64,000 nucleotides of DNA, from the NCBI RefSeq assembly GCF_026151205.1, contig NC_087074.1, forward strand, positions 15,916,962-15,980,961. Reading direction: 5' to 3'. Source of the DNA: Bolinopsis microptera. Lineage: Eukaryota > Ctenophora > Tentaculata > Lobata > Bolinopsidae. This document shows positions 1 to 64,000 of this stretch, piece by piece (positions within the stretch are counted from its first letter, which is position 1; each line of letters begins with the position of its first letter). The notes below the pieces were generated by a model that made no database searches, was not told the origin of the DNA, and worked only from the letters and a program-made list of their open reading frames with translations. The position numbers and the translations under genes were made by a program.

Positions 1-364
1 TTATAACCTGCAATACGACTTATAACTTTGAACGGTCCTATGAAATTGCTGCGGAATTTTCTGTACGAACTTTCTTTAATTGGTTTCCAAATTAATACTA
101 AATAATTTGGCTTGTACTCAACTTGATCCTTAAGTTTTTGGTCTTATCGTCGCTTCACTTGCATACAATACTTTAAATTATTTTCGCGTGCTATATCCCA
201 AATTTTCTGTTAATTGACATTAACTTGCTGTTCTGTAAAAGTTGCCATTCTTAATATTAAACGCCAAACTTGATTTAAACAATACCTCAAATATCAGTGC
301 GGAAGCAGGTTTCTCTGTTTGGTCTCTTCCACTTGTCGTACGAAAATATGCGTGGGCTGAGGGC

Positions 365-569
365 TTTCGTTTCGAGTTGAACAGTGAACACTGCACTATG
401 AAGCAAAACAGAACTGTTCGAAATTAGCTTTTGCTTAATTTTCTTCTGAATATTCTCCGCTTAGGCAGCTTTCGACTTCGTCTTTTCTTAGCAGCATCAC
501 AAATCCTCAAAATATAGAATTTGTTCTGAACCAATGATTACTGAATATCTTTTTTACCTCTCAGGTATT
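365..569 (+). promoter_or_regulatory. Shared 5' block of glutamate receptor copy 1
   Basis: This stretch just upstream of the first receptor recurs before copies 2 (5826-6032) and 3 (11780-12009). Shared segments include TTTCGTTTCGAGTTG, CCGCTTAG.CAGCTTT and AGCAGCATCACAAATCCTC. It ends in a pyrimidine-rich tract and CTCAG a few bases before the start codon, which looks like a 3' splice site of a 5'-UTR intron or a trans-splice acceptor. I infer it is promoter and 5' UTR; no core promoter element is certain. Confidence 0.5.
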
Positions 570-3500
570 ATGGCTGGGCTCCATTATATCCTCTTTTTCA
601 TTTTATACTCGATTGGGCAACCATACAAAGTTGGTCTCTTGTTGAACTCCGAAGAGCAGGATGGGTCCAATGCCATCAAAAGCCTCGCCCAATACACCAT
701 CTCCAAACTAAACAAATCCAACACCAAACTGCAACTGGTAGAACGATACCATGACTCAACATACTTAAACGTCATGAACAATGTTTGTGAACTTATCGAC
801 GAAAATGTTGTGGCTATCATATCTGGGTCAGATTCAACTTTGACGGCGATTCAGGTGAATATGGCAAATCAGTTTCATGTTCCACTTGTTGCTGCGGTGG
901 CTACAAATCCTTTCCTCGAACCCGTCTCTAAGGAAAACTTTGAACTGAGACTTTCACCATCAGACGTATTTCAGAGTCAAGCTATATTCGACTTGTTGAA
1001 GGAGTACAATTGGTACCAATTTTCGATTCTGGCATCAGCAGACGATTACGGGATCAACAGTATCGTGCATTTGCAATATCTGGCCTCGCAAGATGACAAC
1101 TTCAGCATTAGGGACGTCCAACATTTTGATGTAAGAAAAGATCTGTCAGATTCAGAAAATTCTTCTTTCTTTGAAAAAGAGCTTCAACTGATCAAAGATT
1201 CGATAGCCAAGGTTATTGTTCTAAATTGTGATGGAAAGTTCGCCAAAATCATATTCAGGTGAGATATCTTTAAGTTTGCTCGTCTGTAGCATTTTTTGTG
1301 GCTCATAGCTGGCTGGTAGATTTAAACCTAACTTTGCAATATTTATCGAATAACTGGATTTAAATTAAGCACAATTATCTATTTTCAGGGAAGCCGAAAG
1401 AAAGGGCTTGATGGACGAATCATTTGTCTGGATAACGACAGATGCGATCACATCTAAACCAGAAACAATGGCCTATGATGACTTGTCCTACCCTTCCTTC
1501 TACCAAGGATTGATAGGAACGCTGCCTCACTATGGAAAAGGTTCCAAACAATACAAAGATCTGGCAGATGGATACATTATGACTGGTGGTAAATCCTCGG
1601 ATTTGCACATGTCATCTGTAAAAGTTTCTATGGGTCTAGAAATCGTCCATTTCTCTCTAAAAGAGCTTGATGAGGGTGAATGGGACAACTCCCCATCAGT
1701 TAGCTGTAAAACACCTTCTTACTGGGTTGGTGGTGAAGAACTCTTCAGCAAGATGGATGAGAATTTCCAAAACGGAGCATATGACAATTCTGGGGTGGTC
1801 ATTCCAACGTATGACATATTGAACTTCCAAGAAAAGGGCTTCGAGAAGATTGGGAAATGGGAAAATTCCAGTGGTCTTGTAAACCTTGGTAAGGATGAAA
1901 CAATATTACGGTGGGTCGACAGAAAAGATGTTCTATTTAGTGGCAATAAGTATTCACCTCCCAGTGGAATAGGGAACACGCTCACTGGCTATCACCTTCG
2001 AATCGGCATAGTTCCAGAACCACCGATTGCATATTTCGATGAGAAGTGTGGTAATAATTCAAGTCCTGACTGCTGGTACGGCTGGAATCCCGATATCATC
2101 AAAAAACTCCAGGAAGACCTAAACTTCACGTACGAATATGTTCAGCCGGCAGATAATAAATATGGTGGCTTCAACAAGGTAACAAAAGAGTGGAATGGAA
2201 TGATTAGAGACATTCTGGACAGAAAAACAGACTTGACCATAGCTCTGTCAATAAATACTGAGCGGTCAAAATACATTGACTACACTGCTTCTTTCTATGA
2301 GGATCAGGCTGCGTTCATTGTTCATACTAAGACATCCAAAAGTTCATCAAACATGTTCTTTTTCCTGGAACCCTTCGAGTTATCAGTGTGGATAAGTATC
2401 ATTGGCCTAATCCTGGTGATCGCTCTTTTAACCACATTTTTCAGTAAGTTCTCTCCTTTCGGAAAATATGGCAGGACTATCCACGCTATGCAGAGTTGTG
2501 CATGCGCCGAATGTGTGCTGAGGAGAGAAATCAAAGTGGCTAAGAAGTGTAGGTTTGTTGATACGAAGACATATAGTTGTTTGGTGGAGAAAGTAGAGGA
2601 GGACGATGAGATGAACGAGCTCTCTTACTACAACTCAACATGGCTTATTGGAACAGGTTTGATTTTAGGCTACTTATTCTATAATTCAACATGATCAGCG
2701 AACTTCAAGTTTGTAATTGAGGTATTGATAATTAATTCAGCACGATCGTGCGCGTGGATCACTATAATGGGTATAATATTGTTTTTAGCATATCATTATG
2801 ATGTAAACTGTGTTTCAGGTTTTGTTCTGCAAGGGACTGACACACTTCCTACTGCACCGTCTGGACGCTTCCTTCTTTTCATGTGGTGGCTCTTCATCAT
2901 GATTCTCACCTCAATGTACACGGCAAATCTAACTGCTCATCTGACGCTGGATCGTTCTACCGCAACAATTACCAAACTAGACGATCTGTTGAACCAGGGA
3001 GACTATAAGTGGGGACTTATAAATGATCGTAATCTTCAGACCATGATGTCTGATCATGAGGATGAAACATACAACAAAATAGTTAGCAGTGGAGTTGGAT
3101 TGGAAAGTTTAGATGAAGGCATCACAAGAGTTAAAAAAGGCGATTTTGTCTTCATTGATGACAGCTCTGTGCTTACTTTCAATTTCAGGGGAGACTGTCA
3201 AGCTGCACTTACGAAAACAGGCAAATTCAACAACCAGTGGGCATTGGGGACACAAGTAAATTCACCATATTCAGCAGTTATCAACAGCATGTTCCTTCAA
3301 TACCGTGAGAGGGGTTGGTTTACCACCAAATTTGACGAATGGTATAACTCCGCTGATGAAAACATACAGACTTGCTCTTCTTCGGTTGGTAGTGATGCTA
3401 AATTTGGTATCCCCATTTTAGGGGGACTGTTCCTTATTTTAGGTGTTGGAGCTGTAATAGCCTTTGTCACTGTCTTCCTTGAAATACTCTACGTTTCTCA

Positions 3501-3681
3501 CCTAGACAGTATAGAAAAGGGGCAGAGTATCTGGCAATGTTTGTGGAAAAGAATAGTATATAAGTATCGTGAAGTCACCGAAGAGTGGTTTGATAGAAGT
3601 CACAAAAGAGTTGAAGGCCATGATTCAAACGGGTTTGATCGAAACCATAAGGAAGAGGTTATTTCTAACACTTCTATCTGA
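570..3681 (+). CDS. Ionotropic glutamate receptor subunit, array copy 1
   Basis: Ligand-gated cation channel subunit of the plasma membrane. Exons 570-1258, 1389-2656 and 2819-3681 join in frame to 939 aa. Domains: signal peptide (about 1-17), amino-terminal periplasmic-binding-like domain (about 20-400), ligand lobe S1 (from about 432, Arg522 matching the ligand alpha-carboxylate arginine), M1 (about 561-581), an unusual cysteine-rich loop (Cys600, 602, 605, 617, 627), the pore loop, M3 with SMYTANL (684-690), lobe S2 with Asp767 at the ligand amino-group position and the Cys779/Cys838 pair, then M4 (about 852-878). Intron 2 splits the pore loop. The Q/R site is Leu656. The tail ends in NTSI, a class I PDZ-ligand pattern. 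The start is the second in-frame ATG, because only this one is conserved in copies 2 and 3; the ATG at 534 gives 12 extra residues. The FIDDSSVL region resembles GluN1-type and glycine-binding subunits more than AMPA receptors. Confidence 0.93.
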
Positions 3682-4900
3682 AATATTAAAAGTGTTATCA
3701 TACGCTGAAAGTTATGCTTACAATATAGACCTCAAAGGAGTATGAGTTTGTGAAGATAGAAGAACTAGCAAAGTTTGAAGAAACACTCTACGTTCCTTGT
3801 AAGAGTATAGACGAGTGTTGACACGACATTTTGTCTAATGTTGCCACCAATATAATTGATTCTGCCTCCCACTGGGAGGAAGCCGAATTGTTGGCGGATC
3901 ATAACAGTATAACATTTAAGGTTAGATGTCAAAGCAGTTAATCTTATCTATATTTAGGTGAAGCCCTTTAGATGAAAATATTTATATTTTTAAATTTAAA
4001 TTTTTGAGTGTGTAGTTGTAAACCTAATTAGATTCATATTATTTAGAGTAATTTAGTTAAAAAAGATAATTATTGTTTTAAAATAGCTTGAGTCACCTCA
4101 AGAATTGTTTTGCTGAGTAAATAAACTTACTTAATATCAAGAAATAATAAAACATGACTGAAAATTATTCGCTTCACTCAGCTGGGGTTCGTGAAGTAAA
4201 TATTCCGATCGCATATCATGACAGAAATTTATGCAAATTATGAAAATGTTACCGATTCTCTAGCTTTAAAAAGAGTTTTTGATTGGAATATATATAATAA
4301 AAATATCTGTTCATGTAGGAAGTATTAAGATGTAATGACAATGCTGACAATAAATACTTTTTCACAGTATGCCTTTCAATTTATAAAGAGCTAACATCTT
4401 TGCACTGCAATGGTACTGCTCTTGTGTGTGTGCGTGCACTTCAAGGATTAGAATGTGCAAGTTTACGATAGAGGATGGGAAGTCTTTTATCACGCCAAAT
4501 GTTTGCATGCTGATGATTTCAAGGTTCGATCTCAACCAAAATAAAATGTATATAGACTTTACCAATGCTTGGATAGTGACGCAGCGAAGCAAATAAATAA
4601 TGTGTAACCTTGATATATATATCTATAAATAATGTGTAACCTTGACAGATATGGCAAATAGTGCGCACCTGCCCAAAACTTTGTATGTGCTGCAAATTTG
4701 GTGACAGAAAATGCCGTTATTAAGCTTATATTAACTATTTGCCGAGTTTGCAGCCTTTAGGTGTGCCTGTATGTGGTTATACTCTTGACTGATGGATTGG
4801 AACATTCTGTCGAGAAGTCTGTGTGTATAATTGTATGGGATGTTTCTCACGAGGGTGTTGATTAAAAAACAAAGCAAATATAGGGTAAGGGAACAAAAAC
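3682..4900. other. Intergenic spacer after receptor copy 1
   Basis: No gene seen. The first ~100 bases are probably 3' UTR: the text around ATATAGACCTCAAAGGAGTATGAG also follows copies 2 and 3. Near 4580-4650 the phrase AATAATGTGTAACCTTGA is repeated twice. A stretch near 4398-4430 (GCACTGCAATGGTA.TGCTCTTGT) is also found near 16048-16070, so spacers of the array are themselves related. Confidence 0.5.
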
Positions 4901-5470
4901 TTGAATTGTAGCATTAAGTTTCTAAGCTGTTGATTGCTAGGCTAGCAGTTCTTTTCTCCTTGACTGATGTACATTGTACAATCGAATCTGATTGGTCAAT
5001 TTCACTACCTTTTATCACAACATTTGCTTCGAATCCGTGTGGCTATGTGTGTATAATTGTGGGGGATATTTCTCATGAGGGTACTAGGTATTGATTAAAA
5101 AACAAAGCAAACAGGGCAAGGAACAAAAGCTTGAATTGTAGCATTAAGTTTCTAACCTGTTGAGTGCTGTGCTAGCATTACTTTGCGTTCTTATAGTTCT
5201 TTTCTCCTTGACTGCTGTATATTGTACAATCGAATATGATCGGTACCTTTTATCGCAACAGTTGCTACGAATCCGTTCATGCAAACGCCGTATGTGAACA
5301 ATATGGAGCTACGACTCTCCCCGACCGATGTTCATCAAAGTGAGGCTGCATAGTGTATATTATGCACTGTTGAAGGAGAATTCCACATTGAAGACACTTA
5401 GTATTTTGACACAAAGAGAGGCTCAACATGTCTCAACTTCTGGAATCTGGACGCCAAGATTTTGTCAGAT
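4823..5470 (+). pseudogene. Relic of a copy-4-type glutamate receptor gene
   Basis: Two broken, tandem pieces of sequence related to receptor copy 4 and its upstream region. Bases 5222-5470 closely follow exon 1 of copy 4 (about 17722-18040), including TATGTGAACAATATGGAGCT and CCCCGACCGATGTTCATC. About 105 bases are missing internally, ending at GAATTCCACATT, and several frame-breaking changes and a stop are present. Bases 4963-5037 are a shorter fragment of the same exon. The block with AATTAAAAACAAAGC ahead of copy 4 (17105-17240) appears here twice (4823-4935 and 5045-5190). The fragment cannot encode a receptor. Confidence 0.8.
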
Positions 5471-5474
5471 GTCC

Positions 5475-5825
5475 GTTGGCCATTTCGCACATAAGACTAA
5501 ATAGCTTGTCAGTTGTCACTGCTTGTTAGGGGTCGTTCAGTGTTCACATATTACGTAATCAGCCTAAGGGGGAGGGGGGTTTCCGAATGATTATGCTAGT
5601 GTAATTTTGGCACAATAGCTATGTGTAAAACTGATTACGGAGGGGGAAGGGGAGGAGGTTTAAATTGTCCAAAAGGTGATCTCGTAATAATATGTGACCG
5701 GTCCCTTAATTTCCGGATATTAGCACTATACCTTCTGATTAAAAACTACGTAATATTATCTTTCTGCAAAGATTCAATTAATTGTAATTTTCGTTATTAT
5801 ATAATATCTAGTTAGCATACCTCAT
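5475..5825. other. Spacer before receptor copy 2
   Basis: No gene supported. A short open frame around 5621-5815 is low complexity (Gly-rich at first) and has no recognisable domain or conserved neighbour, so I leave it uncalled. Confidence 0.4.
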
Positions 5826-6032
5826 GTTTCGTTTCGAGTTGCACACTATATATAGCAAAACAATACTTTTGTTTAATTGTTCTCTAAATATTTTCCGCTT
5901 AGACAGCTTTTCGTCATGGACTGTTCACTTTAAGCAGCATCACAAATCCTCAAAATATAGAATTTGTTGTGAACCAATGATTACTGAATATCTTTTAAAG
6001 CATTAAAGTTTTGTTTTTACCTCTCAGGTATT
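5826..6032 (+). promoter_or_regulatory. Shared 5' block of glutamate receptor copy 2
   Basis: Second copy of the receptor 5' block, closest to the one before copy 3 (shares GACAGCTTTTCGTCATGGAC). The upstream ATG of copy 1 is present here (5977) but runs into a TAA at 6004, which shows that the conserved translation start is the ATG at 6033. A pyrimidine tract and CTCAG lie just before that ATG. Confidence 0.5.
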
Positions 6033-9000
6033 ATGACTGGGCTCCGTTATATCCTCTTTTTTATAGTAACCTCGATTGGGCAACCATACAAAGTTGGTCT
6101 CTTGTTGAACTCCGAAGAGCAGGATGAGTCCAATGCCATCAAAAGCCTCGCCCAATACACCATCTCCAAACTAAACAAATCCAACACCAAACTGCAACTG
6201 GTAGAACGATACCATGACTCAGTATACCTGAATCTCATGACTAGTGTTTGTGAACTTATCGATGAAAATGTTGTGGCTATCATATCTGGGTCCGATTCAA
6301 CTTTAACGGCGATTCAGGTGAATATGGCAAATCAGTTTCATGTTCCACTTGTTGCTGCGGTGGCTACAAATCCTTTCCTCGAACCCGTCTCTAAGGAAAA
6401 CTTTGAACTGGCACTTTCACCATCAGACGTATATCAGAGTCAAGCTATATTCGACTTGTTGAAGGAGTACAATTGGTACCAATTCTCAATTCTGGCATCG
6501 GCAGACGATTACGGGATCAACAGCATCGTGAACTTGCAATATCTGGCCTCACAAGATGACAACTTCAGCATTAGGGACATCCAACATTTTGATGTAAGAA
6601 AGGATCTTTCAGATTCAGAAAATTCTTCTTTCTTTGAAAAAGAGCTTCAACTGATCAAAGATTCAATAGTTAAGGTTATTGTCCTAAACTGTGACGGAAA
6701 GTTCGCCAAAATCATATTCAGGTGAGCTATATTTAAGTTTATTTGCTTTAAAAAAATCCTTTATCCGAAACTCAGAATCTATTAGCTGGCTTGTAGATTT
6801 AAATTTAACTTTGAAATTTAACCATATCATGTAATCTTACTTGGTTTTACCGAATTAATTTTCAGGGAAGCCGAAAGAAAGGGCTTGATGGACGAATCAT
6901 TTGTCTGGATAACGACAGATGCGATCACATCTAAACCAGAAACAATGGCCTATGATGACTTGTCCTACCCTTCCTTCTATCAAGGATTGATAGGAACGCT
7001 GCCTCACTATGGAAAAGGTTCCACAAAATACAACGATCTGGCAAATGGATACATTATGACTGGGGGTAGATCCTCGGATTTGCGCATGTCATCTGTAAAA
7101 GTTTCTATGGGTCTAGAAATCGTCCATTTCTCTCTAAAAGAGCTTGATGAAGGTGAATGGGACAACTCCCCATTAGTTAGCTGTAAAACACCTTCTTACT
7201 GGGTCGGTGGTGATGAACTCTTCAGCAAATTGGATGAAAATTTCCAAAACGGAACATATGACAATTCTGGGGTGGTCATTCCAACGTATGACATACTGAA
7301 CTTCCAAGAAAAAGGCTTTGAGAAGGTTGGGAAATGGGAAAAGTCCAGGGGTCTTGTTAACCTTGGTAAGGATGAAACAATATCACAGTGGGTTGACAGA
7401 AAAGATGTTCTATTTAGTGGCAATAAGTACTCACCTCCCAGTGGAATAGGGAACACGCTCACCGGCTATCACCTTCGAATTGGCATAGTTACAGATCCAC
7501 CGATTGCATATTTCGACGAGAAGTGTGGCAATAATTCTAGTCCTGACTGCTGGTACGGCTGGAATCCTGATATCTTCCAAAAACTTCAGGAAGACCTAAA
7601 CTTTACGTACGAATATGTTCAGCCGGCAGATAATAAATTTGGTGGCTTGAACAAAGAAACAAAAGAATGGAATGGAATGATTAGAGACATTCTGGACAGA
7701 AAAACAGACTTGACCATAACTATATCAATAAGTACTGAGCGGTCCAAATACATCGACTACACTGCGTCTGTATATGAGGATCAGGCTGCTTTCGTTCTCC
7801 ATACTAGGGCCACCAAAAGTTCATCGAACTTGTTCTTTTTCCTGGAACCCTTCGACTTATTAGTTTGGATAAGCATCATTGGCCTAATCCTGGTGATCGC
7901 TCTTTTGACCACATTTTTCAGTAAGTTCTCTCCTTTCGGGAAATATGGCAGGACTGTCCACGCTATGCAGAGTTGTGCATGCGCCAAATGTGTGCGAAGG
8001 AGAGAAATAAAAGTGGCTAAGAAGTGTAGGTTTGTTGACACGAAGGAATATAGTTGTTTGGTGGAGAAAGTGGAGGAGGACGATGGGGTGAACGAGCTCT
8101 CTTACTACAACTCAACATGGCTTATTGGAACAGGTTCGATTGTAGAATAGTCAACCCAAATTGTTATAACATCTAGAACTCAACTCTGGAGTAATAGATT
8201 GTTCTATTGTATAACCTTCTTTTATAAATTGCAGTAAACTTGAGCTAAATTATAACTCTAGCAATGATCATGATGCTTAATTCAACACGACCGCTTATAT
8301 GATATATTTTTTGTCTCAGGTTTTGTTCTGCAGGGGACTGACAAATTTCCTACAGCACCGTCTGGTCGCTTCCTTCTTTTCATGTGGTGGCTCTTCATCA
8401 TGATTCTCACCTCGATGTACACGGCAAATCTAACTGCTCATCTGACGCTGGATCGTTCTACTGCAACAATTACCAAACTAGACGATCTGTTGAACCAGGG
8501 AGACTATAAGTGGGGACTTTTAAATGATCGTTTTATTCAGAACATGATGTCTGATCATGATGATGAAACATACAACAAAATTGTTAGCAGTGGAGTCGGA
8601 TTGGAAAGTTTAGATGAAGGCATTGCAAGAGTTAAAAAAGGTGGTTTTGTCTTCATTGATGAAAGCTCTGTACTCACGTATAATTTCAAGGGAGACTGTG
8701 AAGCTGCACTTACGAAAACAGGCAAGTTTAACAACCAGTGGGCATTGGGGACACAAGTAAATTCACCATATTCAGCAGTTATCAACAGCATGTTCCTACA
8801 ATACCGTGAGAGGGGTTGGTTAACCACCAAATTTGACGAATGGTATAACTCCGCCGATGAAAACGCACCGACTTGTTCTTCTTCGGTCGGCAGTGATACT
8901 AAATTTGGAATTCCGATTTTAGCAGGACTGTTCCTTATTTTAGGTGCTGGAGCTGTAATAGCCTTTGTCACTGTGATCTTTGAAATACTGTACGTTTCCC

Positions 9001-9167
9001 GCTTAGACAGTATAAAAATGAGGAAGAGTATCTGGCAATGTTTGTGGAGAAGAATAGTGTTTAAGTATCGTGAAGTCACAGAAGAGTGGTTTGGAAGAAG
9101 CCACAAAAGGGTCGAAGATGGGTTAAGGATTCATGCGAATTTATTTCAAACAATAAGCAATAAGTAA
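6033..9167 (+). CDS. Ionotropic glutamate receptor subunit, array copy 2
   Basis: Close paralogue of copy 1. Exons 6033-6721, 6866-8133 and 8320-9167 join in frame to 934 aa; exons 1 and 2 have exactly the same lengths as in copy 1. Domain order is identical: signal peptide, amino-terminal domain, S1, M1, cysteine-rich loop (CACAKC), pore, SMYTANL in M3, S2, M4. The residue at the ligand amino-group position is Glu767 (FIDESSVL) instead of Asp in copy 1, and the Q/R position is again Leu. The C-terminal tail differs: after HKRVED the sequence diverges and ends in ISNK, so the PDZ-ligand-like end of copies 1 and 3 is lost. All splice sites and the frame are intact, so it is probably a functional gene. 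Partner subunits and ligand are unknown. Confidence 0.92.
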
Positions 9168-9580
9168 TTTCTAACACTTCTATTTGAAGTATCGAGATTT
9201 TTATCACAGGCTGATAGTTAACCTTTCAATATAGACCTCAAAGGAATATGAGTTAAAATATTTCCATTTTCCATTTTATGTTTATGTCTATGAGCGTGTA
9301 GTTATAAACCTAATTATCACCTTAATAATCCCAGAATGTGTGTGTGTCTGATCGTCTGTCTGTCTGTCTGTGCGTGTGTAATTTCCGGTCTGTTATATTT
9401 AATAAACGGTAAGAGTTACGGGACTGGTTTTTTCGGTATAGTGCCGACAAAACTCTGACGAAGCCAATAAGCAAATTTTTAAAAAATCGGCCGATGGTTT
9501 GTGGTTTAATTGGTGGTTTTGTACCATAAATGTCAGGCACCGCAATAGAAACATTTTTGAAGAATTCGCAAATTCACACT
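9168..9580. other. 3' flank of receptor copy 2 with a short simple repeat
   Basis: The start resembles the 3' UTR of copies 1 and 3 (ATATAGACCTCAAAGGA.TATGAG). A (GTCT)n/(TG)n-like simple repeat lies at about 9338-9380. No gene seen. Confidence 0.45.
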
Positions 9581-10083
9581 TCATGATCTCTTTAAATGAA
9601 ATAATATTCATGTGTTCAATTTTGTCGAATGAGGGTTTTATTTGATAGTTTATTAATTATTTGATAGGTTTAATAATCGGATCGAGCCAAATCTTATAGA
9701 ATTGTGTTTGGTCATTCAAATTACGCCTGTCCTAAAAAAATGAGAGTTGTAGCTTCTCAGATAACTGATATAATACATTATACGTAGCATAACGAGTTTG
9801 TACATTACGTGTGATCAGGTAGTTGGATTACCTGATCACGCCCGTTAAATTGCAAGGGGACCCAATTAAGGTGCCGTGTCACACAATCACCCAATCGATT
9901 TTTGGTAACGAGATACACTAAATCACAAAATGCTTGATAACTTTGTTATTTCAAATCCATTTTATCCCTTAACTTTTATTCAGATCACATGCAGCAAATA
10001 ATCTGCAAAAATTAGGCGACTAGCTTGTTCGAAAATAAAAATATAGGTGATTTGATATTATATGGGAGTGATCTGAACTATCG
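9580..10083 (+). mobile_element. Dispersed repeat R1, copy 1
   Basis: About 480 bases that align over most of their length with 58460-58935 plus 59225-59340. Shared stretches include TCGAGCCAAAT, TGAGAGTTGTAGCT, CATTACGTGTGATCAGGT, CCCGTTAAATTGCAAGG and TATAGGTGATTT.ATATTATATGGG. The other copy is bounded by an inverted repeat, so R1 is probably a non-autonomous DNA element; no coding frame is seen. A tRNA-derived SINE follows directly. Confidence 0.65.
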
Positions 10084-10245
10084 GCCGGGTGGTGTAGTGG
10101 TATAACGATCGCCTCCCAAGCAGAAGACCCGGGTTTAAATCCGGTCGGATGCAACCCGGCCAGTTACCAAGCTGTGATTTGGTACAGCTTCGGCTGTGGT
10201 ATAAGACCCAACGTATGTAATGTTACTTTTGGCCCCCCTGTATAT
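10084..10245 (+). mobile_element. tRNA-Gly-derived SINE, 5' part
   Basis: Bases 10084-10160 resemble tRNA-Gly with a CCC anticodon: A box TGGTGTAGTGG, anticodon loop CTCCCAA, and a perfect 7-bp outer stem (GCCGGGT with ACCCGGC). The B box is degenerate (GGTTTAAATCC) and extra bases lie between the T arm and the outer stem, so it is not a working tRNA. The following tRNA-unrelated part (CAGTTACCAAGCTGTGATTT, then AGCTTCGGCTG) also follows the head at 59.1-59.2 kb. This copy appears cut short at about 10245. Confidence 0.75.
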
Positions 10246-11780
10246 ATAATAACGTTGCGTTACACGATTGTTTCAAGTTAAACACAACAAATAAATTACA
10301 AGGCTAATATTTTACACTGACATTCCTTACAATTTAGATGTATAATTCTAGAATTACCCGCATAGAAGTTTTTACAATTAGATGAGCAGTATAAATGCGG
10401 CTTGTTGAGCTGGTGATGAGCATAATTGAGGCAGATTATTGAAAATTTTAGTTTTACAACATTTAATAGCTCTGAACCTTCTATCCTGGGAACCCTCTTT
10501 GGGACTACAGTTATGTATCTTCTTTCACACACAGATTCAATGTTGCAGACCGCAGATCCACTCTGCCATCTTAAGAGGCACTCATTCTGACAGCGTTCTT
10601 TCATTTCATATATTCTTTTGATCCATTTCTATCTTTTATAGGCTACCACGTGTAGGTATCTCCCACGTGACAACAACACGTGATGTTCGCCTCTACGATA
10701 TTTGTTTTCATGCTTTTATAAACTCGTATTATGCAATCTTTACACCATATTACTTCACACCACGTTTTAATAAAGTATAAAACAGTATGATTTCATACTG
10801 GTTCATACTTTACAGCTATGGCGTTTTTAATTCAGAGGAATAAATGTTACGAAGGAAATTTATTTCGTTACAATTTTACGGTCAATCCCAGCTTTTTCTC
10901 ATGACCAAGTGACACCAAGCTCAGTGAGTATATGGTCATGGATTCATGACGATACTGGAAACTTGTGGGGTTTACAAGTTATCGTTATGTATCATTAAAT
11001 CATTTAATTATATAAGCATGAAGACCTTATAGTCTTCCCTAAGACCTTATAGTCTTCAACTTCGGATTGTAGGTTGCATGTCTAGGTTTTTTCTTTTATG
11101 TCAAGGGGGAAAATGTGCAGGAGACCACCTACTCCACGATGGCATCTGATACAATACAATACAATACAACATTAGATTCCAACATATGGTGTGTATACTA
11201 GATAAAATACCTGCAAACTATGATATTGTCTGACTATTATAGATCTAACTACAATATGTCTGACTCAATTTTTATCCATTGAGGGATTACAATCGAGCTT
11301 GACAAGTTATTTATTTCCTAAGATTTGCCTTTTTTCGGTTTTTTTAATCAACTATCAATAGTACTATCAATCAACTATCAATAGTACTAAAAGTTGCTGC
11401 TTTATCAACTTGCCATAATATGGTATACGTGGTCAATCTTGCGATCTCGCACCCACCGCACTTAAATCACGCCTAGATGACGTGTTCTTACACTCTTGAC
11501 TCTTGAACGATGTAATTAAACTCTGTAGTCTCCAGCTAAATGTGTGTTGTGAGGGATATTCCCCATGAGGAATTAAAAACAAAGCAACAGGGTAAGGAAA
11601 CAAAAGCGGGACAGACTGGAATGTAGCATTGTTAGCGTACGGTTAGAACTATCCTATTTAGCTGTACAGCAATACTAAGCCTTAGGTAACGGTTAGAACT
11701 ATACCTTAAAATTCCTAACATAATATTGTGTTTGTGAGAACAATCAATCGTATTCGTTATGTCTTGTTAGCATACTTAAT
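10246..11780. other. Intergenic spacer before receptor copy 3
   Basis: No gene seen. Bases 10365-10450 (GATGAGCATAATTGAGGCAGAT) and 11165-11260 (CAACATTAGATTCCAACA) match 16230-16400, the spacer before copy 4. A copy of the upstream block of receptor copy 4 (AATTAAAAACAAAGCAACAG) lies at 11537-11640 with no receptor attached. A short (AATAC)n tract is at 11149-11170. The spacer is therefore a remnant of larger duplicated units. Confidence 0.5.
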
Positions 11781-12009
11781 GCTTCGTTTCGAGTTGCACA
11801 CTATAAACCTATAAACTTTTAAAACAGTTCTGTTCGAAATTAGCTTTTGTTTAATTTTCTTCTAAATCTTTTCCGCTTAGACAGCTTTTCGTCATGGACA
11901 GTTCACTTTAAGCAGCATCACAAATCCTCAAATTATAAAATTTGTTGTGAACCAATGATTACTGAATATCTTTAAACCATTAAAGTTTTGTTTTTACCTC
12001 TAAGGTATT
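11780..12009 (+). promoter_or_regulatory. Shared 5' block of glutamate receptor copy 3
   Basis: Third copy of the receptor 5' block, ending with TTTTTACCTCTAAGGTATT before the ATG at 12010. The 3'-splice-like CTCAG of copies 1 and 2 has become CTAAG here, which still ends in AG. As in copy 2, the upper ATG (11956) is closed by a stop. Confidence 0.5.
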
Positions 12010-15000
12010 ATGGCGGGGCTCCGTTATATCCTCTTTTTTATTCTATCCTCGATTGGGCAACCATACAAAGTTGGTCTCTTGTTGAACTCCGAAGAGCAGG
12101 ATGAGTCCAATGCCATCAAAAGCCTCGCCCAATACACCATCTCAAAACTTAACAAATCCAACACCAAACTGCAACTGATAGAACGATACCATGACTCGAT
12201 ATACCTGAACCTCATGAACAGTGTTTGTGAACTTATTGATGAAAATGTTGTAGCTATCATATCTTGGTCCGATTCAACTTTAACGGCGATTCAGGTGAAT
12301 TTGGCAAATCAGTTTCATGTTCCACTTGTTGCTGCAGTGGATACGAACCCATTCATTGAATCTCACTCTAAGGAAAACTTTGAACTGAGACTTTCACCAT
12401 CAGACGTATATCAGGGTCAAGCTATATTCGACTTGTTGAAGGAGTACAATTGGTACCAATTCTCAATTCTGGCATCGGCAGACGATTACGGGATTAACAG
12501 CATCGTGAACTTGCAATATCTGGCCTCGCAAGATGACAACTTCAGCATTAGGGACATCCAACATTTTGATGTAAGAAAGGATCTGTCAGATTCAGAAAAT
12601 TCTTCTTTGTTTGAAAAAGAGCTTCAACTGATCAAAGATTCAATAGTTAAGGTTATTGTGCTAAATTGCGATGGAAAGTTCGCAAAAATAATATTCAGGT
12701 GAGCTATCTTTAAGTTTATTTGCTCGTCTGTAGCATTCTTTGTGAATCCTTTATCTGAAACACAGAGTCTATCAGCTGGCTGTTAGATCTAAACTTAACT
12801 TCGCAATTGAACCACATAATATAATGTTACTTGGTTTGATCGAATACCTGGACTTAAATTAAGCAAAATCATTTATTTTCAGGGAAGCCGAAAGAAAGGG
12901 CTTGATGGACGAATCATTTGTCTGGATAACGACAGATGCGATCACATCTAAACCAGAAACAATGGCCTATGATGACTTGTCCTACCCTTCTTTCTATCAA
13001 GGATTGTTAGGAACGCTGCCTCACTATGGAAAAGGTTCCACACAATACAACGATCTGGCAAATGCATACATTATGAGTGGTGGTAGATCCTCGGATTTGC
13101 GCATGTCATCTGTAAAAGTTTCTATGGGTCTAGAAATCGTCCATTTCTCTCTAAAAGAGCTTGATGAAGGTGAATGGGACAACTCCCCATCAGTTAGAAT
13201 TAGCTGTAAAACACCTTCTTACTGGGTTGGTGGTGAAGAACTCTTCAGCAAATTGGATGAAAATTTCCAAAACGGAACATATGACAATTCTGGGGTGGTC
13301 ATTCCAACGTATGACATACTGAACTTCCAAGAAAAAGGCTTTGAGAAGGTTGGAAAATGGGAAAAGTCCAGGGGTCTTGTTAACCTTGGTAAGGATGAAA
13401 CAATATCACGGTGGGTTGAAAGAAAAGATGTTCTATTTAGTGGCAATAAGTACTCACCTCCCAGTGGAATAGGGAACACGCTCACCGGCTATCACCTTCG
13501 AATTGGCATAGTTACAGATCCACCGATTGCGTATTTCGACGAGAAGTGTGGTAATAATTCTAGTCCTGACTGCTGGTACGGCTGGAATCCTGATATCTTC
13601 CAAAAACTTCAGGAAGACCTAAACTTTACGTACGAATATGTTCAGCCGGCAGATAATAAATTTGGTGGCTTGAACAAAGAAACAAAAGAATGGAATGGAA
13701 TGATTAGAGACATTCTGGACAGAAAAACAGACTTGACCATAACTATATCAATAAGTACTGAGCGGTCCAAATACATCGACTACACTGCATCTATCTATGA
13801 GGATCAGGCTGCTTTCGTTCTTCATACTAAGGCCTCCAAAAGTTCATCGAACTTGTTCTTTTTCCTGGAACCCTTCGACTTATTAGTTTGGATAAGCATC
13901 ATTGGCCTAATCCTGGTGATCGCTCTTTTGACCACATTTTTCAGTAAGTTCTCTCCTTTCGGAAAATATGGCAGGACTATCCACGCTATGCAGAGTTGTG
14001 TATGCGCCAAATGTGTGCTAAGGAGAGAAATAAAAGTGGCTAAGAAGTGTAGATTTGTTGACACGAAGGAATATAGTTGTTTGGTGGAGAAAGTGGAGGA
14101 GGACGATGGGGTGAACGAGCTCTCTTACTACAACTCAACATGGCTTATTGGAACAGGTTCGATTGTAGAATACTCAACTCATAACTTTTATAAAATCTAG
14201 AACTCAACTCTGGAGAAATAGTTTGTTCTATTGTATACTTGATTGTAACTCTAGCAATGATCATGATGCTTAATTCAACACGACCGCTTATGATATATTT
14301 TTTGTCCCAGGTTTTGTTCTGCAGGGGACTGACAAATTTCCTACAGCACCGTCTGGTCGCTTCCTTCTTTTCATGTGGTGGCTCTTCATCATGATTCTCA
14401 CCTCAATGTACACGGCAAATCTAACTGCTCATCTGACGCTGGATCGTTCTACCGCAAAAATTACCAAACTAGACGATCTGTTGAACCAGGGAGACTATAA
14501 GTGGGGACTTTTAAATGATCGTTTTATTCAGAACATGATGTCTGATCATGATGATGAAACATACAACAAAATTGTTAGCAGTGGAGTCGGATCGGAAAGT
14601 TTAGATGAAGGCATCACAAGAGTTAAAAAAGGTGGTTTTGTCTTCATTGATGAAGGCTCTGTGCTCACGTACAATTTCAGGGGAGACTGCGAAGCTGCAC
14701 TTACGAAAACAGGCAAATTCAACAACCAGTGGGCTTTAGGAACACAAGTAAATTCACCATATTCAGCAGTTATCAACAACATGTTTCTACAATACCGTGA
14801 GAGGGGTTGGTTAACCACCAAATTTGACGAATGGTATAACTCTGCTGATGAGAACATGCCGACTTGTTCTTCTTCGGTTGGCAATGATACTAAATTCGGA
14901 ATTCCGATTTTAGCGGGACTGTTCCTTATTTTAGGTGTTGGAGCTGTAATAGCCTTTGTCACGGTGTTATTTGAAATACTTTACGTTTCCTGCCTAGACA

Positions 15001-15173
15001 GTATAGAAAAGGGGCAGAGCATCTGGCAATGTTTGCGGAGAAGAATAATATATAAATATCGTGAAGTCATTGAAGAGTGGTTTCATAGAAGTCACAAAAG
15101 GGTCGAAGACCATGATTCAAACGGGTTTGATCGAAACTATAAGGAAGAGGTAATTTCTAATACTTCTATCTGA
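12010..15173 (+). CDS. Ionotropic glutamate receptor subunit, array copy 3
   Basis: Third close paralogue. Exons 12010-12698, 12883-14156 and 14311-15173 join in frame to 941 aa. Exon 2 is 6 bases longer than in copies 1 and 2, a duplicated AATTAG-like hexamer that inserts two residues (SVRISCK instead of SVSCK) in the late amino-terminal domain. The ligand amino-group position is Glu769 (FIDEGSVL), the Q/R position is Leu, and the M1-M2 loop carries CVCAKC. M3 has SMYTANL. The tail ends EEVISNTSI, giving a PDZ-ligand-like end as in copy 1. Copy 3 groups with copy 2 in ligand site and S1 sequence but with copy 1 at the C-terminus, which suggests gene conversion or unequal exchange within the array. 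Confidence 0.92.
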
Positions 15174-16715
15174 AGTGTTAAAGGTTTTATCACATGCTGA
15201 TAGTTATGCTTTCAATATAGACCTCAAAGGAGTATGAGTTTGTGAATATAGAAGAACCTAAGTTTGAAGAAACACTATACGTTCCTTGTAAGAGTATTGA
15301 CGACATTTATGGTTTACGGTGAGGCAGTATCATGGCCCTTATCACCAATGTTATTTATCTTGCATAGATTTTGTGCAATATGACATTGAAATTAGATGCA
15401 TAGCTGATAGCAGTTGATCTTATTTATAATTAGGATGAAAATAGTTCAAATTCCTTTAATTCCTGTATGATATTGATACAATTGAAGTGATTTTTGGTGG
15501 TGTATTGTTAATCTTTGCTCGTTGTATTATGTAGTTCTACCAACGCACTTACCGATCTTTGAACCGAGTAGTGATTCCAAGTGGGAGCTTGATAGGGGAA
15601 CTTCCTCTACAATGAATTCAGTACTGAAGTCAGATCACTACATCATAAAATCGATCGAAGAATCATAAACTATCTTAAATCTTATTTCATCTTTATCGGG
15701 ATTATTCATAAATAATATATAATATAATGTATCTCTACTTCTTATTTGCATCTGATAAATCATTTATATGAGTCTATCCCCTGTCTCTAAAGTAATTCTA
15801 AAATCAAAGTGTATAAAATATAGACGTACTATTACTAAAGTACTAAACTACGAAGTAAGTAGTCTACAGCAGAATTGATATTTTCTGTATAATAGATTGT
15901 TTTTTTGAGATTATGCAGTTGTTTGTTGCTAAATATGTTCACTTCACCATTTCGAATCGGTCTGACACATTGATTAATACCCGACACTTGTGTCAGTTGC
16001 TAACCATTATATGTGCGGTATACAAGCACATTATTTCTCGTTACGATTGCACTGCAATGGTATTGCTCTTGTCTGCATGCGTGCACTGCGCGGCGAGGAT
16101 TATAATCTTATTTTATAACTCCTTTATTACGCCAATTGTCTATAACGTTGCATACCACAATGCAATATTCTACACCAACTTTCCTAACGATTCAAGATGT
16201 TTAATTTTAGAATTATCCTCATTGAAGTTTTTACAATAAGATGGGCAAAATGAATGAGGTCAGTTGAGCTGCCGATGAGCATAATTGAGGCAGATCCAGA
16301 GTATTCAGTTACTATTGTTAGTTTACAACATTAGATTCCAACACATTGTGTGGTAAAATTCCTGCGAACTGTTATACTTATATTGTCTAACTATACCATA
16401 ACTGTAGCTATTTTTATTAACAAGTGACTGAGTGTAAACAAAAATAGGGACACCGAAACACCAGATGACCAGTAAATTTGGCATAGCAATTAAATCAGGC
16501 CCTTAGTGCACCTATAAGTGAAGCGATGCTGCAACCAAGGCATGCTAGGTTTTACCCTTACCAAAGTTATGTACATGTCGATCTTATCTAATTATACACA
16601 GCAGTACCAAATTACTAAGCTGATCGAAGGAATAACGGCCAATGTTGCGATTAATTGCGGTGTTTAGTCAATCGAGCGATTTCGCACCCATCGCGCTTAG
16701 GGCAGAGTGCCCAAT
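15174..16715. other. Intergenic spacer after receptor copy 3
   Basis: The first ~130 bases match the 3' flank of copy 1 and are likely 3' UTR. The rest shows no gene. Bases 16048-16080 match 4398-4430 and bases 16230-16400 match 10365-10450 and 11165-11260. An open frame at about 15913-16239 has no recognisable domain. Confidence 0.45.
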
Positions 16716-17005
16716 GTCATGACAATTTTACGACAATTTGTGACAAGATGTGACAATATGTGCCAATATATGACAATATACGACAATATTTGACATTATA
16801 TGACAATATACGACAATATATGACAGTACATGACAAGATGTGACAAGATTCGACAATAAAAGACAAGATTTGACAATATACGAAAATATAATATGACAAT
16901 ATATGACAAGATTTGACGATATTTGACAACATATGACAATATACGACAATATATGACAACATATTATGACAGTATACAACAAGATTAACAAAATGTGACA
17001 AACCG
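16716..17005. repeat. Degenerate 9-10 bp minisatellite (TGACAATAT-like)
   Basis: About 30 imperfect copies of a unit such as TATGACAATA, with variants TGACAAGAT and CGACAATAT. The decay of the units indicates age. Open frames across it on the minus strand (repeating CHIL/SYIV residues) are artefacts of the repeat. Confidence 0.85.
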
Positions 17006-17098
17006 TGGGAAAATGGGCACTCTCGGTTCCTACCCCACTTATATCGTACCGTTGTGTTACACTCTTGACCGATGTATTGAAGCAGTTCTGTAGCCTAG

Positions 17099-17442
17099 CT
17101 AAGTGTGTGTTGTGTGGGATATTTCTCATGAGGAATTAAAAACAAAGCGAACAGGGTTAGGACAACAAAAGCGAGTGACTGGAACCGTAGATTAAGTTTC
17201 TAAGCTGTTGGGCTAACATTACTTTGCGCTCTTGTAGTTGTTTCCTTTTCGTCTATAATGGTAAATAAATTATAAACCTTGTATCTAAAAAATTGTTTCC
17301 ATTTTGAATAATATGCAGTAATTCTCGTTTGAATTTTGCTTGGCTACGTTTTGCATCTAATTATCAATCAACTAATTTTGTACCCCCTAGGGCCTCTGGT
17401 AACTTGGTAACCTGGTAACTTGGTAACCTGGTAATCTGAGAT
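17099..17442 (+). promoter_or_regulatory. Upstream block of receptor copy 4
   Basis: Contains TGTGTGTTGTGTGGGATATTT and GAGGAATTAAAAACAAAGCG, a block that also occurs at 4823-4935, 5045-5190 and 11537-11640. Immediately before the start codon is a short repeat of GGTAACYT (17397-17430). I infer a promoter or 5' UTR shared by copy-4-type genes. Confidence 0.45.
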
Positions 17443-20400
17443 ATGCTGATTAGATATATTCTCGTCCTCAAACTTGCATTTCATTCCATCGCAGAACTCA
17501 TCCCCTTCAAAGTAGGCCTCCTTCTCGACTCTAACGATGAAGCGGAATCAAATGCGATTAAAAGACTGGCTGACTTCACAATCTCTACCATGTACTGGAC
17601 CTTACAGTTGGAGGTCCAGTATCACGACCAGACGTATCTCAGTATGATGGGAGGAGTTTGTTCCCTCATTGACCAGGATGTCGCTGCTATTATATCTGCT
17701 TCAGACTCGTCCTCGACTGCTATACAATCGAACCTGATTGGTCAATTTCAAATACCTTTTATCGCAGCAGTTGCTACCAATCCGTTCATGGAAACGCCGT
17801 ATGTGAACAATATGGAGCTACGACTCTCCCCGACCGATGTTCATCAAAGTGAGGCTGTATATGCACTGTTGAAGGAGTTTTTATGGTTTGACTTTTCCAT
17901 TCTTGCGTCTTCTGACTCTTTTGGAATAAGAAGCACTGTTCGATTACAGTATCTCGCATCGCAAGACATAGAATTCCACATTAAAGACATTCAGAACTTT
18001 GATACAAAGAGAGACTTGTCTCAACCTTCGGACGTCAAGGTTTTTTCAAAAGAACTGGAAGTGATCAAAGATTCTCTTGTCAGAGTTATCGTACTAAGCT
18101 GCCATGGACGGTTTGCCAAACGGATTTTCAGGTAAGAATCTCATTAGCTTTTCTTGTAATTATGTTTTTCTAGTGCTCTAAAATGACATTGATAAGTTGT
18201 ACATAGTAAGTTTCTAGTAGTTACTAACCTTAAATTATCAAAATAATGATTAAGTATATGTTCTAAAATATGGCGTAGTTATCAAATATGCAGTTTGGCT
18301 AACACAATGCTTTCCACATTTCCAATAACTTCAGTTAAACGTTAACCAGTGCCACTATCCTACAGTGAAGCAAAAGAAATGGGATTGATGGCTAAAGATT
18401 ACATATGGATCACACTAGATGGGGTGACAGCACGACCAGACACCCTGACACATGGTGACAGATCGTATCTGTCATATTATAAAGGAATATTCGGCACCAC
18501 TCCCCACTATGGTAAAGACTCTGGTGAATACAGCGATCTAAAGGATGCATACGTGTTGAATGGAGGGCTTTCAACAGATTTAACGAGGGCTTCTGTCAAA
18601 GTTTCAGAAGGTCTCAAACTTATTCATTTTTCGCTTCTTCGACTCGGAGATATTGAAAGAGAAACATTGAAGGAGGTTAGATGTGGCAAGTTAAACACCT
18701 GGGGTGCTGGTCAACAATTGTACTCCAATATGAAGAAAGATTTTTCTGGAAGGCAGATTAGCAGTATAACTGGAATTGAACATTTTCCGACTTACGAAAT
18801 TATGAATTTCAAGTCTGATGGTTTTGAAAGAGTTGGGTTCTGGACATATGAAACTGGGCTTCTTGATTCAGTCGGCCAAAAGGTAAAATGGCGAAGCAGA
18901 AAAGACCTCACTTTTATTGGTAGTGATACACATCCACCAACTGGACTCGGCAGCTTAGAAGGGTACCACCTACGGATCGGCATCGTAGAATATCCACCTA
19001 CCACTTATTTTGTTAACTCTTTAGAGTGCGAGAAAGATCCATCTCGACCAAGGTGCTGGTATGGCTGGAGTCCCGAAATCTTCACGAGACTTGCCGAAGA
19101 CCTTAAATTTACATACGACTATGCAGTAGCACCTACAAAAATGGTTGGTGGCACCTCCGAATCAGATTCCTGGAGCGGATCCGGAACATTAATGGGAGAT
19201 ATCATAGACAGAAAAACTGACATCACAATACCTATATCCATGACATATGACCGTGCAAAGCATGTCGACTTCACAGCTCCACTCCATGAAGACTCTGCAG
19301 CTTTGGCCATGTATCCTGCCATTGGAAGTTTCGCTTCATCAGCAAACATATTCTTTTTTCTTGACCCTTTTGAGATGTCTGTCTGGGGAACTATCTTACT
19401 ACTTATATTTGGTATTGCCATTCTTACTAATTTCTTTAGTAAATTTTCCCCCCTCGGAACATATGGTGAGAAACTCCATGCTATGAAAACTTGCCCTTGC
19501 AAAAAATGTGTCCTGAGGAGAAGGGTAAAAAAGGTTGTCAAGTGCCAGGTAGATGAGGGTGAGGAGGACGATGGTATGAACGACCTCTCTATCTACAACT
19601 CAAACTGGCTCATTGCAGCAGGTTTAGTAAATATAGAGGAATGTTGAGCAAATTTTATTGTTGTTTGTAAACTCAGTCAAAAACGATTGTTTACCCGTTA
19701 GGAGTAAGGTTCGATATTTTATTAATTCAGACAAAATAAGCAGTTCCTAAGCTGAATTGCTTTATTTTCAGGGTTCGTGTTACAAGGGGTAGATGTTCTC
19801 CCGACTTCTCCATCTGGAAGAATTCTACTTTTGACGTGGTGGCTCTTCATAATGATCATATCTGCCATGTACACAGCCAATCTTACCGCCAGCTTGACAG
19901 TGGAATCAGCGGTAAAGACAATTAACAATTTCAATGAGTTGCTTTCGCAAGAATACTACGAATGGGGTGCCCTTGAAGGCGATTTACTATCAAGTCAATT
20001 AAAGAACAGCACAGAAGAAGAGCATAGGGATATATACACTAGAGGTAAAAAGATCATTACAACAGATGTGGCAGCGAAAAAAATAAAGGAGGGACGATTT
20101 GTGTTCGTTGGGCCAAGGACTCTCCTAGAGTTCGTACTCAAGGATGACTGCGAAAAAATAGTGGTCGATACGACATCGTATCAAAACCAGTGGGCTTTCG
20201 CAGTGCCATTTCATGCACCATATCTTAAGCCGATAAATAAAATGTTCATTACCTACACAGAAGAAGGATATTTCACTCAAGGATTCGAGAGGTGGAAAAG
20301 TGGTGAAGAAGGAGGTGAGACATGTCCTGTGGAGTCTGACGAGATCGGGAGTGACACAACTTTCACTCCTCAGCTCCTAGCCGGACTCTTCATCATTCTG

Positions 20401-20775
20401 GCTGGTGCTGTTGGGTGTTCACTTACCATATGCTGTTTGGAATTTCTTTTCGTCGCATACTTAGACAGCAGGAAAGGTAAGGGCTTTTGTGAATGTCTGG
20501 GAACAAGGATCTATCTGAAGAAATGTGAAGTGATGGAGGAATGGTTCGGCTTGGATCGAGGTAAATCAGCTAGAAATAACATAATTTTTTACAACCCTGA
20601 CGGCACAGATGATAAGCCTATAGAAGTCCCCCACTCATCGGGCAGCAATCGTTCCCCTTACCACTACGCTAACTCAAATGGTGGGATGATAAGTCATCGA
20701 GCTTTAACCACTCAAGATCGTCCTTTTACGGAGGAGGGTAATTTCATCCTTAAACAGAAGGATGCATATGCGTAG
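17443..20775 (+). CDS. Divergent ionotropic glutamate receptor subunit, array copy 4
   Basis: Older paralogue of copies 1-3 with the same architecture. Exons 17443-18131 (again exactly 689 bases), 18366-19621 and 19772-20775 join in frame to 982 aa. Signal peptide, amino-terminal domain, S1 (TYDRAKHVDF keeps the ligand-carboxylate Arg), M1, cysteine loop (CPCKKC), pore, AMYTANL in M3, S2 and M4 are all present. At the ligand amino-group position, where copies 1-3 have Asp or Glu, it has Pro763 (FVGPRTLLEF). The Q/R position is Leu652. The cytoplasmic tail is about 60 residues longer and ends DAYA, with no PDZ-ligand pattern. Losing the acidic residue would be expected to weaken binding of an amino-acid ligand, so the subunit may bind something else or serve as a modulatory partner; that is inference. 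Confidence 0.92.
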
Positions 20776-21473
20776 GTACTGAGTAATTACCCATAGAAAC
20801 AGACTGGGTAATGACTGAGTTTAAAGATGACCCAAATCCCAATTTAAAATCCCGAGATGGACAAATTGACTTGAAATGAAGAGCGGGTACTGGATTTGGG
20901 TTTAATTAGGCCGAAATCATTGGTTGATTGTTTAAGATTCAGTGTCATGATAACGACTAGTATGTTTTTGGAAAATGTGAAAGTTATAATGTTGAAGGTC
21001 TGCTTTTTGAAATTTAAACAAATGATGATTTGTTTGATGATATTTTAACATTGTTCATGTTTCTTTTCAGTGACCCAAATACGATAAACATGGCACGTAA
21101 TTCGCTTCAAAATGTTTAACTGTAGGTTACAAAACACATATTGTTTATAAAATAGAGGGTTACTTGATATTTCTTGACAAAGATCTGTTTCGTTTCGCAA
21201 ATTTTTAATTTATTTGGCAAAAAATAGTTTTAATTGGAATATATTGAGTAATTACTGTGTTTTAGTTGGAATATATTGAGGAATTACTGGGCATGTTAAA
21301 AGTTCATTTCATTCTAAAAATAACTGAACTTTTGTTTTACTTTGTTAAGATAAAGTTTTTAACGCAAACTGTTAAGATACGAAACGAAACGAAACACTGT
21401 ATTTACTACCCCGCTACAATGCGACAAAGATATTGTATAAAGATAACTAAATAATTTACACAATACGGTGACC
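20776..21473. other. Spacer between receptor array and coiled-coil gene
   Basis: No gene seen. Bases 21236-21290 contain a small direct repeat (GGAATATATTGAG.AATTACTG). The last part should hold the promoter of the coiled-coil gene; no clear TATA element or initiator can be assigned. Confidence 0.4.
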
Positions 21474-24400
21474 ATGTCTGAGCGGCTCTCCTCAAATAAC
21501 TTTCTCTCCTCCTCGGAGCTGAAAGTTAAAAACAAAACACGGGTCTCATATAACAATCAAAAAAGGTAATCTACGTTGCTTCAGAGTTCAGACGGTTATT
21601 TGGTAGAAATTGTCCAATTCATTGCGCTTTTGATAGGTACTGTTTACCGCTCGAGCTGGCAGTCAACTACCGCGCTGTTACCATGGTTACCACAACTACC
21701 GCGCTGTTACCATGGTCACCACAACTACCGCGCTGTTACCATGGTTACCACAACTACATACAATGCTGTTACCATGGTTACCACAACTACCGCACTGTTA
21801 CCATGGTTACCACAACTACCGCGCTGTTACCATGGTTACCACAACTACCGCGCTGTTACCATGGTTACCACAACTACCGCGCTGTTACCATGGTTACCAC
21901 AACTACCGCGCTGTTACCATGGTTACCAAAACTACCGTGCTGTTACCATGGTTATGGAATACTCTGACATTCCAATTCAGTGTGTCTTTAGAAGTTCATA
22001 AAAATGCAGCTGATATTGGCTCATATGTCATTCCACGGATAATTTTGTAGGCCCTATTGAGTATTGGTAGATTATTGGAAAATCACATTGAAGTTTCTTT
22101 CCTTTTAGAATAATTTTATAAATAATTGCAGGACCGAACATGAGAGTTCTCGAGAGGAACTGAACCAATCTGTAAACAAACAAGAAGCTCAGGAGTTGAA
22201 TATCAGAAAAGTTAATGAGCGTTTGGAGAATGAAAAGGTAAGTGTTGCCTTAGATTTTTAATACAATTGAATCATTGTACAAGAACGATTTTCGTCTTAT
22301 TAGATACGATTTTTTATTCATTTGTATACTATTTATTATAATGTGTACTTTAATACGAGGAGATGTTTTCATGATATCTTTTCTTATTTTTGCTTTCGGT
22401 TACTAATACTAATATCTAAAGATAAAGTGGAGCGGAAGAGAATGTCGATATTTGAATGAGATACGTGATATTGAGTCCAGAAATCAAGAACTCAAGGTAT
22501 GCAACAGCATGTCTACTACGTTATAAAGCAGTTCTATTGTTCAGATCGTGGTGGTCTTAATAATATGTTAAATACTCAAGCTCAGGCATTCCTAATGTTA
22601 ACTATTATGAAAACCAGAATCAAATTCATTAATTTCTGTTCCATACAAATAACAACTGTGGTAGAACTATGGTCGGTCACCCAGAACATTGCTCTGTGGT
22701 ATCGTATTTGCACATTTTACTTATTAAATGTCTAGTTATATATCCTTTACAGTATACTCCGTTATTTTAACAGGTCAAATTAGAGGAGTTGACGATGCAC
22801 TACAAAACAGAGATTCTAGAATTGTCCTCAAGATTGGGCAACAAGATCTCTGCTACCGAGGTGTCTGGAACTTTCAGCAGTGATATCCAATATATTACCC
22901 ACCTTTTCAACGATTGTAGCACTCGTTTAAATAGATCACTTTTGAAATACCACCAGTCTATGAGTATGAACTAACCTAATAATTGAATCTAAGGAGGAGA
23001 ACAGTCAGAAGATGACCGCTATGGAAGAGAGTATAAGGTTATTGGAGGAAGTTCAGACAGATTACCAGGAAGTGATCAGATACGCTGTCCTGATCATACA
23101 ACAGTCATTGTCACGACTCACTCCCAGCAGCCACTATAACCCATGTTCCCATATCAGGGTCAGAGCAGTCATTTCATTATTGTCATATTGTTATCTAACA
23201 TGGCCCCAACAATCACTCAACAATCATATCGAGCTTTAACATATTTAACATATTTAACATATTTAACATATTTAACATATTTAACATATTTAACATATTT
23301 AACGTATTTAACATATTCAACATATTTAACATATTTAACATATTTAACATATTTAACATACTTAACATATTTAACATATTTAACATATTTAACGTATTTA
23401 ACATATTTAACATATTTAACATATTTAACGTATTTAACATATTTAACGTATTTAACATATTTAACATATTTAACATATTTAACGTATTTAATATATTCAA
23501 CATATTTAACATATTTAACATATTTAACATATTTAACATATTTAACATATTCAACATATTTAACATATTTAACGTATTTAACATATTTAACGTATTTAAC
23601 ATATTTAACGTATTTAACATATTTAACATATTTAACGTATTCAACATATTTAACGTATTTAACATATTTAACATATTTAACGTATTCAACATATTTAACG
23701 TATTTAACATATTTAACGTATTTAACATATTTAACATATTTAACATATTTAACGTATTTAACATATTCAACATATTTAACATATTTAACATATTTAACAT
23801 ATTTAACATATTCAACATATTTAACATATTTAACATATTTAACATATTTAACATATTTAACATATTTAACATATTTAACATATTTAACATATTTAACATA
23901 TTTAACATATTTAACATATTTAACATATTTAACATATTTAACATATTTAACATATTTAACATATTTAACATATTTAACATATTTAACATATTTAACATAT
24001 TTAACATATTTAACATATTTAACATATTTAACATATTTAACATATTTAACATATTTAACATATTTAACATATTTAACATATTTAACATATTTAACATATT
24101 TAACATATTTAACATATTTAACATATTTAACATATTTAACATATTTAACATATTTAACATATTTAACATATCACAGTGGGCTACCATGCTAGCATAGGCC
24201 TAAAATCGACTTTCTTAAATTTCTTTGAAAATAAGCTTTCCTTATTGTAAAACGCTAGCCCGATTTCATGCAAGAAACCGTAATTAAAAACTTTGCAAGA
24301 TGCCAAAATGGCGTCGCGTGAAAAAATAGCATTTTTCACTGTCAAGAAATTTTGCCTTTTTTAGCCAAAAATTGCCTAATATTTATTATTTCGGGCTAAA

Positions 24401-27400
24401 ATGCCTGATCAAGGCAGTTTTTAATAATTGAAATATAGTATAGTACTTAAGAATACTCAGCCATCTAAAAAAAACTGTGTGACTTTAACATTTTCACCTG
24501 ATTTTTGACCGCGCCTTTTTTATGGCGTGTATTTTAGGCAATTTTTGGGGTATTTAACGACAGAAATCGTTGTTGGTTTGCAATAGTTCGGTATAATGCA
24601 TGGTATCATCAGAAAGCTTAGACAATTCCCTATCAGATGCAATAAGAATCACTTTGGGAACTTTTGGGCAACTCTGTTTACAAAATTAAGAAACTCAAAA
24701 ATTGGGTAAAATTTGCTGCATTTTTAGATAATTTATGAGCTCAATTTTGCTATTAAATTGACATATTTTAGTTATTCTCCATGTTTGTGGCATTTTTTGC
24801 ATCCTAGACCAGATGCATATGGATGAAAAATCAAAATATCACAATTATTATAGTTAAAATTGATAAAAATCCAAAAAATCGTGATTTTAAACGAAATTTT
24901 TGAAAATAACAGGAACAATTTTGGTGTTTCAGAAAATTTTGGTCATATAAATGGGCACAACTTTTGTTCTGATCAATATTTTTTCATAATTCAAAAAGAT
25001 TCGAGTTCCTAAGATAGCTGTCCTTCGTTTACAGTTCATAAAAGAGCTTTAAAATTGATTAAACCTCTAAAAAAACAACTTTTCCTGGGATCAGCCTCCT
25101 ATTTTTGGACTACAAGATTGCTCAAAATCGGCCCAAAAATTTTTTCTGAGACATTTTCGGCCCTGTAAATGATTGGAATCGTATTTTTGTACCCAAATTA
25201 CCTTAGAAACAAAGTTAGGGGCATGTGTGGTGGTCTAAAATACCCTATGCTAGCATGACCCCCACTCACAGCCCACTGTGCATATTTAACATATTTAACA
25301 TATTTAACATATTTAACATATTTAACATATTTAACATATTTAACATATTTAACATATTTAACATATTTAACATATTTAACATGCTACATTTCTTCATCCC
25401 CTGTAAAATACAGCTAAAAACCAAACCACGTGTGAAACATATTGTTACATATTGTGTCCCTGGTGTGAACGTCTAGTTGTTTACTTTACTGTAGAACGTT
25501 CTACAAATGTACTCCTAAGTCCTAGACTTATCCTAGATGTTATCCTTAGATGTTTAAGATTACGAAAACCCATTGACAGAAATGATCCGATTATGAAGGA
25601 GTAATTAATTGTGAGCAGCCAGGGATTGGCTTATCCTGAGCAAGTAGATCAATATCCAACACTGGTGGAAATAAACTGGGATATAACTTCAGACACAGCG
25701 AGGAGGACAACAGGTTAGTAGCACAAATACAGAGCAGATAGCCGCCCTCAACACAGAGCTGGGGCATCTCACTGCTACTTCTGGGCATCTCAATCAGAAG
25801 ATAACACAGGTTAACACAGTTTTAACTCAGTTTTAACACAGACTAAGTACAGATTTTTAAAAGGTCATTTGTGTTTCGTCACACATTCTACTTAGTAATT
25901 TCATTACTAGCAATTGATTTGGAATTTAGCCGTATTTCAAACATACGATATCCTTAAATCACCTTTTTACGGCTTAACAAATCATTTGTCTTATCTTCTT
26001 AAACCATCAGTTAGAGGAAGAAAAAGAGCAGGATGTACAGAGGTATGAAAAGTTAACAGAAGAGAGGAACCAGCTCATCAAAGAGAAAAATGATGTCGAG
26101 ATGTAAGTGGTCAGAACTCAGAATACCATCTCTCAGTTTCCAGAGGTATTCTAACGTTTCGTCAGGAGATGGCTAGTTTGGATTTAATCACCAGTTGGGA
26201 CCTGACTGCTGATTATTAGTTATATTGTTAATAAACTGAGAGATAACTTACAGTACGATTGTTTTTCAGCGAGATGGGAAAGCAGCGGGATGCGTTCAAA
26301 GAGGAAATCCGAACCATGAAAAACGACATGAAGAACAACGAAAATAAACACGAGGTGAGAAGGCGTTAGAGTTAGTTAGATAGTTCCTGTTACAGTAAAA
26401 CCTCAATTTACCTCTCTCCTATTTATTGCGAATCCCGATTTACCGCAGCTGTTTGCTTTCCCCCTAACTTAATATTAAGGTATCTACACGGGTAAAGGTT
26501 AGGAGTTTGATACAACAAATATAACCTGTGTTTAGTAAAAGAAGGACAAGCTTTTCAGGTTTTTATTCCAGAAGGTTTTACATCATGACCCTAAGATATA
26601 ATAATACTTTAGGTATTCTGAAGAAACATGGTATTTCCACGGAATGCACCAAGGCAAGAATGGCATGCCTTTCCTAGAATAGTATCTTGAGTACTGACCA
26701 TCCCCCCTCTTTATATATTATAGTGTATCATTACTCACCGTCTCCCACTTCCCAAAGTTTCTCTTAGCTAGTGAATTTTCTCTATTAAGTATCATGTCCA
26801 TCTGCATCGTTCAGTATATTATAATATTTCTTACTTGCTTACTTTGATTTAACTTTTAATTGCCAATTGCTATCTTAGACTTGATTAATAATTGTACGTC
26901 GTACGAGTGTCTAGTCTATCTTCAATATTACTTTAACCATGATTTCCCTTTAACCAGCGCTATTATGAATCAGTCAAGCTTAAAATACATTCCTGACTCG
27001 GACGTATTTGTCATATTCAAAGGAGCATTCTTCTACCTAGCCCCTCTCACCATACCTTTGAGCGTGATAGTGATGATCCAAAACATTGTCATCTTCGCCA
27101 ACTATTATAAGGACAGAAAGAAGTTGATCCCTAGTTTGTTCATGGGTATTGCCCTGTCTGACATTCTCAGAGCACAAGGAGAGTTGGTACTCTCAATGAT
27201 TAGTATCCTAGCGTACACAGGACTGGTTGAGGTGACTGTTCTTTATAAGAGCTTGGTTTACTACATGCTAACAGCCCTCCCTGGTGTCAACTGGTCCAAG
27301 GTGTTCAATCTAGTGATGACTGTCGTTATCACTGTAAAAGTGGTAAACCCTTTCAGCAGACTCGACAATGATCGTGTTAAGAGAGTGGCGACTTACTTTT

Positions 27401-30400
27401 GTAGCGCTATATTACTGCTTAATATTTTAGATTTAATCGTAGTGATTGTTGTAGAATTCAAACCGAGTTTAGTAAATTTTGATGCGATTATGCATCCTTA
27501 CCTTTATCTTTACTGTTTGCTTGGATTTGTTCTTCCTGGAGGTCTAACAACTGCTAGCTTGTATTGCCTGTCTGACATGTCGGGATGTAGCCATTTGAAG
27601 ACAGAGAGTCAAAGGGCTCTACAAGTAGACTTTTGTGGATCAGTTGCAGCTGTCTTTTTGTTAGGTCCTCCGATATTAGTTCTTGTTTGTATGATAATAC
27701 AGGTCATCTACTTGAGGAGATCTCTACGAGAAGAGGAAGCTACCCTACTGATGCCCAACACTTCCCGCCACGTTTCCATAACAGTCTTCTTTACATCAGT
27801 CCTCTTCTTCATATGTAATACTATGTATGCCTTAGCAGCCGTTGGTTGTATCATCAAAAGGAACTCAATCAAATGGGATAAAATATCGGCAGATATAGGT
27901 GTGATGATAGGATTCACTGAGTTCACTCTGCCTCTAATATACGCAACGTTGTATCCAGTTATATTGATCTGCAGGAAGGAAGAGTTGAGGAGGAGGTATC
28001 TAGAGTACTGGAGAAGAGTTACCTTCTGGTTTAGACATGCTGAGACTGTGGTATTGGACCAATGAACAAAATTGTCCGTTTGAAAACTTTAACAGACCGT
28101 TCACGTTTTACGTGAGCCACTGTCAAGTTTGATCATCTTCTAACAAGTCACTGTCCATGTCAGTGATACTAACAGTGACGCTACTTAGTGCCTACTTCAA
28201 AAGATAGCACTAGTACTGTAGTAATATAGTGCATAACGTTAGATGAAATATGTAACGTTTTATATAATAATAAAGATAAAAATATAGTATGATTAATTGA
28301 TGTGATAATGATGAAACGTGTTGAACAAATAACAATCGATTGGATATATTATGAACATCTACATTCTGCGCCAATATCATCCCCGGTTTTAGAAGCCGTA
28401 AAATGTTTTGTTGGTGCACTTATCACAGTTAGTTACATTTATTTGGCATATGTTTGGCATTCGGACCACCTTCAACGTCACGAGTAGACATATCAGTCAT
28501 CGCAAAATTCTCAATTACAATGATTCGATTTTTTAAATTTAAATTGTGCCTCTACTTTAATTATCGTGTTTGGATTACAATTATGTTTTGTATTTTGTTG
28601 ATATATTTTGAAGATTGTCTAATTTAATCCTACCTTTATTTAAATCGCCTTCAACTCCATGACAATTCATCGTGAAAAACAATGATTGCAAAGAACTCCC
28701 TTTCATGCAAATGGTATGTAACAACTAACATATCGTGACAGCTAGGATATGTCATGTGACAACTAACACTGTCCTTATCAGGTGTTGAGGAAGAAGTTGG
28801 AGGGATCCAGAGAGGAGCTAGCTAAGATGGAACACGAGGTCAGAGGATTACAGACCAGTTTGGCTGATAAAACTAACAGTAACGAGAGGCTTACCGAGGA
28901 AATCGGTACGTTTTCTTAAACTTAATACTTTAAACTAAGTTTTTGTAGTGTGATTTTCGTACTTTATAATTGGATTGTTCCGCATTCAGAAGAGCGCTTA
29001 TTATTAATGTTCAGGAGTTCTAAAAACGGATAATAGTGTGATGAGTCACCAACTGAACGAGCTGAAGACCACATCTCAAGAGCGCTTCACGGAGATTGAA
29101 AACTTAAAGACGAGAATAACGGTCATTCAAGAAGACAACAAGAACATCAGACTGAAATCTGATGAAAGCTTGTCAAAAGTGAAAGAGAAAGAAGTGCTGT
29201 ATAAAGAACTCCTGGATAAGCTCACTGAACTGCAACAGAAACTCCATGGCGATCAGATCAAGGTATTTCTCAGAGATTTTTCGCTGTAGCGCTACACATT
29301 TTAAGCTGTTTCTGAATTTGTGTGAAACCCATTTCAAAGTTTTTAAAAACTCTCGAATACGATGCTACTAATCGAACCTATCGCATCTTTGACATTAGGA
29401 ATTTAGGACGCTTAATTCAAGATGAACCCACAAGTCAGAAGCTAGTGGGTTCCTTCTAATGAGCACAATTTAAGCTATTGTCACAGCGCGCAAAATTATA
29501 AAACGTAACGCGCGAAATTAAAATATTGATAAAAGTTTGACTTTTAAGCACCGACTGCGACAGTAATGTTATATATTATATAATATATAATATAATAGCA
29601 GCCCCGTCGGTCAAGCAGATAGAAATGTATTGACTTACAAACCCAAAAACGTTCGTTATTGATGAGTGATGACTCAACAATGTGATACCAAAGAACTACA
29701 CTGTCCCGTGCTATACTCGCCATTTTAGCACCAGATAGAAATCAATTAAGTTCATCTCTCATGACGACGTGATGAATATACCGAAAATATATTTTTTAAA
29801 CCACATGCTAATTTTAAAAGAATATATTATCTCGCAATGATAGCGGGGGTTAGTTCGATACAATATGGATAACCGACAACTGCATCATAGCTGACTAGTG
29901 AGTCAAACGAGGAATTTATTTCAGCACATCGAAGAGATAAGCGTTGTAAAGGAAGAACTTCAAGAGAAGATTTACTGTCTAGAGAGTGAAATGAAGCAAG
30001 TAAAGTTTGAGCGGGATAACAAAGAGTCTCAAATTGTCGCTCTTAAGGGTCAGATTAGTAAACGGTCTGAAGAGAAGGTGATTATTTTCTTATCTAACAA
30101 TATTTTTCCGTTTCTAATTGTACCTGTCAAAGAATCTTAAAAAAAAAAAAAAAAAACACAGATGGTCCGTTCGAGTAATGTCAGCGGTGGAGACGGTGGT
30201 GACGCCAACTCCAACATATTTAACCCGAAGAAGAAATCATTTGTATCAACAACCATTGCATTAATGATCAGCTTCGCCACATTTAACATCCGTGGGCTCG
30301 GTGTTCAGCAAGATGATAGCCTACATAGTAAACGTGAGTTACTAGGATTAGACTGTGAAAAGTACAATGTCGACATCTGCGCTCTGCAGGAAACTAAAGT

Positions 30401-33400
30401 CACCGAATCAGACAGCCTTGTTTTGCGCAACGGTTTTAACTTGTTTCTGTTCGAGCAGTTGGACAGTCGCCATGGAGGCTTGGGTTTTATAATCAGTCCT
30501 CGCATGATGAACTATGTGGTTTGCTGGAAGTACATCAGTGACCGGGTATGCTATGTCGATATTTGCATCCCCTCACGTAGCGGTACACCCCTACGTTGCA
30601 GGGTGATCAATGCCTACTGTCCACATCAGGGGCTAGTCCGTAAAAATCCAGTTGTTTTGGATAACTTTTATGGGCAGCTAAGAGAGGCCAAGAATGTACC
30701 CTCTAATGTGGAGTTGCAATTTCTGGGTGACTTTAATTCAAAACTGGGTAAATTATCCCTTTCTGATATTGAACAGGGTTTTGGTAGATATATGGGGAAA
30801 TACGGAATGGGAGAAAGGAACGAAAATGGTTCTAGATTACTGGATTTTATCTCAGAAAATAATCTGTTTGCTGTGAACACTAGTTTTATACAACCTAGCA
30901 GACGTGTTACATCATTTACTGGTTGGCGGAAGGATTGGTCGGCTGGTCGGTACAGTAAGAAGACACTGCCTGTATACTCTCAAATAGATTACATACTATG
31001 CCGAAATAGATCTAAGTGTCTTTTGACTCAATCAAGAACTTATGCTGGTACTAAAACATTTTCAGATCATAGACTTGTCATTGCTCGCATCAATTTCAGC
31101 AACATTCATCTTTGTTTCAAACCTAAACAACGTCGTGTTCCTTCTTATAATATATCAGAACTTGTAAGCAACAAAGATATGCAACATAAATATCACTTGG
31201 CCCTTCAAGGCAAGTTCTCAAATTTTGTGACCAGCAACGATCCAAATGCCGACCTTCAAAATCTTATGTCTCATATTCGTGATGCTGCCAATGTTTCCAT
31301 CGGCCCAAAACCTAAAGCTCGCTTGAAACATCACAGCAGTGATGACACTCTCAAAGAGCTTGTTGAAAAGCGTCACGATCTCCGACAGCTACTTAACAAT
31401 AATCAATCTCTTGATCGAACTACATTGAGGTCATCCATCAACCACCTCACTAATAGTATCCAGAAAAGATTAGTTGAAGTGAGGTCTGCTCAAGCTGATC
31501 AGACCTATAGTGATATTACTAACACAAACGATTCAAGGAAAATGTTTGAAGCAGTAAGACATCTTCAGAAAAGTAAACCACCTAATAACTCGATTGGTGT
31601 TCATGATGAAAATGGCTGTTTGATTGCATCTGACGACATGAAAGCTTCTGTTGTTAGAGACTATCTCGAAAAACAGCTGACTCGCAATGAGCAACCTCTC
31701 GAGCCTTTTGAGGGTCTACCACGTGCTCTCAATGTCCCTTTTACTGGAGTTGAAATACATGCAGCCACCTCTAGCTTGAAAAATGGGAGGGCAAATGGTC
31801 CCGATGGAATACCCAACGAGCTTATTAAGTACTCTAATAGTACAGTCCATGAACATTATGCTGGAATCATAAACAGTTGTTTCGAGACACATACTTTCCC
31901 CATTTCCATTGGAGAGGCTACTATAACACCCTTACAGAAGCCTAAAAAACCTATTGGTCCCCTGAAGAATTTACGTCCACTCACCTTGTCCAATGCAGCC
32001 AGAAAAATTCTGTCTATGGCTACTCTTAAAAGGATAGAAGAAAAAGTGAACGCCTTCACTGGTCCATGGCAGTGTGCATATAAACGCGCTCGTTCTTGTG
32101 CTGATATTGTTTGGTGTCAGCGAGTTCTACTGTCAGTTGTCCAAAGGAAGAAATGGGAGTATCATCGCATGGGCATTGATATGTCTAGTGCGTTTGACAC
32201 GATCAAACGCACTACGATTCTTGAACTCCTGAAACTGTGTGGCTGTACTGAGGATGAGCTGAGGATTGTCCGGTTGTTGTTGTCCAACACAAAGCTACGG
32301 GTGAAGGTAAATGGAGTTCTTTCAGCTGAGTTTTTAAGTCTCCTTGGAGCTTTCCAAGGTGACTGTCTATCCGGCTGTCTGTTCACCCTTGTCTTGGCTG
32401 GTGCTTTGAATGAACTTAGATGGACTATAACAATCAGTTTAGATAGGCCGATCCCCCCGATTACTATTGCTGGCCTTCCACTTGACACTGAATATGCTGA
32501 TGATGTTGACTTCAATGATGAAGAGGAAGACAACTTGAGAGCTATTTTGCCCCAGGCAACAGCTATACTCGAGAAATGGAACCTCTTTGTCAATGAAGAC
32601 AAAACGGACTTCACTCATGTTTATTTAGCTAGTACGGGTGAAGTCGACAGTGATGGAAAATTAGTGTCGGGGAATGAAGCATGGAGGAAAAGTATCACTC
32701 TAGGGTCCGTCTTGTGTAGCAAAGCTGATATTCAGCGTCGCATAAACCTGGGATATGCTGCCTTTAACAATTACAAGAAGGCCTGGAGTGATAAACTGCC
32801 CCTAAACAAACGTCTAATACTGTATAATGCCTTAGTCGTATCGGTTCTTATGTACAACTCATCCTGTTGGGCCGTCCCGAAAATATTCCTTGAAAAACTA
32901 GATGTTGTTCACCGCAGACATGTTCGCACTATTTTGAATATAAAGTACCCAGGAGTCATCTCCAACAAAAACTTGTATAAACGCTGCAATGCTGAACCAT
33001 TGTCAGACAAAGTGGCCCGTAGTCGGTGGAGAATGCTAGGACATGTTTTGCGGGGTCCTGTTGACGGACCAGCGTTTTCTTCCCTCATTTTTGCCATCAA
33101 TACACTGGACTTACCAGGGAGAAGAGGAAGACCCCAAAGCAATCTATTCTCGCTGATTGTGCATGATTTATGTAAAAGAAATATTTATTTGAATAATATC
33201 TTTGACCTGCATTATCTCCGTAATTTGAGTTATGACAAGAGATATTGGCGGAAATTGCAATGAAGTTTTTAATATTTAGTTTTTGTTTTAGGGAAAGATT
33301 AGACTTGGGCGTTGTTTTTTTAACTATCCCTTGTTTAGAACTTTGATTTTTTTTTTTTTTTTTTAGATGTAGCCTACTGGGTCTACAAAAACTATCGTTT

Positions 33401-36400
33401 TAAAAATAATGCTCCAGGTATCAACTAGTGCAGTGCCAGTACCTACCGGTATTTCGGAAGAGGCAGCGCAGCAATATCGAGAACTCTACGAGAAATTCAT
33501 GGCTCTGCAAGGGGAGGTCCAACAACTAAGATCTGAGAAAATTATCCTGGATAACTCTGCTACTCAACTAAAGTTTAATCTTGATACTGAGCGGGAAAAG
33601 TTGTCCGCCACTGAACTGGTTTGTTGTTTAATGTTATTTAAAATGTTAAAAATTCCAAAATTCGTATGATTCTCCGATAACTCTAATCAGTTAGTAATGA
33701 TTTCATTATAGTTTATTATAATTATATTGCTCTGTGATCCGAAGTCTAACCCAGTTTTAGAATGGTTGTACAATGTACCACCCATCTTTCACCTGAGCAA
33801 CTCCATAAGCCTTCACATTTTGTTGAAGTTGCCATAATTTAGAAGTGATTACCCATTCAATTAACCAAGAGTAAACTGTTTCAGGCGATCAAAAATACAA
33901 CAGATTTGTTAAATGATACGAAAGAAAAGATGGGAGATGTTCAGTCCCTGAACAACAAGGCTAGCAATGACATAACAAGGTAAGAACAGAACAATGCCGG
34001 TTAAGTTCCGGCAGGAATTTTTATTATCAGTCTTAAATTAAAATGTTTGTTTAACTCACCTGATCATTCTCAATGTCTAGGTTAGAAGAGATACTGAAAG
34101 TAGAAAGGGATAAATACTGCAGATTGTCAGCGGAGCACGATATCGAGAGATCAAGCATAATAAAACTTAACAGCTCTATTGCCACTTTTAAAGAACAGAT
34201 TGAGAAACTCAAAGAAAACTCCAAACAGCAGGTATAGTAAAAAACTCTACTGAGAAATGAAAGGAGGCTACCAAAAAAATTGATTAGAATCATAAATTAA
34301 CGATCGAGATCAAAATAACACGCTGTAGTTGAGTTGCAAATGAAGTGTCAGTGTAGAAAATATAAACCGTGATTTGATTGGCTACAAAGTATGGCTAACT
34401 TTGAAAACTCTGTGTTGATTCTGTATTAACTCCAGGAGACAGAGAAGATAGCCTTCCAGAAGCAACTGATGGAGAAAGAGCAGATGCTGAGTAGTGAAGC
34501 TAAACTCCGACTTCACATGAGCTCTCAACTCTCTTCTAACTCAAACTATGTGGGTTTCTTTCTAATTCTATCACAATAAAACCTTCCATTTCTTGTAATT
34601 CAAACTATTTGTGTTTTCTTCTAACTCTTATCATTTGACTTGGTGTATTCCTCAAGCAAGTCTTACCATAAATCTCGCACACAAACAGGAAACAGCGCTG
34701 GAGAACGAGAGGAAGAAAGCGGAGAAGTTGGAGGAGAAGTGCGAGGTGCTGTGCGGACAGGTGGAGAGACTGAAGACTAGTGTGGAGGAGGGTGAGACTT
34801 CCAGAAGGAAACTTAGAGAGGAGCTCGAGGTAAGGGAGAGGAGTGATGATGAGTTAATTTATATGTTTCTTAGAAGTTCTTTAGTTCTCGTCAACTTATC
34901 GTATCGTCCTACATGATGTGTCGAAGGATTAAATTTTTAAGTTAAAAGGATTTTCTTTCTAAGGTTCAGTTTCAGCAAAGACACAATGATTATATGGGGT
35001 AGGATATTTCCTATGGCTATATGTTGTGTTTCTATTGTCTGATTTATTATCACTTCCAGGAGGCTACAAGACCGCAACCTAATGCTGGACAACACGAAGA
35101 TAAGATAAGGTCACTGAAACAGAAACTAGCTGCGGATCGAGAGAGCTTTAAAAAGGTGATTGTTTGCAGGAACCGGTTAATTCGGAACGATGAATGATAA
35201 GATAGCATTGTGCACAATTGTAATTTGTGACTAACAAAATTAAACAGGGTGAATTTCCATTCTGGTTTAGGTCGTGTGATCGTGAACTCTTCTATAATAA
35301 CGACTTACACATTGTTCTACTTCAAGATTCAAGATGATTTGACAAAGAAAGTTAAGAAAGCTCAACTTCTTGTAAAGGAGGAGGCCGCCCAGAGAAAGGA
35401 GCTCACTGATAAATACATTATGTAAGTATCATTGATCATCCAATTATCTAATTAATCAAGTAATCGATTTACTAGTCAGCTGATTAATTATTTAATGAGA
35501 CTCGCATTATTACTTTAAGAAGCAACGTGGTTGTTAAACGAAAAGCTTCCAAAATTACTGTTTGACTCACAGCTCAGGAGATAAAATAACAATCCTTGTT
35601 CTCCAACTTACCCTCTCGCAACCACCCAGTGTTTTCTGAAGACATTATATCACTGATAATACTGTACCGCAGGGTTAAGAGCGAAATAGGAGAGTTACAG
35701 GGGAAAATGACAGTACTTCTTGCTGATAACGAGCGTTTAAAAGCTCAGTACGAGTCACTGATGAAAGAGAAAGCTACTGTTACTCAGGAGAAAACTGAGT
35801 TGGAAACTTCGTTAAGGACTGATTACGTTCTCAGGTAGAACCTAACGTATTGTGTTTTATTATGACCGTTGTTAAGGACGCAGGTTTTGCAGACTGACCA
35901 GCTAACTTAGTCATTGTACCAGTCGACTGAGCTGTCTGACCCTTAAAATGAGAATGATATTTATATGAAAATTGTTCAGGAGAGAGGTTGAAATGTCGAA
36001 GAAGAATCTGGAAGCTCGAAATAGGGTGGAATACAACAAGAGGCTACAAGAAATGAACCAAAAGTGGGACCAAGACAACAAATCTAAAGAAGCGATGGAC
36101 AAGTTCAAGTGAGTGACCTTCAGTTGTCAGATTTTGAAAATATCATCCCCCTAAAGACATAAGTATGATTAGAGTCGTAGTAAAGATGATTAATTAATTA
36201 ATAACACATTATTGACTCTATTAGGTCCACTACTGAGTCTAAAATTCGTGAAGATCTTGAAAAGAGTAACAGACAGCTAAAACAAAAGGTACAGGGTGTT
36301 TCAAAAGTCTTGCAAATATGTGCTTTAGTCTAAACTCACATTCTGACGTTGTTCTTTTTAGATATTCTTTATTATTTTGATCGCAGATTAACGTAAAACA

Positions 36401-37140
36401 TTTCTGATTTCAACAAAACCCTTGGAGACGGCCCGAGCAGAAACTGTAATCTTATATACACAATATCAGGTTACAGACTGTCTAGATCAGTTCGACCACA
36501 GAGAGAAACAACTCTCTAACATCCAGCTGGAGAATGAGAAGTTAAAACAGATTCTTGCGGAGGAGAGGAGGGCGATGGAGAGACTACTGCCCTCTTTTGC
36601 TGTTGATCAAACACCTGTACCTCGTCTCTCTCTTAACTCTACTCCCCGGGCTCCTTTTAGACAAGGCGACAATTCTAACGTCAGGTTGGTTCAAGGTCTA
36701 ACACGTGTCTAACACGTGTGAAACAAGGGTCTGAATCAGTTTTATTTGCTCCAACCATCAATCAACTTATTTTCGGACAGGCAATGATAGTGCAGTTTAA
36801 ATCCTAAAGTCACATTTTAAAAACTAATTTTTTTGAGCTTCTCTATATTTGTATACTCAACCAACTAATATACTGCCTCAGAGCGACTCAAGACGCCAAC
36901 GCCACGTGGCAGCTGATGAAATCCAAACTGAATGAAAGTCTGAACAGATATCTAGTAGAAGAGGAAATCTCACCCGGCCGAGGGAACATACCTGGGATAC
37001 TGACTCCTGGGCGGATTACTCCTGGTAGAGTGACTCCTGGGCGGATTACTCCTGGCAGGGTGACTCCTTCATCGATCAGGAGAGCAGACCTCAATATCGA
37101 CCCTGACCCTGCTAGAACTTCTGCGGATAGTTTCTTGTGA
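21474..37140 (+). CDS. Long coiled-coil protein, 23 exons
   Basis: Assembled by eye from exons that end at GT-AG sites and keep phase: 21474-21565, 22132-22237, 22422-22496, 22774-22860, 22994-23071, 25714-25809, 26011-26102, 26270-26354, 28782-28905, 29015-29262, 29925-30077, 33418-33618, 33885-33979, 34081-34231, 34436-34549, 34689-34829, 35060-35155, 35327-35421, 35673-35834, 35980-36108, 36225-36288, 36470-36684 and 36882-37140, about 985 aa. Nearly all of it is charged heptad-type coiled coil. The C-terminus leaves the coil: a Pro/Ser stretch (about residue 870), a short helix (TWQLMKSKLNESLNRYLVEE), then tandem PGR(I/V)TPGR repeats. The layout of the end (KSNRQLKQK, LENEKLKQIL, then the isolated helix) recalls the ANKRD26/CCDC144 family C-terminus, but no ankyrin repeats are present; this match is tentative. 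The donor at 23071 is weak and exon 1 is the earliest plausible start. Confidence 0.78.
21664..21955. repeat. 29-bp minisatellite in intron 1 of the coiled-coil gene
   Basis: About ten copies of a unit ACTACCGCGCTGTTACCATG plus GTTACCACA, highly uniform. Each unit holds the near-palindrome GTTACCATGGTTACC. Open frames here in all three forward frames (MVTTTTALLPW and variants) are repeat artefacts. Confidence 0.9.
23238..24171. repeat. 9-bp array (TATTTAACA)n, about 104 copies
   Basis: About 930 bases of TATTTAACA in intron 5 of the coiled-coil gene. Variant units (TATTTAACG, TATTCAACA) are frequent in the first ~580 bases, and the last ~350 are nearly pure. Because the period is a multiple of three, it produces long open frames on both strands (Leu-Thr-Tyr on plus, Leu-Asn-Met on minus) that are not genes. 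The array resumes at 25281 after an inserted element. Confidence 0.95.
24172..25280. mobile_element. Non-autonomous DNA transposon with CACAGTG ends (Transib-like)
   Basis: A 1109-bp insertion splitting the 9-bp array. Its ends are inverted: CACAGTGGGCT at 24172-24182 and its complement at 25270-25280, each followed inward by CATGCTAGCATAGG (24185-24198 and complement of 25244-25257). The flanks are CATAT at 24167-24171 and 25281-25285, a 5-bp target duplication that also fits the array phase. CACAGTG termini with a 5-bp duplication are features of the Transib superfamily, related to RAG recombinases. There is no transposase frame, so it would depend on an enzyme supplied elsewhere. CMC or hAT elements would give other duplication lengths. 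Confidence 0.72.
25281..25385. repeat. 9-bp array (CATATTTAA)n, right part
   Basis: About eleven clean units of the same 9-bp repeat as 23238-24171, continuing after the inserted element. It was one array before the insertion. Confidence 0.93.
26393..26480. mobile_element. Possible pogo/Tigger-like inverted-repeat element fragment
   Basis: Starts CAGTAAAACCTCAATTTACC and contains CCCGATTTACCGCAG and TTTGCTTTCCCCCTAAC. The same family, with a better hairpin, lies at 52290-52371. CAGT starts with AACC(T/C)CGATTTA are typical of pogo/Tigger-type elements. Only one end is clear, so this is a weak call. It lies in the intron that also holds the first seven-helix receptor. Confidence 0.35.
26965..28065 (+). 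CDS. Seven-transmembrane receptor, single exon, nested in an intron
   Basis: A 366-aa protein with seven hydrophobic segments and a short basic tail. The first helix has IQNIVIFANY, the second ALSD (Asp in the conserved position), helix 3 ends VKVVNPF, like the intracellular end of helix 3 in rhodopsin-type receptors but without a DRY arginine. Helix 7 ends near YATLYPVI, a loose NPxxY counterpart. I start at the first ATG (MNQSSLKYIPD), with an N-glycosylation-type Asn at residue 2. The gene lies entirely between exons 8 (ending 26354) and 9 (starting 28782) of the coiled-coil gene, same strand. Ligand and coupling cannot be told from sequence; the family seems divergent from textbook class A. 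Confidence 0.82.
   Translation: MNQSSLKYIPDSDVFVIFKGAFFYLAPLTIPLSVIVMIQNIVIFANYYKDRKKLIPSLFMGIALSDILRAQGELVLSMISILAYTGLVEVTVLYKSLVYYMLTALPGVNWSKVFNLVMTVVITVKVVNPFSRLDNDRVKRVATYFCSAILLLNILDLIVVIVVEFKPSLVNFDAIMHPYLYLYCLLGFVLPGGLTTASLYCLSDMSGCSHLKTESQRALQVDFCGSVAAVFLLGPPILVLVCMIIQVIYLRRSLREEEATLLMPNTSRHVSITVFFTSVLFFICNTMYALAAVGCIIKRNSIKWDKISADIGVMIGFTEFTLPLIYATLYPVILICRKEELRRRYLEYWRRVTFWFRHAETVVLDQ
28066..28781. other. 3' flank of nested receptor and remaining intron
   Basis: No gene supported. ATAATAAAG at 28266-28274 could include a polyadenylation signal for the nested receptor. Open frames here are short and without domains. Confidence 0.4.
29263..29924. other. Intron 10 of the coiled-coil gene
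   Basis: Mostly AT-rich unique sequence. A self-complementary AT tract (TATATTATATAATATATAAT) lies at about 29573-29593. No gene seen. Confidence 0.4.
30139..33364 (+). mobile_element. LINE-type retrotransposon, full ORF, flanked by A18 and T18
   Basis: Insertion in the intron between exons 11 (ends 30077) and 12 (starts 33418) of the coiled-coil gene, in the sense direction. It begins with a run of 18 A (30139-30156), carries the complete ORF 30162-33263, and ends with a run of 18 T (33347-33364). The oligo(A) on the 5' side of the sense strand and oligo(T) on the 3' side is the opposite of the usual LINE tail. I could not find a clear target-site duplication, so the exact limits are uncertain. 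Confidence 0.7.
30162..33263 (+). CDS. APE endonuclease / reverse transcriptase polyprotein of a non-LTR retrotransposon
   Basis: An uninterrupted 1033-residue frame. The N-terminal part is an apurinic-type endonuclease: FATFNIRG (about residue 40), ALQETK (about 75), LGDFNSKLG (about 187), QIDYIL (about 273) and SDHRLV (about 301). It would nick target DNA. The reverse transcriptase follows, with NGRANGPDGIPNELIK (about 545), MSSAFDTIKR, FQGDCLSG and the catalytic YADD at 778-781. The C-terminal region has RSRWRMLGHVLRGP and GRRGRPQ, common at the ends of such LINE proteins. No separate first ORF is seen upstream. The absence of stops or frameshifts suggests recent insertion. The clade is not assigned; the FQGDCLSG motif differs from the usual QGxxLSP. 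Confidence 0.92.
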   Translation: MVRSSNVSGGDGGDANSNIFNPKKKSFVSTTIALMISFATFNIRGLGVQQDDSLHSKRELLGLDCEKYNVDICALQETKVTESDSLVLRNGFNLFLFEQLDSRHGGLGFIISPRMMNYVVCWKYISDRVCYVDICIPSRSGTPLRCRVINAYCPHQGLVRKNPVVLDNFYGQLREAKNVPSNVELQFLGDFNSKLGKLSLSDIEQGFGRYMGKYGMGERNENGSRLLDFISENNLFAVNTSFIQPSRRVTSFTGWRKDWSAGRYSKKTLPVYSQIDYILCRNRSKCLLTQSRTYAGTKTFSDHRLVIARINFSNIHLCFKPKQRRVPSYNISELVSNKDMQHKYHLALQGKFSNFVTSNDPNADLQNLMSHIRDAANVSIGPKPKARLKHHSSDDTLKELVEKRHDLRQLLNNNQSLDRTTLRSSINHLTNSIQKRLVEVRSAQADQTYSDITNTNDSRKMFEAVRHLQKSKPPNNSIGVHDENGCLIASDDMKASVVRDYLEKQLTRNEQPLEPFEGLPRALNVPFTGVEIHAATSSLKNGRANGPDGIPNELIKYSNSTVHEHYAGIINSCFETHTFPISIGEATITPLQKPKKPIGPLKNLRPLTLSNAARKILSMATLKRIEEKVNAFTGPWQCAYKRARSCADIVWCQRVLLSVVQRKKWEYHRMGIDMSSAFDTIKRTTILELLKLCGCTEDELRIVRLLLSNTKLRVKVNGVLSAEFLSLLGAFQGDCLSGCLFTLVLAGALNELRWTITISLDRPIPPITIAGLPLDTEYADDVDFNDEEEDNLRAILPQATAILEKWNLFVNEDKTDFTHVYLASTGEVDSDGKLVSGNEAWRKSITLGSVLCSKADIQRRINLGYAAFNNYKKAWSDKLPLNKRLILYNALVVSVLMYNSSCWAVPKIFLEKLDVVHRRHVRTILNIKYPGVISNKNLYKRCNAEPLSDKVARSRWRMLGHVLRGPVDGPAFSSLIFAINTLDLPGRRGRPQSNLFSLIVHDLCKRNIYLNNIFDLHYLRNLSYDKRYWRKLQ

Positions 37141-38545
37141 CCGGGAAAATTGTAGTGGACTCTTTTTATATTCTTTATATCAACTTATCAATAAGCGAAG
37201 TGGGGACTGCTATATTTGAGTTTCTCATATTAAATGTGGCTGCGCCACCAGACTTAGAGGATTAAAATAAAAAAGATAGTGATTTTACTTGTTATCTGAT
37301 ATTTTGACTACAATAAACTCGATGTCTAAATAAGGTAATGAATTTGAGATATATTAAGTTGATAACCAGATTTTAAAGACTATTTATCTTTGTTAGACTA
37401 ATGTTGCATTGGAAGTGAAATATATTCATAATTTTCTTCTGCGATTAATATGACCGTTAAAAATGTTATGTTGTTACCATTTTTATTATTCCTGAATTGT
37501 TGAGTCTGATTTTGTAGTTTTGTTGTTGAACCTGTATCATGTTGTGTCAAACAAAGTAGCCAGCTAGTAATCAAAGAGTGATATGAAGAGTGATATGAAG
37601 AGTGATATGAAGAGTGATACGAAGAGTGATATAATGAAGAGAATCTGCAAATTTTTCTTGACAGATTCATTGATGATTGAACCAATATTAGTTCTACCAT
37701 TGAGCCCCAAGTGGCGTTTTAACTCAATGACCAAACGCAGTGTACAATGTTAGCTGGATATAGTGTAGACTGTAGTACTCTGTGTGTTTATTGTTACGCT
37801 GTGTTCTGTGTGTGCGCTGTGCAATATAAATGTACACATTCCATTCGTTTACAGTTCTTCATTCTTGGCAGATGTCCAAGGGGCAAACATGTCTACACTA
37901 TGTGTGATTAGTCAGATATTCATATTGCAAGATATTAAAAATCTCCAATTTTACTTCCTACTTCTACACTCTCAAACGTCATGAAATTATCATTGCTTTG
38001 TCGTTTATTTTACCAACACGAAACTCAGTCGCGTGTTGTATTTCAAAGTTTTGTCTTTTGTTACTAGTTAGTGAGTTAGTGTGACGGATGTAATGTTTAC
38101 ATCATCCTTTAGTCGCTGCTACTAGCTTCATTTTGTGTGTTGATGAGTTTGATTGAGATAATGAGTTTGGTTGTAGATGACTGTCATTTTGTTGATGTAT
38201 TGCAAAACAGTTTCATCAGAAAAGTCGAGAATCTGGCTCAAAGTGAAAGTGCTGCTTTTTTGAGTTGTTACTTGATAGCCAAAGTCGTGGCAGTAAACTT
38301 TTGAAATTCATCTGATAAAAAAGTGACAAAACGTTAGGGTTAGGTTAAATTCGAACTTGTTTGTGAGATTTAGTCTTCGCAATTTTTTTAAATTCTGTAA
38401 GAAATTTAACGTAATTTGATATGTAATATATTAACAGTGGTACTGATAACAATCTCTGGGTAGTATGTGAGTAGATATCGGTTCAGTACTAGGAGAGTAG
38501 GTGTTCGATTTTGATAAATATTTTTCTGATTTGCACTTATCAGGT
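37141..38545. other. Spacer between coiled-coil and scaffold genes
   Basis: No gene clearly supported; 5' exons of the next gene may lie here. Near 37578-37632 there are about five copies of GAAGAGTGATAT, a short tandem repeat. ATTAAAATAAAA near 37261 may be the polyadenylation region of the coiled-coil gene. Confidence 0.4.
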
Positions 38546-40468
38546 ATACCCGACCAATGAAGCGAAGTAACGCAGCTGTAAGAATCCCTCCAAACCCCCC
38601 TAACTCCACCAACACCAACTTCAAACCAGTACAGATAGGAGCTCCCTCTGGTGGAGGAGCTTCTTCTTCCCGACCACCTGTTAAACCTAAACGTGGAGTA
38701 ACCAATTCTAATACCGCATCTTTACCAAAAGCTGGTCCCCAAACAAACTCTAAGTTCTTTTGCTCTCAAGGACACACTCTCAGATGTTAAAATCAAGTTT
38801 TCAGAGCCAGACTCAGGTGAACATCAGACAGTAAAACCTCTGGGTGAATGGCAACAACCTGCGCAACAAACATTCCCATTTGCAAGTGTCATGCCCGCAG
38901 ACAAATCACAAGAGCAACCTTTATACGAAAACATTTCTAGAGAAATATGTGAGGAGACAGAGGGAAACTTAGAGTCTGTGTCGACTATTAATATAACTGA
39001 GTTACAGGACGAGGAGGGTACTCTTCAGGAGGAGACGATATCAGGTCACACTAAATTAAGACAATGCGACACATTTGATAACCTTCAAATTGGACCCATT
39101 ATATCAGATCCTTGTTATGAGAATGTTATTCGGAGAAAAGGAACTTATCTCACTCCTGATGAGCTGTTGGAAAGGAGCAAAGAAGCCACCTTCGCACCAG
39201 GTGGGGCTGATAACAGTGCAGAATTAGAACCCCCTCCAGATCTTACCCATGACATGGGGCCGTCAGTAAATACATTTAAGAGCTCGGTATCAGTCTCCGG
39301 ACAACCTTCCTATCCTCCAGCTCCACCTGATGTAGAGGACACTATCTACAGGGACCCCGCATCATTGTTTGACTCCACTGAGCTAGACAGAGTGAGCTTC
39401 AGTTCTGGTCTGCAACTTCCAGCTGTCAGATCAGACCGGTCAAGAAGTACCGGTAATATGTCTGATAACTCCGGTTCCAGAGCCACTACTATTCAGGACT
39501 CTGGCAGTGAAATCTCCTCTACCCGGGGTTCAGAGAGCACTGCTCGTTTTGAGGATTTCGTTTTGTTACGAAGAAACCAAGTAGGAAACAGGGGAGGAGG
39601 AGGAAACAGGGGAGGAGGACGACAACGGGCTGTGTCAGAAATAATCACCAGCGCTGTATCTACAAAGGATAAGCGTGAGTCAGGGTGGTTTGAATCATTT
39701 AGACACTCACTGTTTGGTGGTTCTGACGCCTCGGACGCAGAAAAACAACCAACTAGTAAATTCTACTTAGACAAGGGCGAGGAGGAAGATGACAATTTGT
39801 ACTCATCTCTGGATCTACCACAACACACTTCCTCGAGAGTGAGAAAGAATCTTCCAGAGTCCTTGGTAACAAACCTTACTCCTGCTGTGTTCCAGATCCC
39901 CCAACCTAACCCCAGTGTGTTCTACACGGACCAGGAGGAGCACATTTACAGTTCCTCCGCCACTCTAGGGTCCTTAAGTTACCCGGAGATATCTGTCCAG
40001 AACCCAGGGTACCGGGATCCTCATGTTAGAGCAGCCGAACAGCGGGAGGAAAGTATTCCGGTGAGAACCACCAGGACAACATCCCAGACCTCAGTTATTT
40101 CCACTGATACCTACACCTCTGTACCTGATGTTGCGGTTACTTCAGCAGAGGAGTGTAGGAATATCATTCCTTCAGGACTTGTCGTAAGTGAAAGGGAGGG
40201 AGTCCTGGACTCCAACGCTGAAGTTAGACAAGTATCCGGAGCTATTGAAACCAACACAGGAAGTGCGAACACTAAGAAAACAGTCAGCAGGGTTTCAATG
40301 ATGAGGCAGAAGTTTGAGGAGGATTCTTTGAAAGAACAGGCAGCAGCTTCTGGAGGTACAAATGACTCGGGTAGAAACGTAAGAAAACAAATAGTTTCCA
40401 TGCAATTCTCCAGCAATGTCTTAGAAGTTGACAGCAAAGAGGGTACTAACGGATCAAGAAAACAATGA
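38546..40468 (+). CDS. Disordered tyrosine-motif scaffold protein, with a frame break
   Basis: The likely start is ATG 38557, 11 bases after a good 3' splice site (CACTTATCAG at 38536-38545). The first frame (38557-38790, MKRSNAAVRIPPNPPNS) is proline-rich and stops at a TAA. The second frame, one base different, is open from about 38690 and runs to 40468 (525 aa after the ATG at 38891, but open upstream as KQTLSSFALKDTLSDV). A single-base shift near 38735-38760 would join them. The protein is acidic and low in complexity, with LYENIS, CYENVI, NLYSSL and HIYSS tyrosine motifs; the two YEN motifs fit the Grb2-SH2 consensus YxN. I see no folded domain. It could be a cytoplasmic signalling adaptor; that is inference. 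Confidence 0.68.
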
Positions 40469-40702
40469 TCATTGAGCATATTGCTTTTCTACAAACTTAA
40501 CTGAATGTTTTGATAAAGATGATGCATCTATTCTTTGTTTTGGATTTGTTACCATTTACAATTTTTGTCACTGAATTTAATTCCTAACATGAATATTGAC
40601 GAAATTGTAATATTTTTATTCGAATAATATTTATAACCTACACGTTTAAACGCTCAGAAGCTAATTGTTATATCTAATGCATGCATTGTAAAGTTGAATG
40701 AA
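40469..40702. other. 3' flank of the scaffold gene
   Basis: AT-rich, probably 3' UTR at the start. No gene. Confidence 0.4.
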
Positions 40703-41101
40703 AATCTAAATTTGGACGATTAAAAGTTCTATACGACCACAATCGTAAGCCGCTAGCCGATTAGTCAGTCCTGAATCCTGATCGGCTAGCTTAGCGGTTA
40801 GATCGACTAGAACCATCGAGAAATAAACTCTCCTAAAGTCCAGGTGAAGAAGAGTAGTGAGCACACCTAGATATCTTTGTCTGGATTACCATCACTATTC
40901 AAATCCTAATTTGGACGATTAAATGTTCTATACGACCACAATCGTAAGCCGCTAGCCGATTAGTCAGTCCTGAATCCTGATCGGCTAGCTTAGCGGTTAG
41001 ATCGACTAGAACCATCGAAAATAAACTCTCCTGAAGTCCAGGTGAAGAAGAGCCTAGTGAGCGCACCTAGATATCTTTGTCTGGATTACCATCACTATTC
41101 A
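40703..41101. repeat. Two-copy 199-bp tandem repeat with a long hairpin in each copy
   Basis: Copies start near 40703 and 40902 and differ at only a few positions. Each holds a self-complementary segment (40726-40813 and 40925-41012) bounded by GTTCTA and TAGAAC, with inner arms CCGCTAGCCGAT and ATCGGCTAGCTTAGCGG. Each copy then ends in CCAGGTGAAGAAGAG through CATCACTATTC. It could be a structured RNA, a foldback element, or a cruciform-forming repeat; nothing decides between these. Confidence 0.8.
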
Positions 41102-41808
41102 GAGACTGCTATATACTATCCTTAGCTAATTTCTCCTCAATCTACCCGGTTTATGAATATTGAATATTGAGTACGTACTTGTTTCATCAATTTCTATAAA
41201 AACGGCGCTTGCTATGGAATTATCCGTTTAAAAGGTACAACTATAAGATTGAATATTCATCACGAGAGAAGTGAACGTTATACATATTCAGTTATATACA
41301 TATATTCAGTTGGTTTATGCCGTTGATTCTTTCAACTCTCTCTTATCCAAGTAATCTAGCCTGACAGCTCATTAGTATTACGATGGTGAACTTATTGTCC
41401 CGAAAGAACTGAGTCTGCTACTTGTATCAAGATTACAGGGAGATTGCTGGGAGATGCTGTATCTTCTCTTGCTCTTCTATTCTAGAAGTCTACTTTTATC
41501 GTGTAAAACTAATTTGGTGGTCCTCTTTTCAGGACCCATTCTTTATGAAATACGTTCACTAGAACGGCCCATGGCACACTTCGAGTATGTTCTAGAAATT
41601 TAGTTAATACTGTCTTATATTTGTGGTAAGCACTAAGCTGCATTACGATAGTTTCTTATTTCCTTCATCATAGATGACTCTTATTAGCATAAAATCAGAA
41701 TTTGCTTAGGAAACTTTTACTATTTTTTAACAAAAAATCTTCTTGAGTGTGCTAAAACCTGGCTAAACCACGTTTTGGTATTTAAAAAAAATTGTACTAT
41801 TCACCTTC
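41102..41808. other. Upstream region of the second seven-helix receptor
   Basis: No gene seen. It should hold the promoter of the receptor starting at 41.8 kb. ATATACATATATTCAGTT near 41290-41310 is a short simple tract. Confidence 0.4.
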
Positions 41809-42885
41809 ATGAGTTTATATCAAATCTATGTAATATTTTGTGCAGGATTATCAATATCAAACAATATGGATGGGAATGAACAACATTTTAATCAGGCAGC
41901 AGATATAACCTACGGGTTTATCTGTTGTCTCTGCTTCTTTTTTGGGACAGTGGGGAACCTTTCCAGTTTCAGATACTTCTGGTCAAAGAAGAGGGACATT
42001 TCAAACGTCATTTACATGATGATAACAATCAATGACGCAGTAATCAGCCTAACGGTACTCCCGGTAGGAATCTCATTCTTCTTAAACCGAAAACCAGGCA
42101 CTCTATTTGGGAGTGAATATGGCTGTGCAGTGTGGGTGTACGTATGGAATATAGCTGTCACGATCAGCATCTTCCTTGTAATGTGCCTGAGTATAAGCAG
42201 GACAATTTCACTGCTAAGGCCATTTAAACTACAGAAAGTGAGGCACTTCATTGTGGCTGTAGTACTGTGTTGCGTGTTAGTGTTGGTTGTGATGATAGCC
42301 TTCAATAAGCAGAAGGGTATGAAAGTACAGTTCTCCCATCTTAGCGCAAGATGCGACTTTGTTATTGGGCTTTCTGATACACCGACTGAAGGTGCTCTTC
42401 TTGCATTAGAGATTTTTAGAAATTTAACCTACGTGGCTCCGACTTTTGTTGTGGCAACCAGTTGTGCCATTTCAGCCATTTTACTGACGAGAAAAAAGGA
42501 ACACGTGGAGCAAAAAGACCTTCAACGGTCAAGGAACAGAGCGACGGTAACCATCCTACTGTTCGCTGTGCTCTACGGAGTCTGCAACATTCCCAAGGCT
42601 GTTGATTTCACCTTGGCAACATACTCGAGGCACACTGACAAAATCATGTGGTATTTTCAGTTGTACCAGTTTGGTACCCAATACTACTACTACAACGCAA
42701 TGCACACTTTACTCATAGCTGCAAACTCAGCTGCTAACCCAATCATCTACTTCTGGAGAATGCCTCCTCTAAGAGAAGGTACTCTGTCAAGCATCAGGAA
42801 GTCATTGAGACAAAACAAGGTCCAACCAGAGGTGGAAGTCTGTCAAAACAGAGTCGTTCAGAACAACCAACAGTCACGACTATAG
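41809..42885 (+). CDS. Rhodopsin-like (class A) G-protein-coupled receptor, single exon
   Basis: 358 aa with seven membrane helices. Class A marks: GTVGN in helix 1, INDAVISLTVLP in helix 2, a Cys before helix 3 (YGCAVW), SISRT at the end of helix 3 in place of DRY, and ANSAANPIIYFWR in helix 7 (NPxxY). Helix 6 has VCNIPK and lacks CWxP. The intracellular tail is short and basic. A second possible start is the ATG at 41866 (MDGNEQ); TTTTGTGCAG just before it looks like a 3' splice site, so the first 19 residues may not be translated. The variant SRT and missing Trp in helix 6 are common in lineage-specific orphan receptors. Ligand unknown. Confidence 0.88.
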   Translation: MSLYQIYVIFCAGLSISNNMDGNEQHFNQAADITYGFICCLCFFFGTVGNLSSFRYFWSKKRDISNVIYMMITINDAVISLTVLPVGISFFLNRKPGTLFGSEYGCAVWVYVWNIAVTISIFLVMCLSISRTISLLRPFKLQKVRHFIVAVVLCCVLVLVVMIAFNKQKGMKVQFSHLSARCDFVIGLSDTPTEGALLALEIFRNLTYVAPTFVVATSCAISAILLTRKKEHVEQKDLQRSRNRATVTILLFAVLYGVCNIPKAVDFTLATYSRHTDKIMWYFQLYQFGTQYYYYNAMHTLLIAANSAANPIIYFWRMPPLREGTLSSIRKSLRQNKVQPEVEVCQNRVVQNNQQSRL

Positions 42886-43830
42886 AGACCGCAAAAATAT
42901 CATTGAAGAAAAGGACGGAACTGATTGAGGTGAATCCGATCATTCTAAAGTAGATAATTGTAATATTCAAATAAGATTAAGAATAAGATGGCATCAGGAT
43001 ACGAGTTTCCTACAAAACAAGGAAGCATATTCTGTGTCTGGAAGAAGTTGACATTATTAATGGAACAACACACATCGTTATGTAAGTATAACATGGCACA
43101 TTTACTACCGTTCAATGGTCTGCGATTTACATTTGAACTTTTGAATGTTTAGCGTAAGTTATTATGAGTCATGAGACTGTAGCTGTATTTATCTTTGCTG
43201 AATTATTTCATCGAATATAGTATTTCTTTTTGTAATATAGAAATAATTTTCCGTAATTTAGATTGAGTAGAAGTCACGATGAGAAAATATAATTTAAAAT
43301 TTGAGTAAAATAAAGACCCACCGTTCACAAGGGAGTTAAATAATAGGGGTCAAAGAAGGACTAAGATTGGTTTTTTTTATCATAAGCTTTCTTTCTCAAA
43401 CTCTCGTACAACCGACAAATAAATAATACAAAAATTAAATATCTGGTACAACCACGGAATTCCGATTCGTACTCATCACTACTCAATTTGAACTCCAGTT
43501 AGGAAAAAGGTTCGCACGGAATCCCGGCACACTGAATTCCGAAGCGGCAAATGGACTTCCGACACGGGAGCAGATTTTTAATTTAAAAATCTCGGTCATC
43601 GCTATGTAACTATTATAAATAACTAAATTAAAAACGGGTTTACAAAAGAAATTAATGTTCCCAATTATATCTAGGTACATAAATATAATCATCATCACTT
43701 AGACTCAGTTCATAGATTTTAATTTATTTATTGTAACATATTCATGGTATCTCAAATGAAAGTAATAAAAAACCCATTTTCAAATAAAAAACAAAAATCA
43801 AAATAACTCCTATAACTATCTTAACATGTC
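42886..43830. other. Spacer between receptor and Ig gene (convergent)
   Basis: The 3' ends of the plus-strand receptor and the minus-strand Ig gene face each other across this AT-rich stretch. AATAAA on the minus strand can be read near 43727-43732 (TTTATT on plus). No gene seen. Confidence 0.4.
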
Positions 43831-46800
43831 TCAGCAGGAAGTGTGCCTCTCTTTGCTTGAACTCACTGTATCATCCAGCACTACATCCCCCGACTGTGCC
43901 CTCTGTCTGTGCTCCTTGTCGTCCTGTACCAGGTCTCCGGACTCTGCTCGCTCTCTATAATCCCTCTCACCACCCTGGAACGGGTCTCTGGAGGGAGTGT
44001 TCTGTCTATAATCCCTCTCATAATCCCTCTCAACCCCCTGGAACGGGTCTCTGGAAGGAGTGTTCTGCCTGCTAAGAACTCCGTCCAGCGTATCCCCAGA
44101 TTGAGTTCTCTGTCGCTGTCTCATGGACTCTAGTCCCTCTCGACTGCGGCTCATTGACCTGGTGATCCTCATACTGGGGCTCCTCACAGGGTGATCGTAC
44201 AAGTTGGTCAGCAGCTCCATCCTCCTGCTAGCCAGATCCACGGACTGGGTCCTCAACCCCTCCTCCTCGGAGCTGGAGAGGGGCGCCACCTCGTCTGCTT
44301 TACCACCCTTGTTTATACACAAGTAAAGCAGCAGGATTAAACCAGTGATAGAGCCTAGTGCTACGAGACCCATTACTACCCAGATACTCCAGTACAGGAT
44401 CCCGTGTATCAGAACAACTTTAGAGGGCAAGAAAGTCGGGGAAGTTAAAGGTAGCAAAGGGATGAGTGTTAGGAAATGGCTCTTTGCCAACACATCCTCA
44501 CCAAACTTGTTCTGTTTAGCTTCACATCTCAATGATGAATATAAGCTGTTCACCTTCAGGACAACTTCTAACACCGAGTTTTTGCCCACGATCTCTGATC
44601 TCCCATCTAACTTGACTTCATCCAGAAACATTGTAAGTTCTGGCATTGGAGAACCACCTCCAGCTGAGCATTCAGCGAAGAAATAAGTGTTTTCAGGAAT
44701 ATAAGCTGTCTCGTTGATTGCATTTACCTCAACATCAGGTTGAAAAGACATGTTTATAAAGGATATTTCTTGAAAGACATTCACTAGCTGACGACTCGAA
44801 TCAATGATATTGTTATTTCCTCTGCAACTGTACCAATTTGAACCATGATCTGCCTCCTCTCGCGTCAGAGACCCTAATCCATCATGGCTCGAATTAAACC
44901 AGTAACCAAACTCATTAATAGTCCAATTCTCGGGTGTACCACTTGAATCACTCAAATGATCAGCACTACTATCTCTGCAAAAAGTCCAACCATGGTTATA
45001 TTTAGCGCTCAATTTTCCCATCTCCATTGTACTGATTGAATCATTAACGTTCTCTGTATCAAATGCATGACAGCTGTACCAACCGTCTTCGTTAATGGTT
45101 ACATTTTCAAAAATTGAGTTGAGTTCAATCTCATATTGGAAGATTTCATCATTAACGAACTGTTCGACAACATGACCGTCTTTTATTAAGATCAACCGTT
45201 TCGGAGCAGGATTTCCACTTGCTTTACAATTCACTAAGAAAACTTCACCATAGTTGAAATTAAAATTGTTAACACTCGATGAAATGATATTTATTGTAGT
45301 CTTGATTGGTCTCGTCAGAGCAAAATAACCAGAAGTCTCTGTTTTACGATTTCCTTGAACCGCCTCACAAATAAAGGATATTCTAAAATAACTCCGAGAT
45401 GATCTCAAAACCCACCCTTTTTTAACTAAGCTTCCACTCCTTGTCGTGCTCGTTAGTTCCGGTTTGAGTTCCTGTTTTCTATCCTCCTCATCCACACTAA
45501 GTGTGAGGTGCAGTGTAGCTGGAGGGTTGGCATGAGTCCAGCAGATCACCTCCACCTCCCCACCGTCAGTTTCAGTAATGGTAACAAAGGGTGTCTCTAC
45601 AATCGTCTCTACGAAGAGACTTGCTGTATCCGTAACTTGATCATTCCCACAAAGAAACACTCCGTTATCACTATCTCGAGCAGACTCAAACTCTAGAGTC
45701 AATACTTTGTACCTGGAAATGTTGCATTGAAATACTGTCTGTTGCACATACTGTTAGTCTGTTGCACATACTGTTAGTGTTACATGAGGCTTGGAATAAG
45801 TTTTAACTTTTATTCTATTTAATTGAAAGTAAAATAGTATCTATAATTTGGTACCTTATATGTCCCTGTTCGTCCATCTCATCCTGAGTGGTGACAGGTG
45901 GGTGATTACTGCGAGTCCTACTGTTGAGGTGTCTCCAGTTGACGATGCTGGTGAATGGCCACTGGAACACCAAACACACGAACTTCACTGTGACCCCGGG
46001 TGAAGCCACCACGTATTTGGGCTCCAGGATCTGTACGCTGAGAGGGAACACCCCGGATACCTCCATCAGAGCGGTTGAAGTAATGGAAGTGTTGAAAATG
46101 TAAGCAGCTTTACACTTGTACCAGTCTGACTTTTCTTTTTTAGTCACATTAAACGATACCTCTGACATGTCCTCCCCACTTCGTATCTGGTACGTTTTCC
46201 CCTCCCTCAGCTTCTCCCCCTCAATACTCCACGTGATCTCCGTAGGATGGGATCCGAATGCAACACAGCTCATACTGAACTCTTCTCCGATCCACGGTTT
46301 AAACACGTTCGCACCCATCCCACAATTACTGGCATTACAGGATACTTCTGACATGGGTCGTGGCAAGATGTGGAGGAAAATTGGCTCGTAGCCAAACACG
46401 TGGAAGGAAACGCTAGTGAATATTTTATCGTACTTGTTGTAAGCTGCGTGGCAATTATACCAACCAGTCGTGTCCTTTTTAGCCGTGAAAGATATATCCG
46501 ACATGCTTTGTCCTCTCCTGATTTGGTAGGTCGCTCCACTTGTCAAGTTCACTTCTCCGAAGGTCCACCAGATGTTGGTAGGATGGGACCCAAAGGCTTT
46601 ACAGCTGATGCTGACTTTTTCTCCTATCACGCTTACAGATTTGTTGATGCTTACTCCGCAAGCTTCTCGTTCATTACAGCTGATGATTTCCATACGGCCT
46701 GGCATTATATATTGTGATAATGGCTCGTATCCAAATACGTAAACCGAGGCATTTGAAGAAATATTACTGTATTTATCGTATGCTGCATTACATTCGTACC

Positions 46801-48658
46801 AACCCGCTCTGTCTTCTCTCATTGCAAACGATATTTCAGATAGATCTTGCATTTTCCTGATCTGAAAAGTTTCGCCGTCGGTCAAATTCTCTCCTCCGAA
46901 TGTCCACCAGAGATGGACTGAGTGAGACCCGAACGCTTTACAACTCATAGTTATCTCTCCTTCGATTAGCCGTGCAACTATTTCCGTGGTTACTCCACAG
47001 TGTTCACGTTCATCACAGTTTATGTCTAATAAGTTTACTGGCATAATGTATAAAGATATTGGCTTGTAACCAAAGACATAAACAGAGACACTGGAGAGGA
47101 CCTCCTTGTATTTATTGTAAGCAGCATGACATTTGTACCAAGCCAATCTGTTTTCGTTAACAGTAAATGATATTTCTGAGACGTTTTGGGCTCCTTTGAT
47201 CTGATAGGAATCCCCGTTTGTCAAGTTCTCTCCTCCATGACTCCACCAGAGCTGACTTGAATGAGACCCGAACGCTTTGCAACTCATAGTTAACTGTCCT
47301 CCCATCAACTGTGCTATAATTTCCGTGCTGGTTCCACAATCATTACTGTGAGTACACGTAATCCCTGGTAAAGGTTCAGGTATGACATGCAGGGAAATCG
47401 GGTCGTAGCCGACCACGTCAATGGAGGTATTCGAGGAGATCTCACTAAATTTGTTGTAAGCAGCAAGACACTTGTATCTACCTGTTCTTCTTTCGTTCAT
47501 CGTAAAGGATATCTCAGTCAAGTTTTGGGCTCTTCTGATATGGGTTGATTCTCCATCTGTTAAGTTCCTCCCCTCAAAACTCCACCAAAGACGCGAGGGG
47601 TGGGATCCAAAAGCTTTGCAGCTCAATGTTAACTGTTCTCCGATCAAAGTTGCAACATTCTTGGTGCTAACCCCACATTCCTCACTCCCATTGCAGGTAA
47701 TCTCAGACATGGCTCCAGCTATGATGTGCAGTGAGATGGGACTGTAACCAAGCACACTTACATAGGAGCTGGACATGATGGTCTTTTCGAATTTGTTTTG
47801 TGCTACACAGCTGTAGTTTCCTACGTTACTTTTATCCAGAGAGTCAATACGTAACATAGACAGAGACACGCCCGTCTCGGTATCTCTCTCAATGCTAGGT
47901 CTGAAGTCACCGTTCAGTTCCCACCATATATCCATGGGAGGGGGCCCTGAAGCGAAGCAGCTCAGTATTATCCTCGTCCCAAACTGCTGAACAATCCTGC
48001 CTACACTCTCACAATCCCGACCAGCTTCACACCCTTCCTTCAAGTCAGCTAATGAGGTATCCTGTACCATAACAACACTTACCCTCAGGGGACACACGGT
48101 GACGTCATAGAAATTAGTTGCGGTGCCTCTCTGCCGGACGTGGCCTATCTTCCACAAATCTGGATCTTTAGAGTAACTAGGTTTGTTGATTGTAGTGGTT
48201 TTTCCATTGATTGTAAGGTAGAGAATGTTCTTCTTGAAAACAAGCTGGTAAACGTTCATAGCTTTCGTTTTCCGCGCATAAATAGAATCGTCGAAGGTGT
48301 CTCGGTAGAATAGCCCACTTTCGTAATCACAACATTTTCTTATTCTAGTGGGCACTATGGAATAAGTTGCTTCTGCTGGAGCTTTTGGGATTACTAGTTT
48401 GTTGAAGATGTTGAAGTCTACCCCTGAATCAGGAACACTACTGTTCCGAGCGAGGAAGAAACCATTGAACGCGTTTTCTTCTCCTCCTCTATGCTTCTTA
48501 GAGTTGTAGTTTCCCCTCAGAGTGATCATTTCCTGCTCCCCTGACAGATGTTCTATGTCCACCTTTAGTAAGGCCCCGCCAGTCCTGTAACGCAAACATA
48601 TGTCTCCCGTTATTGCTGAACTTACCAGACAAATGAACACAACGTACAAGGTTAGCAT
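43831..48658 (-). CDS. Immunoglobulin-superfamily transmembrane protein
   Basis: Two exons, 48658-45855 and 45712-43831, joined by a 142-bp intron in frame to 1561 aa (HIR|YKVL across the splice). N-terminal signal peptide (about 1-18), then a ~180-residue non-Ig region (WKIGHVRQRG, TNFYDVTVC near its end), then six tandem Ig-like repeats of about 112 residues (about 196-870). Each has an extra Cys pair in front and a core of SCKAFGSHP..LWW through WYKC.AAYNK. Less regular Ig-like domains follow, with one split by the intron. A single transmembrane helix (about 1377-1400) is followed by a ~160-residue tail with R.NTPSRDPFQG and QRAQSGD repeats. Many Asn-glycosylation sites. It is likely a surface adhesion or recognition receptor. 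The N-terminal region may be a jelly-roll or lectin-like domain; I cannot name it. Confidence 0.88.
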
Positions 48659-49455
48659 GTTTACTTTTAGTGAAGGATGAAAGTTTGTACTCTAGGTAGG
48701 GTCAGATCATGTGTTACTGAGGGTTACGTGGATGGTTTGGCCATGTTCGTACTGCACGCCTTTTGTCAGAGCAACAAAGACGGGATTGGTTGCTATTGTC
48801 AAGACATTTGCGGTTTAATTTATCAATTTACTCCTCAACCCTCATCTATCCCTCCATTATCACGTATCTGAAGCTGAGCCATGAATCTCACTACCCATTA
48901 TATTGTTTCTAAAGTAGTTTGTTTGAGAACCAAACAGTGAACAACTATTAGTATTAACGATTAAGATATTAAGATTGACGATACAGGGGTGACGATACAC
49001 ATTGTATGACGATATAGTTACAGTGTTATAATAACGTTTGTGTCATATTACTTCTAACTCCTACCATTTAGGATGATAATTAATCACTCTACAGTCGACT
49101 GTCACGTGACGAAAACGCCGTGATTTCATTGGTTAACCTGATAACGCGCCGCAGATCTCTATAAACACAAATTATTCATCGCGCGTGCAGTAAACTCAAA
49201 TTAAGTCCTAATTTGTTACCGAAATTTGGCAACTATCAACATCATGGCAAAATTAAGTCGCATACCCAGTAAATTGCTAATCAAATGTACGGCACTAATA
49301 ATACAGTCTACACTTACAGTGTATGAATTCATGAACGAATTTATTAAGGCAGATTGGTAGAACAACGATCGTAAATGATAATTTGTATTAACAGTGGAAA
49401 GTGTTCTTAAGGGAGACTGTTGTGCAGCCATGTCGGGAGTTATAAAACACCGAAC
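48659..49455. other. Upstream region of the Ig gene
   Basis: Should contain the minus-strand promoter close to 48670-49000. No gene is supported; open frames are short and domain-free. Confidence 0.4.
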
Positions 49456-49460
49456 ACGAC

Positions 49461-51350
49461 ATTAAAAACACTTTCCAACTACAAAACTTAACCACTAAAC
49501 CAGCTTTGAGCACCATTTCTAGGTTATGAGACGGCTAAATGATGCGAATAATAAATCCTCAGAGCTCCCAGTACTCTACATTAAAAACACTTTCCAACTA
49601 CAAAACTTAACCACAAAACCAGCTCTGAGCACTATTTCTAGGTTATGAGACGGCTAAATGATGCGAATAATAAATCCTCAGATCTCCCAGTACTCTACAT
49701 TAAAAACACTTTCCAACTACAAAACTTAACCACAAAACCAGCTCTGAGCACTATTTCTAGGTTATGAGACGGCTAAATGATGCTAATTATAAATCCTCAG
49801 AGCTCCCAGTACTCTACATTAAAAACACTTTCCAACTACAAAACTTAACCACAAAACCAGCTCTGAGCACTATTTCTAGGTTCTGAAACGACTAAATGAT
49901 GCCAATTATAAATCCTCAGAGCTCCCAGTACTCTACATTAAAAACACTTTCCAACTACAAAACTTAACCACAAAACCAGCTCTGAGCACTATTTCTAGGT
50001 TATGAGACGGCTAAATGATGCGAATAATAAATCCTCAGATCTCCCAGTACTCTACATTAAAAACACTTTCCAACTACAAAACTTAACCACAAAACCAGCT
50101 CTGAGCACTATTTCTAGGTTATGAGACGGCTAAATGATGCGAATAATAAATCCTCAGAGCTCCCAGTACTCTACATTAAAAACACTTTCCAACTACAAAA
50201 CTTAACCACTAAACCAGCTTTGAGCACCATTTCTAGGTTATGAGACGGCTAAATGATGCGAATAATAAATCCTCAGAGCTCCCAGTACTCTACATTAAAA
50301 ACACTTTCCAACTACAAAACTTAACCACAAAACCAGCTCTGAGCACTATTTCTAGGTTATGAGACGGCTAAATGATGCGAATAATAAATCCTCAGATCTC
50401 CCAGTACTCTACATTAAAAACACTTTCCAACTACAAAACTTAACCACAAAACCAGCTCTGAGCACTATTTCTAGGTTATGAGACGGCTAAATGATGCCAA
50501 TTATAAATCCTCAGAGCTCCCAGTACTCTACATTAAAAACACTTTCCAACTACAAAACTTAACCACAAAACCAGCTCTGAGCACTATTTCTAGGTTCTGA
50601 AACGACTAAATGATGCCAATTATAAATCCTCAGAGCTCCCAGTACTCTACATTAAAAACACTTTCCAACTACAAAACTTAACCACAAAACCAGCTCTGAG
50701 CACTATTTCTAGGTTATGAGACGGCTAAATGATGCGAATAATAAATCCTCAGATCTCCCAGTACTCTACATTAAAAACACTTTCCAACTACAAAACTTAA
50801 CCACAAAACCAGCTCTGAGCACTATTTCTAGGTTATGAGACGGCTAAATGATGCGAATAATAAATCCTCAGAGCTCCCAGTACTCTACATTAAAAACACT
50901 TTCCAACTACAAAACTTAACCACAAAACCAGCTCTGAGCACTATTTCTAGGTTATGAGACGGCTAAATGATGCGAATAATAAATCCTCAGATCTCCCAGT
51001 ACTCTACATTAAAAACACTTCCCAACTACAAAACTTAACCACAAAACCAGCTCTGAGCACTATTTCTAGGTTATGAGACGGCTAAATGATGCCAATTATA
51101 AATCCTCAGAGCTCCCAGTACTCTACATTAAAAACACTTTCCAACTACAAAACTTAAACACAAAACCAGCTTTGAGCACTATTTCTGGGTTCTGAAACGA
51201 CTAAATGATGCCAATTATAAATCCTAAGAGCTCCCACTCTACATTAAAAACACTTTCCAACTACAAAACTTAACCACAAAGCCAGCTTTGAGCACTATTT
51301 CTAGGTTCTAAAACGACAAAACGATGCGAATTATAAATCTCCCACTGCGT
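49461..51350. repeat. Satellite, 119-bp monomer, about 16 copies, six-monomer higher-order repeat
   Basis: Monomers contain ATTAAAAACACTTTCCAACT, ACCAGCTCTGAGCACTATTT and TGAGACGGCTAAATGATGC. Monomers 1-6 (from 49461) recur as 7-12 (from 50175), a 714-bp period: the CACTAAACCAGCTTTGAGCACC variant is at positions 1 and 7, and the GTTCTGAAACGAC variant at 4 and 10. Monomers 13-16 are a partial third unit lacking the first type, with decay at the end. Confidence 0.95.
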
Positions 51351-52289
51351 AAGCCGGTAAACTAATTAACCGGCTAAAAAAGCTGAGACGGCTATTATGT
51401 ATGATCGTAACGACATGATCACGGCCGTTAAATGGCTATTAGTTTACTGTTCATAACAGCTGCTCTGTATTTGTGCGCTCTATCATAAGGTTGTTTCAGA
51501 GCTGCTAAACTCCGGCTAATATAACAAGCCTTTTTATATAGCCATTTAAGAAGGAAAAATACTTAGCACTTTACAACCAACAATCACTCATGTTTTAAAC
51601 CTTTATATAATAGCGAGTCGGCAATATATTACAATTTTACCGAAGTCAATTATTTTTACTTGAAAAGTATAAGAGTTAAGACTGCAGAATCTTTAGTATT
51701 ATAAGTATAAATAGCAGAAAAACACGCCACATGAGGTCTCAAAATATAGATAACAGTAAGATTTTTAATCTGCCTGCACGTGAGATGGGGGGAATGTTTT
51801 TTATTCTTCTTCTTTGCAGGAAGTGGTAACCTGTTCTATCCCTCTAGTTCTTTTTGTTGTTACGCCACTGCTTGTTGTATTTCCTGCTATCACTGGTTGT
51901 GTGTTCCGGCCCTGTTAGGGTTCTTGAACAGCCAGGACTGTTTTTCTTTGCTCCTGATAAGATATTTATGATAAGATATTTATGAAAAATAAAATAAGGA
52001 GGAAAGGAATTATTCAACGTTTCAATGTGACAACATCGTAATCAAACGTGGGATCAACAGAAATTTGACTCTCATAAATAATATTCAATTCGGATTTCAA
52101 ATATAATAAGGAGCTAAATAAAGTAGTGTTTAAACCAAATTAATTGATGAGTACACCCGTCTTATTATATGCTATAGATTGAGTTATACAATATCAATAT
52201 ATACATGTATGCAGAATTTGATATGTATGAATCATGATCCCAACTAATTTGTGAACGGAAATTATTGCGGAATCGAAACTTTTTAAATA
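51351..52289. other. Spacer after the 119-bp satellite
   Basis: No gene seen. A frame at 51780-51971 is low in complexity with no domain. Near 51951-51990 there is a short duplicated GATAAGATATTTATGA. Confidence 0.4.
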
Positions 52290-52371
52290 CAGTAAAACCC
52301 CGATTTACCGCGGAGTTTGGGGGAAAGGAAACATCCGCGGTAAATCGGGGTTCGTGGTAAATCGGGGTTTT
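52290..52371. mobile_element. Inverted-repeat element of pogo/Tigger type (partial)
   Basis: CAGTAAAACCCCGATTTACC (52290-52309) followed by CGCGG pairs with CCGCGGTAAATCGGGGTT (52335-52352), and a second GGTAAATCGGGGTTTT copy follows. Same family as 26393-26480. A TA precedes the CAGT start. It would form a strong hairpin. Confidence 0.45.
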
Positions 52372-52522
52372 GTTTGTTTACATTATACTAATTGTATCGA
52401 TGTAAATACGTTTGGTCAAAGAAGAGTCAACCTAAAAGTAACAATTACATGGTAGTTCAGTACACTAATAAATATGTTGAGGATATCAACCTTAACAAGA
52501 TCCTGAAATCATTCTCTGACAT

Positions 52523-52756
52523 GTAGACTTCCTCAAGTCTCATGGAATTAAAATCAAGTCTGAGAAAAGAAAGCTTCCATATCTGTATGGTACGACAAAA
52601 ATGCACAAGGACCCTATTAAATTTCGATTCATTACATCTGGAAGAAATAGTTCCTTGCAGCAGTTGTCTGTAGCTGTTGGATTATGTTTGAAAACGTGTC
52701 TGAAAGTTGCTAAAAATTATTCTGGGATTAATCTTACTTCGGAATATGTATTTTAG
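52523..52756 (+). pseudogene. Reverse transcriptase fragment, Penelope-like type
   Basis: The plus-strand frame reads VDFLKSHGIKIKSEKRKLPY, then LYGTTKMHKDPIKFRFITSG, then RNSSLQQLSVAV, and stops at 52754. The K(M/L)HK...P.KFRFI pattern is the first conserved region of Penelope-like and related reverse transcriptases. There is no catalytic region and no longer frame, so it is a short relic. Confidence 0.6.
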
Positions 52757-52967
52757 CATGACGTGTCATTCTTTTTGTTAGTTCGTTTTCAATTTTTGAT
52801 CTTAATTTTAATTTTCAGTACGTTTTACCTAAAAATATCATTTTTTAGCTAGCAGAATGGTTTTCAGAGGGCATTAATGAAATGTACTATGAGCTGGTCC
52901 CAAGTCCAGACGCCATTTTATTCTTTGTAATTTTCAATAACACTGTCTAGTCATTGACTACTGAATA
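52757..52967. other. Spacer after the reverse transcriptase fragment
   Basis: AT-rich, no gene. Confidence 0.35.
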
Positions 52968-53250
52968 TACATGGAAACATATGTGGTCATAAGCTATCTA
53001 TATTATACATTGCACATCGTTTATTAATTGTAATTAAAGCAAGTCATTGAATGTTTTATCTGGCAACAGTTATAGTGTGCACTGGGTAGGAATGTGAGTG
53101 TGTACTGTGTATTTTTTGTAGCTCGCTCAATGGTGAGTCTTAACATAGGCCAATTTTATTTAGAGATATCAATTATATCATAGCCAAACTGGGGAAGGTT
53201 TTCATAGTCAACTTAAACAAGTTGTGATTACATTACATAAGCTGACGGTT
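52968..53250. repeat. Older copy of the 5' part of the 901-bp duplicated unit
   Basis: Starts CATGGAAACATATGTGGTCA and continues GCTATCTATATTATACATTG, TTATCTGGCAACAGTTAT and AGCCAAACTGGGGAAGGTT. This is a diverged counterpart of 55707-55960 and 56608-56860. It shows that the unit was duplicated more than once. Confidence 0.75.
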
Positions 53251-53254
53251 ATTT

Positions 53255-55387
53255 TCGATTTTCTCAAGATCTAACTGATACTGATAGAATTTGAAATATT
53301 TCCTTGTGTTTGAAGTCATATCTCACGTTTGGCACATAGAAATTCGCGCAAACTTGCTCATATTATCCGTCTTATAGACATGTGACTATCTGGAAAGTTT
53401 AAAGAAATTCTATCAGTTAGATCTTGAGATAATCGACTTTCGTCAAATATCGTACCAAAACCGCCAATTTGAGATATTTTAATGTGTTTGAAGTCATATC
53501 TCAAGTTTGGCACATAGAAATTTGCCCAAACTTGCTCATATTATCCGTCTTATAGCCATGTAACTATCTGGAAAGTTTAAAGAAATTCTATCGGTCAGAT
53601 CTCAAAATATATGCCTGCGTACCGTACCAATTTGTAATATTTCCTTGTGTTTGAAGTCATATCTCAAGTTTGGAACATAGAAATTCGCCCAAACTTGCTC
53701 AGATTATCCGCCTTATAGCCATGTAACTATTTGGAAAATTTTAAGAAATTCTATCAGTAAGATCTTGAGATAATCGACTTTCGTCAAATATCGTACCGAA
53801 ACTGCCAATTTGAGATATTTTAATGTGTTTGAAGTCATATCTCAAGTTTGGCACATAGAAATTTGCCCAAACTTGCTCAGATTATCTGTCTTATAGCCAT
53901 GTAACTATATGGAAAGTTTAAAGAAATTCTATCAGTCAGAGCTCAAAATATATGCCTGCGTACCGTACCAATTTGAAATATTTCCTTGTGTTTGAAGTCA
54001 TATCTCAAGTTTGGCACATAGAAATTCGCCCAAACTTTCTCAGATTATCCGTCTTACAGCCATGTAACTATTTGGAAAGTTTTAAAAAATTCTATCAGTT
54101 AGATCTTGAGATAATCGACTTTCGTCAAATATCGTACCAAAACCGCCAATTTGAGATATTTTAATATGTTTGAAGTCATATCTCAAGTTTGGCTCATAAA
54201 ATTCGCCCAAACTTGCTCAGATTAATCGTCTTATAACCATGTAACTATCTGGAAAGTTTTGAAAAATTCTATCAGTTAGATCTCAAAATATATGCCCGCG
54301 ATCCGCTAGAACGCACCAATTTGAGATATTTTCTTGTGTTTGAAGTTATATCTCAAATTTGGCATATAGAAATTCGCTCAAACTTGCTCATATTGTCTGT
54401 CTTATAGCCATGTAACTATTTGGAAACATTTTAAGAAATTCTATCAGTAAGATCTTGAGATAATCGACTTTCGTCAAATATCGTACCAAAACTGCCAATT
54501 TGAGATATTTTAATGTGTTTGAATTCATATCTCAAGTTTTGCACATATAAATTCGCCCAAACTTGCTCAGATTAATCGTCTTATAGCCATGTAACTATCT
54601 GGGGGGGGGGGGGGGGAGCTAAGTAGATATTTGTAGATATTTGTAGATATTTGTAGATTAATGTAGAATGGATAATCCACGAAAAAAGTGGTTGACATTC
54701 TACAAATTTATACATTTATCTCCAAAAATTCAGTAGAATTTCTGGGCACATATTTGAGATTACATTTTTTGTAGATAAATGTAGATATTTGTAGATTATT
54801 GTCAATGGATAATTCACGAAAATTCTACAAATTCTACAAATTTATACATTTATCTCCAAAAATTCAGTAGAATTTCTGGGCACATATTTGAGATATACAT
54901 TTTTTGTAGATAAATGTAGATATTCGTAGATTATTGTAATGGATAATTCACGAAAAAAGTGGTGAATTAACGTATCCAAATATCTACAAAAATCTACTTG
55001 GCTCCCCCCCTATCTGGAAAGTTTAAAGAAATTCTATTAGTTAGATCTTGAGATAATCGACTTTCGTCAAATATCGTACCAAAACCGCCAATTCGAGATA
55101 TTTTAATGTGTTTGAAGTCATATCTCAAGTTTGGCACATAGAAATTTGCCCAAACTTGCTCAGATTATCCGTCTTATAAATGAAGAGGCTTGCATATAAT
55201 GAACATGTTGACATGGGTGCAGAGTTGAGTCTGTACGGAACCTAGTAGTTTCAGTTCCTTGTTTAACTTGCCGTACAGCAAGGACATCCACTACTTTAGC
55301 CCGGCGAGGCACATAACTCACTCTACAACTCCATGTCAAATGTTTCATATATTCATATATAGCCATGTAACTATCTGGAAAGTTTAA
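53255..55387. repeat. Dimeric satellite, about 341-bp period
   Basis: The phrase TTTGAAGTCATATCTCAAG recurs with alternating spacings of about 178 and 163 bases (marker at 53311, 53489, 53652, 53830, 53993, 54171, then 54341, 54520, 55113). One monomer has ATCGACTTTCGTCAAATATC, the other AAAATATATGCCTGCGTACC. The array is interrupted at 54601-55010 and by about 180 unrelated bases at 55178-55360. Confidence 0.92.
54601..55010. mobile_element. Small inverted-repeat element with G-run ends
   Basis: 410 bases inserted in the dimeric satellite. The left end is a run of 16 G followed by AGCTAAGTAGATATTTGTAG; the right end is the complement of GGGGGGGAGCCAAGTAGATT. The flanks repeat TATCT (54596-54600 and 55011-55015), possibly CTATCT. 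Inside are two copies of a ~130-bp segment (GTAGAATTTCTGGGCACATA). There is no coding frame. The superfamily is not clear. Confidence 0.75.
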
Positions 55388-55680
55388 AGTCAGGGTCAGG
55401 ATCAGGATCAGGATCAGGGTCAGGGTCAGGGTCAGGGTCAGGGAGGGTCAGGGTCAGGGTCAGGGTCAGGGTCAGGGTCAGGGTCAGGGTCAGGGTCAGG
55501 GTCAGGGTCAGGGTCAGGGTCAGGGTCAGGGTCAGGGTCAGGGTCAGGGTCAGGGTCAGGGTCAGGGTCAGGGTCAGGGTCAGGGTCAGGGTCAGGGTCA
55601 GGGTCAGGGTCAGGGTCAGGGTCAGGGTCAGGGTCAGGGTCAGGGTCAGGGTCAGGGTCAGGGTCAGGGTCAGGGTCAGG
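55388..55680. repeat. (TCAGGG)n hexamer array, about 48 units
   Basis: Starts with TCAGGA variants, then nearly pure TCAGGG apart from one short interruption at about 55440. It differs from the animal telomere unit TTAGGG by one base. Minus-strand frames of Leu-Thr and Asp-Pro are repeat artefacts. A second, short array of the same unit is at 56549-56581. Confidence 0.95.
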
Positions 55681-57446
55681 GTTAATTGTCGCCCACCCAT
55701 TTTACCATGGAAACATGTAGTTATAAGCTATCTATATATAGTATTATCTATATATAATATTATACATTGCACATCGTTTATTAATTGTAATTAAAGCAAC
55801 TCATTCAATGTTTTATCTGGCAACAGTTATTATACATAGTGTGCACTGAGTGGGAATGTGAGTATGCATTTTTTGCACTTATTAACGGTGAATCTTAACG
55901 TGGGCTGATTTTATTTGGTGATATCAATTATTTCATAGCCAAACTGGGGAAGGTTAAATAAAACAAGTTGTAATTAAATTAAATTAGATGATAGTAGAAA
56001 CTTTTCGCAAATAAACTGTGAACAGTGAACAGTGAACACATATAATTTGAGAGAGAATTGATTCGTTCACCGGACACATACATTATACTGTCCAGAGATA
56101 TTATGGGAGGTTCAAGCTTATTAAAAGATTCTTTGAACTTTTGAAAAGTAGCAAAAATTGAGAAAAATGGATAATCTAGGAGGGGATAGGGAGTTGGTTC
56201 AAACATATAAGTAATAAAACATGTTTTATTTTGCAGAATTATACAATATGCATATGTTATCGTCTTCGACTATAAGGAATGATGGGGCGATGACGTGATT
56301 ATAATTATATATGATAAAGTTCCAGGTGGTGACTAATTGAAGGCGTGTAAGTGTGAGGATGAAGAATCAGCCTTGATGCATGAGCTGGAAGGGTGAACGA
56401 GGTAAAAATATGTACATGGTACAATTTCATAGAAACTGAGAACAAAAATCCTTTACATCAGTACAGACCGATATGCTTGCCTTCAATTACAAACCTTGCT
56501 TTAAAAATGATATTGTTATTCAAGTTAAAAGCCGAATTGCAGTCGGTCAGGGTCAGGGTCAGGGTCAGGGTCAGGGTCAGGGTTAATTGTCGCCCACCCA
56601 TTTTACCATGGAAACATGTAGTTATAAGCTATCTATATATAGTATTATCTATATATAATATTATACATTGCACATCGTTTATTAATTGTAATTAAAGCAA
56701 CTCATTCAATGTTTTATCTGGCAACAGTTATTATACATAGTGTGCACTGAGTGGGAATGTGAGTATGCATTTTTTGCACTTATTAACGGTGAATCTTAAC
56801 GTGGGCTGATTTTATTTGGTGATATCAATTATTTCATAGCCAAACTGGGGAAGGTTAAATAAAACAAGTTGTAATTAAATTAAATTAGATGATAGTAGAA
56901 ACTTTTCGCAAATAAACTGTGAACAGTGAACAGTGAACACATATAATTTGAGAGAGAATTGATTCGTTCACCGGACACATACATTATACTGTCCAGAGAT
57001 ATTATGGGAGGTTCAAGCTTATTAAAAGATTCTTTGAACTTTTGAAAAGTAGCAAAAATTGAGAAAAATGGATAATCTAGGAGGGGATAGGGAGTTGGTT
57101 CAAACATATAAGTAATAAAACATGTTTTATTTTGCAGAATTATACAATATGCATATGTTATCGTCTTCGACTATAAGGAATGATGGGGCGATGACGTGAT
57201 TATAATTGTATATGATAAAGTTCCAGGTGGTGACTAATTGAAGGCGTGTAAGTGTGAGGATGAAGAATCAGCCTTGATGCATGAGCTGGAAGGGTGAACG
57301 AGGTAAAAATATGTACATGGTACAATTTCATAGAAACTGAGAACAAAAATCCTTTACATCAGTACAGACCGATATGCTTGCCTTCAATTACAAACCTTGC
57401 TTTAAAAATGATATTGTTATTCAAGTTAAAAGCCGAATTGCAGTCG
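55681..57446. repeat. 901-bp near-identical tandem duplication
   Basis: GTTAATTGTCGCCCACCCAT begins both copies, at 55681 and 56582, and both end at GCCGAATTGCAGTCGG. I noticed one difference over the whole unit (ATTATATATG against ATTGTATATG near 56308 and 57209). The copies are separated by a short (TCAGGG)n tract (56549-56581), so the duplication probably arose by exchange between hexamer tracts. Confidence 0.93.
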
Positions 57447-58434
57447 GAACTGCAGAGTGGAGACGTACATTTTGTTAATTTACTAAAGTAACTGGTAAAA
57501 ACACTTCTATGGAAATAAAACCAGGTTATATAATAAATTTATAGTCTATTAAACTACATCGATAATAGTATATTATATGGATAACAATAATAATAATATC
57601 AGTTTCGGCTGCTCAGGTCAAAATCCGAAAACCTATCATTTTATGCAGCCTAGATTTAATGATTCAAATAAGAAGCGCAGTGTTTCTAAAGTAAGCAGCA
57701 TTTTAGACCGTAGACTTTTACAATAGCTGGATCAGCTGGCTTACGGAAAAACAATATATGCTCTTCGCATAAAAAAACACAATTAAAACGAATGCAAAAT
57801 TTGTGAGTCTACTTCTATAGATGACATATCAAAAATATTTTTAAATAGGACTCAAGCAATCAGGCGTAATCTAAACTAGCTTTATATTAAAATCTCAGCA
57901 TTTTGATCCAGCGAAAAATTCTATTTGTACCTCGACTCATATGTCATACGAAACAGTACACTAGAAAATAAGGCTCAACAATTTTAACTTCTGAAGGCGG
58001 CTCTGTATCATTCTACATTCTGACAACAGTCCTTCTATGCTATGTCAACAATTTTAAAACCTATTCATTCAACTTATAGGATTTCAAGGTATTACACAAG
58101 TGGCAATGATGAATCATGGATGATAATTGATTATTGACGAAAACTCGACAAGCAAGTTTGAAACCCAAAGTAAGAAATCGGGATCAAATATGATTGACAC
58201 GTAACGCGCGCGTATAACATGTGCTTATCCAATGCGAAACTAAAAGTGGTGAAAATGGAAGAATCGACTGTAGAGTGATTTAGCGCGACCGTACCATTTA
58301 ACAGTGTTCATTGTGCATACGAACTTACGAATCCCAAAATAGCTGAAACTCAGGTCAAATCCAGAATGAGAATCTTTACATCTGTAAGGAATCTATGTTC
58401 CGGTGTATTCTTTTTGGTATGACTTACTATCACC
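57447..58434. other. Gene-free spacer
   Basis: AT-rich unique sequence. I see no gene, RNA or clear repeat. Confidence 0.4.
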
Positions 58435-59369
58435 ACTCATTCGAGGAATATGTTCAATCAAAGAATATTCATGTTCATTTTTTTCGAATGAAGGTTCATT
58501 ATCCGCTCCTACTAAATCGCTCGCCCAAATTTTAAGAAAATTCTTGTGAAAAGGCCCTTTGGTAATTAGTAAAAGCCTTCATTATCGCATTTATTTGATA
58601 GTTTTGATAATCAGATCGAGCCAAATTTTATAGGATTGTATTTGGCCATTCAATTTACGTTTGATCTGAAAAATGAGAGTTGTAGCTCCTCAGATGACCG
58701 AGATACCAGGCATGACGAAATTATTCATTACGTGTGATCAGGTTATTCGATCGCCTGTTCAGCTGTTCAGGTGATTAGATGGCCCCGTTAAATTGCAAGG
58801 GAACCCAATTAAGGTGTCCTGTCACATAATCACCCAATCAATTTTTTTAACGAGATAAATTAAATGCTTGATTACTTCGTCATTTCAAATCCGTTTGGCC
58901 TCAATTTTTCAGATCAGATGCAACAATTAATTATCTACAACAACAAATAAAAAAGATACAAGGTACAAGGGCAGGTCTCTCCCGAACATTGGGATGGCCT
59001 GAGGTGCTTATCTCCTTTTCAGTAACCCTAAGCCACTCTGTCACTGTGCCAAGGCACTATACTAGCTGTAGGGGGTTAGTCCTACGAGCCAGAGAGTGTG
59101 TATCACCAGCCGAAGCTGAACCAAATCACAGCTTGGTAACTGGCCGACTTGCATCCGACCGGATTTGAACTCGGGTCTTCTGCTTGGGAGGCGATCGTGT
59201 TACCACTACACCACCCGGTCGACCGTAATCTGAAAATAAATAATCTGAAATAAATGGGCGTCTACCATGTCCGGAAAGAACAATATATGATATAGGTGAT
59301 TTAATATTATATGGGCGTAGTCTAAATATACAAATTTTCGAACATTAGCGACGGAATCCTCGAATGAGT
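58435..59369. mobile_element. Dispersed repeat R1, copy 2, with terminal inverted repeat and inserted SINE
   Basis: Bounded by ACTCATTCGAGGA (58435-58447) and its complement (59357-59369). The interior matches the R1 copy at 9580-10083, interrupted at about 58945-59224 by a SINE. Together this gives an element of about 655 bases, probably a non-autonomous DNA transposon; I see no target duplication beyond doubt. Confidence 0.65.
58945..59224 (-). mobile_element. tRNA-Gly-derived SINE, nearly complete
   Basis: On the minus strand it begins GACCGGGTGGTGTAGTGGTA (A box), has the anticodon loop CTCCCAA and B box AGTTCAAATCC, then a tRNA-unrelated body of about 200 bases starting CAGTTACCAAGCTGTGATTT. 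It ends in a T-rich tail after CTTGTATC. The head matches 10084-10160, and the body extends well past where that copy stops. Confidence 0.8.
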
Positions 59370-59408
59370 AGTTACGGCATGTGATCTGCAAAGTTACAGG
59401 TCCATATT

Positions 59409-60333
59409 TTGACCATTGTTAATGATCTGGCCCGGCGCTTGATTCACGATGTCAATCCTTCGCAGCTCGGTGAGGCACAGTGGTGCATCTCGCCGATCTA
59501 CCGAAGCATTATTTGATGCGCGCGCGACCCAGTAGTGCATCGCGCTACAAGCCCGGCGCGTGCTACTTCGTATGTCGTAGCTCTTGCCGTCGGGAGAAAG
59601 CGGCGCGCGCTACTTCGAAGAAATTTAGACGAGTAACATCCGTCAAGTCCATATTATGAAACACGCTGGTGGCATAAGACCCAACGTATGTAACCGGTAT
59701 AGTAACGTTAGTTGTGTCCCACCCCACGATCCACCCCTTGTAGATTTTTTGGGTTAGGCGTGGCTCCTGGAAGTAGCCTGAGTGGGTTGTGAAGTCGAAA
59801 CTTGATTTTTCTGATGGTTTGGGACAAGTACTACCTATTTTTACACTAAAACATGTTCCTGGTTCCTGGTTCCACCTACCCCGGAATTGCTCTAACCAGA
59901 GCCCTCTCGCTTGCAGTAGCGCGCGACCGCCGAAGGAAACAAGCGCGTCACGCAGTACGCGTATACACATGGATATGTCATATGTGAAACCCCGGAACAT
60001 AAATGCACTACGGTGGTAAAGATTTTCGGTCTTGATTTTTATACCTGGATTTCAATAATATAATTTTGGGATGGGCGTGGCCCCTGGGAGTGGCCTGAGT
60101 GGGTTGAGAGGTCGAAACTTAATTTTTATGATAGTTTGGGACAGATACTATTTATTTAACCAATAAAACCATGTGCTACATACCCCGGATAGGAACACAA
60201 ATCGCATATCGGGTTGACGGATGTCAGATGTTACTCGTCTAAATTTCTTCGAAGTAGCGCGCGCCGCTTTCTTTTCCCGATGGCACATGCTACGAAGTAG
60301 CGCGCGCCGGGCCAGATCATTAACAATGGTCAA
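59409..60333. repeat. Inverted duplication with long perfect arms
   Basis: Bases 59597-59640 are a perfect 44-base complement of 60227-60270. A second pair of arms, about 30 bases, lies outside (59409-59438 and 60304-60333: TTGACCATTGTTAATGATCT, continuing GGCCCGGCGC). Between the arms are two direct copies of a GGCGTGG..CCTG segment (59757-59870 and 60072-60190). The arms are GC-rich (GGCGCGCGCTACTTCG). Frames inside have no domain. It may be a foldback element. Confidence 0.8.
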
Positions 60334-60744
60334 CATCAAGAGTTTAAATCCCAATTAGTCAAACTGAGCAGATTGAGCTGTAGTAATACACAGTACTGAG
60401 GTGTTAAAACATTTTCATTACTATCTCCAGGACATTGCTGTTTAAATTGTCCAGTGGTTTGAGACATCTTTCAAAGCCTTTGACTATTTCACTGATGTTA
60501 TCTACCATAGTTTTAGGGTAGTTGGATTGGAAGAAAAAGGTTTTTAATTCATCAATTTGTTTTCGGAGTCTGTCGTTATCATTGATGATTCGCCGGAGTC
60601 TCAGGCATGCACTATAGACTATGCTGCTGAATGTATGGTTCGGGTGGTGGGAACCGAAGTACAGGTAGGATCAGCGAGCATCAGTCTCTTGAACATGGAG
60701 GTCTGTCTGAAGATCACCTGTATTACTGGACCGCGCTCAGCCTG
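60334..60744. other. Spacer, possibly downstream part of the reverse transcriptase relic
   Basis: No clear frame continues from 60745 on the minus strand. Nothing else is seen. Confidence 0.35.
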
Positions 60745-62315
60745 TCATTCCGCCGAATCTCTATTGTTTATGAACATAAAAGCCTGAGGTCCACAGGTAA
60801 CACCTGTAGTGTCGAAACAAAATTTGATGTCTAAGAACGACACATAAACAACGTTATCTTCTATGATGTTCTCATCAATGTGGAGGCCAAGTTCTGCTAG
60901 CCTTGAATTGACAGTCGCGATGAATTTTGAAAACTGTCTTTTCGTACCATGGAATACTCCACAGCCGTCGTCTATGTATCTCTTGACCGATTTGACAGGT
61001 TCCATTAGTTCCGTGTCTGAATAGACTTGCTCACGCATGACATGGTATACTGCTATTGTTATTACTGTTCACACCTTTCTCTCTCTTTCGTGACAGAATA
61101 CTTCTAACCGTGTTTACCTTTTCTAGCAATGACAAGCAAAGAAGGATAACCGATTGGACTGGGGAGGAGCGGAACATTGGCAGCACACTACCGTCCAATC
61201 GGTAAGTATTTATAATGTTTAGTTATTAGGTATATATTTGGAATTGGTTTAATTTGGTTGTAAAGTTATTCTATTATGTAATAAAGTATTTTGTTTTACA
61301 GGTTTTGTACATACGACAAATACGGGTTTTATTGGTCAACTAGAGGCAATCTAACAGCTATGTTTGCAAGTTGTACACAGATACTGCCTCCTGTCGGTAC
61401 TCCTCGTTTCTGTCTGTACCACTCTCCGTTAAATTTGCCTATAGACGACTCAAAACTGAGTTCAACACTTCTTATCAACCACTCCTTGAATTTGGCGGAC
61501 CATTCTGGTCTCTTTTCTTCCATGGCCACCTTCAAGGCTTGGAGTGTAAGGTGGGGACTCAATGAATCATATAAAGCTTTGTAATCAAATGTGAATGCTT
61601 TTATGTTGCTTTTGAGTTCTGTGTCCAGGGTATTGTTGATGTTGGCGAGCCAGACTAAGGCGTCTCTATTATCAATAAGAAGGACTTCGCAAAAATCCGT
61701 TTCTAGTTGAAGTAGGTATTTATCAGCTAGGAAGACATCCGGTCGTCTGCTGGCTCCTTCGTGGAGGGCGGTAATGAGTCTTGCTGGTGGTTTGGCCCCT
61801 GGTATGAATAAAACAAATATTCAGAATAAAACAAATATTATATTCAAATCTCTTTATTCAACAATAATAAATCATTATAGGGACCTAATTTGTGACTTGA
61901 TTGTTATGTTAGGGCTATTCTGTTAGCTGATGCTGACAGGCACCGCATGGGGCAGAGACTTAGTACCATTACGCTGGAGGCTTACAATGACCCTTTTTGA
62001 ACCCCATGGCAGTGCTAGTTTTATTATGGTACAAATTGTAAAGCGAAGTTATGAAAACGATCAGAGTTCTTCTTTCTTCAGTTTATGAATTTTAAAAGCA
62101 GGGTAGAAATACGGCTGGCCAGGGCGATAGTGTGGGAGGGTACTGGGGCGGTTTGTGGGTCCAGTTTGGTCTGCTCTGGTGTTGTCAGAAACACCCATCA
62201 CTTCTTTCGCATCCCTTGCTAATATCAGTCCTTCTTCTTTTCCCTGTACCCAGTGCTTGAAGAGTTTCTCATACAGTTGTTGGGTAGGGTCACAGTCCAA
62301 GACAATGGTCAACAT
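60745..62315 (-). pseudogene. Penelope-like reverse transcriptase relic in three blocks
   Basis: Three minus-strand coding blocks in colinear order. Block 1 (62315-62061) ends PYFYPAFKIHKLKKEEL and then a stop. Block 2 (61798-61329) begins AKPPARLITALHEGASRRPD after an AG that looks like a splice acceptor. It contains FDYKALYDSL and GVPTGGSICVQLANIAV. Block 3 (61060-60745) has KRYIDDGCGVFHG, with the catalytic YIDD, and FLDIKFCFD. The gaps could be introns, which some Penelope-like elements keep, but I could not join the blocks with correct splice sites in phase, and block 1 ends in a stop. I therefore treat it as decayed. No endonuclease part is seen. Confidence 0.68.
61149..61203. repeat. 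Inverted repeat, 11-bp arms
   Basis: ACCGATTGGAC (61149-61159) and GTCCAATCGGT (61193-61203) are perfect complements around a 33-base loop. They lie in the gap between blocks 2 and 3 of the reverse transcriptase relic, so they may be the ends of a small insertion or an RNA hairpin. Confidence 0.7.
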
Positions 62316-63583
62316 ATCGGGCAGAGTAAAGATTTTTAACTTGAATTATAACTTTTCTGGGGTTGGTTCGGCACGTGGGTGTGGTTCCAGCGGATATATT
62401 GACATCGTCAATCAACGCAGTACACGTAGACACATAGATAGCCCCAAGCGTTTTGGTCCCTCATTCCTGCCACTCAGCATTGCCTACTGTAAAGACAATA
62501 GAGAAACTGACCCTGTCTCACTAAATTCCCCTAAATTCAACCACTTACCATAATAAAAATACTAACAACCAAATAAAGTTTTTTAAATAAAGAATATTTC
62601 CTCAAGTTTACGTCTAGCTAACTAATTCGTGGTTTAAGCTCTTATTTTATTTATGATTAAAGGAATGTAAAATAAAACTTTTCGTTTCATTGAAAACTTT
62701 TCGTTTCATTGATATGTGAATGCTTTCCCTTTCACTTTCACCTTTTGTTTACCTATTATATAGCTTGCTAGGCTTGTTTATTGTTCGATATACTTTAACC
62801 AATATAATGCGAGAAGCTCAATAGAAGAGCGCTGCGCATTGGAAGTAGTGTGCCATTGATACTTGTACCACGTGACCCCCATCGTCGTTTCATTATAGTG
62901 ATAGTGAAAACTCTACCCCTTGCCCCTACGATACAGGGGGAGCCGCGCACTCGTGCGCGGCGGGTCATACAACGTATGTCAAATTGATACATGTTACGTA
63001 TCCCAAATATCATACATCAGAGATATATATGGATACACCAGGAAAAACCATCTCTGCGCGGCGTCAACCAATTAATGTGCGGCGTCAGTAAATTTTAAAG
63101 TTCGCGCGAAAATTGTTTTATATTGAACCCTGTTTGCTGCTTGTTGTTTTGCATTTTCTAGCTATTGTGATGTTATCGACACCTGTGAAGATTCCAGGAA
63201 ACCTTACCGTTAGGGGCCTAACTTTGGAAGTAAAAGAGATAGAAAGTTCAGGTTTTCAACAAAATGTCCGTCTCGTAAAACTAAAGTTAGCTCCCCAGGA
63301 GCCAAATTTGGGACAACTTAGATTTTGAATTAAACCGAAAAGTTTGATTTTGGGCTAAATAAAAGATCACAGCTTTTAAACTTTGCAAAATAATGTCGTT
63401 GTCATGACTCCAGATTGTAATTCACGCGAGCGATCATGCAGTGAACATGACGTACGCGCGCTGACACACGTTCTATCGAAAAACAACCACCTCTAGTAAC
63501 ACGGCCAGCCGGTAAACTTTGTTGGGATTGCTGCATCCTCCCGGACACATAAAAACCAGTTTTTCTGAGGTCTGCCTCTTAAT
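62316..63583. other. Gene-free region near the right end
   Basis: No supported gene. Short frames occur (for example 63113-63328 plus) but have no recognisable domain. A duplicated AACTTTTCGTTTCATTGA lies near 62680-62710. GC-rich patches (CGCGCACTCGTGCGCGGCG near 62943-62962) are partly palindromic. Confidence 0.4.
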
Positions 63584-63883
63584 CTTTTACCATGCTTTGG
63601 GATCCAGTTTGATTGACGATGTCAATCCATCGAGATCGTTGCTCTGCGAAGCAAAGCAACGATCGACGATGCGAAGCAAGAATGCTAGTTTGCGCGGCGC
63701 GTCGAAGCGGCGAAGTCCTCCAAGGATCCAGTGCAGAAGATAGTTTGGTATTCTTTCTTCTGGCATCCTCACCACATGGCCAAACCATCTGCATCGGAGC
63801 CTAGCTGCTTGTACGAAAGTATCAACAGGGGCGATATTAGCCCGCTTAAGTACGTCAGCATAAGATACGTGATAAAACTCCAA
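63584..63883 (-). pseudogene. C-terminal fragment of a LINE reverse transcriptase protein
   Basis: The minus-strand frame reads YADVLKRANIAPVDTFVQAA, then RLRCRWFGHVVRMPEERIPN. The pattern RLRW.GHV.RM...R.P is typical of the C-terminal end of many non-LTR retrotransposon proteins and has no other common source. The frame then runs into unrelated GC-rich sequence. No catalytic part lies in the window upstream (63884-64000), so this is a fragment. It is a different family from the LINE at 30.2-33.3 kb. Confidence 0.62.
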
Positions 63884-64000
63884 TTAGAAGGATTAAAAAA
63901 GATATGATTTCTAAAAGTATTACAAATGATTGCTTTTTTTGGAATGCTTCTAATGAAGTTTTAGTAAGAATTGAGGGAGCCATTTATGTCAGTATTAAAG

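Follow-up and report, generated by a model that had tools for sequence, protein, structure and literature searches.

What does an iGluR subunit respond to once it lacks the acidic residue that anchors the amino group of the ligand? The question was raised by a window of 64,000 nucleotides (the whole stretch of DNA that was analysed) from the ctenophore Bolinopsis microptera. It contained four epsilon-type iGluR genes, GR1 to GR4, with three exons each, and a decayed fragment between the first two.

570..1258, plus strand: GR1 exon 1, signal peptide and first part of the N-terminal domain (NTD)
1389..2656, plus strand: GR1 exon 2, rest of the NTD, S1, M1 and Cys-rich loop
2819..3681, plus strand: GR1 exon 3, pore, M3, S2, M4 and tail
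5243..5419, plus strand: decayed exon-1 fragment resembling GR4, located between GR1 and GR2; 5244-5378 is 89.6% identical to GR4 in nucleotides
6033..6721, plus strand: GR2 exon 1, gene model
6866..8133, plus strand: GR2 exon 2, gene model
8320..9167, plus strand: GR2 exon 3, gene model
12010..12698, plus strand: GR3 exon 1, gene model
12883..14156, plus strand: GR3 exon 2, gene model
14311..15173, plus strand: GR3 exon 3, gene model
17443..18131, plus strand: GR4 exon 1, gene model
18366..19621, plus strand: GR4 exon 2, S1 residues Tyr423, Val450, Pro478, Ser480 and Arg485
19772..20775, plus strand: GR4 exon 3, S2 residues Asp653, Leu655, Gly704 and Pro705

The GR1 model (939 aa) was the same, letter for letter, as the public Bolinopsis microptera protein P0001, and the other three models were 934 aa (GR2), 941 aa (GR3) and 982 aa (GR4) long. 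In the two proteins that were scanned, GR1 (as P0001) and GR4, the domains ANF_receptor (the NTD), Lig_chan-Glu_bd and Lig_chan were found in this order above the Pfam cut-offs. The SYTANLAAF-like gate of M3 read SMYTANLTAHLT in GR1-GR3 and AMYTANLTASLT in GR4. Ctenophore epsilon iGluRs are marked by a pair of cysteines in loop 1 of the LBD and by a Cys-rich loop between M1 and M2 (PMC6307864), and cysteines were present at both places in all four copies, the Cys-rich loop of GR4 being 10 residues shorter. In exon structure, NTD and Cys-rich loop, GR4 matched its siblings.

The original prediction, that the four copies carry Asp, Glu, Glu and Pro at the position of the ligand amino-group anchor, was borne out by the gene models, where the site was always residue 114 of exon 3 (position 705 in GluA2 numbering).

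3160..3162, plus strand: GR1 Asp767, codon GAC, GluA2 position 705
8661..8663, plus strand: GR2 Glu767, codon GAA, GluA2 position 705
14652..14654, plus strand: GR3 Glu769, codon GAA, GluA2 position 705
20113..20115, plus strand: GR4 Pro763, codon CCA, GluA2 position 705

The start that had been given for this feature (3163) was one codon late, which had no consequence for the residue calls. In HMMER alignments, the site residues of GR1 and GR4 faced the Glu of FLMES in GluK2 and the Glu of FIDEG in ML032222a, with no gap nearby. We looked in the alignments for another acid of GR4 at exactly this position and found none. Moreover, GR1-GR3 had acids at both 704 and 705, and GR4 had Gly704 next to Pro705. 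AlphaFold models of exon 3 alone were hardly informative (mean pLDDT 50.3 for GR4 and 54.5 for GR1, 52 across the block of ten residues that includes the site) and served only for the local order of strands and helices. In both of these low-confidence models the site lay just past the same strand, at the next helix in GR4 and two residues before it in GR1.

It had also been proposed that the array spans both classic ligand states, Asp and Glu. As a statement about ligands this was not supported, since Asp and Glu swapped freely among these receptors. On a tree of 25 rows, the states Asp, Glu and none required at least 6 changes, and acid versus none just 2. The choice between the two acids was not tied to Arg653 either: 3 Asp and 5 Glu were counted among rows with Arg653, and 4 Asp and 6 Glu among the other acid-bearing rows. 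The rule that Asp means a glycine-type and Glu a glutamate-type receptor was rejected, as two solved ctenophore LBDs with the glycine lock carry Glu. Namely, ML032222a (4yki) and 4zdm, which we take to be PbiGluR3 of Pleurobrachia, both have Glu705 together with the pair Glu423/Arg653. Glutamate-binding GluN2 subunits, in turn, have Asp at 705 too. Glycine trapping was reported for the ML032222a and PbiGluR3 receptors in PMC12226733, where the placozoan GluE1-alpha-A (Asp705) was described as glycine-gated, and as glutamate-gated once three other residues were changed. Accordingly, the ligand of a ctenophore receptor should not be guessed from Asp versus Glu at 705, and the Asp/Glu difference among GR1-GR3 was a conservative swap with no clear ligand meaning.

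The 423/653 pair distinguished the copies in another way. It was Glu/Arg in GR1, Asp/Arg in GR2 and GR3, and Tyr/Asp in GR4, so that the lock pair was absent from the last copy. Arg653 was retained in GR1-GR3 along with a hydrophobic residue at 655 and an acid at 423, and all three therefore looked glycine-type. From these residues they would be ctenophore epsilon subunits of the glycine-lock kind, assuming that Asp423 can stand in for Glu423. The lock pair, Asp653 of GR4 and constitutive activity as a third published outcome of acid loss were points beyond the original prediction.

Among solved structures, the GR1 LBD matched ML032222a (193.9 bits) and 4zdm (166.5) best, followed by kainate 2 (91.3). 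The GR4 LBD had the same two best matches (94.5 and 71.8 bits), followed by delta-2 (46.4). The whole GR1 and GR4 proteins matched kainate 2 best because the ctenophore entries consist of LBDs only. GR1 shared Glu423/Arg653 with the solved pair and differed in having Asp rather than Glu at 705, whereas GR4 had Tyr423/Asp653 and lacked an acid at both 704 and 705.

How unusual was this loss within the genome? An acid at 705 was present in 24 of the 29 resolved Bolinopsis microptera iGluR genes, a count that leaves out two Lig_chan matches on contig C4 and treats L024 and L030, which lie 270 bases from each other on C10, as a single gene (two separate genes would add one to those unresolved). 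The five genes without the acid were GR4 (Pro), L020 (Thr) and L008, L014 and L026 (all Gly), where Gly705 was aligned by eye in L008 and L014 and lay within an ungapped tblastn match in L026. The pattern around Pro705 exceeded chance, because most resolved genes had Asp or Glu and L020, the sister of GR4, was acid-less as well. L020 was located 1.7 Mb from GR4 on the same contig. It had Thr705 and Ser423 and no lock pair, and it kept Asp704. The tree was unrooted and comprised 25 rows, including P0006 and P0007, with no known non-ctenophore row and no IR row. On it, GR4 and L020 formed a branch with support 100/99, outside a group that includes a Mnemiopsis protein and L023, its counterpart in Bolinopsis (94/87 for these two); the forks above them had supports of 86/79 and 99/97, and a branch supported at 100/99 had 22 of the 25 rows, including ML032222a and GR1-GR4, on one side. 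The position outside the Mnemiopsis/L023 group suggested that the lineage was probably older than that split. A GR4 orthologue was not found in another ctenophore by protein searches in which only the best-sharing candidates were scored; they returned one Mnemiopsis protein, and neither full-length ML032222a nor any public full-length model of GR4 itself was among the returns.

One explanation for such a loss is that GR4 is becoming a pseudogene and that the proline arose by neutral drift. The decayed GR4-like exon within the same array fits this idea, as does the dN/dS of 0.78 for M4 in the comparison with L020. However, GR4 had intact frames in its three exons with GT-AG ends, the second acid-less gene, L020, was also intact, and every compared part except M4, six of seven, had a dN/dS of 0.10-0.29, although these ratios were rough since dS was close to saturation in places. 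We consider decay very improbable. The ligand-binding part had diverged faster than the NTD: the S2/NTD ratio of protein distances was 3.27 for GR4/L020 (bootstrap 2.41-4.41), versus 0.58-1.88 in 14 other pairs, which share rows and of which L004/L005 had an upper bound of 3.19. We rejected this contrast as a proof of relaxed ligand constraint, since dS was also higher in S2 (2.06) than in two NTD parts (1.02 and 0.84). Gene conversion in the NTD, or saturation, may therefore explain much of it.

The remaining pocket of GR4 was partly conserved and partly rebuilt. It retained the carboxyl anchor Arg485 with Ser480, as well as Asp590 and the gate, with Pro at 478. The losses were the aromatic residue at 450 (now Val), the acid at 705 (Pro), Glu423 (Tyr) and Arg653 (Asp). 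Asp653 aligned with an Asp of L020 across a one-residue gap, and one lower-lobe acid thus remained. It is conceivable, if improbable, that binding of an amino acid or amine persists in GR4, with this shared lower-lobe Asp653, or with Glu422, which is shared with ML032222a, substituting for the lost acid. However, residue 653 of the solved relatives pairs with 423 of the upper lobe and not with the ligand amine (PMC6307864), and we came across no case of such a substitution.

Acid loss at 705 was not unique to GR4, and precedents have already been published. According to PMC12226733, the acid is naturally lost in placozoan AKDF1 and in some GluE1-alpha subunits that are otherwise normal. Trichoplax AKDF1, with Tyr at 705, has a constitutive leak current that is blocked by ligands, by glycine most (PMC12226733 and its reference 31, Seljeset et al. 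2024). GR4 has a non-polar ring residue, Pro, at the site. Its acid-less clamshell might close without a ligand, making it a constitutively active leak channel that ligands inhibit rather than activate. But Pro differs from Tyr, and several other pocket sites of GR4 have changed; a leak channel appeared rather unlikely. GR4 also differs from AKDF1 in carrying Asp653 and in lying among ctenophore receptors rather than in the AKDF group. More broadly, position 485 and/or 705, which contact the ligand backbone, were reported as altered in 28 of 122 non-classical iGluRs, notably in amphioxus Phi and NMDA-Cnidaria. GR4 has this kind of change in common with them.

Insect IRs offered a further parallel, as they have lost the D/E residue with or without the Arg and follow a co-receptor logic (PMC7882480 and PMC2924276). 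Fly acid-sensing IRs keep the Arg, and the D/E residue is kept in only 10 IRs (PMC7882480). By analogy, GR4 may bind a simple carboxylate or another ligand that has no amino group, gripped by Arg485 while the amine anchor is dispensable; the retention of Arg485 and Ser480 beside altered residues at 653, 704 and 705 would agree with this. Yet Asp653 and Glu422 were not obviously suited to an acidic ligand. Insect IRs are a protostome family, and a full NTD is absent from most members of the protostome IR clade, whereas GR4 carries an NTD and clusters with ctenophore iGluRs on the tree without IR rows, and hence is not an IR. We regard a carboxylate ligand as a minor possibility, about on a par with the leak channel.

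The proposal that copy 4 has a non-amino-acid ligand or is unliganded was a fair reading of the sequence, given that an acid was absent from both 705 and 704. Without the amine-anchoring acid, GR4 is a good candidate for a subunit with no ordinary response to amino acids. Our preferred reading, with a probability of roughly 0.45, is that the GR4 lineage is acid-less with a rebuilt pocket, and that GR4 is a working subunit that is not canonically gated by amino acids and acts mainly as a modulator in heteromers. The older lineage of GR4 and its sister L020 lost the amino-group acid and remodelled the part of the pocket formed by the lower lobe, and it kept Arg485, the gate and the pore. On this reading GR4 would still form working channels, but free alpha-amino acids would not open them canonically. 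More tentatively, it may be mainly a ligand-insensitive modulatory partner in heteromers with GR1-GR3-like subunits, for which the neighbouring genes of the array are possible partners. Either neighbouring subunits or residues of GR4 itself would hold its clamshell. A more specific version seemed doubtful: the interlobe bridge Glu423-Arg653 may have been turned round in GR4 and L020, so that Asp653 faces Tyr423 (Ser423 in L020) and forms a ligand-free hydrogen-bond lock closing the clamshell. GR4 would in that case be self-locked and set the gating of its glycine-type neighbours.

This tandem array, with three apparently glycine-type genes beside an acid-less relative, provides a ready set for asking what loss of the acid at 705 leads to: a silent modulatory subunit, a leak channel, or a receptor with another ligand.

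The window lay within a 21.28-Mb contig of Bolinopsis microptera, and its four tandem genes (GR1-GR4) each encoded an iGluR subunit on the plus strand in three exons with GT-AG introns. The subunits were 939 (GR1), 934 (GR2), 941 (GR3) and 982 aa (GR4) long, and the GR1 protein was identical to the public B. microptera protein P0001. Mutual identity was 90-94% among GR1-GR3 and 47% between GR4 and these three. A further member, L013, was located ~55 kb before the window and was 92% identical to GR1. The Q/R/N site was Leu in GR1-GR4, with Asp four residues on. Additionally, stretches resembling the GR4 flank and a decayed exon-1 fragment hinted at former GR4-like copies lost from the array.

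Features of the window
5243-5419: GR1-GR2 interval, decayed fragment of a GR4-like exon 1
6033-9167, plus strand: GR2
12010-15173, plus strand: GR3
about 17056-17246: upstream flank of GR4
4776-4932, 5042-5205, 11499-11621: stretches similar to this flank
23217-24199: ~1 kb of tandem repeat with a nine-base unit, TTAACATAT; several frames are open
26860-28065, 41767-42885, 43831-48691 (-): by eye, two open frames like seven-helix receptors and two like immunoglobulin-domain membrane proteins
30141-33263: long open frame (1040 aa), by eye resembling a LINE-type endonuclease with reverse transcriptase

The original prediction placed Asp, Glu, Glu and Pro at the amino-group site of the four paralogues, and the gene models and codons bore this out: Asp767 (GR1), Glu767 (GR2), Glu769 (GR3) and Pro763 (GR4) occupied position 705 (GluA2 numbering). 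The site was residue 114 of exon 3 in all four genes. Moreover, HMMER searches with GR1 and GR4 aligned it with the glutamate of GluK2 and of the solved Mnemiopsis receptor ML032222a. The acid at 705 is described as one of two residues fixing the amino-acid backbone (PMC6307864). Since position 704 of GR4 was Gly, the neighbouring acid of its siblings was absent as well.

Pocket residues at GluA2 positions 423/450/478/480/485/653/655/704/705
GR1: E Y A S R R L D D
GR2 and GR3: D F T S R R I D E
GR4: Y V P S R D L G P
L020 (another iGluR locus; its Asp at 653 requires a one-residue alignment gap): S F A A R D V D T

According to these residues, GR4 retained upper-lobe Arg485 and Ser480; in the lower-lobe half, and at positions 423 and 653 of the interlobe lock, it was unlike GR1-GR3. 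GR1-GR3 had in common Arg653, a hydrophobic residue at 655 and an acid at 423; the ctenophore glycine pattern has been published as Arg653 with Glu423 (PMC6307864). Glu705 was paired with Asp423 in GR2 and GR3, and Asp705 with Glu423 in GR1, L013 and the Mnemiopsis protein P0002, which placed the longer acid on opposite sides of the pocket.

Among the structures matched, the two solved ctenophore ligand-binding domains had Glu705, Arg653 and Glu423; we take PDB 4zdm to be PbiGluR3. Trapping of glycine via a Glu423-Arg653 salt bridge is reported for ML032222a and PbiGluR3 (PMC12226733). Rows of the pocket table with Arg653 had 3 Asp and 5 Glu at 705, and the remaining acid-bearing rows 4 Asp and 6 Glu. 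Scored on the 25-row tree, Asp/Glu/none required at least 6 changes and acid/none only 2. Thus, the Asp/Glu part of the prediction amounted to ordinary variation.

Lack of the acid was not limited to GR4. The whole-genome Lig_chan search gave 32 matches, and an S1-family search also gave 32, mostly the same genes. Position 705 was read in 29 genes (two C4 Lig_chan matches omitted, and the adjoining L024 and L030 taken as one); it was Asp or Glu in 24 and another residue in five, namely GR4 (Pro), L020 (Thr), L008, L014 and L026 (all Gly). In the tree, GR4 and L020 were sisters (support 100/99). The adjoining clade included GR1/L013/GR2/GR3, the Mnemiopsis protein P0002 together with L023, and also L025, whose attachment was weaker (86/79). 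L014 and L026 were left out of the tree, and L008, its sole Gly-type row, was distant from GR4 and L020, its long branches making the exact place unsure. The Gly705 genes formed a second acid-less set (L008, L014 on C2; L026/L035 on C4), with Arg485 retained in L008. Literature searches on Bolinopsis, mostly at the level of titles and abstract openings, listed no title about this array; given this scope, iGluRs of ctenophores without the acid may already have been described.

Two further loci had features of their own. The GR1-like gene L034 (L025, C8:14.85 Mb) had its frame broken in exon 3, in S2 near position 653, and may be a pseudogene or an assembly error. At L033/L038 (C8:962-972 kb), a 52-base minisatellite separated the S1 exon of L023 from its pore exon and read like the exon 3 start (LQGTDTLPTNP).

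The frames of GR4 and L020 were unbroken. For this pair, dN/dS reached 0.78 in M4 and ranged over 0.10-0.29 in the six other parts, although dS approached saturation in places. At the protein level, S2 had diverged unusually far compared with the N-terminal domain, but dS of S2 was higher too, so that saturation or gene conversion of the N-terminal domain may account for much of this.

Changes at this site have been described in other receptors. In PMC6307864, 28 of 122 non-classical iGluRs with changed 485 and/or 705 are predicted not to bind amino acids, and Trichoplax AKDF1, with Tyr705, is reported as a constitutive leak (PMC12226733). Insect IRs with changes at 705 are said to recognise other ligands or to serve as co-receptors (PMC7882480; PMC2924276); among IRs, only 10 are listed as retaining D/E (PMC7882480). 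In docking, GABA is reported to use the same acid in delta receptors (PMC10861852), and therefore a gamma-amine ligand would not be spared by its loss. In our ranking, GR4 may be foremost a modulatory, ligand-insensitive subunit; next, about equally, it may be a leak channel or respond to a non-amine ligand, followed by amino-acid binding via Asp653 and, last, decay.
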